Assembly (NCBI GenBank): GCA_029204225.1
Contig: CM055093.1
Location: forward strand, 23,603,912 to 23,667,911
Source: Diphasiastrum complanatum
Taxonomy: Eukaryota; Streptophyta; Lycopodiopsida; Lycopodiales; Lycopodiaceae
Direction of reading: 5' to 3'
DNA length: 64,000 nt
The position numbers were made by a program, and so were the translations under genes. Below, one piece after another: positions 1 through 64,000 of the stretch; position 1 is the stretch's first letter, and each line of letters opens with the position of its first letter. Under the pieces are notes generated by a model. The model saw only the letters and a program-made list of their open reading frames with translations. It made no database searches and was not told the DNA's origin.

Positions 1-446
1 TGTAATGCAAGACCTTATGGATATAGTGAGTGGGAATGAGGATGAGCCTATCCACCCTCAAGAATCCACTAAATACAAGAAGAGGTGCAAACTAGCCCTT
101 CATTGTAATGTAGCCAATGAACTCCTAAAGGAAGTAGGAGAATGTATCTCAGCCCAAGAGGCTTGGGAGTCCCTTCAAAAGGTTTATGAGTCAAAGAACA
201 CTACAATATTTCTTGGGCCAATGTACATTCTCCTAAAGGAAGTAGGAGAATGTACCTCGGCCCAAGAGGCTTGGGAGTCCCTTCAAGGTGTTAAACAAAG
301 AACTTTTCTTTATAGGAGAATCTATAAAGGAAGATGAGCTTGTACAACTAATCTTGAATGTCCTTTGTGTAGATTTGTCTACTTGGTGCAAGGATATGCC
401 ACAATGAGCAATTTGCCATCACTTGAAGACCTCCAAATTGTCTTGT
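1..446 (+). pseudogene. Ty1/copia gag fragment (E1)
   Basis: This is part of a copia Gag, the protein that forms the retrotransposon's cytoplasmic particle. The frame is open from 5 to 337 and contains QDLMDIVSG, then AQEAWESLQKVYESKNT, the usual copia gag (UBN2-type) signature. The window cuts off its beginning. A stretch of it is duplicated inside the reading frame, and after that the frame is lost, although weak gag-like wording (SLEDLQ) continues to about 445. No zinc knuckle, protease or pol follows; an LTR-like sequence begins at about 447, probably inserted here. The family assignment is firm and the right edge is approximate. Confidence 0.8.
122..286 (+). repeat. 57-bp duplication with fold-back inside gag
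   Basis: Positions 122-178 and 230-286 are two copies of the same 57 bp, differing at two positions. Just before and into the second copy lies a quasi-palindrome: 211-235 pairs with 243-267 (23 of 25 matched) around a 7-base loop. The combination suggests a local template-switch mutation rather than ordinary tandem slippage. Confidence 0.85.
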
Positions 447-978
447 GCTCAACAATATTATTGATCTGTATATTTTGCTATACTTAATCTGATGATAGAT
501 CTGTTTTGTTCTGCATTCAAATTTGTGTCAATATTGCTATGCTTTTCTACATTCTGTCTGACTCTCTTATTGCTCAATCTGGTAATCTATTCTTAGTGAG
601 TTATTATTAGTCTAGTTGCTCGCAACTAATATTTAGTGTTGCCTTTCGCGACTAATTTGCGATTGATTATGAGTCGAGCTCAGTCTCCCTCTTCGCAAAT
701 CATTCGCAACTAATAATTTGTCTAGCTGTTTGCAACAAATTATCCTTCTGATGTTGGCTACTAATCAAATTGACCATGATTTTTATCACTAACATTTTGT
801 TTGTTCTGATAGGCGTAGTCATGCTTAGGGAAAGAGTAATGTAGCTCATTCTGTTGCGCATGAACACTTTCTGCTCAAGTTCGTTTCTCGTTCGAGTTTC
901 AAGTTCACTTCTTTTCGTGTTTGTTTCTTTTTGAGCTATTTTAGTTTCTCACACTCACACACCCTCCTTCACCCAACA
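447..978 (+). mobile_element. Probable 5' LTR of copia element E2
   Basis: The right edge is sound: the sequence ends in CA at 978 and is followed at once by a primer-binding site. The left edge is placed where E1 gag similarity stops, at a TG, and is uncertain. The body has several copies of a short motif close to TTCGCAACTAAT (about 620-740). No matching 3' LTR was found in the window. Confidence 0.6.
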
Positions 979-990
979 TGGTATCAAAGT
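979..990 (+). other. tRNA primer-binding site of E2
   Basis: TGGTATCAAAGT directly follows the LTR end. It matches the plant initiator tRNA-Met type primer site with one or two changes from TGGTATCAGAGC. Confidence 0.75.
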
Positions 991-1132
991 TATTTTCATA
1001 GCTTGATAAGCTTCCATGGTACAAGACTCTACCAACCGATAGAGTAATTGTCTTCTTGTTCTGTAATTTAGTACTAGATTTTCATACCTAGGTCACTAAT
1101 AGTTTTTCCTATCACCTAGACTAATCTTCCAC

Positions 1133-2417
1133 ATGGATTTTCAAGGGAAAGCCAGTCCTATCATGGACAAGCTTGATGGAGCCAATTACCATCTGTGGAA
1201 ATTTAAGATGAAAACTATACTAATGGATAAAGAATTGTATGACGTTGTTACAAGTGCAGAAGAGAAACCGGAAGCAGACGATGTAGCAATCACCAGATAG
1301 AAGCTGAAGGATCGCTGATCATCCTCAACATTACGGATACCCAAATCGGCCATGAATCCGAGGCCCAGACATCGAAAGAAGTCTGGGACATCTTGAGCAC
1401 ACTATATGAAGTGCGAGATATAGCTTCCAAGCTACATCTCAGAGAGAAATTTTACTCCCTCAAGATGACGAATGGTGATTCTCTGCAGAATCACATCAAT
1501 CAATTCAAGAACCTGCTAAGACAAATGGTCGCTGTCGGATCTGTCATAGACGATCAAGACGCAGTGATGCAACTGCTTACAAGCTTGCCAAGCTCATACG
1601 ACAACTGGGTGATGATCATCATGACACATCCAGAAATGACTCTTTCAAGAGTCATTATTATGTTGTTGTAGGAAGACACGCAGGGGAACAAAGCCTCAAG
1701 TTCCTCAGCTGATTCTCACGCTTTATACATCAACAAGAGCACGACTAAGCATCAGAAGAAAAAAGGCCCGAAGCAATTAAAGCCAGACCAGAAACTAGCA
1801 CAGCACAAAGAACAATCGAATCCGTAGACAAAGAAGAAGCTGTTTTGCAGATACTGCAAGCGAAACAACCACGAAATTCAAGACTGCCGGATACTGCAAG
1901 CAAAGATCAACAACAAGGTGCAGTCGAATCAAGTAAAAAATGCAGTTACAAAAGCTCCACAACCTATTCAAGAAGCAGATCATGATGCCTTCATGACCAG
2001 TCTTCATGCCGATAGTTCTTGGTTCTTGGATTTCAGAGCCACTCAGCACATGACCAGTCTTTTGAGTCCTATACACCTTACAATACCAAGAAATATGTTC
2101 ACCTTGGCGACAATAGCACACAAGCTATTAAAGGTGAAGGTACTGTGAGATTGAGCCTTGCAAATGATCAATCTAAGTTACTCTCTAAAGTCCTGTATGC
2201 ACCAAATTTATCTACGAATCTGCTCTCTGTAAGCAGGATCACAGATCTAGGACATAGAGTAGAATTTGAATGTGATCAGTGCAAAGTAGTTGATAGGATA
2301 GGCAAGATCCTAGCACTCAGAAAGAGACATGGATACTTGTATAAATTAAGTCATTGCTTTTTTGCCTCTAGTCAGGTGCTCAGTACTTCTATTCATGCAA
2401 ATAAAAGTTTACTTTGA
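1133..2417 (+). pseudogene. Copia gag-protease region of E2, broken
   Basis: An ATG at 1133 starts a gag with MDFQGKASPIMDKLDGANYH, which stops at TAG 1298-1300. Gag resumes in another frame at 1393-1671. A zinc knuckle of the form C-x2-C-x4-H-x4-C lies near 1842-1890 (CRYCKRNNHEIQDC). The protease site near 2011-2050 reads WFLDFRATQHM; the expected D-S/T-G triad has become D-F-R, so the protease should be dead. The frame 2019-2417 carries the segment between protease and pre-integrase (LSTNLLSVSRI). There are at least one stop and two frameshifts. It sits 143 bp behind its primer-binding site, as expected for a 5' end. Confidence 0.8.
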
Positions 2418-3399
2418 CATTATAGACTTGGTCACTTAAATCATGTTGTTGTACAACAAATGTCTAGACAATCTATTGTTCTTGATCTCGACTATCCTCG
2501 TGATAAAGTCAAGTTACCTGTCTGTCAAGACTGTCTAGTTGGTAAATAGACTAGGAAACCATTTAAATCAAGCATTAGCATATTGCTAGAGGATTGTTAG
2601 ACATTGTACATTTAGACATTTGTGGCCTCATGAAAAATCCTTCGCTGAAGGATGCAAAGTATTTTATAACTTATATTGATGAATTTTCAAGAAAGACTAT
2701 GGTGTACTTTATAAAGAAAAAATCAGAAGCCTTCAACTGCTTTAGAATCTTCAAGGAGCATGCAAAAAAGGAGACTAGAAGGACGATCAAGGCTCTAAGA
2801 TCAGACAATGGTGGAGAATATATCTCTACCGAGTTTAAGGAGTATTGCCAAAGCCATGCCATTGAGCAGCAATTCATCACTCCGTATAGTCCTCAATCTA
2901 ATAGCTTAGCCGAGAGGAAGAACCATACCCTGGTTGAATCAGCCAAATGTATGCTAGCGCATGCATCGCTGTCCAAGAGATTCTAAGTTGAAGCTATCTC
3001 CATTGCAGCTTACGTCCAGAACAGATGTTCGACCAAGGCCCTCTCAGGCAAGACACCCCATGAGGTGTGGACATGCTCTAAGCCTTCTGTGAAAAACGAG
3101 TGTCCGGATGCGTTGCTTACGCTTAGATCCCAAAAGACACGAGGAATAAATTGGACTTCCAATGTCCCAAGACCATCCTGATTGGATATACTTCATCTGA
3201 TAATACATACAAGCTGTATGATCTTGATACCCAGCAAATCTTGTACAATCAGGATACAGTCTTTATCGAGGACCAGTTCATCGACATTAAAGACAAGGAT
3301 ATTGCAGCAAGAGAACCTTCATCACCTGCCATTGACACGTCTGTCAATCAGCAGCATACAGTCCAAGATCCATATAGTTCTGGACTCATCATGATCTAA
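2418..3399 (+). pseudogene. Copia integrase region of E2, broken
   Basis: This continues E2. Pre-integrase HYRLGHLNH sits near 2420-2450. An integrase core open at 2594-2986 has VHLDI, SDNGGEY and AERKNHT, that is, the two Asp and the Glu of the catalytic triad. The frame stops at TAA near 2986 and picks up again to about 3399 through the C-terminal part (LIGYTSSDNTYKLYDLD). RT and RNase H are absent, and a different gag begins about 75 bp later, so E2 is truncated. Confidence 0.8.
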
Positions 3400-3474
3400 C
3401 TTTCTAGCATGGAAAGTGAAGACCTCATTGATACTAAAGGGTGAAGATTTATTCCCCTGGGTGGATGGCACAGA

Positions 3475-4698
3475 GGAGATGCCTACAACATCAAGCAAAG
3501 AGCTACGCGAGTGAAGGGAGAAAAATGACAAGGCAGTAGCCTTGCTATCATCATCCATCAAAGATAGTCTCACACTTGACTTGGCTACACTCTCCAAGGC
3601 AAAGGAGATGTGATATACACTGCTCACGAGATTTCAAACGAAATCACGAAGTCAAATTATGATGTTGGAAGATCAGTTGACGAACATGTAGTGGGACGAC
3701 AAAGATCTCACTTCTTTTGTGAGAAAGATGAAAGATCTATTCCTGTCACTACACAACTCTGGAGCAGAAAATGCAGTGTCAGCTGAGAAGCAGCTCACTT
3801 ACTTGTTGAGAGCCTTACCCAGATCTTTCTAGACAACCAGAACCCTGCTCGCGAAAGATCCTACAATGACCCTTGAAAAGGCAATTGTCGAGATTCGAGA
3901 GGAAGTCGAGGCTAGAGAACACTTTGATCACAAGGATGGTTCTGACCAAGGCCTCTACGGCACAAAGAAAAGACCAAAAAACAATTCAAGCCTAAGCTGG
4001 AGTCAAATCAAAGGCATGATCGTGATCAGTAAGCAGAGGGGACCAACAAAGGCAAATGAAAGAGCAAAGGGAGGTTGAAACAACAAGGTGGAGAAAAGAA
4101 GACTTGTGTGAGGTGCAGACGGGATGGGCACACAGTCGATACATGTTGGTTCAATCCAAAACTTGAGTGTATTCACTGCCACAATAAAGGTCATACAGCT
4201 ATGAATTGTCGCCTGAATCCGAGGAACAAATCAGCACAGAATAGACAGGAGAACAACAATAGTTCATCCTATGTCGAGGAGCCTGAGAGCTCAAAAATGG
4301 GCGAAGAGAGATCGAACAGAAATTGTTCAACCACCTACATTTGTGAAGATGTGTGGGCAGCGTCAACACCTGGCACACAAGAGGTGATCCTAGATTCAGC
4401 TACCTCACACTTTGTGACATCAAGACGAATTATGTCTGATTTCAGAAGTGCAGATCCTTCAAGATTCATTGTTCTTGGAGATGGATCCAAACATCAAGTG
4501 AACGCTATTGGTTCACTCTGGCTCAACATGAATGACAGAGACAGACGACTCGAAGACATTCTATTCCTGTCTACACTACATCATGACTTGTTTTATGTGG
4601 CAAGGATAGCTGATGTAGGGATGCGTGTGACATTTTTTTATGAAGCATGCAACATTGTTGATGCCAGTATCAGTACCCTGATCACTCAAGGCAGATGA
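3475..4698 (+). pseudogene. Copia gag-protease fragment of another family (E3)
   Basis: Several frames read as gag (for example KAVALLSSSIKDSL near 3530 and EKQLTYLLRALP near 3790). In 4075-4698 there are two consecutive zinc knuckles, CVRCRRDGHTVDTC and CIHCHNKGHTAMNC. Most copia gags in this window have one. A protease-like part follows with ILDSATSHFV, a D-S-A in place of D-S/T-G. Pol is missing: the plus-strand similarity ends at 4698, where minus-strand sequence takes over. Confidence 0.7.
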
Positions 4699-5632
4699 AA
4701 AGGTAATCTATATCACTTGAAGGTACGTCTGTCTGCAGATCAAGTGCATCAGACTCGTCCACTTTGGATGCTTCACTTATTCTCATAAGAAGTTTACAAC
4801 TTGTCTTTAAGATTGAAAAATTATAATTTTCATCTTTATGAATGAACACATCATTCATGATCTTATTGAAACCAAAAGATCCTACATTATGAAGATATTT
4901 CCATTTCATTGACTTCATAACTAATGTAAGCTTACAAGGAAAACATATTTTGCTATCTTTTAAGGCATCACACTCAACTAGTATTGCCTTAATCCACCTT
5001 TGAGATACAAAAATCTCTTCAAAGCAAAATGGTTCTTCATAAGTTGACATGAGAGCATAAATGAAACTATTTTCTTTTTGTGATTGCTCCTTATTCTTGA
5101 TTGATTTCTCTTGGATAATAGCAATAAGTTTGAACCTGTCCAAAGTTCCAAGCAAAATACTTTCCAAGGACATAAAATAGATCCAAGTTACTTTCATGAA
5201 AGTGACATCTATCTTTGCATCTTGAACCAAACAATGCACTTCCAGATAAAAAATTTCAAAAGATTTGACATGTGTTGTGATGGACTCTTGAAGACAAAAC
5301 TTGCAAGTCCTTGTGAGACTCCAAGCCTCATTCATCTTTCCACAAAGGAAACACCTTTCCTTGGACTTGTCCTTCTTGTATTTGCATTTTAAACTTGAAG
5401 CTCCATCCTTCACCTCGGCCCCCTTGCTTTGGTTCTCCTTGGATGGAATGGTCTTCTTTTTGTAGCATCTTGAGAAAAAATATCCTCCCTTGCCACAAAG
5501 GTTGCACTCAGGATCCTTTCTTTCCTTCAATAGGATGCCACCTATTGATGCCATGTGAATAAAAACCTGTGATATGATTCTACAAATGTAATTTGTGACT
5601 TTCAAGAGACTAGATTTGAACATCTTCAACAA
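4682..5632 (-). pseudogene. Degenerate minus-strand copia-like ORF (E4)
   Basis: A 316-codon open frame that reads as a patchwork. Near its N-terminus CNLCGKGGYFFSRC resembles a zinc knuckle with the His replaced by Tyr. The middle has EAWSLTRTCKF, loosely gag-like. Around residues 190-250 the wording STYEEPFCFEEIFVSQRWIK followed by DALKDSK resembles the linker and start of copia RT. The order is not that of a normal polyprotein, so this is probably rearranged copia sequence. A chance long frame in decayed sequence is the alternative. Confidence 0.45.
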
Positions 5633-6847
5633 TCTAGAAGCATCTACAAAAGATCTAGCTCACAAACCTAAGAATCAATCTTCACAGTAATGACTAGTCA
5701 CTTGGAAACTTTGCTTTGATCACTAAGACAAAAGCACACAATCTTTGAATCAAATTACTAAAGAAATCAGATCCAATCTCCTATTGGACTCATCAAATAC
5801 CAATGACTCTTTCTTTTGAAAGTTGAAATGGATATGAAAAGGATTTGACACCTAGATTTTCCTTTTCACTTGACTAGTTCTCTCAACACTTGAGATTCTT
5901 GAACAAAAGATGGGTTTTGTTTCAAACACATGAAAATCAAACTTAATCATTTCTTTTGGACTCACTCTTGACCCAAATAATCTCACTCTTGAGATTTAGA
6001 ATGAATTTGATTTGATTTGACAACAAACTATACCATTAATTTTTCACAAAGCTTAAAAAATTTAGACAACTAGAGATTCACAAAGATCTCAACCATGCAT
6101 GAATACTCAAATATGGACTCCTCATTCTAGATATCCAATGGGATCACAAATTGACCCTCACACTCTCACAAAGAAAGTTGAATAGAACTAATTTGAGTTT
6201 CATACATTCTATGTCAATTTTTGCTCAACAAATTGAATTCAATCACTCCTATTGGATTCCACCAATTACTCTACCTTTTAAGACTTGGAATGAAATTCAA
6301 AATCAAAAGTTGTGATTTTTCTCACTAAGATATTGTGCTTCAAAGGGCTAATGCCAATTAAAAAGATTTGATCACATAGGAGAAGACAAATTCTTCACCA
6401 ATAACAACACATAATGAGCTTCTAGATCTTGCCCTCTCCAAAGGAAGGAACTCTTAGAAAATTGGATCTCTCTCTACACATTTGTCATAGACACCTTAAT
6501 GATTCTTTTCAAACCTTACAATCACTCAAACAAATTGAGTAGGGCTGAACAATGTGACTTGGATCTCAATCTCTTTTCTAGAACTCTCAATTTAAGCCAA
6601 TCTATGTCAAATTCTACAAAAGATTTGCATAGATGCTCTATATGCACTAGAGACTCTCAAAGGTTTCACTTGGAGGACAGATCCAAAGATGTTTTCTAGC
6701 AAATTGATGCTTCTAAACTTGACCCTATCACTCTTGAACAAATCTAGAGTGATGGTACAATGGATTTCAACCTCTCGCCTTGCATATCACTCCTTAATCT
6801 ATGATTTTAAGGAAAATCTCTCTTACCTGCAACATACACTCAAAAAA
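5633..6847. other. Non-coding stretch, copia-leader-like
   Basis: I see no supported gene here. The sequence is AT-rich with many short phrases such as TCTCACTCTTGA and GATTTGA, resembling the untranslated leader between a copia LTR and gag, read on the minus strand. No primer-binding site or LTR end could be placed. Confidence 0.35.
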
Positions 6848-7900
6848 TCAGAGAAGATCAATTAATTCATTTTTTTTGTGCACCTCTACAATGAGGGCAC
6901 CAACTATTCTCTCGTCTATGATGAATTTGGCCAGTGGGTAACTGACCCAACATGGAGCTCTGGATAGACTTGAGAATATTTTGAAACTCTTCTGTGAGTT
7001 TCTCCATTTGTTGCTGGTGTTGCTAGTTAAGCAACTCCATTTGTGTTTTCTATAATTGTTCTCTTGTTTTCTCATTTGGTCAAGCTTCTTGAACAGCACA
7101 ATGTGCTCTTTGTTCACGTGGCACATCGACATTTGGTCCCTCGTCTTCTTCTCGAATGACATTAGACATGGCTTGTTTCAATGATGTGTATTCATCATTG
7201 GAGCAAAGTTCATGTCTTATCCATCGTGGGAGTCCAATGAGGAACCAAATGATAAGCATAGATTCAGCTGGTTCTTCCTGTACCTGACTCTTTAATCTTT
7301 TAAATCGTTCTATGTAGTCACGTACTTTCTCATCTTTTGTCATTTTGATGTTACTCAGCTTGACAAAAGGACTTTCGATAAAACAAAAGGGCTTGAATTG
7401 TTTGATGAATGCTTCCTTCAAAAGTGACCAGTCTCGTTTATCTTCACGATCAAGTTTAAAAAACCATTCTCATGTTCGATCGATCATGGTCATCGAGAAG
7501 AGCTGGACCATGGCTTCTGGTGATGTCTCGCCATAGACATCACATGCATTATGAAAGACTTGATGAAATCTTTGAGGGTTAGTGTTGTCGTCATACTTAG
7601 GTAAATCTAACTTGGGAGTACGTTTTTCAGTACGCTTAACATTATTTGCAAAAGCCTCACTTAAGTGAGCTCACGCATGTGATGATTCGACAGCATGAAA
7701 GTGTGGGCGATCATATGGAGCTCAAAATGCATGGGTTCCCATATGTCAAATGGGTTGGTTGAGGGCTTCTGTACTTGGGACTTCATCCTAGAATATCTAT
7801 TGAATTGAGCCTGTTTGGTAGATGGATAAACCATCTCTGGTGGATAATCCTCTGTGGAATTCGGATCGTAAGGACAATCCATAGCAAAGCTAGAGTACCG
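6848..7900 (-). pseudogene. Ty3/gypsy-type gag remnant
   Basis: The minus strand reads as a retrotrans_gag-like protein, distinct from all the copia gags here. An N-terminal part lies at about 7900-7661 (EPMHFELHMIAHTFMLSNHH). Then come LDLPKYDDNTNPQRF near 7615, a TGA near 7470, WFFKLDREDKRDWSLLKEAF leading into 7421, and KVRDYIERFKRLK near 7315. The frame breaks several times. A final piece, 7162-6848, is weak. No pol follows. It is the only Ty3/gypsy coding sequence I recognise in the window. Confidence 0.65.
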
Positions 7901-7959
7901 TAGGATTGGGTATGTAGTCCTCTTGGTCTCTTTTGGGATGCGACGATGTAGGGTTGTGC

Positions 7960-8460
7960 AATATACGAAAAATGCAACAGGTGACGCAAATCCGAAAAAA
8001 GCTAAATTCCGAAAAAGTGAAAAAAATGACAGGGGTAAAAAACAAAAATTGGGACAATCCAGAGTTATGGTCATGCGAAAAATACGACAATTTAGGCTTT
8101 GGTTAAAAAAAATGACAAACGTGACAATTATGCTTTGGTAAAAACCGAAAAATGCGAAGGTCTCGAGTGGAGAAAGAATGAACAAAGCGAAGGTTTTGGG
8201 TGGTTGAAAAAACCAAAAAAATGTGAAGGTTTTGGATAGTTGAAAAAATCAAAAAAATGAAGTTTTAGGGTGGTTAAAAAAACCAAAATACACGAAGATT
8301 TAGGGTTTTAGGAAAAAAGTAAAAAAATGGAAGATCTTGGGTGGAAAAAAAAACGAAGGTTTAGGGTTTTAGTAAAAATGTGAAAATGCGACAAAACTCA
8401 AAAAGCTGATGGAAAAAAAGACGAAAACTTTTAGACAAAAAAACTAATGAAAAAAAAGAC
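7960..8460. repeat. A-rich degenerate tandem repeat
   Basis: Imperfect copies of a unit of roughly 45-50 bp containing a run of A, CCAAAA, then CGAAGGTTTAGGGT or a variant (clear at 8135-8400). The plus strand is strongly purine-rich. The TTTAGGG pieces are part of the unit and are not telomeric tandem repeats. Confidence 0.6.
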
Positions 8461-8490
8461 TAAAATTTGAAGGTTTTGACAAAAATTTGC

Positions 8491-8867
8491 ATTAGAGGAG
8501 TTCTAAATCCAAAAAAGACCCTTTGTAAAGATTCTTTTTATATTTTTTTCTCAATTTTTTCTTACACATGGACCAATCAAAACACCCAAATTTGAAATCT
8601 ACGTAACGTAACTTTTTGAGTCCACATTCTGATTCCACACTAAAAATGACATAACTTTTCAGTGGTAAGTTTAAATTTAGCGGAGTTTAGTGCATTGGAA
8701 AGCGCTTGACAAGGGCTTTCCAATGATTTGTTAGATGACATACTTCTAAGCTATGATTAAAAAGTTATGGCAAGTCAAAAGTATTAGTGTTATAATATTT
8801 AAATAATATAAACTACATCTTGCACGAATTCTTAAAGGGTCTTTTTGGAGCTCAAAACTCCTCTAAT
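8491..8867. mobile_element. MITE-like fold-back element
   Basis: 8491-8534 is the imperfect reverse complement of 8826-8867 (shared ATTAGAGGAGTT and AAAAAGACCCTTT). In the middle, 8693-8703 and 8715-8725 form a perfect 11-bp hairpin. There is no coding capacity. The target duplication could not be identified, so the true ends may lie a little outside. Confidence 0.5.
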
Positions 8868-9099
8868 GGTCTGTGGCAAAAATCTGTAAACAGAGATCGT
8901 TTTTATTGTTTTATATCATTTTGAACAAGGGATATTAGTCACAGGCTAATAATGTTGGGTGTCCAAATGGCATAGTTTTTATGTAGGGATTTTTGCACTA
9001 AATTGAGTTAAAAACTATGGTAATTGGCAAATACTGGAACCTAGTCAAATATAGAGTTAATGTTTGTTTTGGAGTTGACTCAGTCAAGATTTCAAATTC

Positions 9100-9305
9100 A
9101 AGCCCTTGTTTGAGATTTGATATATTGTGTCGGTTGAGGTCTGATGTAGATTGTCAGTTGAGATCTGATATATAGTGTCGATTGAGATTTGATAGAAGAC
9201 ACTCGGTCGAGATCGTGAAAAATGCCCTTGGTTGAGATCCGAACGAATGCCCTCGGTTGAGATTTGGACGAATGACCTCGGTCGAGATTTAAACAAATGA
9301 CCTCG
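9100..9305. repeat. TCGACCGA minisatellite, array 1
   Basis: About eight degenerate units of 24-28 bp around the core TCGGTCGAGAT (plus strand). It replaces the RNase H coding sequence of the minus copia E6, whose frame runs straight into it after YGLFYEGEDL. The same core recurs at 15233-15363 and around E10. Confidence 0.75.
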
Positions 9306-10320
9306 GTTTTAATCAAAGTCAGATCTTCTCCTTCATAGAATAATCCATAATCCAAGGTAGAATATATATACCTCAAAACTCTTTTAGCCAACTTCCAATG
9401 ATATAACTTTGGATCTTGCATGTGTTGACTTAGCTTATGAACACAAAAGTTTATATCAGGCCTAGTTATTGTTAACCAAATAAGTGAGCCAATAAGACTC
9501 CTATAAAGAGTGATGTCCTCAAAGGCTTCTTCATCATCTTTCATAGGAACTTTTACAGTGTGCTCCATAGGTGTATTTATGACTTCACAATTCTCCATAT
9601 GAAATTTTCTGAGTATGAAAAGTGCATATCTACTTTGGCTTATAAATGCATGACCTTTCAAAAAATCTATTTCAAGGCCTAGAATATAGTGAAGAACTCC
9701 TAAGTTCTGCATCTTAAACTCAGTACCAAGTGCATGCTTAGTTTCTTCAATTAACTTCTCATTGGTTTCACAAAGAATGATATCATCTACAAAGATGAGA
9801 AGTATAATTACAAAGTCATCTATAAACTTATAACACAAAGAAGGGTCATATTCACTTAGACAAAATCCGAGTGATATGAGATAGGAGTTGAGCCTTGCAT
9901 ACAAGGACCTTGGTGCCTGTTTCAGTCCATACAGACCTTTGAACAAACGACAAATTTTTGATTCATCACCTTCCTTCACAAAACCTGGAGGTGCTCCATG
10001 TAAATCTCCTCCTCAAGGTAACCATTGACAAATGCATTGAAAACATCGAGCTGGAACATACTCCATTTGTGAAAACATGCAAGAGAGATGAGTATTCAAA
10101 TTGTTACCATCTTTGCAACTGGTGCAAAGGTGTCTTCATAGTCAAGACCTTTGATCTATGAGTAGGCTTTGGCACAAAGTCTTGCTTTATACTTATTGAT
10201 AGGTCCATCATGATTATACTTGATTTTGAATACCCACTTACATCCAATAACATGCATGTTGTTTCGTGGCTCCACAAGCTCCATGTGTTGTTTGACATCA
10301 AGGCTTCAAACTCTTGGGTC
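9306..10320 (-). pseudogene. Copia RT and partial RNase H (E6)
   Basis: Reverse transcriptase that copies element RNA into DNA. The open frame 9979-9306 has LYGLKQAPRS, then FVDDIIL at the catalytic centre (Phe in place of the usual Tyr; the two Asp are present), LHYILGLEIDF, ITRPDINFCVHKLSQ and the start of RNase H. The N-terminal RT part (about 10320-9980) is frameshifted but still shows motif A, FQLDVFNAF. RNase H stops at the minisatellite at 9305. Integrase lies just upstream on the same strand. Confidence 0.85.
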
Positions 10321-11197
10321 ATTGCAACCCACTCTTTGGATTGAAGTGCTTCTTGAACATCCTTAGCTCTTCATCTGATATAAAAAGTGCATGATAGGAA
10401 GTTTCACCTTCCACTTGCCTTCTTTCAACATCATATGTGAGCCTACTTGGCTCAGATCTTGCTCGTGTAGATCTTCTTGGTGTGGTAGCTTGAATTTGCT
10501 CCTCCTCAAGCCTCGGCCTCACCTCTTCTTGAACAGCATCAAGATTGATGATTGATCTTGCATTAGACTCCTTGACTTGTGCATCATCCAAGTTAAACTT
10601 CTGATCTTCATGGAAGATCACATCTCTACTAACAACATTCTTGTCAGTAGAGGATAAATAAACTTTGTATGCCTTTTTGGTAGATGCATATCCTACAAAA
10701 GTTCCTCTTACAACACTAGGATCTTCCTTCTTCCTAGTTTCTAGAGGCACATGCACAAAGCATACACAGCCAAAAATCCTAAGATTATCTACCTTAGGCT
10801 TTTTCTTATACAAAATCTCAAATGGTGTCTTTCCTCCTATTGCAAGATTTGAAAGCCTATTACAAAGATAGTTTGCACATGCAACTGCCTCTCCCCAAAA
10901 TTCTTTAGGCAGAGAAGCTTCTAGCCTAATGGCTTTTGCACATTCACACAAAGTTCTATTTTTTCTCTCGGCAACTCCATTTTGATGAGGAGTATATGAA
11001 CAAGAAAACTCTCTTTGAATACCCTCTCTCTCACAAAAGTCTTTAAACTTATTGGAAGTGTATTCTCCTCCACTATCACTTCTCAAGGCTTTCAACTTGA
11101 AAGGAAACTGCTTTTCTACATAAGCTTTGAAAGTAAGAAAAACATCATAAACCAAGGCTTTTGAAGATAGCATATAGATCCAAGAATATCTTGTATT
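10321..11197 (-). pseudogene. Copia integrase, C-terminal two-thirds (E6)
   Basis: Integrase inserts the element's DNA copy. It begins abruptly inside the core at RYSWIYMLSSKALVYDVF, then shows SDSGGEY, GVAERKNRT (the catalytic Glu is present), the C-terminal domain (LRIFGCVCFVHVPL) and the linker to RT (RRSTRARSEPSRLTYD). The N-terminal half of integrase is missing from this strand and is found inverted at 11215-11810. Confidence 0.85.
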
Positions 11198-11214
11198 ATA
11201 ATTAGACGGTGGAG

Positions 11215-11810
11215 ATGACAAAGCACTCTTCATCAGAGACAAATCAAGAGGCAAGGGCAAAGGACAACAACACTTCAAGAAGGACAAAACCAAAGAAGGT
11301 GGTGAGGATCAGTCCTCACAAGATGCAACATCCAGTGGCAAGAAGAAGTTGTCCAAGATCAAGAGTGTAGGACAGTTGTTTGATAGTGGATTGGATGTCA
11401 AGTTTCAAGTTGACAAGTGTATAATCTCAAGAGAAAATGAAGTCAATGCTAGGGGATCCAGAATTGGTAAGTTGTACAAACTATATTCTAGGGAGAGTGC
11501 TAACATTTCAGATATTGCTTATGAGACCAAGGTTCTACAGGAGGATCTGTGGCACAAGAGATTGGGTCATCCCAATTTCAAAGCCATGCAATCTATGGTC
11601 AAAGAAGGAAAGGTTGTTGGTCTACCAAAGAGACTATCAAAGGAGTTCTACCTTGTGAAGCTTGTGTGCTGACAAAGTCACACAGAAGGCCTTTTCCTAG
11701 ATCAAGTATCAAGACAAAGCAACCATTTGAACTTGTACACTGTGATGTTCATTCCTCATCAACTGAGAGCAAAGGAGGAGCCAACTGCTTTGTTTCTTTT
11801 GTGAAAGTTT
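11215..11810 (+). pseudogene. Inverted internal segment of copia E6
   Basis: On the opposite strand to the rest of E6. It reads from gag C-terminus (DDKALFIRDKSRGKGKG, near 11216) directly into the post-protease region (VGQLFDSGLDVKF), then pre-integrase (LWHKRLGHPNFKAM) and the integrase start, ending at GGANCFVSFV near 11806. Those are the parts lacking between the flanking minus-strand gag and integrase. The zinc knuckle and protease are deleted from it as well. Confidence 0.8.
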
Positions 11811-12405
11811 GTTGATCCTCAGCATCTTGTTCTCTTGCCTGCTTTCTTCAGCAATGAGAACACCTTGCAGGGTCTCCAAGGATGGAAGATCCTCCCTGAC
11901 AGCATAAGTCTGCACAATATTGTCATACTCATCTCTAAGTCCATTTAGGACTACTTGAACAAGATACAGTGTTCTTAAGAGCATCACTAATACCAGCTAA
12001 CTCTTGATGAAGATCCTTAACTCTCATGCCATATGATGAAGCACTCTCATCTACTCTCTGATAACTTAGAAATATTTGGTTTCTAAGTGTAAGCAATCTA
12101 GAAGTATTTTTGATTTCATAGATTGTTTTTAGAGTATCCCAAGCTTCCTTGGCAGTGGTGAATGTACTTATCTCTCTTAACACTTCATTGGTAACACTCA
12201 TTTTTATAAAATGAAGGGCAATTCTGGTTCTTTTGTGAAATGCTGCAGCTTCATTAGGTGCAGCAGCTTCTTCTTCAGCTCCACTCACAATATCCATTAC
12301 ATCCTGTCGAATCAATAATGATCTCATTTTGATCTTCCACATTGCATAATTGGAAGATGTTAATCTCTCACTATGCTCTAAGAAATGTGAACCAAATGAA
12401 GACAT
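11811..12405 (-). pseudogene. Copia gag (E6)
   Basis: The frame starts at ATG 12405 with MSSFGSHFLEHSERLTSSNY, then KIKMRSLLIRQDVMDIVSG, AKEAWDTLKTIYEIKNTSRL and, after a frameshift near 11950, LNGLRDEYDNIV and ESRQENKMLRINKLS. It ends where the inverted segment begins. This is the standard gag core of the same copia lineage as E10 and E12. Confidence 0.85.
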
Positions 12406-13167
12406 CTTCTTTATGAGAAATTCTAGTAATGATAAAAAATGGAGTTGAAAGAATGTTGCTTGCTATCTCAATCTGGATCTAACACAGATGTTGATCCACC
12501 CTATGAAATCTAGCAACAGATGTAAGAACAAATTCTCAACACAGAAAATCAATCTATCTTGAATTTGGATCTTGCTTCAGTCACAAAAGAAAAAAACACA
12601 TGCAAGCAAGAAGTCTATCTCTCCCACGAGTTTCAAAGTACTGATAAACTCTCTAGGAACTTACTTTCAACTCAAACACAGTAATATGTGTGAAGTGAAA
12701 AGTCTAAGACCTCAGAACACTCACTTCTATCCAATTGTACTTGATTGATAGTGAAAATTGATGAAAATGGTGAAAAAGACAGATGTGTGCTCACTTTGGC
12801 ATATCCCACGAGTTGAGTACCCTCTCAAACTCTCCGATTGCCTAAAACTCTTCTAAAAACAAATCAAATTGATTTAGAAACAAGAGCAACACATTCTACT
12901 CTTCAATACCTATCCAACAAGCTATAGAACATCAAATTTGGATCATTCCTTGAGAAGTAGCACTCATTAATGAGGGCTGATTTCACACGTGTGAGCTCTC
13001 TGTCCGTACAGAGCTCCGCTGGATCAGATCAGCCTTGATTTGATCCACTTATGGTCTTCAGATTGCTTATTTCTCAGCGATTTTGAATCCCTCTCCCAAA
13101 TTTGAGTTCCTGCAAGCAAAAACACTGATGATCTGATGTATACACCCTCACCTCTTCAAAGCATTGA
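12406..13167 (-). other. Untranslated leader of E6
   Basis: Non-coding sequence between the primer-binding site and gag of E6, of the expected length. It contains a CACACGTGTG palindrome at 12984-12993. Confidence 0.6.
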
Positions 13168-13179
13168 GCTCTGATACCA
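13168..13179 (-). other. Primer-binding site of E6
   Basis: The minus strand reads TGGTATCAGAGC, an exact plant initiator tRNA-Met type site, directly after the LTR end. Confidence 0.9.
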
Positions 13180-13560
13180 TGTGAAGTTTTTATCACGTGT
13201 GAACTTCACCACACACCTTACAGGATCTTACTGAGGTGTTGTGATTGTACAAGATTGATCAAAGAACAGTATGCTTGAAAAATGTAAGGCAAGAGCACAA
13301 TGGCATACATCTGATGAAAAAATCTAACTCTTCACTATGAGAAATGAATGTCAGAAATAATTCTAAGTGTTTATTATGGGAAAAAGAGGTTTCTCTCGGG
13401 TAGAGAGAGAAATTCAAGCATGAATAACTCGGGTAGAGAGAGAATGAGTCCAAAACACCAAAATCTCAATATTCACAACATGGCAAAACATGCCCAGCTT
13501 TTCTTATTTGAGACTCGACTCGAATTCCTACAGTGGAGTTGCATGGAAAGTCCACTTAAC
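13180..13560 (-). mobile_element. 5' LTR of E6 (outer end uncertain)
   Basis: The inner end (13180) abuts the primer-binding site and ends TTCACA on the minus strand. About 185 bp of it match, inverted, a plus-strand LTR fragment at 15604-15787. It carries CTCGGGTAGAGAGAGA twice, as the E10/E12 LTRs do. The outer end could lie anywhere up to about 13.9 kb. Confidence 0.6.
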
Positions 13561-13598
13561 TGAACTAATTCACCTACCAAAGATCCATATGTGTAACT

Positions 13599-13751
13599 GC
13601 ATGCATGTATGTTGCATGTACTGCATGTCAACTCATAAAACTGCCTAGACATGTGTAGATCACTAAAACTACTTTGCATGTTGCATGCACTGATTGCATG
13701 TGGCTTGCATGCATATAGTATGACTTTGCATGTTATCTAAACTACTGCATG
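13599..13751. promoter_or_regulatory. Cluster of nine TGCATG motifs
   Basis: TGCATG occurs at 13599, 13613, 13622, 13675, 13682, 13695, 13706, 13727 and 13746. CATGCA/TGCATG is the RY core bound by plant B3-domain factors. Chance predicts well under one per 150 bp. Whether it acts in the E6 LTR or in a neighbour is unknown. Confidence 0.45.
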
Positions 13752-13898
13752 TCATCAAAATAGATTCTATCTAACTCAAATCCAAGCTACACTAGAAGGA
13801 TATGTGCTCAATTCACACTCCTTTTATGTACAACATGAAATTTAGTGGAAATCACCATGGACATGGCCCCAAACTCGAGATAGGAAGATAATATTTTA

Positions 13899-14256
13899 AT
13901 AATCTTCACAAAATAGCTACAACTCAAATATCTTGACAGGAATCGAAGATATTTCTCATCATAATATGTCAAGATCAGTGTACAACTCAGATATCTTACC
14001 AGATGTCGAGGATGTGGTTACTCGTAATATATCTACATCAACATACAACTCGGATATTCTTACAGGTGTGGAGGATGTTGATAACAACAAAAATAAAAGA
14101 TGTCATTTTGAAATCAACAGTCAAACAAAGCGTACACCAAAATTGTCAATTTTGGCAAGTGCTACTGCATCCACCAGATGCAATTCATATTTTTCAAAGT
14201 TCGATTTTGATGAACATGATTACACAGGCATCATATTACATGATGCTAATATGTGA
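13899..14256 (+). CDS. ORF with 63-bp tandem coding repeats, unknown
   Basis: An open frame from just after a stop near 13895 to TGA 14254-14256. Units start at 13918, 13981 and 14044, exactly 63 bp (21 codons) apart, each beginning YNS-x-ILT or YNSDIL followed by GVEDV-like wording. The rest (CHFEINSQTKRTPKLSILAS) is not repetitive. There is no convincing ATG, so it may be an exon or a remnant. I do not recognise a family. The in-frame unit length and the conserved protein text argue that it was once coding. Confidence 0.4.
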
Positions 14257-14599
14257 TGGGATTTCCATCCAATTATGAGCAAAATCGAGATTTTCCTTCT
14301 TGAGTACTTTGAGTCTATGATTTGATTGATGAATGCTATTGGAATATGGTTTTTTGTGATGATTGAATGAGTTTGGAGTTGCAGGTACATTACACAGGCA
14401 ACAACAAGCCGTACTTTCACACGTGTGAAGAATTCTGGAGCTAATTCATGGAGTTCAAGCCAAGATAAGCTAGGAATCAATGTATTGATTAGTAATCTAG
14501 CTTCTAGATCTTGTTTGGATCTTAAGTAGGTGCTTTCTCCATCATTTCTAGGATCAAATGGGATTATTTTGCTGTATTTTTATCATCTTTCATGTATGA
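14257..14599. other. Intergenic, nothing recognised
   Basis: No supported gene or repeat. It holds one CACACGTGTG palindrome at 14418-14427, often found in LTRs here, so the stretch may be LTR or leader debris. Confidence 0.3.
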
Positions 14600-14848
14600 A
14601 CTCAATCTACACACACTAAAGCTAAGATCAGGCCTACTTATAGTAATATGGCATGAAGGAGCTTATAAGTTGTCTATATAAAATGATGTCCAGGAAGGAT
14701 CTTTCATCATCTTTATTAGACACTTTTACATCTTGCTCCATAGGAGTTTTTACATATTTGCAATCTTGCATTTTACACTTCTTTAGAAAACTTTGAGCAT
14801 AGTTTGTTTCAAAAATGAAGATAAAATCAGGCCCTCTAATGACTTCTA
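14600..14848 (-). pseudogene. Copia RT fragment (E7)
   Basis: Minus strand: IEVIRGPDFIFIFETNYAQS, KCKMQDCKYVKTPMEQDVKV, ERSFLDIILYRQLI and then ITISRPDLSFSVCRLS after a frameshift. This is the C-terminal part of RT. It stops exactly where a plus-strand LTR begins at 14849. Confidence 0.8.
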
Positions 14849-15232
14849 TGTTAAAAATGTCACTTCCAACTTGATGTACTTGGTTAGTCTTGATATATTT
14901 GATCATGATAGGATCTCACACATGTGGAGCCTGTTCCCACATGTGAAAGTATGTACATAACTTATTTTTTATAAAGTTAGATTGATTTTAAATGGATCTA
15001 CACAAGTGTGAAATTGGTCTTTGAGTAGAATCTAGAAAAAAGTCATTTTGGTCAGAACTTTTGTAAATAGATTGCACTTCCATGTGAATGAGTAAATTCT
15101 CCCACATGTCAAGATACTATTCACACATGTGGATAATATTGTAGATGATAAGATAGAGAGATTCCATTAGATCCTATTTTATAGGAAATATCCCTATTTT
15201 TGTAGAGACTAGTTTTTGGCTCCTAGCTAGTG
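14849..15232 (+). mobile_element. LTR fragment, same family as 62530
   Basis: Begins TGTTAAAA and is collinear with the LTR at 62530 for about 380 bp, with scattered differences. It is truncated on the right by a minisatellite. It joins a minus-strand RT fragment head to head. Confidence 0.75.
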
Positions 15233-15363
15233 TGATAATCTCGATCGGAGACTTCTGTCAAGTCTCGACCGAAGACTTCTGTCAAATCTCGACCAAAGAC
15301 TTCTGTTAAATCTCGATCGGAGACATCCATTACAATCTCAACTGGAGACTTTTGTCAAATCTC
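15233..15363. repeat. TCGACCGA minisatellite, array 2
   Basis: Five units of about 24-28 bp built on AAATCTCGACCGAAGACTTC and variants. This is the reverse-complement orientation of array 1, and it again abuts copia RNase H coding sequence. Confidence 0.75.
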
Positions 15364-15610
15364 AACCACAACTAAGGAGGTTTTATGGATCAAAAGGCTA
15401 CTTTTGGAGCTAAAGTGTTATGCAGATGAAGATCTTCCAATTATCAAGAATGATAACATTTCTGCTCAGGCTCTTGCAAATAATCCAGTCTTTCATGCAA
15501 GGAGCAAGCATATTGAAGTGGCTCATCATTTTGTAAGAGAAAAAGTCATTGGGAGAGAGATCTCATTGGAACATGTTTCATCTTCAGATTGTGCTGAACA
15601 CTTAGAATAA
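15364..15610 (+). pseudogene. Copia RNase H C-terminal fragment (E8)
   Basis: Reads TKEVLWIKRLLLELK, IIKNDNISAQALANNPVF and HARSKHIEVAHHFVREKVIG, ending at TAA 15608-15610. This is the end of copia RNase H, which removes the RNA template during reverse transcription. The preceding part is replaced by the minisatellite. Confidence 0.8.
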
Positions 15611-15787
15611 TTTTTTACATTCATTTCTCATAGTGAAGAGTTAGATTTTTTCATCAGATGTATGCCATTGTGCTCTTGCCTTAGATTTTTCAAGCATACT
15701 GTTCTTTGATCAATCTTTGCAATCACAACACCTCAGTAAGATCTTGTAAGGTGTGTGGTGAAGTTCACACGTGATAAAAACTTCACA
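15604..15787 (+). mobile_element. Partial 3' LTR of E8
   Basis: Matches the reverse complement of 13180-13365 (the E6 LTR) and ends with ACTTCACA at 15787. It includes CACACGTG at 15766. It directly follows the RNase H end, so E8 and E6 are relatives in opposite orientation. The LTR's beginning is missing. Confidence 0.7.
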
Positions 15788-16232
15788 TATTTGATCTTGT
15801 TGTATTGTAGTCGGCGGATTTATTTTCGACATCTTCTACACCACTCAAATAATCTGAATTATATAATGATCTTGTCATCGTTTTTTAGATGTTGCCCCTT
15901 TGTGAACCACAAGGCTGGCCCAACATTTTTCAGACGTTGCCCTTGTTTGAATCATTAGAATAATACGTAAAGCACTCACTTAATGGTTCAGTAAACGATA
16001 CATATTTTCTCTTTTTGGAGTGCAAAGACAGTTTTGACAAACACCAAATCATTTGGCCTCTTATTGACAATTTACCAAAATATGACTAAACTAGACTAAA
16101 CTAGTTGAAACCTCTCACACTCCCTATTCAACTAGTTTTGACAATAGAACTTTGATCCAACTTTAGAATGAGAGGTTTTGTGTTTTGTGTGTAGAACGGG
16201 TCTCTGTTATCTACCATGGCATTCTCAATATT
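15788..16232. other. Intergenic, nothing recognised
   Basis: No gene seen. Two similar phrases, GATGTTGCCCCTTTGTGAA and GACGTTGCCCTTGTTTGAA, lie about 50 bp apart (near 15890 and 15940). Confidence 0.3.
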
Positions 16233-16682
16233 TCTTTATGTTGTTATTGAAGTCAACTTCACGACAACAAGTAAGTTATTTTCACTAGGATCATAGCCTT
16301 TGAATTTAGCAGTGAAAACTACTACCCCTAGAAAATTCATACAATCAACAACGTCATCAATATTGTATAATGGACAGTTGGCAACAACGAGTTCATTCAT
16401 TTTGACAGTATCTGTATTATCTCACAAGATCTTTTTTGCAATGACATCGATGGATACATAGTTATAAACGTCTCCTAGGTGATCAAAATCACTGTGAGGG
16501 TATGACAAGGGACAATCCATTTTAAACACCTTTGAAATTAGGATGACACTTTTATCCCCACCAACTTCTTTGAAAAAACATGCTCCATTAGCAGTTAAAA
16601 CATTTCCAAATGCAACCACCTCTTTCCGAAAAAATAAAACAACTGGAACATCCTCTCTTGAGCAATCCATGCAGTGAGTCCC
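16233..16682 (-). pseudogene. Exon-like ORF of an unknown gene
   Basis: On the minus strand a T-run ending in CAG (acceptor at 16683-16684) precedes an open frame beginning GTHCMDCSREDVPVVLFFRK. It runs through FGNVLTANGACFFKEVGGDK to a TGA at 16422-16424, then stays open in the same frame (MNELVVANCPLYNIDDVVDC) to about 16255. A clean splice acceptor and long protein-like text suggest a former exon with one acquired stop. I do not recognise the family, and no other exon was found. Confidence 0.4.
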
Positions 16683-16804
16683 CTGAAAAAAAAAAAAAGT
16701 ATAAGCACACTTTATGTTAGGATTTGCTATAAGTAATTAAATCAAGAGTACACTGATGTAAAAGTATAATCAACAAAATTATGGAACTGTAACAAAATTA
16801 TGAA

Positions 16805-18025
16805 ACCTTAGTCCCTAGCTATTAGTCGGTGGCCCTTAGCCCATGGCCCTTGCTATGTTGTTTCGACCTTGGCCCTTGCCCCTCAGCCCTCGGCCCTTAT
16901 TCTTAGCACTTCACCCTTAACTCCTCACCTTTGGCTGGTCTTAGGCCTTGGGCCCTTTGGTCGTAGTCCTTAGCCCTTGGTCCTTGCACCACGGCCCTTA
17001 TTCCTAGCACTTCACCCTTAATCCTTGGCCCTTGCTCCTAGGTCCTTAGCCCTTAGCCCTTGCACGTAGGTCCTTCACGCTTGGCCCTTTACCCTAGGTA
17101 TTTGGACCTAGTCCTTAGCCTTTGGGCCTTGCCCCTAGTCCTTAGCCCTTAGCACTCAATCGCCCTCAACCCTTGGTGCTTAGCCCTTACCCCTTAGTCT
17201 GTAGCCCTTGGCCTTTGGGTCTTAGGCCTTGGGCCCTTTGGTCTTAGTCCTTAGCCCTTAGTCCTTGCACCTAGGTCCTTGCACCTAGGTCCTTCGCCTA
17301 GGTCCTGGTCCCTAGGTCTTTGGACCTAGTCCTTAGCCGTTGGGCCTTGGCCCTAGTCCTTAGCCTATTCGCCCTTTGACCTTTGGCACTAGCACTCAAC
17401 CTTTAAGTTGAAGCCTTTGGCCTTTAGTCCTTGGCCCTTGGCTCTTGGCCCTTAGTCCTTAGCTCTTGGCCTTTAGTCCTTGGCCCTTGGCTCTTGGCTC
17501 TTGGCTCTTGGCTCTTGGCCCTTAGCCGGTGACCCTTAGCCCTTCATCCATAGCTCTTGGCCCTTGGACCCTAGCCCTTGCCCCTTGCCCCTCGGCCCTT
17601 ATTCCTAGCACTTCACCCTTAATCCTTGGCCCTTGCTCCTAGGCCCTTAGCCCTTAGTCCTTGCACGTAGGTCCTTCGCCCTTAGCCCTTTGCCCTAGGT
17701 CTTTGGACCTAGTCCTTAGCCTTTGGGCCTTGCCCCTAGTCCTTAGCCCTTAGCACTCAATGGCACTCAGCCCTTGGTGCTTAGCCCTTACTCCTTAGTC
17801 TTTAGCCCTTGGCCTTTGGGTCTTAGGCCTTAGGCCTTGGCCCCTTGGCCCTTTGGTCTTAGGCCTCGGGTCCTTGCACATAGGTCCTTCGCCCTTAGCC
17901 CTAGGTCTTTGGACCTAGTCCTTAGCCTTTGGGCCTTTGGCCTTTGGTCCTTCGCCCTTTGCCCTTTGGCCCTTGGCATTAGCACTCGACCTTTAAGTTT
18001 AAGCCTTTGGCCTTGAGTCCTCGGT
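16805..18025. repeat. CCTTAGCCCTTGG array with 601-bp higher order
   Basis: About 1.2 kb made almost entirely of short words such as CCCTTAG, CCCTTGG, CCTTTGG and CCTAGGT. The plus strand is C/T-rich. A longer order is visible: the phrase TTATTCCTAGCACTTCACCC at 16998 returns at 17599, and text remains collinear for about 250 bp after both. The frames reading through it (minus strand, 17830-18180) encode only basic low-complexity protein and are not genes. Confidence 0.85.
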
Positions 18026-18090
18026 CGGTGGTACCAAAAAAAAAAAAAATTTGCAAAAATAACACGGGAATTTTTTTTTTTAAATATTAT

Positions 18091-18186
18091 GGTACCGCCC
18101 TGGTACCGCGGATCCCAGGGCGGTACCGTACCGGCGATACCACTGTTATGGTACCGGCGGTACCATACCAGCGATACCACGAGGTA
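18091..18186. repeat. GGTACC-rich inverted repeats
   Basis: 18091-18103 (GGTACCGCCCTGG) is the exact reverse complement of 18115-18127, a 13-bp stem with an 11-base loop. More GGTACC and GATACCA words follow up to the AT run. Confidence 0.8.
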
Positions 18187-18189
18187 CTA

Positions 18190-18191
<2 letters not shown>

Positions 18192-18247
<56 letters not shown>
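18192..18247. repeat. (AT)n microsatellite
   Basis: An uninterrupted AT run of about 56 bp. Confidence 0.95.
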
Positions 18248-18250
<3 letters not shown>

Positions 18251-18520
18251 ATAACTGAGGATGCCTGCATTTCTTCGGTCACATTACGAGCCATGGTATG
18301 GAAAATTCCATAGTCAGAGCACTCTCTCAATTCTTTCTTGGAAAGCCCCATATCTTTTCTAAAACTCTCCTTAATTCCATCTATCATAGCTCTATTACCT
18401 CCCATGAAGAATGAGGAGTAAACGGTCTTAAAATATTAACACCAAGACTCATTTAAGCGTATCTCCAACAATATCCTTTAACCAAACATAATTCTCAATA
18501 CGTCACCCACTAAAATTGTA

Positions 18521-18524
<4 letters not shown>

Positions 18525-18584
<60 letters not shown>
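18525..18584. repeat. (AT)n microsatellite
   Basis: An uninterrupted AT run of about 60 bp. Confidence 0.95.
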
Positions 18585-18587
<3 letters not shown>

Positions 18588-18589
18588 TA

Positions 18590-19030
18590 CATTTTTAGAT
18601 TTATTTTTAGTTTTTTGACTTGTTATTCATTTTTCATTTTTTAGACTTGTTTTTTAGGAGGTCATATTTGGAATTATTTTTAGGTGGTCTTATTTGGGTT
18701 TAACTTATTAATTTATCTTATTTGGTCTTATTTAGATTTAACTTATTTTTTATTTTATTTTTTATTGAGGCTATCTTATTTTTAATTTTTACGTTTTGTT
18801 TGGGTTTATCTTATTTTTTATTTTATTTCTTTTGGGTTTTTTGTATTTTATTTTTTCTTGGATTTATTGTATTTTGTTTTTGTTGGGTTCATTTTGTTTT
18901 ATTTCCTTTACTTTGGTTTATTTTATTTGGTTTCCATTATATTCTATTTGCTTAAAATTATTATTTTTGTTTCAAATTATTTTGGTTTTGGATACTGGTT
19001 TTATCCTTTTTAAACTTTTTTACTCTATTT
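18590..19030. repeat. T/G-rich low-complexity tract
   Basis: The plus strand is dominated by T and G, with words such as TTATTTTATTTGG and TTTGGTCTTATTTGG. Apparent Phe/Leu-rich hydrophobic frames here come from base composition. Confidence 0.7.
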
Positions 19031-19514
19031 CGTAATATATAGATATAAATAATATGCTTGGGATGAAGAGAGGAGGAGAGATGACCATGTGTCCCAAAAT
19101 TGTCCCATAAGCATTTTAGAACACCTGATTTTTCATTAGGGTATATAAAGGTGCCTGAACCAGTGTATTTCTCACCAATTGTGGGCAAACACTCTCAGTT
19201 AACTAAAATTGGCTCCTTCAATAGGGGCCAGTTTAAAAATTAGGTGATTCTACAAACTTCAATAAATTTTTTAAAAAAAGCTTCATTTTGAAATGCCACG
19301 TGAGATTGATTAGTGGCAATCTAATTATCCCATAATCTTTTGCCTAAATCGCACCCCCTTTAAAAGCATAAGTAGGCACCCCACTAGAGTTTTCTTACAT
19401 TGCTTTTGAAATTCTTACTACATTCCTATTTTCTTTTAAATTTGCCAATTGTTGCGATCTTTTTGAAAATTTTCTCTCACTTTTCTCTAAAACCGTGACT
19501 GCGAATTTTTTTTG
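19031..19514. other. Intergenic, nothing recognised
   Basis: No supported gene. It includes a GTATATAAAGG TATA-like word at 19140, with no ORF suitably placed downstream. Confidence 0.3.
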
Positions 19515-19810
19515 TCATTACACCCCCCTCCGGTCCCCGCCCACCACATGGGGGGGGGGGAGGGGAGTAATAGATTATTTTTTTTATTAAAAAAACTTAA
19601 ACCACCCCCCCACCCCAGACCGACAGGGGGGGTAATAAAAAGTTTTTTTTTAATTAAAAAAACTTAAGACCCCTTCACCCGTCGCGGCGGGTGCGCAAGG
19701 GGAGGGGGGAATATAGAGTTTTTTTTAAAATAAAAAAACAAACCCCCCCCCCCCCCAACATCCGCCACGGCGGGTGGGCCGGGTGGGGGGAGATTTAGTT
19801 TTATAATTTT
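19515..19810. repeat. Tandem GC-hairpin repeat, left cluster
   Basis: Four successive units of about 75-80 bp. Each has a C-run, a GC palindrome (best at 19676, CACCCGTCGCGGCGGGTG), a G-run, and then T-run/A-run filler with AACTTAA. C- and G-runs on both sides can pair or form G-quadruplexes. The same palindrome recurs at 20733-20820 and 30110-30262. Confidence 0.75.
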
Positions 19811-20591
19811 CTTAACACAAACCCCCCTCCTCCCTTGTCATTATCCCCCTTGTCCCTATCCCTTATCAAATCAATTAAAACCGAATATACACATAAACTC
19901 CACCCCAACCCCCCTTTAAAAACTTGAATAAAAATTGTCCTGAACACTATAAAAGTCCCCCTAAAAGCATAAATTTAGAGTGGGGGGTTTAGTTTTAACT
20001 CCCTTTCAAAGATACAGGGAGGAAAAGAAAAATGCCTTAGACTTTATGTTATTAACTTTGAAAAAAAAAACTAGTAAAAAACTTACTATGAAAGCATGTC
20101 TATAAAAAGCGTAAAACAGAAGAAATCTTACTTTAATATGGAAACTCTTAACAGGAGAGGTCTCAATGATAGTAACTTGAACTAAAAAGTCGCAACCAAG
20201 CGAAAGAGTCGCAATTTCAAATGAAATTTCGAGGAGATTTAAAATGTATATATGTAGTGTCGAGTTGTTCTTTCCATGTCATCAATCCACGCAAAAGATC
20301 ATTGTGTCATTTTGAACATGTCACCAATCTGCTCAAAGTCCCATTATGCACAGGTCATCAATCCGCGCAAATTTAACTACTGTGTTTATCTACTGTGTTG
20401 ATCAATATATAAATGACCAACACAGTTTTCAATGACAGAATATATTTTTAAACACAAAATATATTAAGAAAACAAATATAAAAAAACACATACCAAAATA
20501 CATATAATAAATAGACTCATTATAGTAAATAGACCCTAAACCATTCTATAGAAAATACACTCATTATAACCATTTTTTTAAACACAATATA

Positions 20592-20596
<5 letters not shown>
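19811..20596. other. Intergenic with short degenerate repeats
   Basis: No gene seen. At 20275-20365 there are three loose copies of CATGTCATCAATCCACGCAAA about 35-42 bp apart. Confidence 0.4.

Positions 20597-20660
<64 letters not shown>
20597..20660. repeat. (AT)n microsatellite
   Basis: An AT run of about 64 bp. Confidence 0.95.
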
Positions 20661-20665
<5 letters not shown>

Positions 20666-20732
20666 CTATACATTAGGCTCTTTATAACCATGATATATGT
20701 ATACAATAACCTCTCTTTTTTTATCCTTCCCC

Positions 20733-20820
20733 ACCCGCGCCGGCGGGTGGAGAGGCTATATTGCAAAAAGAAATTTTTGGTACCTCCCCACCTGACGCGA
20801 CGTGTGGGGGGCAATATGGA
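20733..20820. repeat. GC-hairpin repeats beside the 20.9-kb gene
   Basis: Two more copies of the GC palindrome: CCACCCGCGCCGGCGGGTGG at about 20732, and a degenerate CCCCACCTGACGCGACGTGTGGGG nearby. They end about 70 bp before the splice-acceptor-like sequence of the next gene. Confidence 0.7.
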
Positions 20821-20888
20821 CTGGACGGGTGAGGGACTTAAAAAGACATTTTAATTTACTGCTTACAACTTCCTTTGTGTGATTTCAG

Positions 20889-21507
20889 ACATTCTACGCT
20901 GGTGTAGAAAATATTCTAAGACCCGTTGGTGAGGCCTCCCTAGTTTTCTTAAGAAGGGCTTGGAAGATTCAGCAGAAGCCGAGTTCAAACAGCTTACACA
21001 TGAAAGCATTTTTGGTTGTTTCAAAGGTTGCAGTGAGTGAGCCTGGGTTTACAATGCGTGATGTTGAGATTGTTGGCTTGATTCATGCCATTTTAATGCC
21101 TGAAGGTGTCCTTGTTGATAAGGTGGAATTCATGACTAGGGGGCCTAACGCAGAAGAATGCCATGTCGTTTTTTCATGTGCGAATACTGTTCACTTCACT
21201 GAGATACCAGATATTTACAACTCAGAAGGTGCCTTGCACATTTATGAAGGCAATCTTATTGAAGGCATGATTGCCCTTTCTAATGTCCATACCATGTTAA
21301 AGGAAATAGAGGAAGAACAAGGAATCTTGGGAGTGGTGGCAGACATATCCGTTGTCGTGGCTGTTGAAGATACCACTGAGCCGCAACTGGCAGTTTCTTC
21401 CACTCCAACTCCTGCTACAAAATAGGTGCATAGAAAAAAAAATAGCCAAACGTGCGAGTGAGGATCTTGTTAAGGATGACATTGCGATTGGAAGAAGGAT
21501 AGCTAAG
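20889..21507 (+). pseudogene. Unknown gene, 5' block, split by Copia-A
   Basis: After TTTGTGTGATTTCAG, a good plant 3' splice site, the frame is open from the first exon base 20889 to TAG 21425 (178 codons; an internal ATG is at 21000). Text such as GFTMRDVEIVGLIHAILMPE and GNLIEGMIALSNVHTMLKEI reads as a folded globular protein; EDTTEPQLAVSSTPTP looks like a linker. One frame over, EKKIAKRASEDLVKDDIA continues up to 21507. There the copia element is inserted, and the same frame resumes after it at 27358. So this was probably one gene with a frameshift near 21420. I do not recognise the family. Confidence 0.5.
21503..21507 (+). repeat. Target-site duplication of Copia-A, left copy
   Basis: CTAAG here equals CTAAG at 27358-27362. 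A 5-bp duplication is the norm for Ty1/copia insertion and fixes both element ends. Confidence 0.95.
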
Positions 21508-22158
21508 TGTGAAAGATTCAACTAGTTTCATCACATTTTGCAATATTTCCATATTTGGCATATTGAGGCCAAAACTTGTTTTAGACTTAGAGGTTGACTT
21601 TTCAAAGTTCATTAGTCTAAATTTCATTTGAATAAACACTTTTTGAAAGTGTGGGAAAGATAGAATGCGAGTTTGAGTAGATTCAATTTGAATAAGTTGG
21701 GTACATTGAATCTAGACCCAAAATTGGTAGGGTTAGCATTTTGGTGGGAAAGCCAAGTGGCCAAATAGGGTTTGGACCTGCTATAAAAGGATGTAACTCA
21801 TGGAGAGAGTCATCTTCTCTCTTCTCTATCTCATTTCATGCTTATACATGGTTCTCTTGGGTTCTACTATCCATTGGTGCACTATCTTGGTGATTGCTTG
21901 CAATTCTATGTGTAGAATGATCTATATTTGTTATTTTTGGATCCACACGTGTGAAATACAGTAGCTTTCTGGTTTTGTATAGACAACAACAATACATAAT
22001 CATTTCATTCAAGTTTTATCAAGTTCTATTAGTGTTTGCATCTCAAATTGTGTGTAGATGCTGATTTTTTCTACATTGGTGAAATTGGTAGTGTATTTCT
22101 CTTTCTAACCAAAGATCATTCAAGTAGATTGGATCTTAAGGATCTGAAATATTTCACA
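21508..22158 (+). mobile_element. 5' LTR of Copia-A
   Basis: Starts TGTGAAAGATTC, ends TTTCACA, 651 bp. It supplies the promoter and start of the element RNA. It contains a CACACGTGTG palindrome at 21944-21953. Confidence 0.95.
21781..21790 (+). promoter_or_regulatory. TATA box of Copia-A 5' LTR
   Basis: CTATAAAAGG, about 275 bp into the LTR, is a good plant TATA box and would set the U3/R boundary roughly 30 bp downstream. The 3' LTR has TTATAAAAGG at the same place. Confidence 0.75.
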
Positions 22159-22170
22159 TGGTATCAGAGC
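22159..22170 (+). other. Primer-binding site of Copia-A
   Basis: TGGTATCAGAGC begins at the first base after the LTR, complementary to the 3' end of initiator tRNA-Met in plant copia elements. A non-coding leader of about 590 bp follows. Confidence 0.95.
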
Positions 22171-22758
22171 TTGTGTTTCAGGTTATGAAGGAGGAAATCA
22201 GATCTATCAATGATTTGGTGAAGATATCAAGTCTAGAGCATGCTAGAGAGGATTCTACACCAAAATCGGATTTTTTGCTTTTGTAGATTGGATCTTTTGT
22301 AGATCAAAACACTAAATAGGTCAATATACTTGTTCAATTCCGTTTTCTGAATTCACATGCTGGATCTGGCCGATTTTTGGATCATTGGTTCAGCCTAAGT
22401 GGTGGCTTATAGATTGCATATCAAATTTTCAGCATTTGCATGTAGATTTGGAATAGTCAATTTTTTGTGATTTTGTCAAAATCCTAATTTTGATTGGATC
22501 TCTAGATAGTGAGGTTGCTGGACTTCATTTGAGTGTGTTTCAATCTTAGGAAGTGGCAAAAGTCATTAGATTGAGGATAGATCATAGGTTGATCAAGATT
22601 CCATGATTCTATGTGTTGATTTGCTTGGATAAGTGCTAGAAGAGAATTTGTGAGATAGTTTCAAATCTTGGTGATTTCTTTTGAAAGCATTTGTTGTTGT
22701 TCAAAGGAGTGCTTTGTGCATTGAAACAGGTTGAAAGAGAAGATCAGGTCATTGCTAC

Positions 22759-25700
22759 ATGGCAACCTCAATTGGAGTCATCTTGGAAGCCAATGATAGG
22801 CTTATCTCAAGTAACTATCATTATGGAAAGTGAGGATGGAGTCACTTCTTGAGATGAATAATGTTTTGGATATTGTTGTAGGTTTGGAGGAGAGACCAGC
22901 AACACAACAAGATCAATTGAGGTATGACAAGAGGGCCAAGAAGGCTCTACACATGATAAAGATGAATGTTACCAATGAACTTCTCAAGGAAGTTGGTAAG
23001 TGCACATCATCTTTGGAAGCTTGGAATTCATTGAAGAAGCTTTATGAATCCAAGTCTACTTCTAGAGTGTTGACTCTAAGAAGGCAAATCTTTTCGTTTT
23101 TGCAAAAGAATGAAGAAAGTCCAAGTACTTTTGTTTTGAGAATGAAAGCATTGAATGATGAGTTAGCTTGCATAGATGAAAGCATTAAGGAAGGAGAACT
23201 TATTCAAGTGATTCTTAATGGCTTGTTGAATGCTCATGCTAACATTGTTCAAAGTATTGCTATTCAAAAGACTTTGCCAAGTTTGATAAATCTTCAAGAG
23301 ATCTTGATCAATGAGGAATATAGGCTTCAAGCAAGAGGTGGATCTACATCGACACTTCAAGAGGATGCTATGTTCACAAAGGGCAAATTCAAGGGCAAAA
23401 CCAAAAGCAAGTGGTCTAAAGGGCAAGATCAAGTGGATGCTTCTTCAAGTGGCAAAAAGAAGGATAGATCAAAGCTTGAGTGCTTCTATTGTGGCATCAA
23501 AGGACACTTTGCAAGTGAGTGCTACAAGAAGAAGAGAGATCAAGGAGACAAGCAAGGTAATCTTACTCTTGATGAGGATGGTTTGGATGTGCAAGATGCA
23601 AATGATGATGCTTTTGTGATGTCTTCATGTATGCTTGCTAATGATGGAGATCTAGATCCTTGGTGGATTGATAGTGGAGCAAGTTCACACATGACCTTTC
23701 ACAAAGAGTACTTCACTTCTTTGTTGGCATATGGAGATGACAAGTGGGTGATCTACACGGCCAATGATGGTGAGTGTGCAATCAAAGGGATTGGCACAAT
23801 TCCTATTTCTCTCTCTACAAATAGGAATATTCATTTGGAGGATGTCTTGTTTATTCCATCTATTACCAAGAATTTGCTTAGTGTGAGTCAAATGCTAAGT
23901 AAGGGCCTCAAGGTGGAGTTTGATGGAGATGCTTGTTTGATCAAAAGGAAGGATGTCTTGATTGGAAAAGGTAAAAGGCAAGGGAAGTTGTTCAAACTTG
24001 ATGCTTGTGTTATTGCTAACCAAGTTGGATGTGTTGCAAGGGAGCAAATTCCTATTCAAGAGGTTTGGCACAAAAGGATGGGACACCTCAACTTCAAGTC
24101 ATTGGAGGTAATGGCAAGGAAGAAGGTTGTGATTGGTCTTCCAAGTTCCTTAAGTAATGACAAGTATGTTTGTGAGTCTTGTGCTTTGTCTAAGTCACAT
24201 AGACTACCTTATACTAGATCTATTTCTAGATCTACAAAGCCTTTTCAACTTGTACATTTGGATATTCATGGATTTACTACAATTAGCAATAGTGGAGCTA
24301 AGATGTATGTAACATTCATTGATGATTTTAGTAGATTTTGTTGGATCTATCTACTAAAGAGCAAGGATGAAGTGTATGATGTCTTTGTCAAGTTCAAGAA
24401 TGCAAGGGAGGACCAATTCTCCACAAAGATCAAGTGCTTGAGAGGTGACAATGGTGGCGAGTACATATCTAACAAGTTCAAGGCCTTTTGTGATGAGCAT
24501 GGGATCAAGAGGGAGTATACAACATCCAGGACCCCACAACAAAATGGAGTGGCTGAAAGGAAGAATAGAACTTTATGTGAAAGTGCTAAAGCTATGAGGT
24601 TAAGTGCTGATCTTAACAAACCATTTTGGGATCAAGCTTTGTTGTGTGCCAATTTCCTGTGCAATAGGTGGCCGAGTGCTATTTTGGATGGAAGGACACC
24701 TTTTGAGATGCTATTCAAGAGGAGGCCGAGTGTCAACTTTCTAAGAACCTTTGGATGCACATGCTATGTCAACATTACTCTTGATGATAGGACCAAGGAG
24801 GATCCATCTTCAAGAAGAGGTATTTTTGTTGGATATAGTGAGGTGAGTAAAGCCTACAAGGTTTACATTCCTTCTACTAACAAAGTGATTGTTGGTAGAG
24901 ATGTCATTTTTTATGAGGGGAACATTCCAAAGGTGTCTTCAAGCATGATTGCTGGTAAAGTAGATGGTTCTAACATTCTTGATGTTGATGAGAAGGATCC
25001 TACTTTGGATGGTGGTGATGATGGACCTTCATCAAGTCAAAAGCCAAGGAGAACATCAAGAGAAAGACAAGTACCTTCAAGGCTCACATATGATCAAAAG
25101 GGTAAGCAAGTAGTTTCTGGAAATTATGTTGCTTTCCTAACCTCTTTGGATGAGCCTACAAGTGTAGATCAAGCAAGGAAAGAAGAGGAGTGGATCCAAG
25201 CAATGGATCTTGAGTATCAAGCTCTTATGAAGAATGGAACACGGAGATTGGTGGAGTTGCCTAAGGACAAGAAAGCTATTGGATGCAAATGGATCTTCAA
25301 GGTGAAGACAAACCAAGATGGATCTATCAACAAGTACAAGGCAAGGTTAGTGGCAAAAGGATATGCTCAACAACAAGGAATTGACTATGATGAGACCTTT
25401 GCACCCGTGGCAAAGATGGTAAGCATTCGAGTCATCATTTCACTTGATACACTTTATGGATGGGATCTATGGCAAATGGAAATTTCAAATGCATTCTTGA
25501 ATGGTGATCTTGAGGAGGAAGTATACATGGAGCAACCCGAGAGCTACATCCCATCAACAAAGCCAAATCATGTGTGTCTTCTACAAAAGAGTTTGTATGG
25601 CCTTAAGCAAGCACCAAGGAGTTGGTATGCTAAGCTTAACACTTTTTTACTCTCTCAAGGCTTTGTTATGAGTGAGTATGATCATTCACTTTATTATAGG

Positions 25701-26711
25701 TTTGCTGGAAATGATGTTACCATCTTGCTAATCTATGTGGATGATATCATCTTGAGTGGTGGAGACAATCAAGATGTGGAGGATATCAAGAATGCTCTTA
25801 AGAAGGAGTTTGAGGTGCATCATCTTGGTAATTTGCATTACATTTTAGGAATAGAAGTCATTAGATCTTCTCAATCTACTTTCATTTGTCAAGAGAAGTA
25901 TGCTAATTCTATTCTAGAAAGATTTCATATGGTAGATGCAAAAGCTATTGATAAACCTATGGAGTCTCATGTAAAGCTTACTATAAGAGGTAATGAAAGA
26001 TCCTTCAAGGACATTACTCTCTATAGAAAGCTAGTTGGTTCACTCATCTATCTAACCATTACTAGACCTGATCTAAGCTATTGTGCTGGAAGATTGAGTC
26101 AATTCATGCAAGATCCTAGTGAGGAGCATTGGAAGCTACGAAAGCGAGTTTTGAGGTACATCATTGGAACTCGAGATTTTGGCATATTGTATGAGGGATC
26201 ATCACCTAATCTTTTTGGATTTTCAGATTCGGACTATGCTGGGGATATCATGGATAGGAGATCCATTAGTTCTTATTGTATTTTCATAGGTGATGGAGCT
26301 ATATCATGGATGTCAAAGAAACAAGCCACTATCTCATTGTCATCTAGTGAGGCCGAGTACAAAGCTCTTACACATTGCACAAAGGAGATGGTATGGATCA
26401 AGAGGATGATCAAGGATCTTCACTTGCTGGATTTTTCAGAGAGCCCAATCATCTTTTGTGACAATCACTCAGCCCAAAGAATGGCATCCAATCCTATCTT
26501 TCATGCTAGGAGCAAGCATATTGAGATACAATATCATTTTGTGAGGGAGCGAGTCATTGCCAAGGAGGTGGAGCTTCAACATGTGTCTTCAAGGGAATGT
26601 CTAGCTGATATCTTCACCAAAGCATTGGGAAAAGACTTGTTCATGAAGCATAGGACTTCACTTGGAGTATTATCAAAGTCTATGCTAAAACTAGTTGAAG
26701 AGGGAGTGTGA
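22759..26711 (+). pseudogene. Copia-A gag-pol polyprotein
   Basis: The natural ATG is at 22759, but one base appears to be missing near 22823, so that frame ends after 22 codons at a TGA. The long frame (22830-26711, 1293 codons; first ATG 22836) carries everything else. By residue of that frame: gag core 1-200, zinc knuckle CFYCGIKGHFASEC near 217, protease WWIDSGASSHMT near 277, pre-integrase VWHKRMGHLNF near 412, integrase Asp/Asp/Glu with GDNGGEY near 538 and GVAERKNRT near 573, RT with YVDDIIL near 968, and RNase H SSSEAEYKAL near 1170. RT motif A reads QMEISNAF: the catalytic Asp is replaced by Glu. Loss of the gag N-terminus and this change argue against autonomy. Confidence 0.93.
26697..26706 (+). 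other. Polypurine tract of Copia-A
   Basis: GAAGAGGGAG directly precedes the 3' LTR and primes second-strand synthesis. It overlaps the last codons of the polyprotein. Confidence 0.9.
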
Positions 26712-27357
26712 AAGATTCAACTAGTTTCATCACATTTTGCAATATTTCCATATTTGGCATATTGAGGCCAAAACTTGTTTTAGACTTAGAGGTTGACTTT
26801 TCAAAGCTCATTAGTCTAAATTTCATTTGAATAAACACTTTTTGAAAGTGTGGGAAAGATAGAATGCGAGTTTGAGTAGATTCAATTTGAATAAGTTGGG
26901 TACATTGAATCTAGACCCAAAATTGGTAGGGTTAGCATTTTGGTGGGAAAGCCAAGTGGCCAAATAGGGTTTGGACCTGTTATAAAAGGATGTAACTCAT
27001 GGAGAGAGTCATCTTCTCTCTTCTCTATCTCATTTCATGCTTATACATGGTTCTCTTGGGTTCTACTATCCATTGGTGCACTATCTTGGTGATTGCTTGC
27101 AATTCTATGTGTAGAATGATCTATATTTGCTATTTTTGGATCCACAGGTGTGAAATACAGTAGCTTGTTGGTTTTGTACGGACAGCAACAGTACATAATC
27201 ATTTCATTCAAGTTTGATCAAGTTCTATTAGTGTTTGCATCTCAAATTGTGTGTAGATGCTGATTTTTTCTACATTGGTGAAATTGGTAGTGTATTTCTC
27301 TTTCTAACCAAAGATCATTCAAGTAGATTGGATCTTAAGGATCTGAAATCTTTCACA
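26707..27357 (+). mobile_element. 3' LTR of Copia-A
   Basis: 651 bp, collinear with the 5' LTR. Most differences fall in a short block near 27146-27190; the G-box palindrome here is changed to CACAGGTGTG. Confidence 0.95.
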
Positions 27358-28445
27358 CTAAGCGCCTTGAAACCGTGGAAAAACGACCAATGCAATCAAG
27401 GCTTGATATATCTGACATGTGAATATCAAATTATGAGGACCTTGTATCAAGATCTGATCCCGAAGATGTGTTGGAGGACTTCCAGGGTGATACAAATGTG
27501 AATCTTGATGCATACTCAGAGGATGATGTCGGCTATGTTTGGGGAAGACACATGTATAGGGTGGATTCGAGGAATATACGTAGAGCCTGCCTTTTCACCA
27601 ACCAACGAGCCATGGACTACTCATTCGAAGAGCAATTGTATAAAGTGTGCATGCACAATGGCCCACCACCATTATCAATAAATGTGTCTCTAAGACCAAT
27701 GATGTTCCAAGAAGGAGATGACCCTGCCGTAGTCTTTGATAGCCCTCAAAAATTCATGACTGTCTACCTCGAGTTTCAAAGAAAAGATATAGTGGAGGCA
27801 GCCAGCAAATACAAAGAACTCTATCCAATGGAGGTGGACACTATTAAGGGCTCAAGAATGGATGGCTTGTGGAAAAATAGATTTTTGTCACATTGCACAT
27901 TTGAGCCTATAGATGGCCAACACTTCTGTTACGCATGTAGTGAAATAGCCACGAGAGACACGAGGCTTGCAAAACAATTGTATGATTCTTTATTCGCCTA
28001 TGTGCATTGTTTTATATGCATATTCAAAGACGAGGCGCGTTACATCTTGGAATCAGACCACCTGAATTTTCAACCACATGCCATGCATAAGAAAACAACC
28101 CTACTTGAGATTATGGAACGTGCACACGAGATATGGATCTCCTTGGGATGACCCGCTTACATCAAAGGAGTGAAGATGGATAATGAGACAAGTAGACGTA
28201 TGGCCTTGTTCTACCAAGGTCTCCGTGGCGTTGTGGGGAGTATAAACATTGGAGCCCAAAATGGAAAATTGCCTTTAAAAACTCTCTACAAAAAATTTGA
28301 TGAGTATACTTTAATCTTATTTCGTTCTGATGAAGTATTCAATAACTTCTTGGAGGTTATGAAACATTATGTAGCCGGGCACTTGCCATACGATGAACCA
28401 GACTTCATTGTGCATAAAGTGAAGAACATGCCATTGGTTATTTGA
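27358..28445 (+). pseudogene. Unknown gene, 3' block with DGQH motif
   Basis: Once Copia-A and one CTAAG are removed, the frame from the left side runs on here (RLETVEKRPMQSRLDISDM), meets TGA 27420-27422, and is open to TGA 28149-28151. It is open again in the same frame to two consecutive TGA codons ending at about 28448. The long middle block (227 codons) includes RDIVEAASKY-like helix text, then FEPIDGQHFCYACSEIATRD near 27900-27950, then helical text to the end. PIDGQH followed by a helix recalls box II of ParB and DGQHR proteins, although the usual Arg after DGQH is Phe. That is a resemblance only; an unrelated plant or transposon gene is equally possible. Confidence 0.45.
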
Positions 28446-28759
28446 TGAATAATTTTAATTTCATACAACATTCATCAAACAAAAATAAATATCATCTATT
28501 ATTCAAATTTTGTATTCCAATACAAAATAGGGCTGTAAAGAATACTTTAATTCAAAAAATGTTCATATTTTGTATTCCAATGTAAAAAAGGGCAGTAACA
28601 ACCTCTACCGCCTGAGGTATATAATTCTATGTATTCAAACAACGACAGTAACAACCCCTACCACCTGAGGTGACATCAAAAAGTTTGCCTTTTTGGTTTT
28701 GGCATAACCCTCATTACAAAGTAATTACTTAAGAACTATAGCTGTCATTACAAAGTTCG
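28446..28759. repeat. Convergent 3' intergenic region with duplications
   Basis: Lies between the stops of two convergent genes. TTTTGTATTCCAAT plus flanks occurs near 28508 and 28567, and CAGTAACAACC-TACC-CCTGAGGT occurs near 28592 and 28645, so a unit of roughly 55 bp has been duplicated twice. Confidence 0.55.
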
Positions 28760-30075
28760 CTATGTATGATCAAATTCTGAATCTTCCTCTGATTCAAAAA
28801 ATTGTGGATCAACACTTCCCTGAGATGCTTGCCCTTCAAAACCTGACTCCAAAGACTTCACAACATCAAGATAGGATTTACTTAGTTCGACATTGTGGCT
28901 ATTGTCGATCGTTATAAGTTTACGACCAGTGACATTCAACAATGGCGTGACACAATTCGATAGCCGAAACAAGCAGACCAACTATTCAGGGGTAGAAAAA
29001 AAATCAACAATTTTGTTGATGCCTTTCCAATGCTTTGCTCTGTTTTTTTGTGCCAGTGAGCATGTAACAAAGTGTTTAATTTATTTTCCTCCATCACCAA
29101 AGCAAAGGGTCAAGAATTTCAATTTGTTGTGCACACAAGGGGACACATCACTTGGGTGCATCTTCATTGTACAGAACAAAAAAAAATAGACTATAAATTT
29201 TGCACATGAATGCCACCTTGTTTTAAAGGGGCAACCAACTCGTAATAACCTTCAAATATAGAGAACCTGATGTCATGCATTGATTTTAGGCTCCCCTTTA
29301 CCCCCGCTTTGATATTTTGCTCCAAAAATAATACAATGACACAAACTTTATGTTTGTCCATTAGGGTCTTTAGACAATGGCGCACCATGGATGTGATGTA
29401 GCTGGATCTCAAGGACTCGATATTGTCGAATATATTCAATGTTGGACTATCCCAAGCAGATGCAGGAATGACCATAAAATTGGACTCATCGACTCTGCAA
29501 CAAATCGCTGCATTGCCCTGTGAGGTCTTCACTTTACAAAAAAACCGCCATCTAGTGCCGACGGTGCTAGTAGTGCTCCCAATGTCAACCTGTCGAATGC
29601 TTTGCATATGTTTTTCTTTTATTTTTTCTACACATTGTCTCAAAGCAGGCAGTATTTCATTTTGAAGTTTAGATGAAATACTTCTTGTACTACTTGTCAT
29701 CGCTCTAATCCAATCAAAGTCAAATTTCTTGTTAATGGTTGTGGATAGCCGTTTTATTATATCTTTATCATACACCAAGTTCTGTGGCAAATCGGTATCC
29801 AACGAAATAAAAAATTGACAACGTACAAGGAAGACATTTCCTTCACAATGTTAGCTGCTCCCACTTCAATATTTTTTTTTTTTGTTTCTTTTTTCGAAGT
29901 ACAACTCGCCTTCCAAAACTTTCTTGAGAACATGATTACATATCGAATCTGGAAGGAACCGCAATACTCTGTACCATTTAGCTTTGTCAAGTATCTTTTT
30001 ATTGGTTTTAGTCCATAAGAAAACAAATGCTTCAATGATGTGCACCATTTTTACCATATTGTTTGATAAAATCAC
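28760..30075 (-). pseudogene. Unknown minus-strand gene, decayed
   Basis: Coding text covers most of this span in shifting frames. It runs WTKTNKKILDKAKWYRVLRF near 30000, a break in a 12-base homopolymer near 29870, a 203-codon frame 29802-29191 (DFDWIRAMTSSTRSISSKLQ; TRWRFFCKVKTSQGN; YYELVAPLKQGGIHVQNL), a break near 29185, then HNKLKFLTLCFGDGGK, TAA 29081-29083, FSTPE, TAG 28982-28984, LVCLFRLSNCVTPLLNV and a very acidic end (FESEEDSEFDHT) at 28760. The last three blocks share one frame. I do not recognise it. YELVAPLKQGG and FSTPE-LV faintly recall adenine methyltransferases, but no D-P-P-W/Y motif is seen. Confidence 0.4.
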
Positions 30076-30109
30076 AATCCAATTTTTTTAACTTCTCCAT
30101 AAAAGAAAA

Positions 30110-30262
30110 AATTCAAGCTCCACCCGTCGCGGCAAGGGAAGCCTAAAAAGAAAAAATTAATTTTTTTTTTAAGGCTCCACCCACCGCGGTGGACCCTCCA
30201 AAATTGTTTTTCAGATTTTTTTTTGGAGGCTCCACTCACCGCGATGGATGGTGCCTCCAGAA
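30110..30262. repeat. GC-hairpin repeats, right cluster
   Basis: Three copies about 55 bp apart of a GGCTCCACCC / GCGG unit: CTCCACCCGTCGCGGC near 30117, CTCCACCCACCGCGGTGG near 30175, and CTCCACTCACCGCGATGG near 30231. They are separated by A- and T-runs. This is the palindrome family found left of the gene pair at 19515-19810 and 20733-20820. Confidence 0.65.
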
Positions 30263-30540
30263 ACAAATATATCTTTTGTAAAACAAGTATCAAACATTGT
30301 CAAAATTCAGTTATTTTGTGATTAATTAACATCTTGAAATTCTTCTGTCCATTTTTTAAAATGGATTTTGAGAAAGTCCAAAATTAATTGAGACAGTGTT
30401 GATTATAATTTCTAGTATAGTGGATGTATTGGTGACAATAGTATGGTTTTCATTTAATATGGAGAAGTATATCTTGTACAATGCTATATATATGGCTTAC
30501 AACCTCAATATCAGAGCATTGTAGAAAATTATCTACAAAC

Positions 30541-31125
30541 CACTTCTCTCCAATCTGGGTTTCGATTAAGGGAAACTATGGAATATGCTTTAAAGTACGA
30601 GCAACAAGAACAAAGGCTTAAGTTGGAAGCTGAAAGGAAAGAAGAACAATCCAAGTAGTTTGAGAAAATGAAAATGAGGATTCAAAGAGTGAGTATATAC
30701 ACTAAAGCAACAGCGGATCAACAACTGCTTGTGCATGAAATAAAAGACACTTTTGAAGATGAAGATGATCCCAGCAATGAGTTTGATGAGCAAAGTGACA
30801 ACGACGAAGCGGATGAGCGAAGCAATGACAATGAGTCAGATGAGGAAAGTGACGACGAAAGTCAAGTCCCAGATCCAGATAAAGTTGCAGACAACAAAAG
30901 TCCAATTCAAGATTCGGATCAAGTTGCAACATTAGATCTAGACTCTCATCTTATCACAATGATCCAAACATGCTAAACCGCAGTTTCGTAATGACCTATT
31001 ATTAAAGAAGTTATGCGTACTACCACTATCTATTAAACAAAATACTTTCCTTTCGTTAATTAATGTTTTGCACATGGAAGGTTTTGTTATGCTAAACCGC
31101 AGCTTCGTAATGACCTACTAAGCTT
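30541..31125 (+). pseudogene. Decayed ORF: coiled coil plus acidic tail
   Basis: Plus-strand frame: LQSGFRLRETMEYALKYEQQ, then a charged, coiled-coil-like KLEAERKEEQSK, TAG 30657-30659, then KMRIQRVSIYTKATAD and a long acidic stretch (DEQSDNDEADERSNDNESDE) to TAA 30974-30976. One frame over, KPQFRNDLLLKKLCVLPLSI continues to about 31121. The words ATGCTAAACCGCAG and TTCGTAATGACCTA occur together twice (30970-30999 and 31089-31118), a 119-bp offset duplication. No family recognised. Confidence 0.4.
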
Positions 31126-31126
31126 G

Positions 31127-33350
31127 CAAACACTATAGCAAAGATCAGGTCTTGTTATGGTTATCCACATTAAGGAGCCAATAAATTGCCTATAAAGAGT
31201 GATGTCCTTGAAGGATCTTTCATCCTCTTTATTGGTTACTTTTACATCATGCTCCTCTCTTGCATCCATGCATGTTAAATCTACTGAGTAATGAAATGGC
31301 ATACTTAGACTGACAAATGAAGACATAATCTAAATATCTAAGTACTTTCATACCCAAAATGAAGTGCAAAAGCCCGAGATTTACCATCTTGAACTCTTTG
31401 GATAGATTTAGCTTAGTTTTCTCAACACCTTCTAAATCATCTCCACTAAGTATGATATCATCAACATAAAGTAATAAAAGTACAATGCCTTTTGCACTAA
31501 ATCTTATGTATAAAGTGGGATCATACTCACTAGGAGTAAATCCAATAGAGATAAGAAAAGTATTGAGCCTTGTGTTCCAAGTTCTAGAAGCTTGTTTCAA
31601 ACCATACAAGCTCCTCTTGAGATGACACACCTTGTCTTCCATACCTTGCTTGATGAAGCCCTCGGACTGCTCCATGAATATATCCTCTTCCAAGTGACCA
31701 TTTAAGAAAGCATTTGACACATCCATTTTGAAACAACAACCAATCAAAGTGAGAAGCAAGAGCAATGATTAGTCTTATGGTGACCATCTTTGCCACGGGT
31801 GCAAAGGTCTCATCATAATCTATGCCCTCTGATTGAGCATAACCCTTGGCTACAAGCCTTGCCTTGTGCTTAGAAATACTCCTATCTTGATTCAACTTGA
31901 GTTTAAAAACCCACTTACATCCAATTACATTCCTATCCAAAGGTAGATCAACAAGCATCCAAGTATCATTCTCCATCAATGCATTGTACTCATCACACAA
32001 AGCTTGAAACCACTCCTTTGATTCTAAAGCTTCACTACATTTGAAGGCTCTTCAAAAGATGTGATGAAGGCATAAGAAGTAGTACCTCCCTCGGCTTGCT
32101 TACCCTTGTCCTTGTATGTGAGCCTTAATGGCTCCATCCTTGACCTTGTGGATCTTCTTGGTGTGCGTGGTGTTCTTGGTTCTAGCTCTTCCTCATGATC
32201 AAGCTCCTCCTTGATCTCGGGTGCCTCTCTTCCAATAGAGTGGTTAGACAAATCATTTTCAAGCTTATGCATTCTAGTCTCATCAGAAATGATATCTCTA
32301 GAAATGACAACCTTTTGAGAAGAGGGAATGTATATTTTGTAACCTTTGCTTGCATTGTCATAATCTACCATGATCCCCTTCATGGATGATGGATCCTCCT
32401 TGGTTCTTTTGTCCAAAGGGACATGTACATAGCAAATGCATCCAAACACCTTCAAGCTTTTGAGATTAGGCTTTTCTTCATACAATAACTCATAAGATGT
32501 TTTATCATTTATAGAGCTACATGGAACTCTATTACATAAGAAGTTAGCACATGTGAGAGCTTCTCCCCAAAAAGACTTAGGTAGGCATGCATCTAACCTT
32601 AGAGCTTTAGAACACTCAAATAGTGTCCTATTTCTCCTCTTGGCCACCCCATTTTGCTGAGGAGTGTAGGGGCAAGATAACTCCTTCTTGATCACAAAAG
32701 TCTTTAAATTCATTGGAGATATATTCTCCTCCATTATCACTTCTAAAGAACTTGATCTTGTGATTATAATGCTTCTCAACAAAAGCCTTGAACTTTACAA
32801 AACTCTCACGAACATTTGCTTTAGAGGAAAGTAGATATACCCATCCATATCTTGAGTAGTCATCTATAAAGGTGACAAACATTGTAGCTCCACCATTGCT
32901 CTTTGTGATAGCAAAATGCACATCCGAGTGGATCAACTCGAGAGGATGACTTGTCTTTGTGATTGAGCTTGGCCAAGGCACAAGCTTCACATACTTTTTC
33001 CTCCTTTGCCAAAGATCTTGATAGGCCGAGAGCAAGCTCCTCCTTGCACATAGCTTCCATGAACTTGGTGTTGATGTGACCAAGCCTCTTGTGCCACAAG
33101 TGAAATGTGGTCATCTTGGTCTTCTCGGCTACCATCACAACTTGGTTAGGATTTACAAAAGCATCAAGCTTAAATATCCTCCCAAACCTTGTTCCCCATG
33201 CTATGATCATCCCACTTTTCTTCATGTTGCATACATTAGTAGAGAACTCCACAATGAAACCATGATCTAAAAGTTGGCCAACACAAATTCTTAGTGATGC
33301 TAGGAATGAAGAGAGCACCAGCTATCTTAGTCTTCTTGGAGGATCCTAAT
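31127..33350 (-). pseudogene. Copia pol fragment (E9)
   Basis: A minus-strand copia from just upstream of pre-integrase to the end of RT. ALFIPSITKNL lies near 33310, pre-integrase LWHKRLGHINTKFM near 33090, integrase with FRSDNGGEYISNEF near 32730, then GVAKRRNRT near 32640, where the catalytic Glu is Lys. The linker has PRRSTRSRMEPLRLTY near 32130. RT has motif A MDVSNAFLNG near 31700 and YVDDIILSG near 31460, ending at RPDLCYSVCKLSRS near 31140. At least four frameshifts. Gag, RNase H and LTRs are absent on both sides, so it is a truncated piece. Confidence 0.85.
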
Positions 33351-33409
33351 GTAGTCGATTATAGTATAGGGGTCCGTTCACTGGGAGCCACTCGTGCAGA
33401 CCTACATAG

Positions 33410-34231
<822 letters not shown>

Positions 34232-34567
34232 TCAATAATACCCATAAGGGTCTAGTGGCCATTCTGGATAACCTTGTTCATTGACAATTGGGTAGTCGAG
34301 GTATGCCATCGGAGGATCCCAAGATAAATCTTGCTGATAAAATGGATCCTCATAGATTGGCGCAATTGTTCCCAATGTCATGGACTCCCCCAAATCATAA
34401 TGTGGATATGACGTACTTGCTTGATGTTCTTGTCTGTCCAGGTATTCAAAGTATGCATCAACCTGACGACTTTCCTCAGCAGTCAATATCACAGATTTAT
34501 GACAAGGCTTTGTCATTGTAGGTTCTGGTTCTTGCTGTACAATTGGTCGTTTTGGGCTTGGATTCCC
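34232..34567 (-). pseudogene. Exon-like ORF, unknown
   Basis: On the minus strand TTCTTGTTTCTTGTTAAATC then CAG, a strong 3' splice site, precedes an open frame from 34567 to TGA 34232-34234. It is rich in Pro, Tyr and acidic residues, e.g. TAEESRQVDAYFEYLDRQEH, and ends PEWPLDPYGYY. It looks like a C-terminal exon of a host gene or of a large transposon gene. I do not recognise it and see no second exon. Confidence 0.4.
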
Positions 34568-34812
34568 TGGATTTAACAAGAAACAAGAACCTAGTTAATC
34601 GACAATGCAAAGGAATCAAGCATGCTCATAGAAATCTCACTCAAGAACATTGCCATGAACAAGGAACCTGTCTATCGTCGGCAGGGAGCTCCAGAGTTTG
34701 CACTTCGCTGAGGTGCGAATGTGGTCGAAGTGATGGCATTTATGGATGCCTTTGGGTGGGCGTGGATGAGATGGGACATGTCTGTAGTATCGATCGAGAT
34801 TTTAATGAAGTC

Positions 34813-34864
34813 ACGTCGGTCAAGATCTCGTGAAGGTCCGTCAGTCGAGATCTTATGAAGGTTC
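34813..34864. repeat. TCGACCGA minisatellite, array 3 left half
   Basis: Two units of 25-26 bp with GTCGGTCAAGATCTCGTGAAG wording. The array resumes after E10 at 39774, so E10 landed inside it. Confidence 0.75.
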
Positions 34865-34866
34865 TG

Positions 34867-35601
34867 TGAAGAATTGAAAAAGATTATCTATGTTAGATAT
34901 AGGGGTCTTATGTTTTTTACATCAAGCATCTAGGTGTAGGATGTTGATAGGAATAAATTTGGCATAGATGGCAAATTATGCATTTCCACTTGTAATGCCA
35001 CTATTGAGCCAAAATAGAGTAAGAGACTAAACACTTGCTAATTAGAGTGTAGACAAGTGTAAAGTTTTTGTTTGATGAATTCCAAGAGGTCCAATAGGAT
35101 TTAGAGGTGGAACCTTGTGAGGTCCAATAGGAAATTGAGGTGTGCTTGAATATAGTCCAATAGAATTAAGAGGTGCATAGATCAATGATCCAATAGGATC
35201 AAGAGGTGACAAAATATGGTCCAATCATAGTTAAGCATAGTGGTAGCTCGTGGACCTACTAGTATCATTGTACTCCTCATTTTGAAGTCAATTGATTTGG
35301 TGATTTCATGGATTTTGTGAGTTATTGGATTTCTAGCTTTCTCTCTCTACTCGAGAGCTCATGATGCATTTTCTCTCTCTACTCGAGGAGAGCAGCTTGT
35401 TTTTACTTAGATTATTTTTTGAATACTTTCCACACGTGTGAGTGAGAGTTGGAAGTGATTGAATGCATGTAGTGGTGTGTTTTTGCCATAGGATTCAAGA
35501 TTGATCTTGAATCTCAATCTAGTCTTGATCTTGGTGCATCTACACACCTTAGGAGATCACAAGTACATGTAGTGGACAGTCCACACGTGTGAAATTCAAC
35601 A
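34867..35601 (+). mobile_element. 5' LTR of E10
   Basis: 735 bp ending ATTCAACA. CACACGTGTG occurs at 35431 and 35582. CCAAT words lie at 35091, 35124, 35157, 35190 and 35221, spaced 33, 33, 33 and 31 bp. CTCTCTCTACTCGAG occurs twice near 35340-35390. Confidence 0.9.
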
Positions 35602-35614
35602 TGGTATCAGAGCC
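35602..35614 (+). other. Primer-binding site of E10
   Basis: TGGTATCAGAGCC immediately after the LTR; a leader of about 745 bp follows before gag. Confidence 0.92.
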
Positions 35615-36359
35615 TACCTAAGGTTACCATGCATTTTGATCCATCTAAGTGAAAAAAAATTTCATCAATCTTGAGCTAGAAGTTGTCAAGGCCCATTTTC
35701 CTAGCTATCTTGTTCAATCTTGGATCAAAAGAGATCAAAAGGACATTGATTGGGTCTGACCTGGTACTGTACGGAATCAGGTGCTCAGACACGTGTGAGG
35801 AACATCCAATTTCAGTCTGGAAGTTCTCTCTCATGTTTGATCCATTTATCTTGCTTGATAGCTTGTTTTGAAGCTATTTTTGTCTAGTTTCTATTGCAAT
35901 CAGTTTCATTCCATCTGGTTGAGCCAATCAAAAGTTATAAGCTTTTGAAGAGGGTTAGGTAGGGCACCTAGACCTGGGTGGACACATTTGATTTGGTCAA
36001 GAGATTGCTTGGTTGATCCAAAATCACAGTTGTATGCTTGCCAATCTCATCTATATGTGATCTAGGCACTGTTTTGAGATCTTAGCCATTTTGTTTCATG
36101 CAATATCATTGTATTTGAGTCAAATTTGGTTTCTTAGTGTATTTCACACGTGCTAAGAGTGTTAGATCCTAACTTTGCCTATACTCCATCATTTGATGTG
36201 AAATAGATCTTGTTTTAGAGAGATTTGAGTAGCTAGTGAGAATCAATTCACAAATTGTTGTAAGATCTCTCATAGGAGGAGATAGTACTCAATTATTGGA
36301 TCCTATTGAAAGTGTGTAACAACATTTATTGTTCATCATTTGAGTTTTCTTCACTTCAA

Positions 36360-37103
36360 ATGTCTTCAATGGGTTCATCCTTGTTGGAACCAAGTGAAAG
36401 ATTGACCACTTCAAATTATTCAATTTGGAAAATGAGGATGGAGTCCATCTTGATCCTTCAAGACGTGATGGACATAGTTCTTGGCCTTGAAGAATAACCA
36501 CAAGTTCTTCAAGAGGTTCAAAAATACAAAAAGAGAGCTAGGATGGCTCTCCACTACATTAAGATGAATGTCTCTAATGAGATATTGAGGGAGATCGGTA
36601 CTTGTACAACAGCCAAAGAAGCATGGGATTGTGAGGCTAAGAATACCTCTAGGCTTCTCACTCTTAGGAATCAAATCTTTCAAAGTAGCCAAAAGAGTGA
36701 TGAGAGTGCATCTAGTTATGTTTTGAGAGTAAAAGATATTCATAGAGAGCTTGCTTGCATTGGTAATTCCATCAATCAAAATGAGCTAGTTCAAGTCATT
36801 CTCAATGGCTTGAGAAGTGAATTTGATAACCTTGTCCAATCCTATGCCATTAAGGAGGAGCTACCAAGTTTGGAGGCTCTCCAAAGTGTGCTAATTTCGG
36901 AAGAATCAAGACAAGAGTACAAGCTCTTGAGGATGGGCAAGCTTTCTCTCACTCATAATGATGGCAAAGCTCTCTTTGCCAAGGATAAGCACAAAGAGAG
37001 GAGCAAGAACCAACATCAACAATCCTCAAGCAAGGACCAAGTCAAATCCAAAGACAAAGATGAGGAGGAAGATGATTCCTCTAATGCTTCATCATCCAAG
37101 CTC
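36360..37103 (+). pseudogene. Gag of E10
   Basis: ATG 36360 (MSSMGSSLLEPSERLTTSNY). GAA has become TAA at 36495-36497, about 46 codons in. After that, NEILREIGTCTTAKEAWDC is followed directly by AKNTSRLL; compared with E12, seven codons (LKTIYEP) are missing. Gag then runs to DSSNASSSKLN, where it is cut before the zinc knuckle and joined to integrase sequence. Confidence 0.88.
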
Positions 37104-39018
37104 AACAAGGAAGAAGGAAGATCCTAGTGCATGCAAAGGGATCGTGGTTGGATACTCATCCACCAAGAAGGCCTATAGAGTCCTTATACTCTCTACTTCT
37201 CAAGTTATTGAAAGTAGAGATGTTGTCTTTCATGAAGATCAACACTCATCATTTGAAGAGGCCGAGATCAAGAAATCTATGGATGCATCATCAATTATTG
37301 ATTTTGAAGACAATCATGATGTGATGGGGTCGAGATTTGAAGAAGACTCTCCTCGGATTTTTTCACCAAGAAGATCCATGAGAGATAGATCCGAGCCTAA
37401 GAGGCTCTCATATGTTGACAAAGGCAAACAAGTGGATCTTGATTCCACTAATTATGTTTTTTATGTCTCTCATGAAGAGCCAAAGAATGTACAAGAGGCA
37501 CTCAATACCAAGGAGTGGTATGATGCCATGAAGCAAGAGTATGATGCATTGATCACCAACAATACTTGGGAGCTTGTGGATCCTCCATCCAACAAGCATG
37601 TGATTGGTTGCAAGTGGGTATTTCGGATCAAGTTCAATCATGATGGCACCATCAACAAGCATAAAGCAAGATTATGTGCCAAAGGATTTGCTCGAATCCA
37701 TGGTCTTGATTATGAGGAGACCTTTGCACCCGTTGCAAAGATGGTGACAATAAGAATTATTATTTCTCTTGCTTGTTTTTTCAAGTGGAAGGTATTCCAA
37801 TTAGATGTATCCAATGCTTTTCTAAATGGTTACCTTGAGGAGGAGATCTATATGGAACAACCTCAAGGATTCATCAAGGATGAGTCCAAAGTGTGCTTGC
37901 TCTTCAAAAGTCTTTATGGACTCAAGCAAGCACCAAGATCATGGTATTCAAGACTTAACTCTTTTCTTATCTCACTAGGATTTACTCTTAGTGACTATGA
38001 TCCTTCCATGTATCTAAAGTTTGTTGATAGCAATATTGTCATTCTTCTAATTTATGTTGATGACATTATTCTTTGTGGAAGTTGTATCAAGCTAGTTGAT
38101 GAAACCAAGCTAGCACTTGGATGTGAGTTTAAAATGCAAGATCTAGGAGAGATACATTACATCCTAGGCCTAGAAATTGATTTTTATGAAAATCATGTCT
38201 TTATATGCCAATCTAGATATGCTCACTCTATGTTGAAAAAATTCCATATGGAAAATTCTAAGAGCATAGATACTCCAATGGAGCAATTTGTAAAAGATCC
38301 TAATAAAGGTGATGAAAGATCCTTTGGGGACATCACACTTTTTAGGAGTCTTGTAGGCTCCTTGATTTGGCTTACCATTACTAGGCCCGATCTAAGTTTT
38401 TGTGTGCACAAATTGAGTCAATTTATGCAAGATCCTAAGATTCATCATTGGAAGATGGCCAAGAGGATTCTAAGATATGTATCTTCATCTTGTGATTATG
38501 GTCTACTCTATAAAAGTGAAGATCTATCCATTGTTGGCTACTCGGATTCGGACTTTGCAAGTGAAAAGATGGATCGAAAGTCTATTAGTGCATACACTAT
38601 CTTTCTTGGAGGCAATCTAATATCTTGGCTTTCCAAAAAGCAAGATACTATATCTCTCTCTTCATGTGAGGCCGAGTACAAAGCACTCACTACAACTACC
38701 AAAGAGGTGCTTTGGATCAAGAGGTTACTATTGGAGCTAAAGTGCATCAAGGAAGATGATCTACCAATGATCAAGTGTGATAACATCTCGGCCCAAGCTC
38801 TTGCCAACAATCCCGTATTTCATGCAAGAAGCAAGCACATAGAAGTGGCACACCATTTTGGGAGAGAAAAGCTTATTGGAGGAGAAATCTATTTGGAGCA
38901 TGTCAACTCGTCCTCTTGTATTGCCGATCTACTCACCAAGCCTTTGAGCAAAAGTGCTTTCATCAAGCATAGATCTAATCTTGGAGCTATATCAAGATCA
39001 ATGCTCAAATCTTCATAG
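37104..39018 (+). pseudogene. Fused integrase C-terminus, RT and RNase H of E10
   Basis: The open frame 36958-39018 enters at the deletion joint (AACAAGGAAGAAGG) and reads KKEDPSACKGIVVGYSSTKK of the integrase C-terminus. It continues through the linker (SPRRSMRDRSEPKRLSY), RT (FQLDVSNAFLNG, YVDDIIL) and RNase H (SLSSCEAEYKALT), ending SMLKSS. RT and RNase H catalytic residues look intact, but there is no protease, zinc knuckle or integrase core. Its translation is indistinguishable by eye from the E12 counterpart. Confidence 0.92.
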
Positions 39019-39038
39019 ATAATTTTTTAGGAGGAGTA

Positions 39039-39773
39039 TGAAGAATTGAAAAAGATTATCTATGTTAGATATAGGGGTCTTATGTCTTTTACATCAAGCA
39101 TCTAGGTGTAGGATGTTGATAGGAACAAATTCGGCATGGATGGCAAATTATGCATTTCCACTTGTAATGCCACTATTGAGCCAAAATAGAGTAAGAGGCT
39201 AAACTTGTGACAATTAGAGTGTAGACAAGTGTAATGCCTTTGTTTGATGAATTCTAAGAGGTCCAATAGGATTTAGAGGTGGAACCATGTGTGGTCCAAT
39301 AGGAATTTGAGGTGTGCTTGAATATAGTCCAATAGAATTAAGAGGTGCATGGATCAATGGTCCAATAGGATTAAGAGGTGACAAAGTGTGGTCCAATCAT
39401 AGTAAGCATAGTGGTAGCTCGTGGATCTACTAGTATCATTGTACTCCTCATTTTGGATCTAATTGATTTGGTGATTATATGGATTTTGAGTGTTATTGGA
39501 TTTCTAGCTTTCTCTCTCTATCCGAGAGCTCATGATGGTGTTTTCTCTCTCTACCCGAGGAGAGCAGCTTGTTTTTACTTAGAATAATTTTTGAATACTT
39601 CTCACATGTGTGAGTGAGAGTTGGAAGTGATTGAATGCATGTAGTAGTGTGTTTTTGCCATAGGATTCAAGATTGATCTTGAATCTCAATCTAGTCTTGA
39701 TCTTGGTGCATCCACACACCTTAGGAGATCACAAGTACATGTAGTGGACAGTCCACACGTGTGAAATTCAACA
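39039..39773 (+). mobile_element. 3' LTR of E10
   Basis: 735 bp. I noticed only about three differences from the E12 LTR (for example GATCT/GATAT near 39424, and one A fewer near the end in E12). CCAAT repeats lie at 39263, 39296, 39329, 39362 and 39393; CACACGTGTG lies at 39754. Confidence 0.92.
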
Positions 39774-39893
39774 GGTTTGTCGGTCGAGATCTTATGAAAG
39801 TCCGTTGGTCGAGATCTTGTAAGTCCGTCGGTCGAGATCTTGTGAAGGTCCGTCGGTCGAGATCTTATGAAAGTCCGTCGGTCGAGAGGTGGA
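39774..39893. repeat. TCGACCGA minisatellite, array 3 right half
   Basis: Five units of about 25 bp on GTCCGTCGGTCGAGATCTTG. This is the cleanest version of the repeat in the window and continues 34813-34864 once E10 is removed. Confidence 0.85.
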
Positions 39894-40139
39894 TGAATTA
39901 CAAAGGGGCCTCATGTCAACCAACAAACTTGAAGGCAAACTGACTACCAGTCATCGCAATGATCCATCTGTACCACCTTCAAGAGAGCAGTCCATTGAGA
40001 AAGGAAAGCCTAAGGTGGGAGATTGTCCTCTGATTTCAACGCCAATCATAAGCAAGATCCAACCAAAGTCGAAATGTTCCACTCAACATCTGGCCACCAC
40101 AAAGTTACATCAGGACATCACATTGCTTAGACGGCCTTG
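39889..40139 (+). CDS. Short ORF of unknown function
   Basis: 83 codons beginning at a GTG or an internal ATG near 39892 (MDELQRGLMSTNKLEGKLTT) and ending TAG/TGA near 40139. Polar, Ser/Lys/Pro-rich. It may be the upstream internal part of the retroelement whose end lies at 40683-41179, or chance. Confidence 0.25.
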
Positions 40140-40682
40140 ATTAGTTGTGGATTAGGATTCAGTTCTTGTTTGTGGAATGAGGTACTAATCAGCATTCAAG
40201 TAAACTAGATAGGCTGGTTTGTGGTATAGATCTTGCATACTCCCTTGCAACCCAGTTCTTGATTGTTCTTGAGTAATCTAAGCATCAAGTAATGAGTGTT
40301 TCTTGATTCTTAGATTATTAAAATGCTGCTAGGAATCTTGTTTCTTGTTTCTTGAATCTCGTTTCTTGTTCCAGTAGTTAATCTTGTCTTTGATTGTTTC
40401 TGATTTAGTAGATAATGGTAAGATTGCTCCCTGTTCTAAAATGTTGATCTTCTTGAGCTATAGATGGTTACATGGCTAGTTATGCATGTAGCTGAGTATC
40501 GAAACCATGTCACTCATTGATAGGCTGGGAAATACATGCTGAAAACTGAGTAACGCTTCTGCTTGTAACTGTTCTAATAAAAAGAAGTACCATAAAGAAC
40601 AATAACTACAGAAGTATAAGAAGAAGCAAAAAACCATGTTCACAGATTCAAGGAATCCGTGAACAGGTCAAGAACAGAATAT
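40140..40682. other. Intergenic or intron, nothing recognised
   Basis: AT-rich with repeated TTGTTTCTTGAATC wording. It ends in GTGAACAG, which could be a splice acceptor for the next frame. Confidence 0.3.
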
Positions 40683-41179
40683 TTTGGCCTAAGCTCACAG
40701 GCGTGGATACCGGCAACTTAGCCAAAGACATGGTCACCAATTGCCGAGTATTCTACCAGAAGCACCATGGCAATCCTGATCGCGATGTCAGATACTTTGC
40801 GGATAATTGTAGCCTGGTGGTATTTCTGGCAGAACTCAGAGGTTTTTGGGATCGAGGGTTACCCCCAATCGCCCTTGACATCAATAAACCCTTGCACATG
40901 CAAGATGACCATATCAATGTTGCAAGGTTCTATTATCGCGCTGCACTCACTTCCGCCCTGCACGTTGATATGGTGGAGCTATGGAAAACCCATAACTTTT
41001 TTCAGGGTATGCTCCATTGATACAAACCCATGCCCTTACTGGACAAATTACAGTCGCAAATGATGGAGGGCATCGGCACGGCAATCTACCACTCCCGACA
41101 GCAACAGTCTCGCCTCCAAGAAGCACAAAAGATCCAGGACGAAAAGGCGTCGATTGGTGTGGGACCACCAATCCAATAA
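40683..41179 (+). pseudogene. Terminal protein of an LTR element, unfamiliar
   Basis: One frame is open from about 40663 through RIFWPKLTGVDTGNLAKDMV, HHGNPDRDVRYFADNCSLVV and DDHINVARFYYRAALTSALH. It is interrupted by TGA 41018-41020, then continues in the same frame (MPLLDKLQSQMMEGIGTAIY, a helical Gln-rich end) to TAA 41177-41179. A purine tract and an LTR-like start follow within 13 bp, so this was probably the 3' end of a retroelement's coding region. It is not RNase H or integrase as I know them. It is more GC-rich than its surroundings, consistent with capture. Confidence 0.45.
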
Positions 41180-41968
41180 GGAGGGGGATAATGTTAGCAA
41201 CTGTGCTAACACAGAGAACATAAAAAATAATAATAAAACTCTGTGGCATGTGTTTTGTAAGACCACGTATGAGTATCTATCAATAAACTTCAAGCCATGG
41301 CATGTGTTTTGTAAGTCCATGAGTAGAAGCTTAAATAATAATAAAATAGCTTAAACTTAGATTTAGAACTTGGACTTAGGAAACTTAAGATTAGAAATAT
41401 TTTATCTTAAGTTTTCCTAAGCTAAGAAATTTGAAATTTCTAAATTCTAAGTTAGAAGTTCTTGAAAGGCTAGAAATAGATTAGTCCCATAAGTTAGTAG
41501 ACACTTATGGAAGACCCTCCTTGCCATAAAAGGAGAGGTATTTGTATTGTAACCAACACTTTTGAGATTAAGCTATCTTGCTCTCTATTTTGGAGAATTA
41601 TCATTCTATGTCATTTGTGTTCCCTTTGAAAAGGTGCATAGCTTGAGGGATGGTGCTCGGGCCTCCTCTTGCTTCCTCTTCATCGGTTTATTGTGGCATG
41701 TTCTTTATTGCTTATTTGCTTAATATTAACCGCAATATTATTTTATTACCCTTTGGGCGTTAAGTAGAATTTAGATTAATCACCTTACTAGTTGGGTAAG
41801 CCTTAGCAAGGGTTTGTATTTTGTCACCTTAGATACTTTCATTTCCATTTTGAGCACTAGTTGGGTAAGCCTTAGTGCTTCCGTCATTACTTCTTATCTT
41901 TAGCATTTTTGTTGAAACTTGGTAGAAACTTAAAAAGTGGACGAATCTCTACATCCTCCCTATACTAC
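41180..41968 (+). mobile_element. Polypurine tract and probable 3' LTR
   Basis: GGAGGGGGA (41180-41188) precedes TGTTAGCAACTG at 41192, which folds as TGTTAGCA/TGCTAACA. A TATA-like CATAAAAGG lies near 41525. TGGCATGTGTTTTGTAAG occurs twice near 41243 and 41299. The right end is not certain. Confidence 0.5.
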
Positions 41969-42029
41969 ACCCGTAAGTAGATCTAGCCACCGCACATACT
42001 AGAAATACTTCCAATAAATAGATCTTGAT

Positions 42030-42120
42030 TATCAATCTATGCTTGATCTTTGTGCAATCACCAAGTCTTAGGAGATCATAATCACACCTTAGGGAACTCC
42101 CACATGTGTGAAATTCAACA
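42030..42120 (+). mobile_element. LTR end fragment, E10-like
   Basis: Resembles the last 90 bp of the E10 LTR (TTAGGAGATCA, then CACATGTGTGAAATTCAACA). CACGTG has decayed to CATGTG. Confidence 0.65.
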
Positions 42121-42564
42121 GACAGTAGGACGTACTGAAGTAGTGGATTACAAAAAATTCTTGTATCAACTTCTTGATCAAGTGGAGTAAGATGTATAAT
42201 TGTTTTGCATGATGGATGTAGCTATCATTTCATATGAATGCCCTTACTAGAATCATTTATTTATGGCTTGATGAGATCCCAAGAAGCGGTAAACACATGC
42301 TTACCTATATTCTTGATCTGAAATCTCAAATAGTGTTATCAGGAAAAATTCTTCTTTTTCCACAATGTAGTAATTACATCGGACATCATTTTAGGATACA
42401 AGGCCCTGATTATGTCATTGTCACACAAGACGACTGATAATGTCAATATCAATAGACTTGGCCAAACCCACTAATTTTCTATATAAAATTTTATTTGTTG
42501 GTTATTCTATATTAAGGTAAGTACAATGAAAAATCAAGAATTGTAGGCTCCTATAACAAGAAGC
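42121..42564. other. Intergenic, nothing firm
   Basis: Two short frames (42120-42189, ending YQLLDQVE; and 42234-42437) have protein-like stretches but no recognised family. Confidence 0.25.
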
Positions 42565-43060
42565 TTATGGATGGTTGTGACAAAAGAGTGTGTTGTTGTT
42601 AACACCCTTGCTGCTTGAATGATTTTGTAGACAACAAGATGTTGCTTTAGATATTGTCCAAAATATTTTTGACAACTTGGAGTGAGACAACATAGATTTA
42701 GCAAACTCACAAAGTGTCATGTCTAATCTCTCAACAACTCCATTTTGATGGAGGGCTGTATCCAATTGTGTATTTTTGTTGAATATCATTGTCTTCAAGA
42801 AAGAACATAATCATTTTGGAGATATAATCTTTCTCTCCATGTAACATGCTTATATTTAGGCAAGTGTTTGAAATTGTTTAAAACAATTGAAAGCTTCAAA
42901 TCTAGCTTTCAAGAACTTCTCGGTTGCTCTTCTTGAATAGTCATCAATGAATGTGACGAAGAACTTGGCTTTAGGATCTGGTTTTCATGGAAATATCACA
43001 ATGAAATGATTCAAAAGAGAGGTTTTTCTATGAGCTTGATTCTTGGAGAATGTAGTTATT
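42565..43060 (-). pseudogene. Copia integrase scrap (E11)
   Basis: Minus strand: TALHQNGVVERLDMTLCEFA, then KSMLSHSKLSKIFW. This is the region around the catalytic Glu of copia integrase, with heavy decay; upstream text to about 43060 is loosely integrase-like. Confidence 0.65.
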
Positions 43061-43844
43061 GAATGAATTTACAATATACAAAACTCACATGTGTGAGTAG
43101 AAAAAGTGTTACAAATATCTATGCCATTTGTAGGTTTATACTTGGAGACTTACTTTTGTGAAAAATTGCCTATGTTGGCAAATCTAGCTATGTCAAATAT
43201 TGTAAATTATGTACATAAGTGGGTCCCACACATGTTTGATCATGGAGCCACATGGGAAACCTACCCTAGTGTAGGATATATCAAGTCTAAAGAGTAGGTC
43301 AAGTCAATTTGGTAGTGATTCCTACTTTATAGGACCTAAATCCTAGATTTGTGGTGGAAGTTGACCAACTAGCCACCTACTTGGCATGACTCTAGGAATG
43401 AGGCTAGGTTGGCAAATTAGGACAAGAAAGCCAATTTAACTTCCTTATTCCATACTGGAAATTCACCTAACTTTACAAAGGAAGAGGCTTTTCTATGTAT
43501 TAGACTCTCCATAGTAAACGCTTAGATTATTTTTGAGAGCTCATTGGCAAAACTCGAGTTTCTACTCTATGTACTTGATGTTTTTTTGGATCCAAGCAAG
43601 ATCAAAGTGATTTACACTTTTTTTTTGTCTACAGGTTGTACTATGTACTGTTACACACGTGTGTGGTCTATACTTTGTGTTTGATTAATGGTTAAAGGTT
43701 GCTCTTGATTGATTTATGCTAAATTGTCAATCTAGATCTCATTTGTGTGTGTCTAGTTTGCATTGTTTTTGTGATCAATCAATCAATCACTTTTGTGAGG
43801 CATTAAATGCACTCATTCAAGGTCCAAATCACTGTATTTTAACA
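43061..43844 (+). mobile_element. Probable LTR ending at 43844
   Basis: Ends TTTTAACA and is followed by a degenerate primer-binding site (TTGTATCAGAAC, 43845-43856). It has CACACGTGTG at 43654-43663. The left end is uncertain. Confidence 0.5.
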
Positions 43845-43856
43845 TTGTATCAGAAC

Positions 43857-44327
43857 GAGGTACAAGATTTAATCATTAATCTATACAATCCCAAAATAGC
43901 AAGTTTTTGATTTAAAAAGCTAGTTTTGGAGGGTCAAGTAGATTTCGGATGATTGGATGAAAATTTGTGGATCGAACTTGATCAGGGTCTAATTCCATAC
44001 TTCTCACCCGTGTGGACAGGTTGTAACCCAAAAATAACTTCCATTTTTGCTAAAATCCATAAAAATTCATAGACGTTGATCTTGATGAGTTTTTTGATGC
44101 TAGATCTAGGAAAAGGCATCAATGTTTGCATGTCATTCATTTGATTTAAAATTGTATCATTAAATCCAATTAATTGAGGCTAGTATTAAGACTTCTAAAA
44201 GTGATTTACGGGTCTTGATAAACCATCAAGAAGAACATTCAAGTTTTTAGCCATTTTTTGTCCAAAAATAGTCAAAATTGACTTGAATTGATTGTAGGTC
44301 GATTGGATCTCATCTAATATTCATTTC
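43857..44327 (+). other. Truncated copia leader
   Basis: Non-coding sequence after the degenerate primer site, cut by the E12 LTR at 44328. Confidence 0.4.
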
Positions 44328-45061
44328 TGTTGAATTCACACGTGTGGACTGTCCACTACATGTACTTGTGATCTCCTAAGGTGTGTGGATGCACCAAGAT
44401 CAAGACTAGATTGAGATTCAAGATCAATCTTGAATCCTATGGCAAAAACACACTACTACATGCATTCAATCACTTCCAACTCTCACTCACACATGTGAGA
44501 AGTATTCAAAAATTATTCTAAGTAAAAACAAGCTGCTCTCCTCGGGTAGAGAGAGAAAACACCATCATGAGCTCTCGGGTAGAGAGAGAAAGCTAGAAAT
44601 CCAATAACACTCAAAATCCATATAATCACCAAATCAATTAGATCCAAAATGAGGAGTACAATGATACTAGTATATCCACGAGCTACCACTATGCTTACTA
44701 TGATTGGACCACACTTTGTCACCTCTTAATCCTATTGGACCATTGATCCATGCACCTCTTAATTCTATTGGACTATATTCAAGCACACCTCAAATTCCTA
44801 TTGGACCACACATGGTTCCACCTCTAAATCCTATTGGACCTCTTAGAATTCATCAAACAAAGGCATTACACTTGTCTACACTCTAATTGTCACAAGTTTA
44901 GCCTCTTACTCTATTTTGGCTCAATAGTGGCATTACAAGTGGAAATGCATAATTTGCCATCCATGCCGAATTTGTTCCTATCAACATCCTACACCTAGAT
45001 GCTTGATGTAAAAGACATAAGACCCCTATATCTAACATAGATAATCTTTTTCAATTCTTCA
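44328..45061 (-). mobile_element. 3' LTR of E12
   Basis: 734 bp, mirror image of the E10 3' LTR with about three differences. Contains the same five CCAAT repeats (inverted) and CACACGTGTG at 44337-44346. Confidence 0.92.
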
Positions 45062-46996
45062 TACTCCTCCTAAAAAATTATCTATGAAGATTTGAGCATT
45101 GATCTTGATATAGCTCCAAGATTAGATCTATGCTTGATGAAAGCACTTTTGCTCAAAGGCTTGGTGAGTAGATCGGCAATACAAGAGGACGAGTTGACAT
45201 GCTCCAAATAGATTTCTCCTCCAATAAGCTTTTCTCTCCCAAAATGGTGTGCCACTTCTATGTGCTTGCTTCTTGCATGAAATACGGGATTGTTGGCAAG
45301 AGCTTGGGCCGAGATGTTATCACACTTGATCATTGGTAGATCATCTTCCTTGATGCACTTTAGCTCCAATAGTAACCTCTTGATCCAAAGCACCTCTTTG
45401 GTAGTTGTAGTGAGTGCTTTGTACTCGGCCTCACATGAAGAGAGAGATATAGTATCTTGCTTTTTGGAAAGCCAAGATATTAGATTGCCTCCAAGAAAGA
45501 TAGTGTATGCACTAATAGACTTTCGATCCATCTTTTCACTTGCAAAGTCCGAATCCGAGTAGCCAACAATGGATAGATCTTCACTTTTATAGAGTAGACC
45601 ATAATCACAAGATGAAGATACATATCTTAGAATCCTCTTGGCCATCTTCCAATGATGAATCTTAGGATCTTGCATAAATTGACTCAATTTGTGCACACAA
45701 AAACTTAGATCGGGCCTAGTAATGGTAAGCCAAATCAAGGAGCCTACAAGACTCCTAAAAAGTGTGATGTCCCCAAAGGATCTTTCATCACCTTTATTAG
45801 GATCTTTTACAAATTGCTCCATTGGAGTATCTATGCTCTTAGAATTTTCCATATGGAATTTTTTCAACATAGAGTGAGCATATCTAGATTGGCATATAAA
45901 GACATGATTTTCATAAAAATCAATTTCTAGGCCTAGGATGTAATGTATCTCTCCTAGATCTTGCATTTTAAACTCACATCCAAGTGCTAGCTTGGTTTCA
46001 TCAACTAGCTTGATACAACTTCCACAAAGAATAATGTCATCAACATAAATTAGAAGAATGACAATATTGCTATCAACAAACTTTAGATACATGGAAGGAT
46101 CATAGTCACTAAGAGTAAATCCTAGTGAGATAAGAAAAGAGTTAAGTCTTGAATACCATGATCTTGGTGCTTGCTTGAGTCCATAAAGACTTTTGAAGAG
46201 CAAGCACACTTTGGACTCATCCTTGATGAATCCTTGAGGTTGTTCCATATAGATCTCCTCCTCAAGGTAACCATTTAGAAAAGCATTGGATACATCTAAT
46301 TGGAATACCTTCCACTTGAAAAAACAAGCAAGAGAAATAATAATTCTTATTGTCACCATCTTTGCAACGGGTGCAAAGGTCTCCTCATAATCAAGACCAT
46401 GGATTCGAGCAAATCCTTTGGCACATAATCTTGCTTTATGCTTGTTGATGGTGCCATCATGATTGAACTTGATCCGAAATACCCACTTGCAACCAATCAC
46501 ATGCTTGTTGGATGGAGGATCCACAAGCTCCCAAGTATTGTTGGTGATCAATGCATCATACTCTTGCTTCATGGCATCATACCACTCCTTGGTATTGAGT
46601 GCCTCTTGTACATTCTTTGGCTCTTCATGAGAGACATAAAAAACATAATTAGTGGAATCAAGATCCACTTGTTTGCCTTTGTCAACATATGAGAGCCTCT
46701 TAGGCTCGGATCTATCTCTCATGGATCTTCTTGGTGAAAAAATCCGAGGAGAGTCTTCTTCAAATCTCGACCCCATCACATCATGATTGTCTTCAAAATC
46801 AATAATTGATGATGCATCCATAGATTTCTTGATCTCGGCCTCTTCAAATGATGAGTGTTGATCTTCATGAAAGACAACATCTCTACTTTCAATAACTTGA
46901 GAAGTAGAGAGTATAAGGACTCTATAGGCCTTCTTGGTGGATGAGTATCCAACCACGATCCCTTTGCATGCACTAGGATCTTCCTTCTTCCTTGTT
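44328..46996 (-). repeat. Inverted-repeat arm 2 (with 37104-39773)
   Basis: 2669 bp. Beyond 46996 similarity to E10 continues only at normal family level (gag proteins about 90% alike), so the near-identity has a sharp edge here. Confidence 0.9.
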
Positions 46997-47232
46997 TCCA
47001 AGGGAATCTGGACAAAGCATAAGCATTCAGAAACTCTAAGGTGATCAACCTTAGGCTTCTTCAAATATAAGATTTCATATGGTGACTTTCCTCCAAGAGC
47101 TATATGTGGGAGCCTATTGCAAAGATAATTTCCAGAATTAATGGCTTCTCCCCAAAAGTCTTTGGGCAAAGATGCCTCAATTCTCATAGATTTTGCACAT
47201 TCACATAGAGATCTATTCTTTCTCTCAGCCAC
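45082..47232 (-). pseudogene. Integrase C-terminal half, RT and RNase H of E12
   Basis: A 716-codon frame starting at the catalytic Glu region of integrase (AERKNRSLCECAKSMRIEA). It passes through the integrase C-terminus, linker, RT (FQLDVSNAFLNG; YVDDIIL) and RNase H (LSSCEAEYKAL; FHARSKHIEVAHHF), and ends SMLKSS. No internal stop. It is separated from the integrase N-terminus by frameshifts at about 47232-47350. Confidence 0.93.
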
Positions 47233-47550
47233 TCCATTTTGAGATGGAGAGTAGGCACAAGAGAACTCTTTTTTGATGCCTTCAAGCTCACAAAAGCCTT
47301 GAAATTTATTGGAGATATATTCATCACCTCCGTCACTTCTAAGAGCTTTAATCTTGAATTGAGAATTGCTTCTCTACAAAAGCTTTGAAAATAAGGAAAT
47401 GATCAAACACCATAGATTTAGAAGCAAGAAGATATATCCAAGTGAATCTTGTGAAATCATCAATGAAAGTAACAAAACAAGTGGCTCCTCCCTTGCTTGT
47501 AGTTGATGAGAAATGCACATCCGATTGGATTAACTCCAAAGGATGCTTGC
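47233..47550 (-). pseudogene. Integrase N-terminal core of E12, frameshifted
   Basis: Frame 47539-47348: ELIQSDVHFSSTTSKGGATC, FVTFIDDFTRFTWIYLLASK, then a frameshift; SDGGDEY-type text near 47325 replaces the usual SDNGGEY. Confidence 0.85.
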
Positions 47551-49068
47551 TTTTGATAGAAGATCTTGTAAATGGCTTTTTGTGAGATTTAGCAATAGCA
47601 CAAGCCTCACAGTCTTGATCTTCTTGGAGAATGACTTTGGCAAGCCAATAGCTTTGGCTTCTTTGATCATAGAGAGCATGAATTTGTAGTTGGGATGTCC
47701 CAACCTCCTATGCCATAATTCCTCCATATAGAGCTTGTTCACAAGGGCAACATTACAAGAATTCACATACTCATTTGGATCTAGTTTATAGATGCCACCA
47801 AATCTAGATCCTAATGCAAGTATCTCATCATTCTTCTTGATAGTGCAAGTATCAACATTGAATTTTACATCAAGGCCATTATCAAGCAATTGGCCAACAC
47901 TAATAAGATTCTTGGTAAGCTTAGCTACATAAAGAACTTTAGAGAGAGAAAGAACTTTAGAGGATGCAAGCTTCAAGGGAATGTTCCCTATGCCTTCAAT
48001 AGGACATTCAAAATCATTTGCAGTGTATATTAATTTCTTGACTCCATCATAAGGTGCAATAGAAGAAAAAGAGTCCTTGGAGCTACACATATGTGAAGAG
48101 GCTCCACTATCAATATACCATAGGCCGTCCTTCTTGAAAGGAGTAGATGAGAAACTAGAGACCATAAGAGATCCCTCTCCATCACTTGCAATAGTGTCTT
48201 CCTTCTCATTGGTAATGTTGGCTTGCTTGAGTTGATTCTTCTTCTTGAAGCAATTGGTGGCATAATGACCTTTCTTGCCACAATAAAAGCACTTGATCTT
48301 CTTCTTCTTGAGCTTGGATGATGAAGCATTAGAGGAATCATCTTCCTCCTCATCTTTGTCTTTGGATTTGAATTTGTCATTTCTTGAGGATTGTTGTTGT
48401 TGGTTCTTGCTCCTCCCTTTGTGCTTATCCTTCGCAAAGAGAGCTTTGCCATCATTATGAGTAGGATAAAGCTTGTCCATCCTCAAGAGCTTGTACTCTT
48501 GTCTTGATTCTTCCGAAATTAGCACACTTTGGAGAGCCTCAAAACTTGGTAGCTCCTCCTTAATGGCATAGGATTGGACAAAAAAATCAAATTTACTTCT
48601 CAAGCCATTGAGAATGACTTGAACTAGCTCATTTTGATTGATGGAATCACCAATACAAGCAAGTTCTCTATGAATATCTTCTACTCTCAAAACATAACTA
48701 GATGCACTCTCGTCACTCTTTTGGCTACTTTGAAAGATTTGATTCCTAAGAGTGAGAAGCCTAGAGGTATTCTTAGGCTCGTAGATAGTCTTGAGACAAT
48801 CCCAAGCTTCTTTGGTTGTTGTACAAGTACCTATCTCCCTCAATATCTCATTAGAGACATTCATCTTAATGTAGTGGAGAGCCATCCTAGCTCTCTTTTT
48901 GTATTTTTGAACCTCTTGAAAAACTTGTGGTTCTTCTTCAAGGCCAAGAACTATGTCCATCACGTCTTGAAGGATCAAGATGGACTCCATCCTCATTTTC
49001 CAAATTGAATAGTTTGAAGTGGACAATCTTTCACTTGGTTCCAACAAGGATGAACCCATTGAAGACAT
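47530..49068 (-). pseudogene. Gag, zinc knuckle, protease and pre-integrase of E12
   Basis: ATG at 49068 (MSSMGSSLLEPSERLSTSNY); the frame also runs 18 codons upstream. Gag core has AKEAWDC-like text (TTKEAWDCLKTIYEPKNT). Zinc knuckle CFYCGKKGHYATNC lies near 48290. Protease WYIDSGASSHMCSS lies near 48110 with the active-site D-S-G intact. Pre-integrase LWHRRLGHPNYKFM lies near 47710. The frame runs off near 47560, one frameshift before integrase. Confidence 0.93.
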
Positions 49069-49779
49069 TTGAAGTGAATAAAACTCAAATGATAAACAAT
49101 AAATATTGCTACACACTCTCAATAGGATCCAATAATAGAGTACTATCTCTTCCTATGAAAGATCTTGCAACTATTTGTGAATTGATTCTCACTAGCTACA
49201 CAAATCTCTCTAAAACAAGATCTATTTCACATCAAATGATGGAGTATAGGCAAAGTTAGGATCAAACACTCTTAGCACGTGTGAAGTACTCTAAGAAAAC
49301 AAATTTGACTCAAATTGAATGATATTGCATGAAACAAAATGGCTAAGATCTCAAAACAGTGCTAGATCACATATAGATGAGATTGGCAACATACAACTGT
49401 GATTCTGGATCAACCAAGCAATCTCTTGACCAAATCAAATGTGTCCACCCAGGTCTAGGTGACCTACCTAACCCTCTTCAAAAGCTTATAACTTCTGATT
49501 GGCTCAACCAAATGGAATGAAACTGACTGCATCAGACACTAGACAAAAATAGCTTCAAAACAAGCTATTAAGCAAGATAAATGGATCAAGCATGAGAGAG
49601 AACTTCCAAACTGAATTTGGATGTTCCTCGCATGTGTCTGAGCACCTGATTCCGTATAGTACCAGGTCAGACCCAATCAATGTCCTTTTGATCTCTTTTG
49701 ATCCAAAATTGAACAAGATAGCTAGGAAAATGGGCCTTGATAATTTCTAGCTCAAGACCTTAGGTAGGCTTTGATACCA

Positions 49780-50011
49780 TGTTGAATTCACACGTTTGGA
49801 TTGTCCACAACATGTACTTGTGATCTCCTAAGCTGTGTAGATGCACCAAGATTAAGATTAGATTGATATTCAAGATCAATCTTAGATCCTGTGGCAAAAA
49901 CACACTACTACATGCATTCAATCACTTCCAACTCTCACTCACACGTGTGGGAAGTATTCAAAAATTATTCTAAGTAAAAACAAGCTACTCTCTCCGGGTA
50001 GAGAGAGAAAA
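49780..50011 (-). mobile_element. Partial 5' LTR of E12
   Basis: Inner 232 bp of the LTR, matching the E10 LTR end with more differences than the 3' LTR shows. The G-box nearest the primer site is altered (CACACGTTTG); another is intact at 49940. It breaks at GAGAGAGAAAA. Confidence 0.85.
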
Positions 50012-50566
50012 GCTTTTATTTTAGTATATATAATACATAGTGAGGAAGTTTCAAACTTTAGGACCTTCAAAATGACACCAAAATCATGTCATTTGGACAT
50101 ACAGGCCAAAATTGGCTATTTTAGACTAGTGATGCCCTAAAATTGGGTCCTAAGTTCTAGAGAGAGGAGAGAGAGTCATCTTTGTCACCTATATTAGGCT
50201 GAATCTCATGGAGAAATAGGTTGAAGAAACTTATGTACTATTTCATTGAGATGAATAGATGATTGTCAGTGTTTCTTCCTCCATTGTGAGCATTGTTGTG
50301 TGTATTGTCTTCAAGCTCTTGTGTATGATCTTAGGTGCTTTTCAAAAGTGGTAGGCTACTATTGTAGGGCTGGTATGCTTCTATTTTTGGCCACCCTCAG
50401 TACCTTTGAATAGTTTCTTGTTTTCTTAGAATGCTTATTCAAGTTCTTGTGCATCAAATGTAGCATTAGGATGCTTTGCCATTTCTAGCTTTTGTAGCAT
50501 GTTGTGCAAAGATCTTAGCCAGAACATTTGGGATCTTAGATCCATTCAAGATCTACTTTTTTCACA
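50012..50566 (+). mobile_element. Partial 5' LTR of E13
   Basis: Collinear with 54333-54883. Its left end is fused to the truncated E12 LTR, so two different LTRs meet head to head. Confidence 0.85.
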
Positions 50567-51567
50567 TGGTTTCAGAGCTGTCTGGCCACTAGTTTTAGTA
50601 AGGTTTTCATTTATGGTGATATTTGGATGTTTGATCAAGTTCGAGCATGATTATGCATTGCATATTTAATACTAACAATGTTCTATTCAATCTATTATTG
50701 ACAATCTCCACTTTGTGGATGAACACTCTCCTTAAGTAGATGAACACTCTCCTTGAATAAATGAACATTCTCCTTAAGTGGATTCCAAATACTCTTTGAG
50801 TGATTTTGTAACTGTCCAAAAGGCTGAGTAAAGCTCCCACTTGGATGAAAGATCCCCTTTTGGGTGAACAGATTGTCAACAATCTTTTGCATAAATTTTG
50901 GTGTACTTTGTTGAGCATGTAAGTAGATCTCCTTATGTAATCTGATTAAATCATTTGCTGGAAGGTTTTAACCATTATGCAAATGTGTTTTCAGGTTCTT
51001 AATAGGTTGAGGAACATTCTCATGTGAAGTGATCTTAGATCTACATCTAAACATCAAGATTTAACAAGCTAGTAAAGTTAGTCTTGTGATTCACTAAGTG
51101 TGCTCTTTCATTCACCTCTAGAGCTTGTATTTATCACTTTTTGGAGTTTATAAACTTTTTAAAGTGTGGTTTACATGTGGTTTTACAAGTTGAATCAATA
51201 TCTTAGTGTCTTGATCATATGTTGATCAAGTTTGTTCAATTCTAGGTATTCTTCGTAGCCTAGTCTTGTGTAATTTCTAAGAATGCAAGTAACTCTTCAC
51301 ACCATAACTTTCTTTGGTCACTTTCTAGAAAGTCTGAGAGCTTAAGCAAGAGTGTGTTCAAGTTGGTTTGAGTTTGTAATCCATTCTTAGTGCATGCAAA
51401 GTGTTGCATGTGTCTCAATCTTCATTTCTATGCTTGGAGACCAGCCAAGTTCAAGATAGAAGTGTTTTAGGGTCCTAGATCTTTTGAGATCTCCTTATCC
51501 ATCATTTGTTGAGAGAAAAGTGAGTGCTAGGTGCATCAGTATAGAACCTAAATAATCATTATATTCA

Positions 51568-52491
51568 TGGCTTCCAATGGTGGGATCATTTTAGAAACTA
51601 ATGAAGGTTGAATTCATCAAACTACTCTACCTGAAAAGTGAGGATGGAGTCCTTACTTGAGTTGAATGAACTCATGGACATAGTTGCAAGAACTGAAGAG
51701 AGACCACCCACAGTTCAAGATCAACAAAGGTTTGATAAGAAGGCTAAAAGGGCTCTTCATATCATTAAAATGAATGGTACCAATGAACTTCTCAAGGAAG
51801 TTGGTAAGTGTAAAAGTGCAAGTGAGGCAAGGAATGCCTTGAAGAAGCTCTTTGAATCAAAGTCCACATCTAGGGTATTGACCCTAAGGAGGCAAATATT
51901 TTCTAGTAGACAAAGAGAGGGAGAACGTGCTCATGCATTTGTCTTGAGGGTTAAGTCCTTAAGTGATGATTTAGCATGCATTGATGAAAGCATAAAAGAT
52001 GGTGAAATAGTCCAAGTTATGTTGAATGGCTTGCTAGATGAACATGCTAACTTTGTGCAAAGTTTTGCCATTCAAAGAGCTTGCCAAGTGTGGTTGACTT
52101 GCAAGAGATCTTATTGGCTAAAGAACATAGGTTGTAATCAAAGCTTGATGGTGCATCCTTGCAACGTGGAGGTGAAGAGGTTTTCTTCACAAAAGGCAAA
52201 GTCAAAGGCATAGGTAAAGGCAAAGGAAAATGGTCCAAAGGTGGTAACTTGGATCATGATGATCACTCTTCTTCTTCCTCTTCTACTAAGAAAGATAAAT
52301 CAAAGTTCAAGTGCTTTTATTGTTGGATTAAAGATCACTTTGCTAATGAATGTCATAAGAAGAAAAGAGATCAAGGTGAGAGGCAAGGAAATCTAGCAAT
52401 AGATGAAGAAGAACATAGCATTTGTGAATATCTTGTTATGACTTCAAGTTTGCTTGCAAATATAGATGGGAATGATCCCTTGGTGGATTGA
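51568..52491 (+). pseudogene. Gag of E13
   Basis: ATG 51568 (MASNGGIILETNEG) soon stops. The gag core is open 51638-52075 (MRMESLLELNELMDIVART; ALKKLFESKSTSRVLTLRR) and shifts frame near 52075. It continues at 52159-52491 with zinc knuckle CFYCWIKDHFANEC, in which the usual Gly before the His is Asp. Confidence 0.85.
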
Positions 52492-53165
52492 TAGTGGAGC
52501 CTCATCTCACATGACAAGACATAAGGACTACTTTTCATCCTTATTGTCTTATGAGGGAGAAAGCAACATCATCTATACTACAAATGATGTTCAATGTGAT
52601 ATCAAAGGCATAGGTACAATTCCTATTTCTCTTTCAACAAATAGGAAAGCTAATCTTGAAAATGTATTGTACATTCCTTCAATCACTAAGAACTTGCTTA
52701 GTGTTAGTCAAATGATTGACAAAGGGCTTGATGTTGAGTTCATTGGAGATGCTTGTTTGATAAATAAATGTGGATCCTTGATTGCTAAAGGAAGGAGGCA
52801 TGGTAAACTTTTCAAGCTTGATGCATGTGTGATCTCTAAGCATGAAGGATGTATGGCTAGGAAACAATTGACAAACCAAGAAGTTTGGCACAAAAAGTCG
52901 GGCCATCCCAACTTCAAATCTTTGGAGGTAATGGCAAAGAAAGAGCATGTTCTTGGTCTCCCTAAAAGTCTTGTTGCAAATGATACATTTTGTGAACATT
53001 GTGCCTTGTCCAAATCTCATAGACTTGCTTATTCTAGATCTACTTATAGATCTAAAGAAGTTTTTCAACTTAACTTGTGCATTTTGATATTCATTCTTCT
53101 AGTACAACTAGAAATGGTGGGGAGGAGACGTATGCAACTTTCATTGATGACTTTACTACGTATAC
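52466..53165 (+). pseudogene. Protease and pre-integrase of E13
   Basis: WWIDSGASSHMTRHKDYFSS (protease, D-S-G present), TKNLLSVSQMIDKGLDVEF, VWHKKSGHPNFKSLEVMAKK (pre-integrase), CEHCALSKSHRLAYSRS. The frame shifts near 53080, and coding text ends in the first lines of integrase (TFIDDFTTYTF) near 53165. Confidence 0.85.
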
Positions 53166-53310
53166 TTTCTTGATGGTGATGGATCTTTGGATGATGATGG
53201 TGGAGATGCCTCTCTAAGTCAAGTTCCAAGAATATCCTCTGAGGCAAAGGGAAAAGCCGACAAGGCTTACATATGTTGAAAAGGGTAAGCAAGTTGTAGA
53301 AGGTACAAAC
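53166..53310 (+). pseudogene. E13 linker joined to the integrase start
   Basis: Directly after the integrase start the text becomes the acidic linker that normally precedes RT (DGDGSLDDDGGDASLSQVPR; then LTYVEKGKQVVEG in a shifted frame). About 700 bp of integrase are deleted. Confidence 0.65.
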
Positions 53311-54215
53311 TTGGCTTTACTCACATGTTTTGGTACATCTTCTTGTGTGGATAATGTTATGCATATGGATGGTTGTCTTCATGAAATGGATGTCATTTAT
53401 GGTTTTGGAAAAGAGGTTTTTGTCAATGGTTTTGATGGTCAAAAAGAAGATCAAGAGGTTGATCTTAATGTGCTTCATCAACACCAATTGGAAATTGGCA
53501 ATTTGAAGCTAGTCAAGAGCATCAATGAAGAATCAAATGGCCTAAGGATCTATTTTTGCAGGTTATTGAAGACTCAAGTAAAGACAAAGGAGCAGCAACA
53601 AAGTCTTGTTCAAACATACTTTACTCATCTAACTTTATGTTTGAGCTATGTTATGTCAATCAATGAGTGGAAATTGTCAAAATTTGGTGAATCTATGATC
53701 ATCTTTTTGTATCAATGGATCATGAAGAAAGACTAGTGCTACCTACTAGTTATGTGGAGTCTTATGGAGCTGGATTAGAATCATTGTTGTACTCTTTTAC
53801 GCATGGATTTCCAAGGCTTGATGGTTCTTCATGGCAAGAAGGCAATGGAGGCTCATTCATGGTGGATCTCAACACAAACACTTCAAAAGAAGTGAAATAT
53901 GGAGAAGAAATGCAAGCAAGCATTCATCACTTTCGTTTGTTACATGTTTGTTGCTGTTTTACAAAGATTTCAAAGGTGGAAACATGGAGGAATCATTCCA
54001 TTCCCATTCTATGTTAGTCTTCATGTACTAATTTCATCTTGAAATGTAAAATTGATGTAAGAAATAGTGAACATCCATTATGGACACTATTATCTATATC
54101 AATTATGAAGTTTATTGTTTTGTACATATTAGGATCATTGAGAGGAGATCTATCCTTAAGATGGAAATCATTCTTAAGTTAGATCGAAGTAGTGCTGTAA
54201 AACTAGCAAGCAAAG
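53311..54215 (+). other. Unrelated filler in place of RT/RNase H
   Basis: Open at 53311-53736 (VNGFDGQKEDQEVDLNVLHQ; LIVQTY-like text; LSYVMSINEWKLSKFGESM) and 53715-54017. None of the RT or RNase H motifs occurs in any frame. It sits exactly between the linker and the polypurine tract. It could be captured sequence or very old decay; I do not recognise a protein. Confidence 0.5.
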
Positions 54216-54227
54216 TTGAAGAGGGAG

Positions 54228-54883
54228 TGTGAAAACTGTCAACATTTCCTTGACTAGTTTTAGGCCAAATTTGGTAATTTTGGCACATAGTTTTTTTATT
54301 AGACCTTTCACACGTGTGGAACAGGTCTAGATACTTTTATTTTAGTATATATCTCATATTGAATAATTTTCAAACTTTAGGACATTCAAAATGACACCAA
54401 AATCATGTCATTTGGACATATAAGCCAAAATTGGCTATTTTAGGCTAGTGGTGTCCTAAAATTGGGTCCTAAGTTCTAGAGAGAGGAGAGAGAATCATCT
54501 CTCTCACATATATTAGGCTGAACTTCATGGAAAAATAGGTTGAAGAAACTTATGTGCTGTTTCATTGAAATGAATAGATCATTGTCAGTGTTTCTTCCTC
54601 CATTGTGAGCATTGTTGTGTGTATTGTCTTCAAGCTCTTGTGTATGATCTTAGGTGCTTTCCAAAAGTGGTAGGATGATGTTGTAGGGCTGGTATGTTGT
54701 TGTTTTTGGCCACCCTCAATACCTTTGAATAGTTTCTTGAGTTCTTAGAATGCTTGTTCAAGTTCTTGTGCATCAAAGATAACATTAGGATGCTCTGCCA
54801 TTTCTAGCTTTTGTAGCTTGTTGTGCAAAGATCTTGGCTAGAATATTTGGGATCTTAGATCCATTCAAAATCCACTTTTTTCA
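54228..54883 (+). mobile_element. 3' LTR of E13
   Basis: Starts TGTGAAAACTGTC after the polypurine tract. CACACGTGTG at 54309-54318. It ends TTTTTTCAC, one base short of the 5' LTR's CACA, and no target duplication is evident. Confidence 0.85.
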
Positions 54884-55040
54884 CTACTGTATTGTCCTAT
54901 TGTGCTTGATTGATTTTTCATCTTGAACGTCTTGCTGATGATTGACGCACTTCTGATCCAACAACCACCTGCTCCACTTCCACTGCCCACTTCCACTACT
55001 CAAGATTTCTCTTATTTTCGACACTACTAACTCAAAATCC

Positions 55041-55563
55041 AAAGATACACCAAGCTATAAATCATCCAAATGGATTTATCTTCTCCAAATAAACGTTCAT
55101 TACTTTCATGTAATCCAAATTACATGAACCACTTGGTGAATTAACTCTTTATTCTTGAGATCAAGTCCAAAAGCTAAAGAAATCATTTTTTTTATAGTCT
55201 AGATCCATTTCAAATGGATTGCTGATTTTTGTCATGTGGTGCTAGAATTGGGACTTTTAACTCATTAGAGTAACTGCAGTGGATTGAGTTATAATTGTCT
55301 GAGACTTGATGAATCTCCTATAGCTTTTAGATGATTGAATTGTTGTATTTTAGAATATTTGGATATTCTAAGAATAATTGTACCAAGTCTCACTATTATA
55401 TGAAAGAAATTGTGGATGGATTTAGACAATTAAAAAATGAATTTCTTTAGCTTTTGGACTTGAATAAAGAGTTAATTCATGTAATCTGGATGAAATGAAG
55501 TGATGAACTTTTATTTGGAGAAGATCAACCCATTTGGATGATTTATAGCTTGGTGTATCTTTT
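55041..55563. mobile_element. MITE-like fold-back, 0.52 kb
   Basis: 55041-55184 is an imperfect reverse complement of 55439-55563 (shared GATACACCAAGCTATAAATC, CAAGTCCAAAAGCTAAAGAA), with a loop of about 250 bp and no coding. An extra 11-20 bp lies in the left arm. Confidence 0.75.
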
Positions 55564-55733
55564 AATTTTCAATTAGAAATAGGTTGAAAAATTGTTGTAT
55601 TTATGAGGATCTATTCAGATGGAAAGATCAGACTAAGAATAATGATTTCGGGATAAGACTTGAAAGCTTAAGAAATAATTTCATATCTTCTTTTTCTCGT
55701 TCTAAGGACAAAACCTATTTAAGGGAGGAAAAA

Positions 55734-56098
55734 TGTTATGACCATATTCAGCTAAGGACATGGAATAGTCCTAATATGGTAGACCGGCCCTCCAGTGTTC
55801 GAGATTATTAGTCATGCCTAGTCACATCGAGGCCCATTTGTGACTAAAAACCTTCAGAGGACCCAGAAACTCTAATTGAGACATACGGAGTAGTGCATGT
55901 ACATGTGACGGATATAGAAAAGAGGACTACATGAAGAGATGTGATCTATTTATAGTTTGGATTGCATGGAGATTGCATGGGTTCGTGCACAGAAAACTAC
56001 TCTTTATATATTGGGTTAGAAATTCTCCTATCGACAACTTGGGTTTAGGTCACCATATTAGGACTATTCCATGTCCTTAGCTAAATATGGTCGTAACA
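55734..56098. mobile_element. MITE with 47-bp terminal inverted repeats
   Basis: 55734-55780 (TGTTATGACCATATT...) and 56052-56098 are reverse complements with about two mismatches. The element is 365 bp and non-coding. It lies directly before a copia pre-integrase fragment. No clear target duplication. Confidence 0.85.
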
Positions 56099-57087
56099 CA
56101 AAGGAGCTGGCACTTGGTCTCCCCAAGAACTTAGCAAGATGTGGAAAGCATTGTGAGGCTTGTAGCCTCTCAAAGGCTCATAAGCTTTCATTCTCAAGAT
56201 CTACTTCAACATGTAACATTCCTCTTCAAATCATACATTCGGATGTGCATAGCTTCTCTCAAGCATCTAATGGTGGTGGTGTTAAGTACTATGTAGCCTT
56301 CATTGATGACCATTATAAATATGCTTGGATTACCTTTTGTCTTGTAAATCTTTGGTGTTTTTTTCATTTGTAAAGTTCAAAACTCTAGCTGAAATTCAAC
56401 TTAGTACCAAGATGAAGGTATTAAAAAGTGATAATGGAGGAGAGTATAATTCGAATAAGTTGATAGATTTTTGTACTTCTAATAGAATTAAGAGAGAGTT
56501 ATCTTATCCTTATACCCCTCAACAAAATCGAGTGGCCCAGAGGAAAAATAGATATCTTTGTGAGTGTGCTAAAGCCTTAAGGCTAGATGCTTTTCTACCA
56601 AAACCATTTTGGGGTGAGGCAATCACTTGTGCTAACTTCTTATGCAATAGATTTCCCAACCAAGCCATTGGAGGAATCACACCATATGAAGCTCTATTTG
56701 GAGAAAAGCCAAATCTCAAGAATCTAAAGATATTTGGATCCACATGCTATGTACACCAATCCTTGGATATAAGGAAGAAGGATGATGCAACTTCCATCAA
56801 GCATCTTTGTGGAATATGGTGAGAATAGCAAAGGGTATAGAGTCTTCAATCCCATCACTAAGAAAATCATAGTGAGTAGGGATGTTATTTTTTATGAAGG
56901 ACATGCTTGTAAAGAGGATGATAATGCCACTAATCATCTTGGTGTCAAAGACCATGCTAGGATGGAGGAGGATCTTCAAAGTGATCAAGAGCATGAGGAT
57001 CCACCTCAAGATCCAAGGACTCCAAGAAGATCCACAAGAGCAAGGGCCAAGCCATTGAGGCTCACTTATGATGGAAAAGATGATTAA
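56099..57087 (+). pseudogene. Copia integrase region of E14
   Basis: Pre-integrase end (ELALGLPKNLARCGKHCEAC), integrase HSDVHSFSQASNGGG, FIDDHYKYAWITF, a frameshift near 56350, KSDNGGEYNSNKL, then RVAQRKNRYLCECAKALRL, where the catalytic Glu is Gln. The C-terminus (NLKIFGSTCYVHQSL) and linker (PRRSTRARAKPLRLTYDG) end near 57085. The start is cut by the MITE. Confidence 0.88.
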
Positions 57088-58518
57088 AGAGAAGGCACTT
57101 CATCTTTTACTTAATACACTTTCCTTACATCAATGCTTGATGAACCAACATGTTACGAAGATGCTTGTAGATCAAAAATTTGGATGAATGCTATGCAAGT
57201 GGTGTATGATACTCTCATGGAGAATCATACTTGGGATCTTGGTGATCTTCCTCAAGGGAAAAACCACTTGATTGCAAGTGGGTGTATAGATTGAAGTGAA
57301 ATCAAGATGGATCAATAAATAAGTATAAAGTGATGCTTGTAGCAAAAGGTTACTTGCAAACCGAGAATTGATTATGATCAAACTTGTGCTCCTGTGGCTG
57401 AGCTAGTTACAATAAGGTTGATCATTAGTCTTGCTACTACTTTCAATTGGAAGCTATTTCAACTTGATGTTACAAATGACTTCCTCAATGGCTACTTGGA
57501 GGAAGATATCTACATCAGGAAACCCGAGGGCTTCATCAAGGAGGAGCATGAAGAAAAAGTGTGTTTTTGGAAAAAGAGTCTTTAAGGACATAAGCAGGTG
57601 GTACTCTAGGCTAAACTCTTTCCTTATCTCCATCAACTTTGTTTTAGTTCATATGATCCATCACTGTACATTAGATTTCATGATGGAAAGATCATTATCC
57701 TTGTATTGTATGTTGATGACATTATTTTAAGTGGAAATGACCTAGATGGAATAAGAGATGTAAAGATTGCTTTATCTAAAGAGTATAAAATGGTTGATCT
57801 CGGCCTATTGCACTTCATTCTAGGAATAGAAGTCATAAGAGAGCTGGATTTTAGCGTCATCTGTCAATCTAAGTATGCTACATCCATCCCAGATAGACTT
57901 GGAATGAAGAATTGTAAAGGCAGTGAGACTCCAATGGAGTATTATGTAAAAGCATCTATTGATGGTGATGAATAATCCTTTGAGGACATCACTTTATACA
58001 GAGGGCTTATAGGCCCCTTAATCTATTTGACTATAACTAGACCTGATCTTAGTTATAGTGTTGGGAAACTGAGCCAATTCATGCAAAGTCCTTTGTTGTC
58101 ACATTGGAAAATGGCCAAAAGAGTCCTAAGATATATCTCATCAACTAGGAGCTTTGGCATATTGTACAAAGGGACTAATCTTGGCTTAAGAGCCTATAGT
58201 GACTTGGATTCTGTAGGTGAAAAAGTGTATTGAAAGTCTACAAGTACATTTGCTACTTTCTTATGTGATGGAATAGTATCATGGCTTTCCAAAAAGTAAG
58301 ATACAATTTCCTTACCTTCCACAAAAATCCTAGTATAAGGCCTTGACATCAACATGCAAGGAGGTCTTAAGGCTCAAGTGGCTATTGGAAGAACTTCATG
58401 TCATGGAGGAGGAGGTGCCTACCATCTTTTGTGATAGCCAATCATCCCAATCACTTGCTACTAATCCCACATTCTATGCAAGGAGCAAGCACATCGAGAT
58501 TGCACATCATTTTGTGTG
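57088..58518 (+). pseudogene. Copia RT and RNase H of E14
   Basis: In several frames: AMQVVYDTLMENHTWDL near 57190, motif A FQLDVTNDFLNG near 57460, YVDDIILSGND at 57706, LLHFILGIEV, KNCKGSETPMEYYVK, a TAA at 57973-57975, TITRPDLSYSVGKLSQFMQS, and RNase H text with stops near 58230 and 58300. The last words are FYARSKHIEIAHHFV, at 58517, where minus-strand gag begins. Confidence 0.88.
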
Positions 58519-58965
58519 ATGGCAAAGTGTCTTGGATAGCAAAACTTTGAACCAAATTGGAGAATTCATCTTCTGAGCCATTGAGGATCACTTGTACAAG
58601 CTCACCATCTAAAATCTTCTCTCCAATAGAAACTAATTCTTTGTTGAGAGACTGGATCCTAAGCACATATTCTTGTGCACTTTCATCACTTCTTCTCATA
58701 CTTTGTAAGATTCTGTTTCTTGGCATAAGTACTCTTAAAGTGTTGTTGGATTCATATATAGATTTTAAAGAATCCCAAGCTTCCTTGTCTGATGTGCAAA
58801 AGGCTACCTCCTTCAAGAGATCATCATTAACGTTCATTTTGATGCTATGAAGTGCTAGTCTTTCCTTATTCTTGTATCTAACCAATTCTTGTCCTCCAAG
58901 AGGCTCATCCTATTCTTCTAGAAAAATATCAAAGAGGTCTTGGGGCACTAAGAGTGACTCAATCA
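58519..58965 (-). pseudogene. Copia gag fragment (E15)
   Basis: Minus strand: QELVRYKNKERLALHSIKMN, FCTSDKEAWDSLKSIYESNN, SDESAQEYVLRIQSLNKELV and LVQSFAIQDTLPS, then cut. A TAG lies near 58912. A typical gag core, opposite in strand to E14. Confidence 0.85.
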
Positions 58966-60299
58966 TCATTTAGAATGCAATGGAATGCCACATTCTTGGT
59001 AGTTGTAATCTCATAAATATTTCTACTTATTTCTCCCCTTCATTTGAATGCTTTCAAAGTAGGATTGCTGTAATGAAATGAGTTTTCCTTCAAAATGTTG
59101 CTTATAAGAGTGTAAGCAAGTGAGAATGGAATGGCACATGTAAGTATATTTGTTATCTATAATTGTTTTTGTAGCAAAAGTAAAAAAGTGAGTCAACAAT
59201 GTTTTAAAAAAATAAATACTCCTCAGAACAACCAATAGAAGGCAATTAGAAATCAATCTACATGGCCGAACACTTTTTTGTGCATTATCTAGATCTAGCA
59301 ATTGGTGGGACTCAAAGATAAAATGTATTTTTTTGGCCTTGGCTTAGTATCTTCTCCAAGTGGCTTTTCCTATCAACATGCACATGAAGATTGTCTAGAA
59401 CGAATTTCTACACGAAGTCCATTATATGACACTGTTGTCTGTTTTGCATCCCTCAATTCCACCTATGGCTCCAACTAACGAGTGCTATGGCGAACTCTCA
59501 ACTAGAACACATTATGGCTCCAACTAGGCATTGTGGCTTCCCCATCCAATGGCTATAGCTTCCAACTAACCCAGAAAACATATTCACTAAGGCTTGCCCT
59601 ACTAGTGGAGGGAAAACTAAACTAGACTAATATTAACCTATTTGCACAATGAGATAATCTACAATACAATGCAGAGAGGAAACAATGAAGATTCAAACCA
59701 CAAGGGAGGAGACTCAAGAGAAAGATAAATATATTTTCACCAAATGAACTCCTACAAAATGAGCCATCCTCACTCTTATTAATAGTGGGAGTGAGTGACC
59801 TCTTACAAAATGGGCTCTATAGGACAACCGCCCAATAGGCCTTTGTGACTAACTTTTACATAACTTGAAATGACGTCTCCATGTGCCGTGCCCATGGCAA
59901 TTTAAGCTTAGAACTAAATAACTTAAGCCATTACGGATAACGTCAAAGCCTAAACTTGATGGGCAAATTCTACGTTTAGATCCTATCCTGCTTGTATTTT
60001 TAAAGATGTTCCGCTGGCTAGAATATTCTCTAGAATATCAGCCTATAGACACTTTGAAATGTGATAGAGGGGTATTACCTAGTTTGAAGGACATGACTTT
60101 ACACGCTCATTGGCAATCATAATTTTGATGGTCCAGGTTGTCGTTGATGGGACGCGTGTCCCGTCGACTCACCTCGTGGCGAGGCCAACTGATCCTTATC
60201 TACTGATAGGACCCATAGTACAGTAACATAGTGATTCTACTTTAATTCTAACTCTCTCCCTTAAAGTAGAGTCTACTTTTTATACAGTCATATACATAG
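58966..60299. other. Non-coding, probable leader and LTR debris
   Basis: No gene recognised. 58966-59340 may be the E15 leader. ATGGCTCCAACTA occurs twice (near 59460 and 59512). Near 60136-60158 an imperfect hairpin, GGGAC-GCGT-GTCCC, lies in sequence likely to be the 3' LTR of E16, whose polypurine tract would be GGGAGAGAG on the minus strand near 60262. Confidence 0.4.
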
Positions 60300-60307
60300 C
60301 TTTAAAG

Positions 60308-62315
60308 TCAACAAACTTTAAGTACATAAAGCTTTGATCTAAACTTATCAAACTTTTCTTTAACAAGTGGCTTAGTGAAAATTTCAGCTAGTTGTTTGTC
60401 CGTACTACAATGAACAACATTAATTTCATGACTCAGCAGCCTCTCATGTATAAAGTGATATTGAATCTTAATGTGCTTGGTTCTCGCATGGAACACTAGA
60501 TTCTTTGCTAGCTGAATGCCACTCTGACTGTCGTTATGTATAGTTGTGGGATTTTCATGTTCCATGCCAACTCCATCCAAGATTTTACTAGACCAAGGAA
60601 AGCAGCTGCCACAAAGCTGGAATACATACATGTGGTGGATCTAAGATTGTCGTAATCACCTCCCCAATCCGCATCCACATAGCCATATAACTCAGGTACA
60701 CCCTCATGCTTCCTGTAAACCAAGCCATAATCTGAAGTACCTTTGACATAATGCAAAATGCGCTTAGTTGCCTTCCAGTGCATTTTTGTAGGTGTTGCCA
60801 TAAACAGACTTACAATACCAATAACATAGCATATATCTGGTCTAGTCATGGCAAGGTAAATCAAGCTCCCTACTAATTGTCTATACAGGTTAGCATCAAA
60901 TGGCTATGACTTGTCAAGCTTAGAAAGCTTTTTACCTGGTTCAATAGGAGTGTTCATTGGCTTGCAAGCTTGCAATCTGAACCTGTACATCAACTCTCTA
61001 ACATACTTCACCTGTGTTAGACCCACTTCGTGTCCTTTTTGCCACACCTCTACTCCAAGGCAATAATGCATTAGGTTGAGATTTGTCATCTCGAATTGTT
61101 CCATGAGGTCGTTCTTGATCATGTCTATCATCTCTTGATTATTTCCTGTGATAATCAAGTCATCAACATAAAGAGCAATCAAAGCAACCATACCATCAAA
61201 GCACAAGACATAAAGATTTGGATCAGAATGTGTTTTCATCATCCCCTTAGAACCAAAGTAGGCATCAATCCTGCTATACCACGCACGTGTGTCTGTTTAA
61301 GACCACAAAGCACTTTTTCAAGCGACATACTTTATTCTCCTGTCCTTTCAGTACAAAGCCTTCATGTTGATCCATGAACACCTCTTCTTCTAACTCACCA
61401 TTTAGAAAAGCAGATTTCACGTCCATCTGATGCAAAGGCCAACCAAAATGTGAAGCTAAAGCAACAAGTAGACGTAGAGTATTCCACTTACATACTGGCG
61501 CAAAGGTCTCCTCATAATCTTCCATTTATTTTGTGCATACCCTTTGATCACCAATCTTGCTTTGTGTTTTGCTATACTTCCATCTGCATGGTACTTAGTC
61601 TTGTATACCCATTTACAAAGAATGGGTTTCTTGCCAACTGGTGGTTCCACTAACTCCCATGTGCTATGCTTAGCAATTGACTCCATCTCCTCTCCCATGG
61701 CCTTGACCCAAATGTCATCATCCTTCACTTCAACATAAGTCAAGGTTCTTTGCTTTGAATAATGCTAGATAAGAAAGCATAATTTGCTTCATACCTTTCA
61801 GGTTGTGTCTTCTCTCTTGTTGATCTTTGTAGCTCTCCCTGGCTAGATGATCCTGGAAAGTCATCCATGTTGCGGCTCTCCAACAATCTCTCAAACCACT
61901 TAGGGAGCTTCATGTCAGGTGATCGGCTTCCTGATGAAAATGTATGTATCTTGAGGTGTATCCTCGTGTCCATCACTAGGAAAGTCAATAAATGGATCAT
62001 CATTAGGAGGTATCCTCACTATACCATCTTTCCCACTGGATGTGTCTATCTTCTCAGCATCCTTGTCTTCATACATCTTAGATTCATCAAAGATGACATC
62101 ACGGCTGACATGTGTTTTGTTCTCCACTGGATCAAAACATCTATAGCCCTTCACACGATCATCATATCCTAGGAATATACACTTGATAGCTTTCACATCA
62201 AGCTTACGTCTCTCTTCCTTAGGGATGTGTACAAAGGGCTTACATCCAAATATTCGCAAGTGGTTCACCTTTGGCTTCTTCTTCGTGAATGCCTCCTCAG
62301 GTGTTATCGATCTTC
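60308..62315 (-). pseudogene. Copia pol of a different lineage (E16)
   Basis: Minus strand. Integrase C-terminus is near 62310-62100 (ITPEEAFTKKKPKVNHLRIF; GCKPFVHIPKEERRKLDVKA), then a linker, RT N-terminus (WVKAMGEEMESIAKHSTWEL near 61700), motif A HQMDVKSAFLNGELEEEVF near 61410, YVDDLIITG near 61165, YCLGVEVWQKGHEVGLTQVK, RNase H (MIYLAMTRPDICYVIGIVSL, ADWGGDYDN) and the end KLYVLKVC at 60308. Its motif wording differs from the E10 family. Several frameshifts; catalytic Asp residues of RT are present. Confidence 0.88.
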
Positions 62316-62516
62316 CATGCTAGAACAAAGCATATTGAGATAGCTCACCAGTTTGTGAGGGAGAAGGTGCAATCCAAGGAGGTTCAACTTCATCATGTGC
62401 CTTCATCCGAGTGCATAGCTGATATCTTAACCAAACCTTTGGCTAAAGATTCATTTTTCAAGTTAAGAAATGCTCTTGGAGTTGTAGATATGTGTTCATT
62501 AGACCTGCCAAGTTAG
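62316..62516 (+). pseudogene. Copia RNase H end (E17)
   Basis: FHARTKHIEIAHQFVREKVQ, then SSECIADILTKPLAKDSFFK, ending DLPS at TAG 62514-62516. It abuts the minus-strand integrase of E16. A polypurine tract, GAAGTGAGGAGGAG (62516-62529), and an LTR follow. Confidence 0.85.
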
Positions 62517-62529
62517 AAGTGAGGAGGAG

Positions 62530-62905
62530 TGTTAAAATATCACTTCCAACTTGTTGTATCTTGTAGATCTCAAGTTATTTGAGCTTGATAGGATCTCACA
62601 CGTGGAGTCTGCTCCCACGTGTGAAAAAATGTACATAAGTCATTTTTATTAATTTAGATTGGTTTTAGCTTGGTCTACACTAGTGTGAAATTGAACTTTG
62701 AGTAGAATCTTGAAAATGATCAAATTGGTCAAACTTTTTGTAAATAGATTGGACTTCCATGTGAATGAGTTATTACTCACACATGTCAAGATACCATTCA
62801 CACGTGTGGATAAGCTTCTAGAAGATAAGATAGGAAGATTCCATTAGATCCTATTTTATAGGGAATATTTTTATAAATGTGGAAGGCTAGCTTTTTGTTT
62901 TCTAG
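62530..62905 (+). mobile_element. 3' LTR of E17 (right end open)
   Basis: Begins TGTTAAAATATCAC after the polypurine tract and matches 14849-15232 throughout. CACACGTGTG at 62799-62808. The LTR probably continues beyond 62905, perhaps to about 63.3 kb, but nothing in the window shows its end. Confidence 0.75.
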
Positions 62906-63365
62906 CCAAAGAGAATAGTCAACTTTGGGAAATCAGCACATATGGCTCCCATTGGTGAATCTGGATGACTAGGGAATCTTCACATGTGTGAAGGCTACTG
63001 GATAGTACACAGCTCATGGATGTACTTGATCAACCAAATCAATAACAAGTTGACGTGACATTGACAAATTCTAGTTGGTGAGATTTCCACATTTGTCTTG
63101 AGTTTTGATGAATGAAATGCATTTGTAAGTTAATGTACTTTACTCTCTGTAAACAAGCCATACAGGTACTGTCCTCCACACATGTGAGGCCGCCCATCCA
63201 TGTGTTTGATCATTTGATCCATTGCTCTTGCTTAAATCATAGTGTAAATCATCAAGCCATTGGTGAGTGATGTCACTACACCCATCTTTGAATTCATCAT
63301 TTTTTTATTCTGGTCACCATATTTAATGCTTGTGAATGCCCTTCATGGTCGTGTGTGTTTGGCAG
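62906..63365. other. Probable LTR remainder, no gene
   Basis: Several CACATGTG words (62978, 63179), decayed forms of the LTR palindrome. The last bases, GTGTGTGTTTGGCAG, make a plausible splice acceptor for the following ORF. Confidence 0.35.
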
Positions 63366-64000
63366 ATGACTCCGGACGTTTTTCAAAAAGAGTTGTAACA
63401 AACACTTAAAAAATGCATAATTTCTTAGGAATCACAATCCTCGAGCGCTACAAGGAGGACAAAAGTATCCCTAGGCTTCAAGATGAAGAGCATTTGAGTT
63501 TTAGTGTGAGGAGTGAGGGCAATGCTGAGACGTGGTACTTGGTGGATGTTCCAAAGGAGACATGTAGTTGTTATGATACTTCTTCCCAGTGCAAACACCT
63601 AGTTGCAGCCAAGCTTGTGGCACAACAATTTTATTCTACCCTTTGGAATAAACATACCCACCTAAAACATACATGTGATGATGAAACAACAAATGTACCA
63701 CTTGACCAAGAGAGGGTGAATACAAGTGACCATCGAGAGATGAATGCAAATACTCCCATGCAACAACAATTGGTTGAGACTTTGATAATGAAGATTGATG
63801 CCCTTCGCCAATTACTGGATAAAAATTTTGCAACCTTAGGTTCTAAGGCCCAGACAATGTCTTGTGATGAAATAAATGAGCTTATACACATGACAACAAC
63901 TTTACATGACGCACATAACATGTTTGGAAAACATTCCACTCTGGCAATAACCTCTATGCCACGGAGGGGATCCATATGGCCTCTTCAATGCAATGTGACA
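63366..64000 (+). pseudogene. SWIM zinc-finger protein, runs off the window
   Basis: The frame from ATG 63413 is open to the last base (196 codons, no stop). Around residues 47-62 it reads KETCSCYDTSSQCKHL, a C-x-C-x6-C-x-H SWIM zinc finger, preceded by WYLVDVP as in MuDR-type transposases and FAR1/FHY3 relatives. The rest is helical and Gln/Met-rich with no catalytic domain visible. Just upstream, after a splice-acceptor-like GGCAG, MTPDVFQKEL starts in another frame and stops at TAA 63396, so the 5' side is frameshifted or the true start is 63413. Either a MULE/FAR1-like remnant or a SWIM gene fragment. Confidence 0.6.

Follow-up and report, generated by a model that had tools for sequence, protein, structure and literature searches.

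Organization of the locus

The window analysed here is a 64,000-nucleotide stretch of the Diphasiastrum complanatum genome, and it contains remnants of two genes, which we call X and Y, together with a copia retrotransposon, one element end and the traces of two inversions (Table 1).

Table 1. Features of the X/Y element copy, in window coordinates
Feature	Coordinates	Strand	Basis or comparison
Copia LTR copy, one arm beside second inversion	13179..13371		inverted match to 15597-15788
Gene X further coding piece, opposite to rest of X	13933..14253	+	uninverted in copy L015
Copia LTR copy, other arm beside second inversion	15597..15788		inverted match to first arm
Gene X next coding piece	15792..15926	-	sequence comparison
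N-terminal exon fragment of gene X with two in-frame stops	16180..16700	-	sequence comparison
Conserved 5' region of Y	18593..19531	+	conserved among fetched copies
Gene Y exon A (N-terminal part)	20889..21507	+	85-90% matches genome-wide
Copia retrotransposon in Y, single 1298-codon frame	21508..27357	+	LTR pair and target duplication
Parts B and C of gene Y, carrying PIDGQH	27358..28447	+	matches to B in genome
3' portion of gene Y (F', D, E), flipped here	28448..29977	-	comparison with other copies
Y-side element end, 28-bp TIR at 30373-30400	29978..30400	+	homology border in other copies

Three long open frames, as described in the initial annotation, are present: 180 codons at 20883-21422 (plus strand), 242 codons at 27423-28148 (plus) and 219 codons at 29194-29850 (minus). 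First-order Markov randomisation of 7.1 kb, run 400 times, gave longest frames with a median of 109 codons, a 95% point of 149 and a maximum of 183; the 242- and 219-codon frames exceed every random maximum, and the 180-codon frame exceeds the 95% point only. Gene Y is nonetheless broken in this copy. Exon A is cut by the copia and its frame is disrupted near 21423, and the B/C block has an in-frame TGA at 28149-28151 and another just 5' of 27423. A CAG or TAG lies directly 5' of exon A in 8 of the 12 copies from the exon A search that show this site. Across the best 150 genome matches listed, the window copy included, identity in part B ranges from 44 to 100%. The PIDGQH motif reported for the plus-strand block is also present and is a conserved feature of Y. 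Fifteen alignment rows span the site: 14 have IDGQH and one has INGQH, and F immediately follows the H in all 15. The TATA-like sequence TATATAAA at 19142-19149, within the conserved 5' region, is a putative Y promoter.

The proposed splitting of the plus-strand gene by a copia is borne out. Its 651-bp LTRs (21508-22158 and 26707-27357) are 98.2% identical, and a 5-bp target duplication, CTAAG, is present at 21503-21507 and 27358-27362, showing a clean insertion into Y; matches to the LTR at 99-100% identity occur at 22 of 40 scored places. The copia LTR arms flanking the second inversion, on the X side, have a 96.4% inverted match. Neither a transposase exon nor an X-side TIR was found in the window copy, and with a copia in Y and two inversions it is a dead, rearranged element.

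The minus-strand block is an inverted part of Y

The initial annotation interpreted the plus- and minus-strand frames as a convergent gene pair. Elsewhere in this 1.74-Gb genome, related copies do not have this arrangement, and their blocks run A-B-C-D-E on a single strand, an order that in window coordinates reads 20889..21507, 27358..28447, the reverse complement of 28448..29977, and 29975..30400. None of the 51 other matches listed crosses the inversion breakpoint in the manner of the window. The uninverted junction is present in 8 of 17 fetched copies and the remaining 9 stop short of it; among divergent copies, D follows C on one strand in five of six, and in copy L026 it does so inside a 622-codon open frame. 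Copy counts in this analysis include each of the duplicated pairs L013/L014, L017/L018 and L020/L021 twice. The breakpoints of the 1.5-kb inversion have ATG/CAT in common, and the end assigned to the minus-strand gene, at 30075, lies 98 bp past the breakpoint at 29977. Because other copies carry the uninverted order, we conclude that the minus-strand gene is the flipped downstream part of Y, and that the pair is a single broken gene; we therefore reject the convergent arrangement.

Element ends and genome-wide layout

The homology border falls at 30400 in six fetched copies, and of 24 other genome matches reaching the Y-side end, 19 stop exactly at this position and five within 6 bases. Genome-wide we count 700 places with the 28-bp TIR (343+357; control, 0), and we find 190 Y-type and 180 X-type ends (controls, 0), which have the 28-bp core in common and distinct adjoining sequences. 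Both ends were sought for ten elements and found for three, 7.7-13.8 kb in length, all of which have 4-bp flanking repeats. The element at C1:69041720-69055471 has outward-facing 28-bp TIRs and the repeat AGGT, the element at C7:7927495-7935154 has outward-facing TIRs as well, with four mismatches at its X-end, and the repeat GATT, and the element on C20 has ATTA and a clipped X-end that is missing the last four TIR bases; the search for ends was unsuccessful for L040, L041, L043, L045, L046, L047 and L049. The ends thus have the inverted terminal repeats and, in three elements, the fixed-length target duplication of TIR transposons. An asymmetric Helitron-like element was considered when few paired ends were available and was dropped after X-type ends were found, and CACTA, considered from a CAGTG near the end, was dropped because the flanking repeats are 4 bp.

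For each gene the best 150 matches, and for each side the best 100 ends, were used to count linkage; because only these were compared, X-Y linkage is seen in a minority of copies. Among the matches listed, the nearest X within 16 kb of B is upstream and on the opposite strand in 11 of 11 cases, the window included, and the nearest transposase exon is upstream and opposite in 9 of 10. This exon follows X, on its strand, in 25 of 27 cases, and is itself followed on that strand by an X-type end in 16 of 18. A Y-type end lies downstream of B in 14 cases out of 15, and none of the X-type ends listed is within 6 kb of a B. Counter-cases are four X genes for which a Y-type end is the nearest downstream end among those listed. 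Three pairs of Y- and X-ends lie within 20 kb of each other among the ends listed, one of them same-facing, and no element with both an intact X and an intact Y was seen among the copies examined. Elements of this family are typically ordered TIR, X (pointing left), shared upstream region, Y (pointing right), TIR. The proposed mobile element therefore stands as to its two genes, its mobility and its interruption by a copia, but the second gene is the divergent X upstream and not the minus-strand block.

Gene X encodes a DUF7869 protein

Four of five X frames match Pfam PF25273 (DUF7869) with E values of 6e-43 to 1e-48 and scores of 147-166 bits, against a curated cut-off of 26; X of copy L036 covers model positions 4-187 of 192 (E 1.2e-48). 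The model is named as a domain of unknown function, whereas here it lies inside a TIR element with 4-bp flanking repeats. An alignment of four X sequences has conserved IIxGMD, DNxWxxNKN and GHxHEDIDQ motifs; the first D of IIDGMD is A in L036 and Y in L037, substitutions that are consistent with decay. The DUF7869 match and these acidic motifs suggest that X is likely a DDE-type transposase. Transposase matches in the host genome were scored for 150 of 2953 candidates. We found no solved-structure relative by sequence search, and in the literature searched neither a paper mentioning DUF7869 nor a described function for it. Weak matches to ACT_phage (E 0.005, in L036) and DUF2784 (E 0.043, in X) are below their curated cut-offs and were set aside.

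Relationship of Y to ParB and DGQHR proteins

The locus had been read as a ParB-like gene paired with a methyltransferase in an imported phage- or bacterial-like module. PIDGQH is indeed similar to the DGQHR motif, N and S follow DGQH at distances that, as an impression by eye, recall DndB-type proteins, and fusions of ParB-fold domains to methyltransferases are frequent in phages according to PMC12704722. The convergent layout on which this reading draws is, however, an inversion. ParB matches are absent for the window pieces in Pfam (E up to 10) and PHROGs (E up to 1), for seven aligned Y members in Pfam (E up to 1) and for one member in NCBIfam, and PDB searches likewise gave none; the Pfam ParB_N model has no match in the host genome at E<=1, with no candidate from its initial screen, and 11 of 14 control genomes are positive. 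The phage P1 par region (L054) and an F plasmid region containing the ccdAB genes (L055), chosen as ParB references, were left out of these comparisons. No methyltransferase match was found for the window pieces, including D, or for the family alignment in Pfam, NCBIfam or PDB sequences, and no significant relative in viral, phage and prokaryotic collections, using searches that include pattern scans reaching mainly close relatives.

The profile-profile comparison gives a similar answer. A shallow Y profile (Neff 2.1) matched four phage DGQHR groups with 1.2-7.4% probability and 67 pooled DGQHR sequences with 12.3%, over 8 columns around the motif, falling to at most 0.4% with the DGQH columns masked, whereas known DGQHR groups match each other at 96-99% (five pairs). 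The likeness of Y to DGQHR, DndB and ParB-fold proteins is thus confined to the letters I-D-G-Q-H, the motif by which the reference proteins were picked, and Y has F and not R after the H. We reject membership in the ParB/DGQHR and methyltransferase families and consider the imported module highly improbable. Y may share a ParB/Srx-type fold beyond the similarity detectable with a profile of Neff 2.1; a single-sequence structure model of 27423-28445 has a pLDDT of 34.7, too low for a fold reading. Other weak matches, each below its curated cut-off if one exists, were set aside: Exo70_C (Pfam, E 0.0016, D piece), DUF7434 (Pfam, E 0.017, A), Cys_rich_FGFR (Pfam, E 0.11, B), ORC6 (Pfam, E 0.034, one of seven Y members), PHROGs families of unknown function (E at least 0.029), a PDB aldehyde dehydrogenase (E 0.063, B) and Nse5 (E 0.52, D).

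Proposed mechanism and classification

Taken together, we interpret the window with considerable confidence as a dead, rearranged copy of an abundant family of cut-and-paste DNA transposons in which X is the likely DDE transposase and Y a second protein. The layout, the TIRs, the 4-bp flanking repeats, the inversions and selection on Y are observed; that DUF7869 is catalytic, how the element moves and what Y does are what we infer. The X protein would bind the 28-bp TIRs and excise the element, and insertion through a staggered cut would leave the 4-bp duplications. In the window, a copia has split Y, the 1.5-kb inversion has flipped the 3' part of Y and so created the apparent convergent gene, and X has been broken by a second inversion, which lies between copies of a copia LTR.

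Comparisons between subfamilies (22 pairs) show purifying selection on Y, with pS of 0.73-0.97 versus pN of 0.23-0.31; X within subfamilies is near neutral (dN/dS 0.60-1.0, 3 pairs). Selection retains Y as the second protein of the element, and its role is most likely to help transposition, by end binding or complex assembly, or to help expression. Some plant transposons carry anti-silencing proteins, such as VANC of VANDAL elements, and Y could itself be an anti-silencing factor or a captured passenger gene and not a transposition helper. No known domain is found in Y and selection fits either role, but the position of Y beside its own end type is constant (14 of 15 copies among the matches listed), which a core gene of the element should show, and we view this alternative as somewhat doubtful.

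PIF/Harbinger and En/Spm (CACTA) elements have TIRs and two genes, for a transposase and an accessory protein, as in the X/Y family, but make 3-bp rather than 4-bp duplications, and their Pfam domains have no match in the X/Y frames scanned. That the family forms a lineage within Sola, a known superfamily, and not a separate superfamily, is a real possibility that we place a little below even: the 4-bp repeats and the lengths of the three measured elements agree with it, but 4-bp duplications are made by other superfamilies too, and Sola was compared through its published description. In that description, from PMC10741241, Sola has a DDD transposase, 4-bp target duplications and sizes mostly of 2-9 kb and up to >15 kb, and is known in a moss. 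The family resembles this account in its duplications, TIRs, size range and putative acidic-triad transposase, and differs from it in having a second conserved protein, Y. That DUF7869 defines a separate eukaryotic superfamily, a two-protein system of a DDE transposase and an obligate DGQH partner recognising the Y-side end, seems to us unlikely; such a partner would explain why X- and Y-ends have a common 28-bp core and differing flanks.

These findings offer a likely job, that of a DDE transposase, for a Pfam domain of unknown function, and the domain comes with terminal repeats, 4-bp flanking repeats and a conserved partner gene that can be tested. They also illustrate that plant repeats, through nested insertion and through inversion, can mimic a novel gene arrangement.

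The apparent convergent pair results from an inversion

The initial annotation described two genes meeting tail to tail, but this order is the product of an inversion. We located 17 further copies of Y, the gene encoding PIDGQH, through its exon A; in other copies, sequence corresponding to the window runs to 28447, then from 29977 backwards to 28448, and then from 29975 on to 30400. At least one of the two uninverted junctions is present in 8 of the 17 copies (L012, L013, L014, L016, L017, L018, L019 and L022), with fewer independent cases than this count since L013/L014, L017/L018 and L020/L021 are duplicated pairs; the other nine stop short of the junction site, and the order of the window recurs in none of the 17. 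When the genome was searched with 29700-30420, 52 matches were listed (40 of 666 candidates scored), and the breakpoint is crossed only by the window, the other 51 finishing by position 279 or beginning at 276 or later. ATG/CAT is common to the inversion junctions, as read by eye. Of six copies that are more divergent, five (L026-L029 and L031) have piece D following piece C on a single strand, both lying inside a 622-codon open frame in L026; D was not seen in the sixth, L030.

L017 and L018 are a rearranged sub-lineage, with the Y-end part inverted and placed ahead of the putative promoter region; their piece B, which in Y comes between A and C, breaks off at a point shared with L011 and L015.

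The three long frames reported initially are present, two of them exceeding every frame in 400 Markov randomisations, and the copia insertion said to split the plus-strand gene was likewise found, with LTRs 98.2% identical and a CTAAG duplication. Besides the copia, a frame shift near 21423, stops in frame and the inversion all disrupt Y in the window. Upstream of Y, within a conserved region, a TATA-like box is exact in four of the six aligned copies covering the site and has one change in two.

Coordinates of features (plain numbers are window positions; C, contig; L017, a fetched copy)
Feature	Position	Strand	Remarks
Window	C2:23603912-23667911		in 1.74-Gb genome
Inverted copia LTR copies	13179-13371, 15597-15788		96.4% identity
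X	16180-16700	-	further pieces farther left
GC-rich minisatellite between X and Y	16800-18024		CCTTAGCCCTT-like units; matched also in L022, L025
TATA-like box	19142-19149
Copia splitting Y	21508-27357
One copia family, two opposite-facing copies	36498-39015, 45085-49152	+, -	long protein stretches in common; possible further inversion source
Frame of 156 codons	40550-41017	+	no Pfam match; not copia-like in appearance
Frame leaving window edge	63410-64000	+	SWIM zinc finger PF04434, E 4.8e-4, 20 bits (cut-off 19.6); perhaps part of another transposon
Rearranged parts of L017	528-1592, 2290-5125
Cluster of B matches	C21:36.43-37.18 Mb
Element with both ends	C1:69041720-69055471		flanking repeat AGGT
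Element with both ends	C7:7927495-7935154		flanking repeat GATT; X-end with 4 mismatches
Element with both ends	C20:47220131-47230263		flanking repeat ATTA; X-end read as lacking last 4 bases

Y is linked to a putative transposase gene between terminal inverted repeats

The other element gene, X, lies upstream of Y on the opposite strand. Its putative transposase exon, T, contains DUF7869 (PF25273) in four of five frames scanned (E 6e-43 to 1e-48); the fifth, a piece of L038 upstream of the domain, has none. A four-sequence alignment retains IIxGMD, DNxWxxNKN and GHxHEDIDQ, which we take to be the probable D-D-E/D of a transposase. A PDB profile search gave no relative. DUF7869 has 150 scored matches in this genome (the best 150 of 2953 candidates) and none in 14 control genomes. 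No mention of it was found in the literature searched; Repbase may hold an entry. PMC10741241 and PMC4455052 describe Sola transposons and list Repbase superfamilies, respectively.

Homology ends on the right at 30400, the end of a 28-bp sequence that occurs at 700 genome places (up to 2 mismatches; reversed control, 0). The sequence next to it is of two kinds: at Y-side ends it is TGGATTTTGAG (190 places; control, 0), at X-side ends TAAATAAATTAA (180 places; control, 0). Beside the Y-end repeat, at 30300-30400 and in L013, L016, L022 and L027, a pair of short inverted repeats was seen by eye (CCATTTT..AAAATGG and ATTTTG..CAAAAT); they are absent from the four X-ends read (L033, L035, L042 and L044).

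Linkage was counted among the 150 hits listed for each of the pieces B, X and T and the 100 ends listed per type; most genes lack a listed partner because these are best hits only. Among listed hits, the nearest X within 16 kb of B is upstream and opposite in 11 of 11 pairs (the window being one), as is the nearest T in 9 of 10. T comes after X in 25 of 27 cases, and an X-end comes after T in 16 of 18 and after X in 16 of 17; a Y-end comes after B in 14 of 15. Counter to this layout, Y-type ends lie within 9 kb after four listed X genes, and of the three listed pairs of a Y-end and an X-end no more than 20 kb apart, one has both ends in the same orientation. Both ends were located for 3 of 10 elements; in the other seven, one or both are missing within the sequence fetched.

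X in the window is interrupted by stops and also disrupted by a second inversion, which affects the sequence lying between the inverted copia LTR copies. The window gave no tblastn match to the transposase exon, and no X-side repeat was found there.

Y resembles DGQHR proteins at the motif only

The initial annotation loosely likened the plus gene to ParB/DGQHR proteins and saw faint methyltransferase-like phrases in the minus gene; fusions of ParB-fold and methyltransferase domains occur in phages according to PMC12704722. Neither single proteins nor the alignment gave a match for either reading, and their other hits were weak. At E<=1 the ParB_N model has no match anywhere in the host genome and has matches in 11 of 14 control genomes. 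A more sensitive, profile-profile comparison drew on at least 80 viral loci with IDGQHR, 78 having frames of at least 90 codons; these fall into four larger sets (26, 17, 15 and 5 loci), two sets of two loci and 11 singles. Against the four larger sets the Y profile reaches 1.2-7.4%, and against the sets of two 0.7-0.8%, compared with 0.1-0.4% for reversed Y, 0.1-1.4% for X and 96-99% for viral sets against one another (five pairs). Against the pooled 67 it reaches 12.3%, over 8 columns round the motif. Once the five motif columns are masked, Y drops to 0.1-0.4%. A small signal is expected, since the sets were chosen for the motif. As the Y profile is shallow, a distant shared fold may still exist.

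Family size and selection

Piece B has 150 listed matches, window included, at 44-100% identity (the best 150 of 852 candidates). Thirteen of them, 56-58% identical to the window, lie within 0.75 Mb on C21, where one Y subfamily has been amplified locally.

Selection estimates are biased toward conserved columns, poorly aligned ones having been dropped. For X, dN/dS is 0.09-0.14 between subfamilies (3 pairs) and 0.60-1.0, near neutral, within them (3 pairs). For Y it is 0.22-0.58 within subfamilies (6 pairs); between them (22 pairs) pS is 0.73-0.97, near saturation, and non-synonymous differences are only 0.23-0.31. We read these values as a sign that Y was a functional gene as the family expanded.
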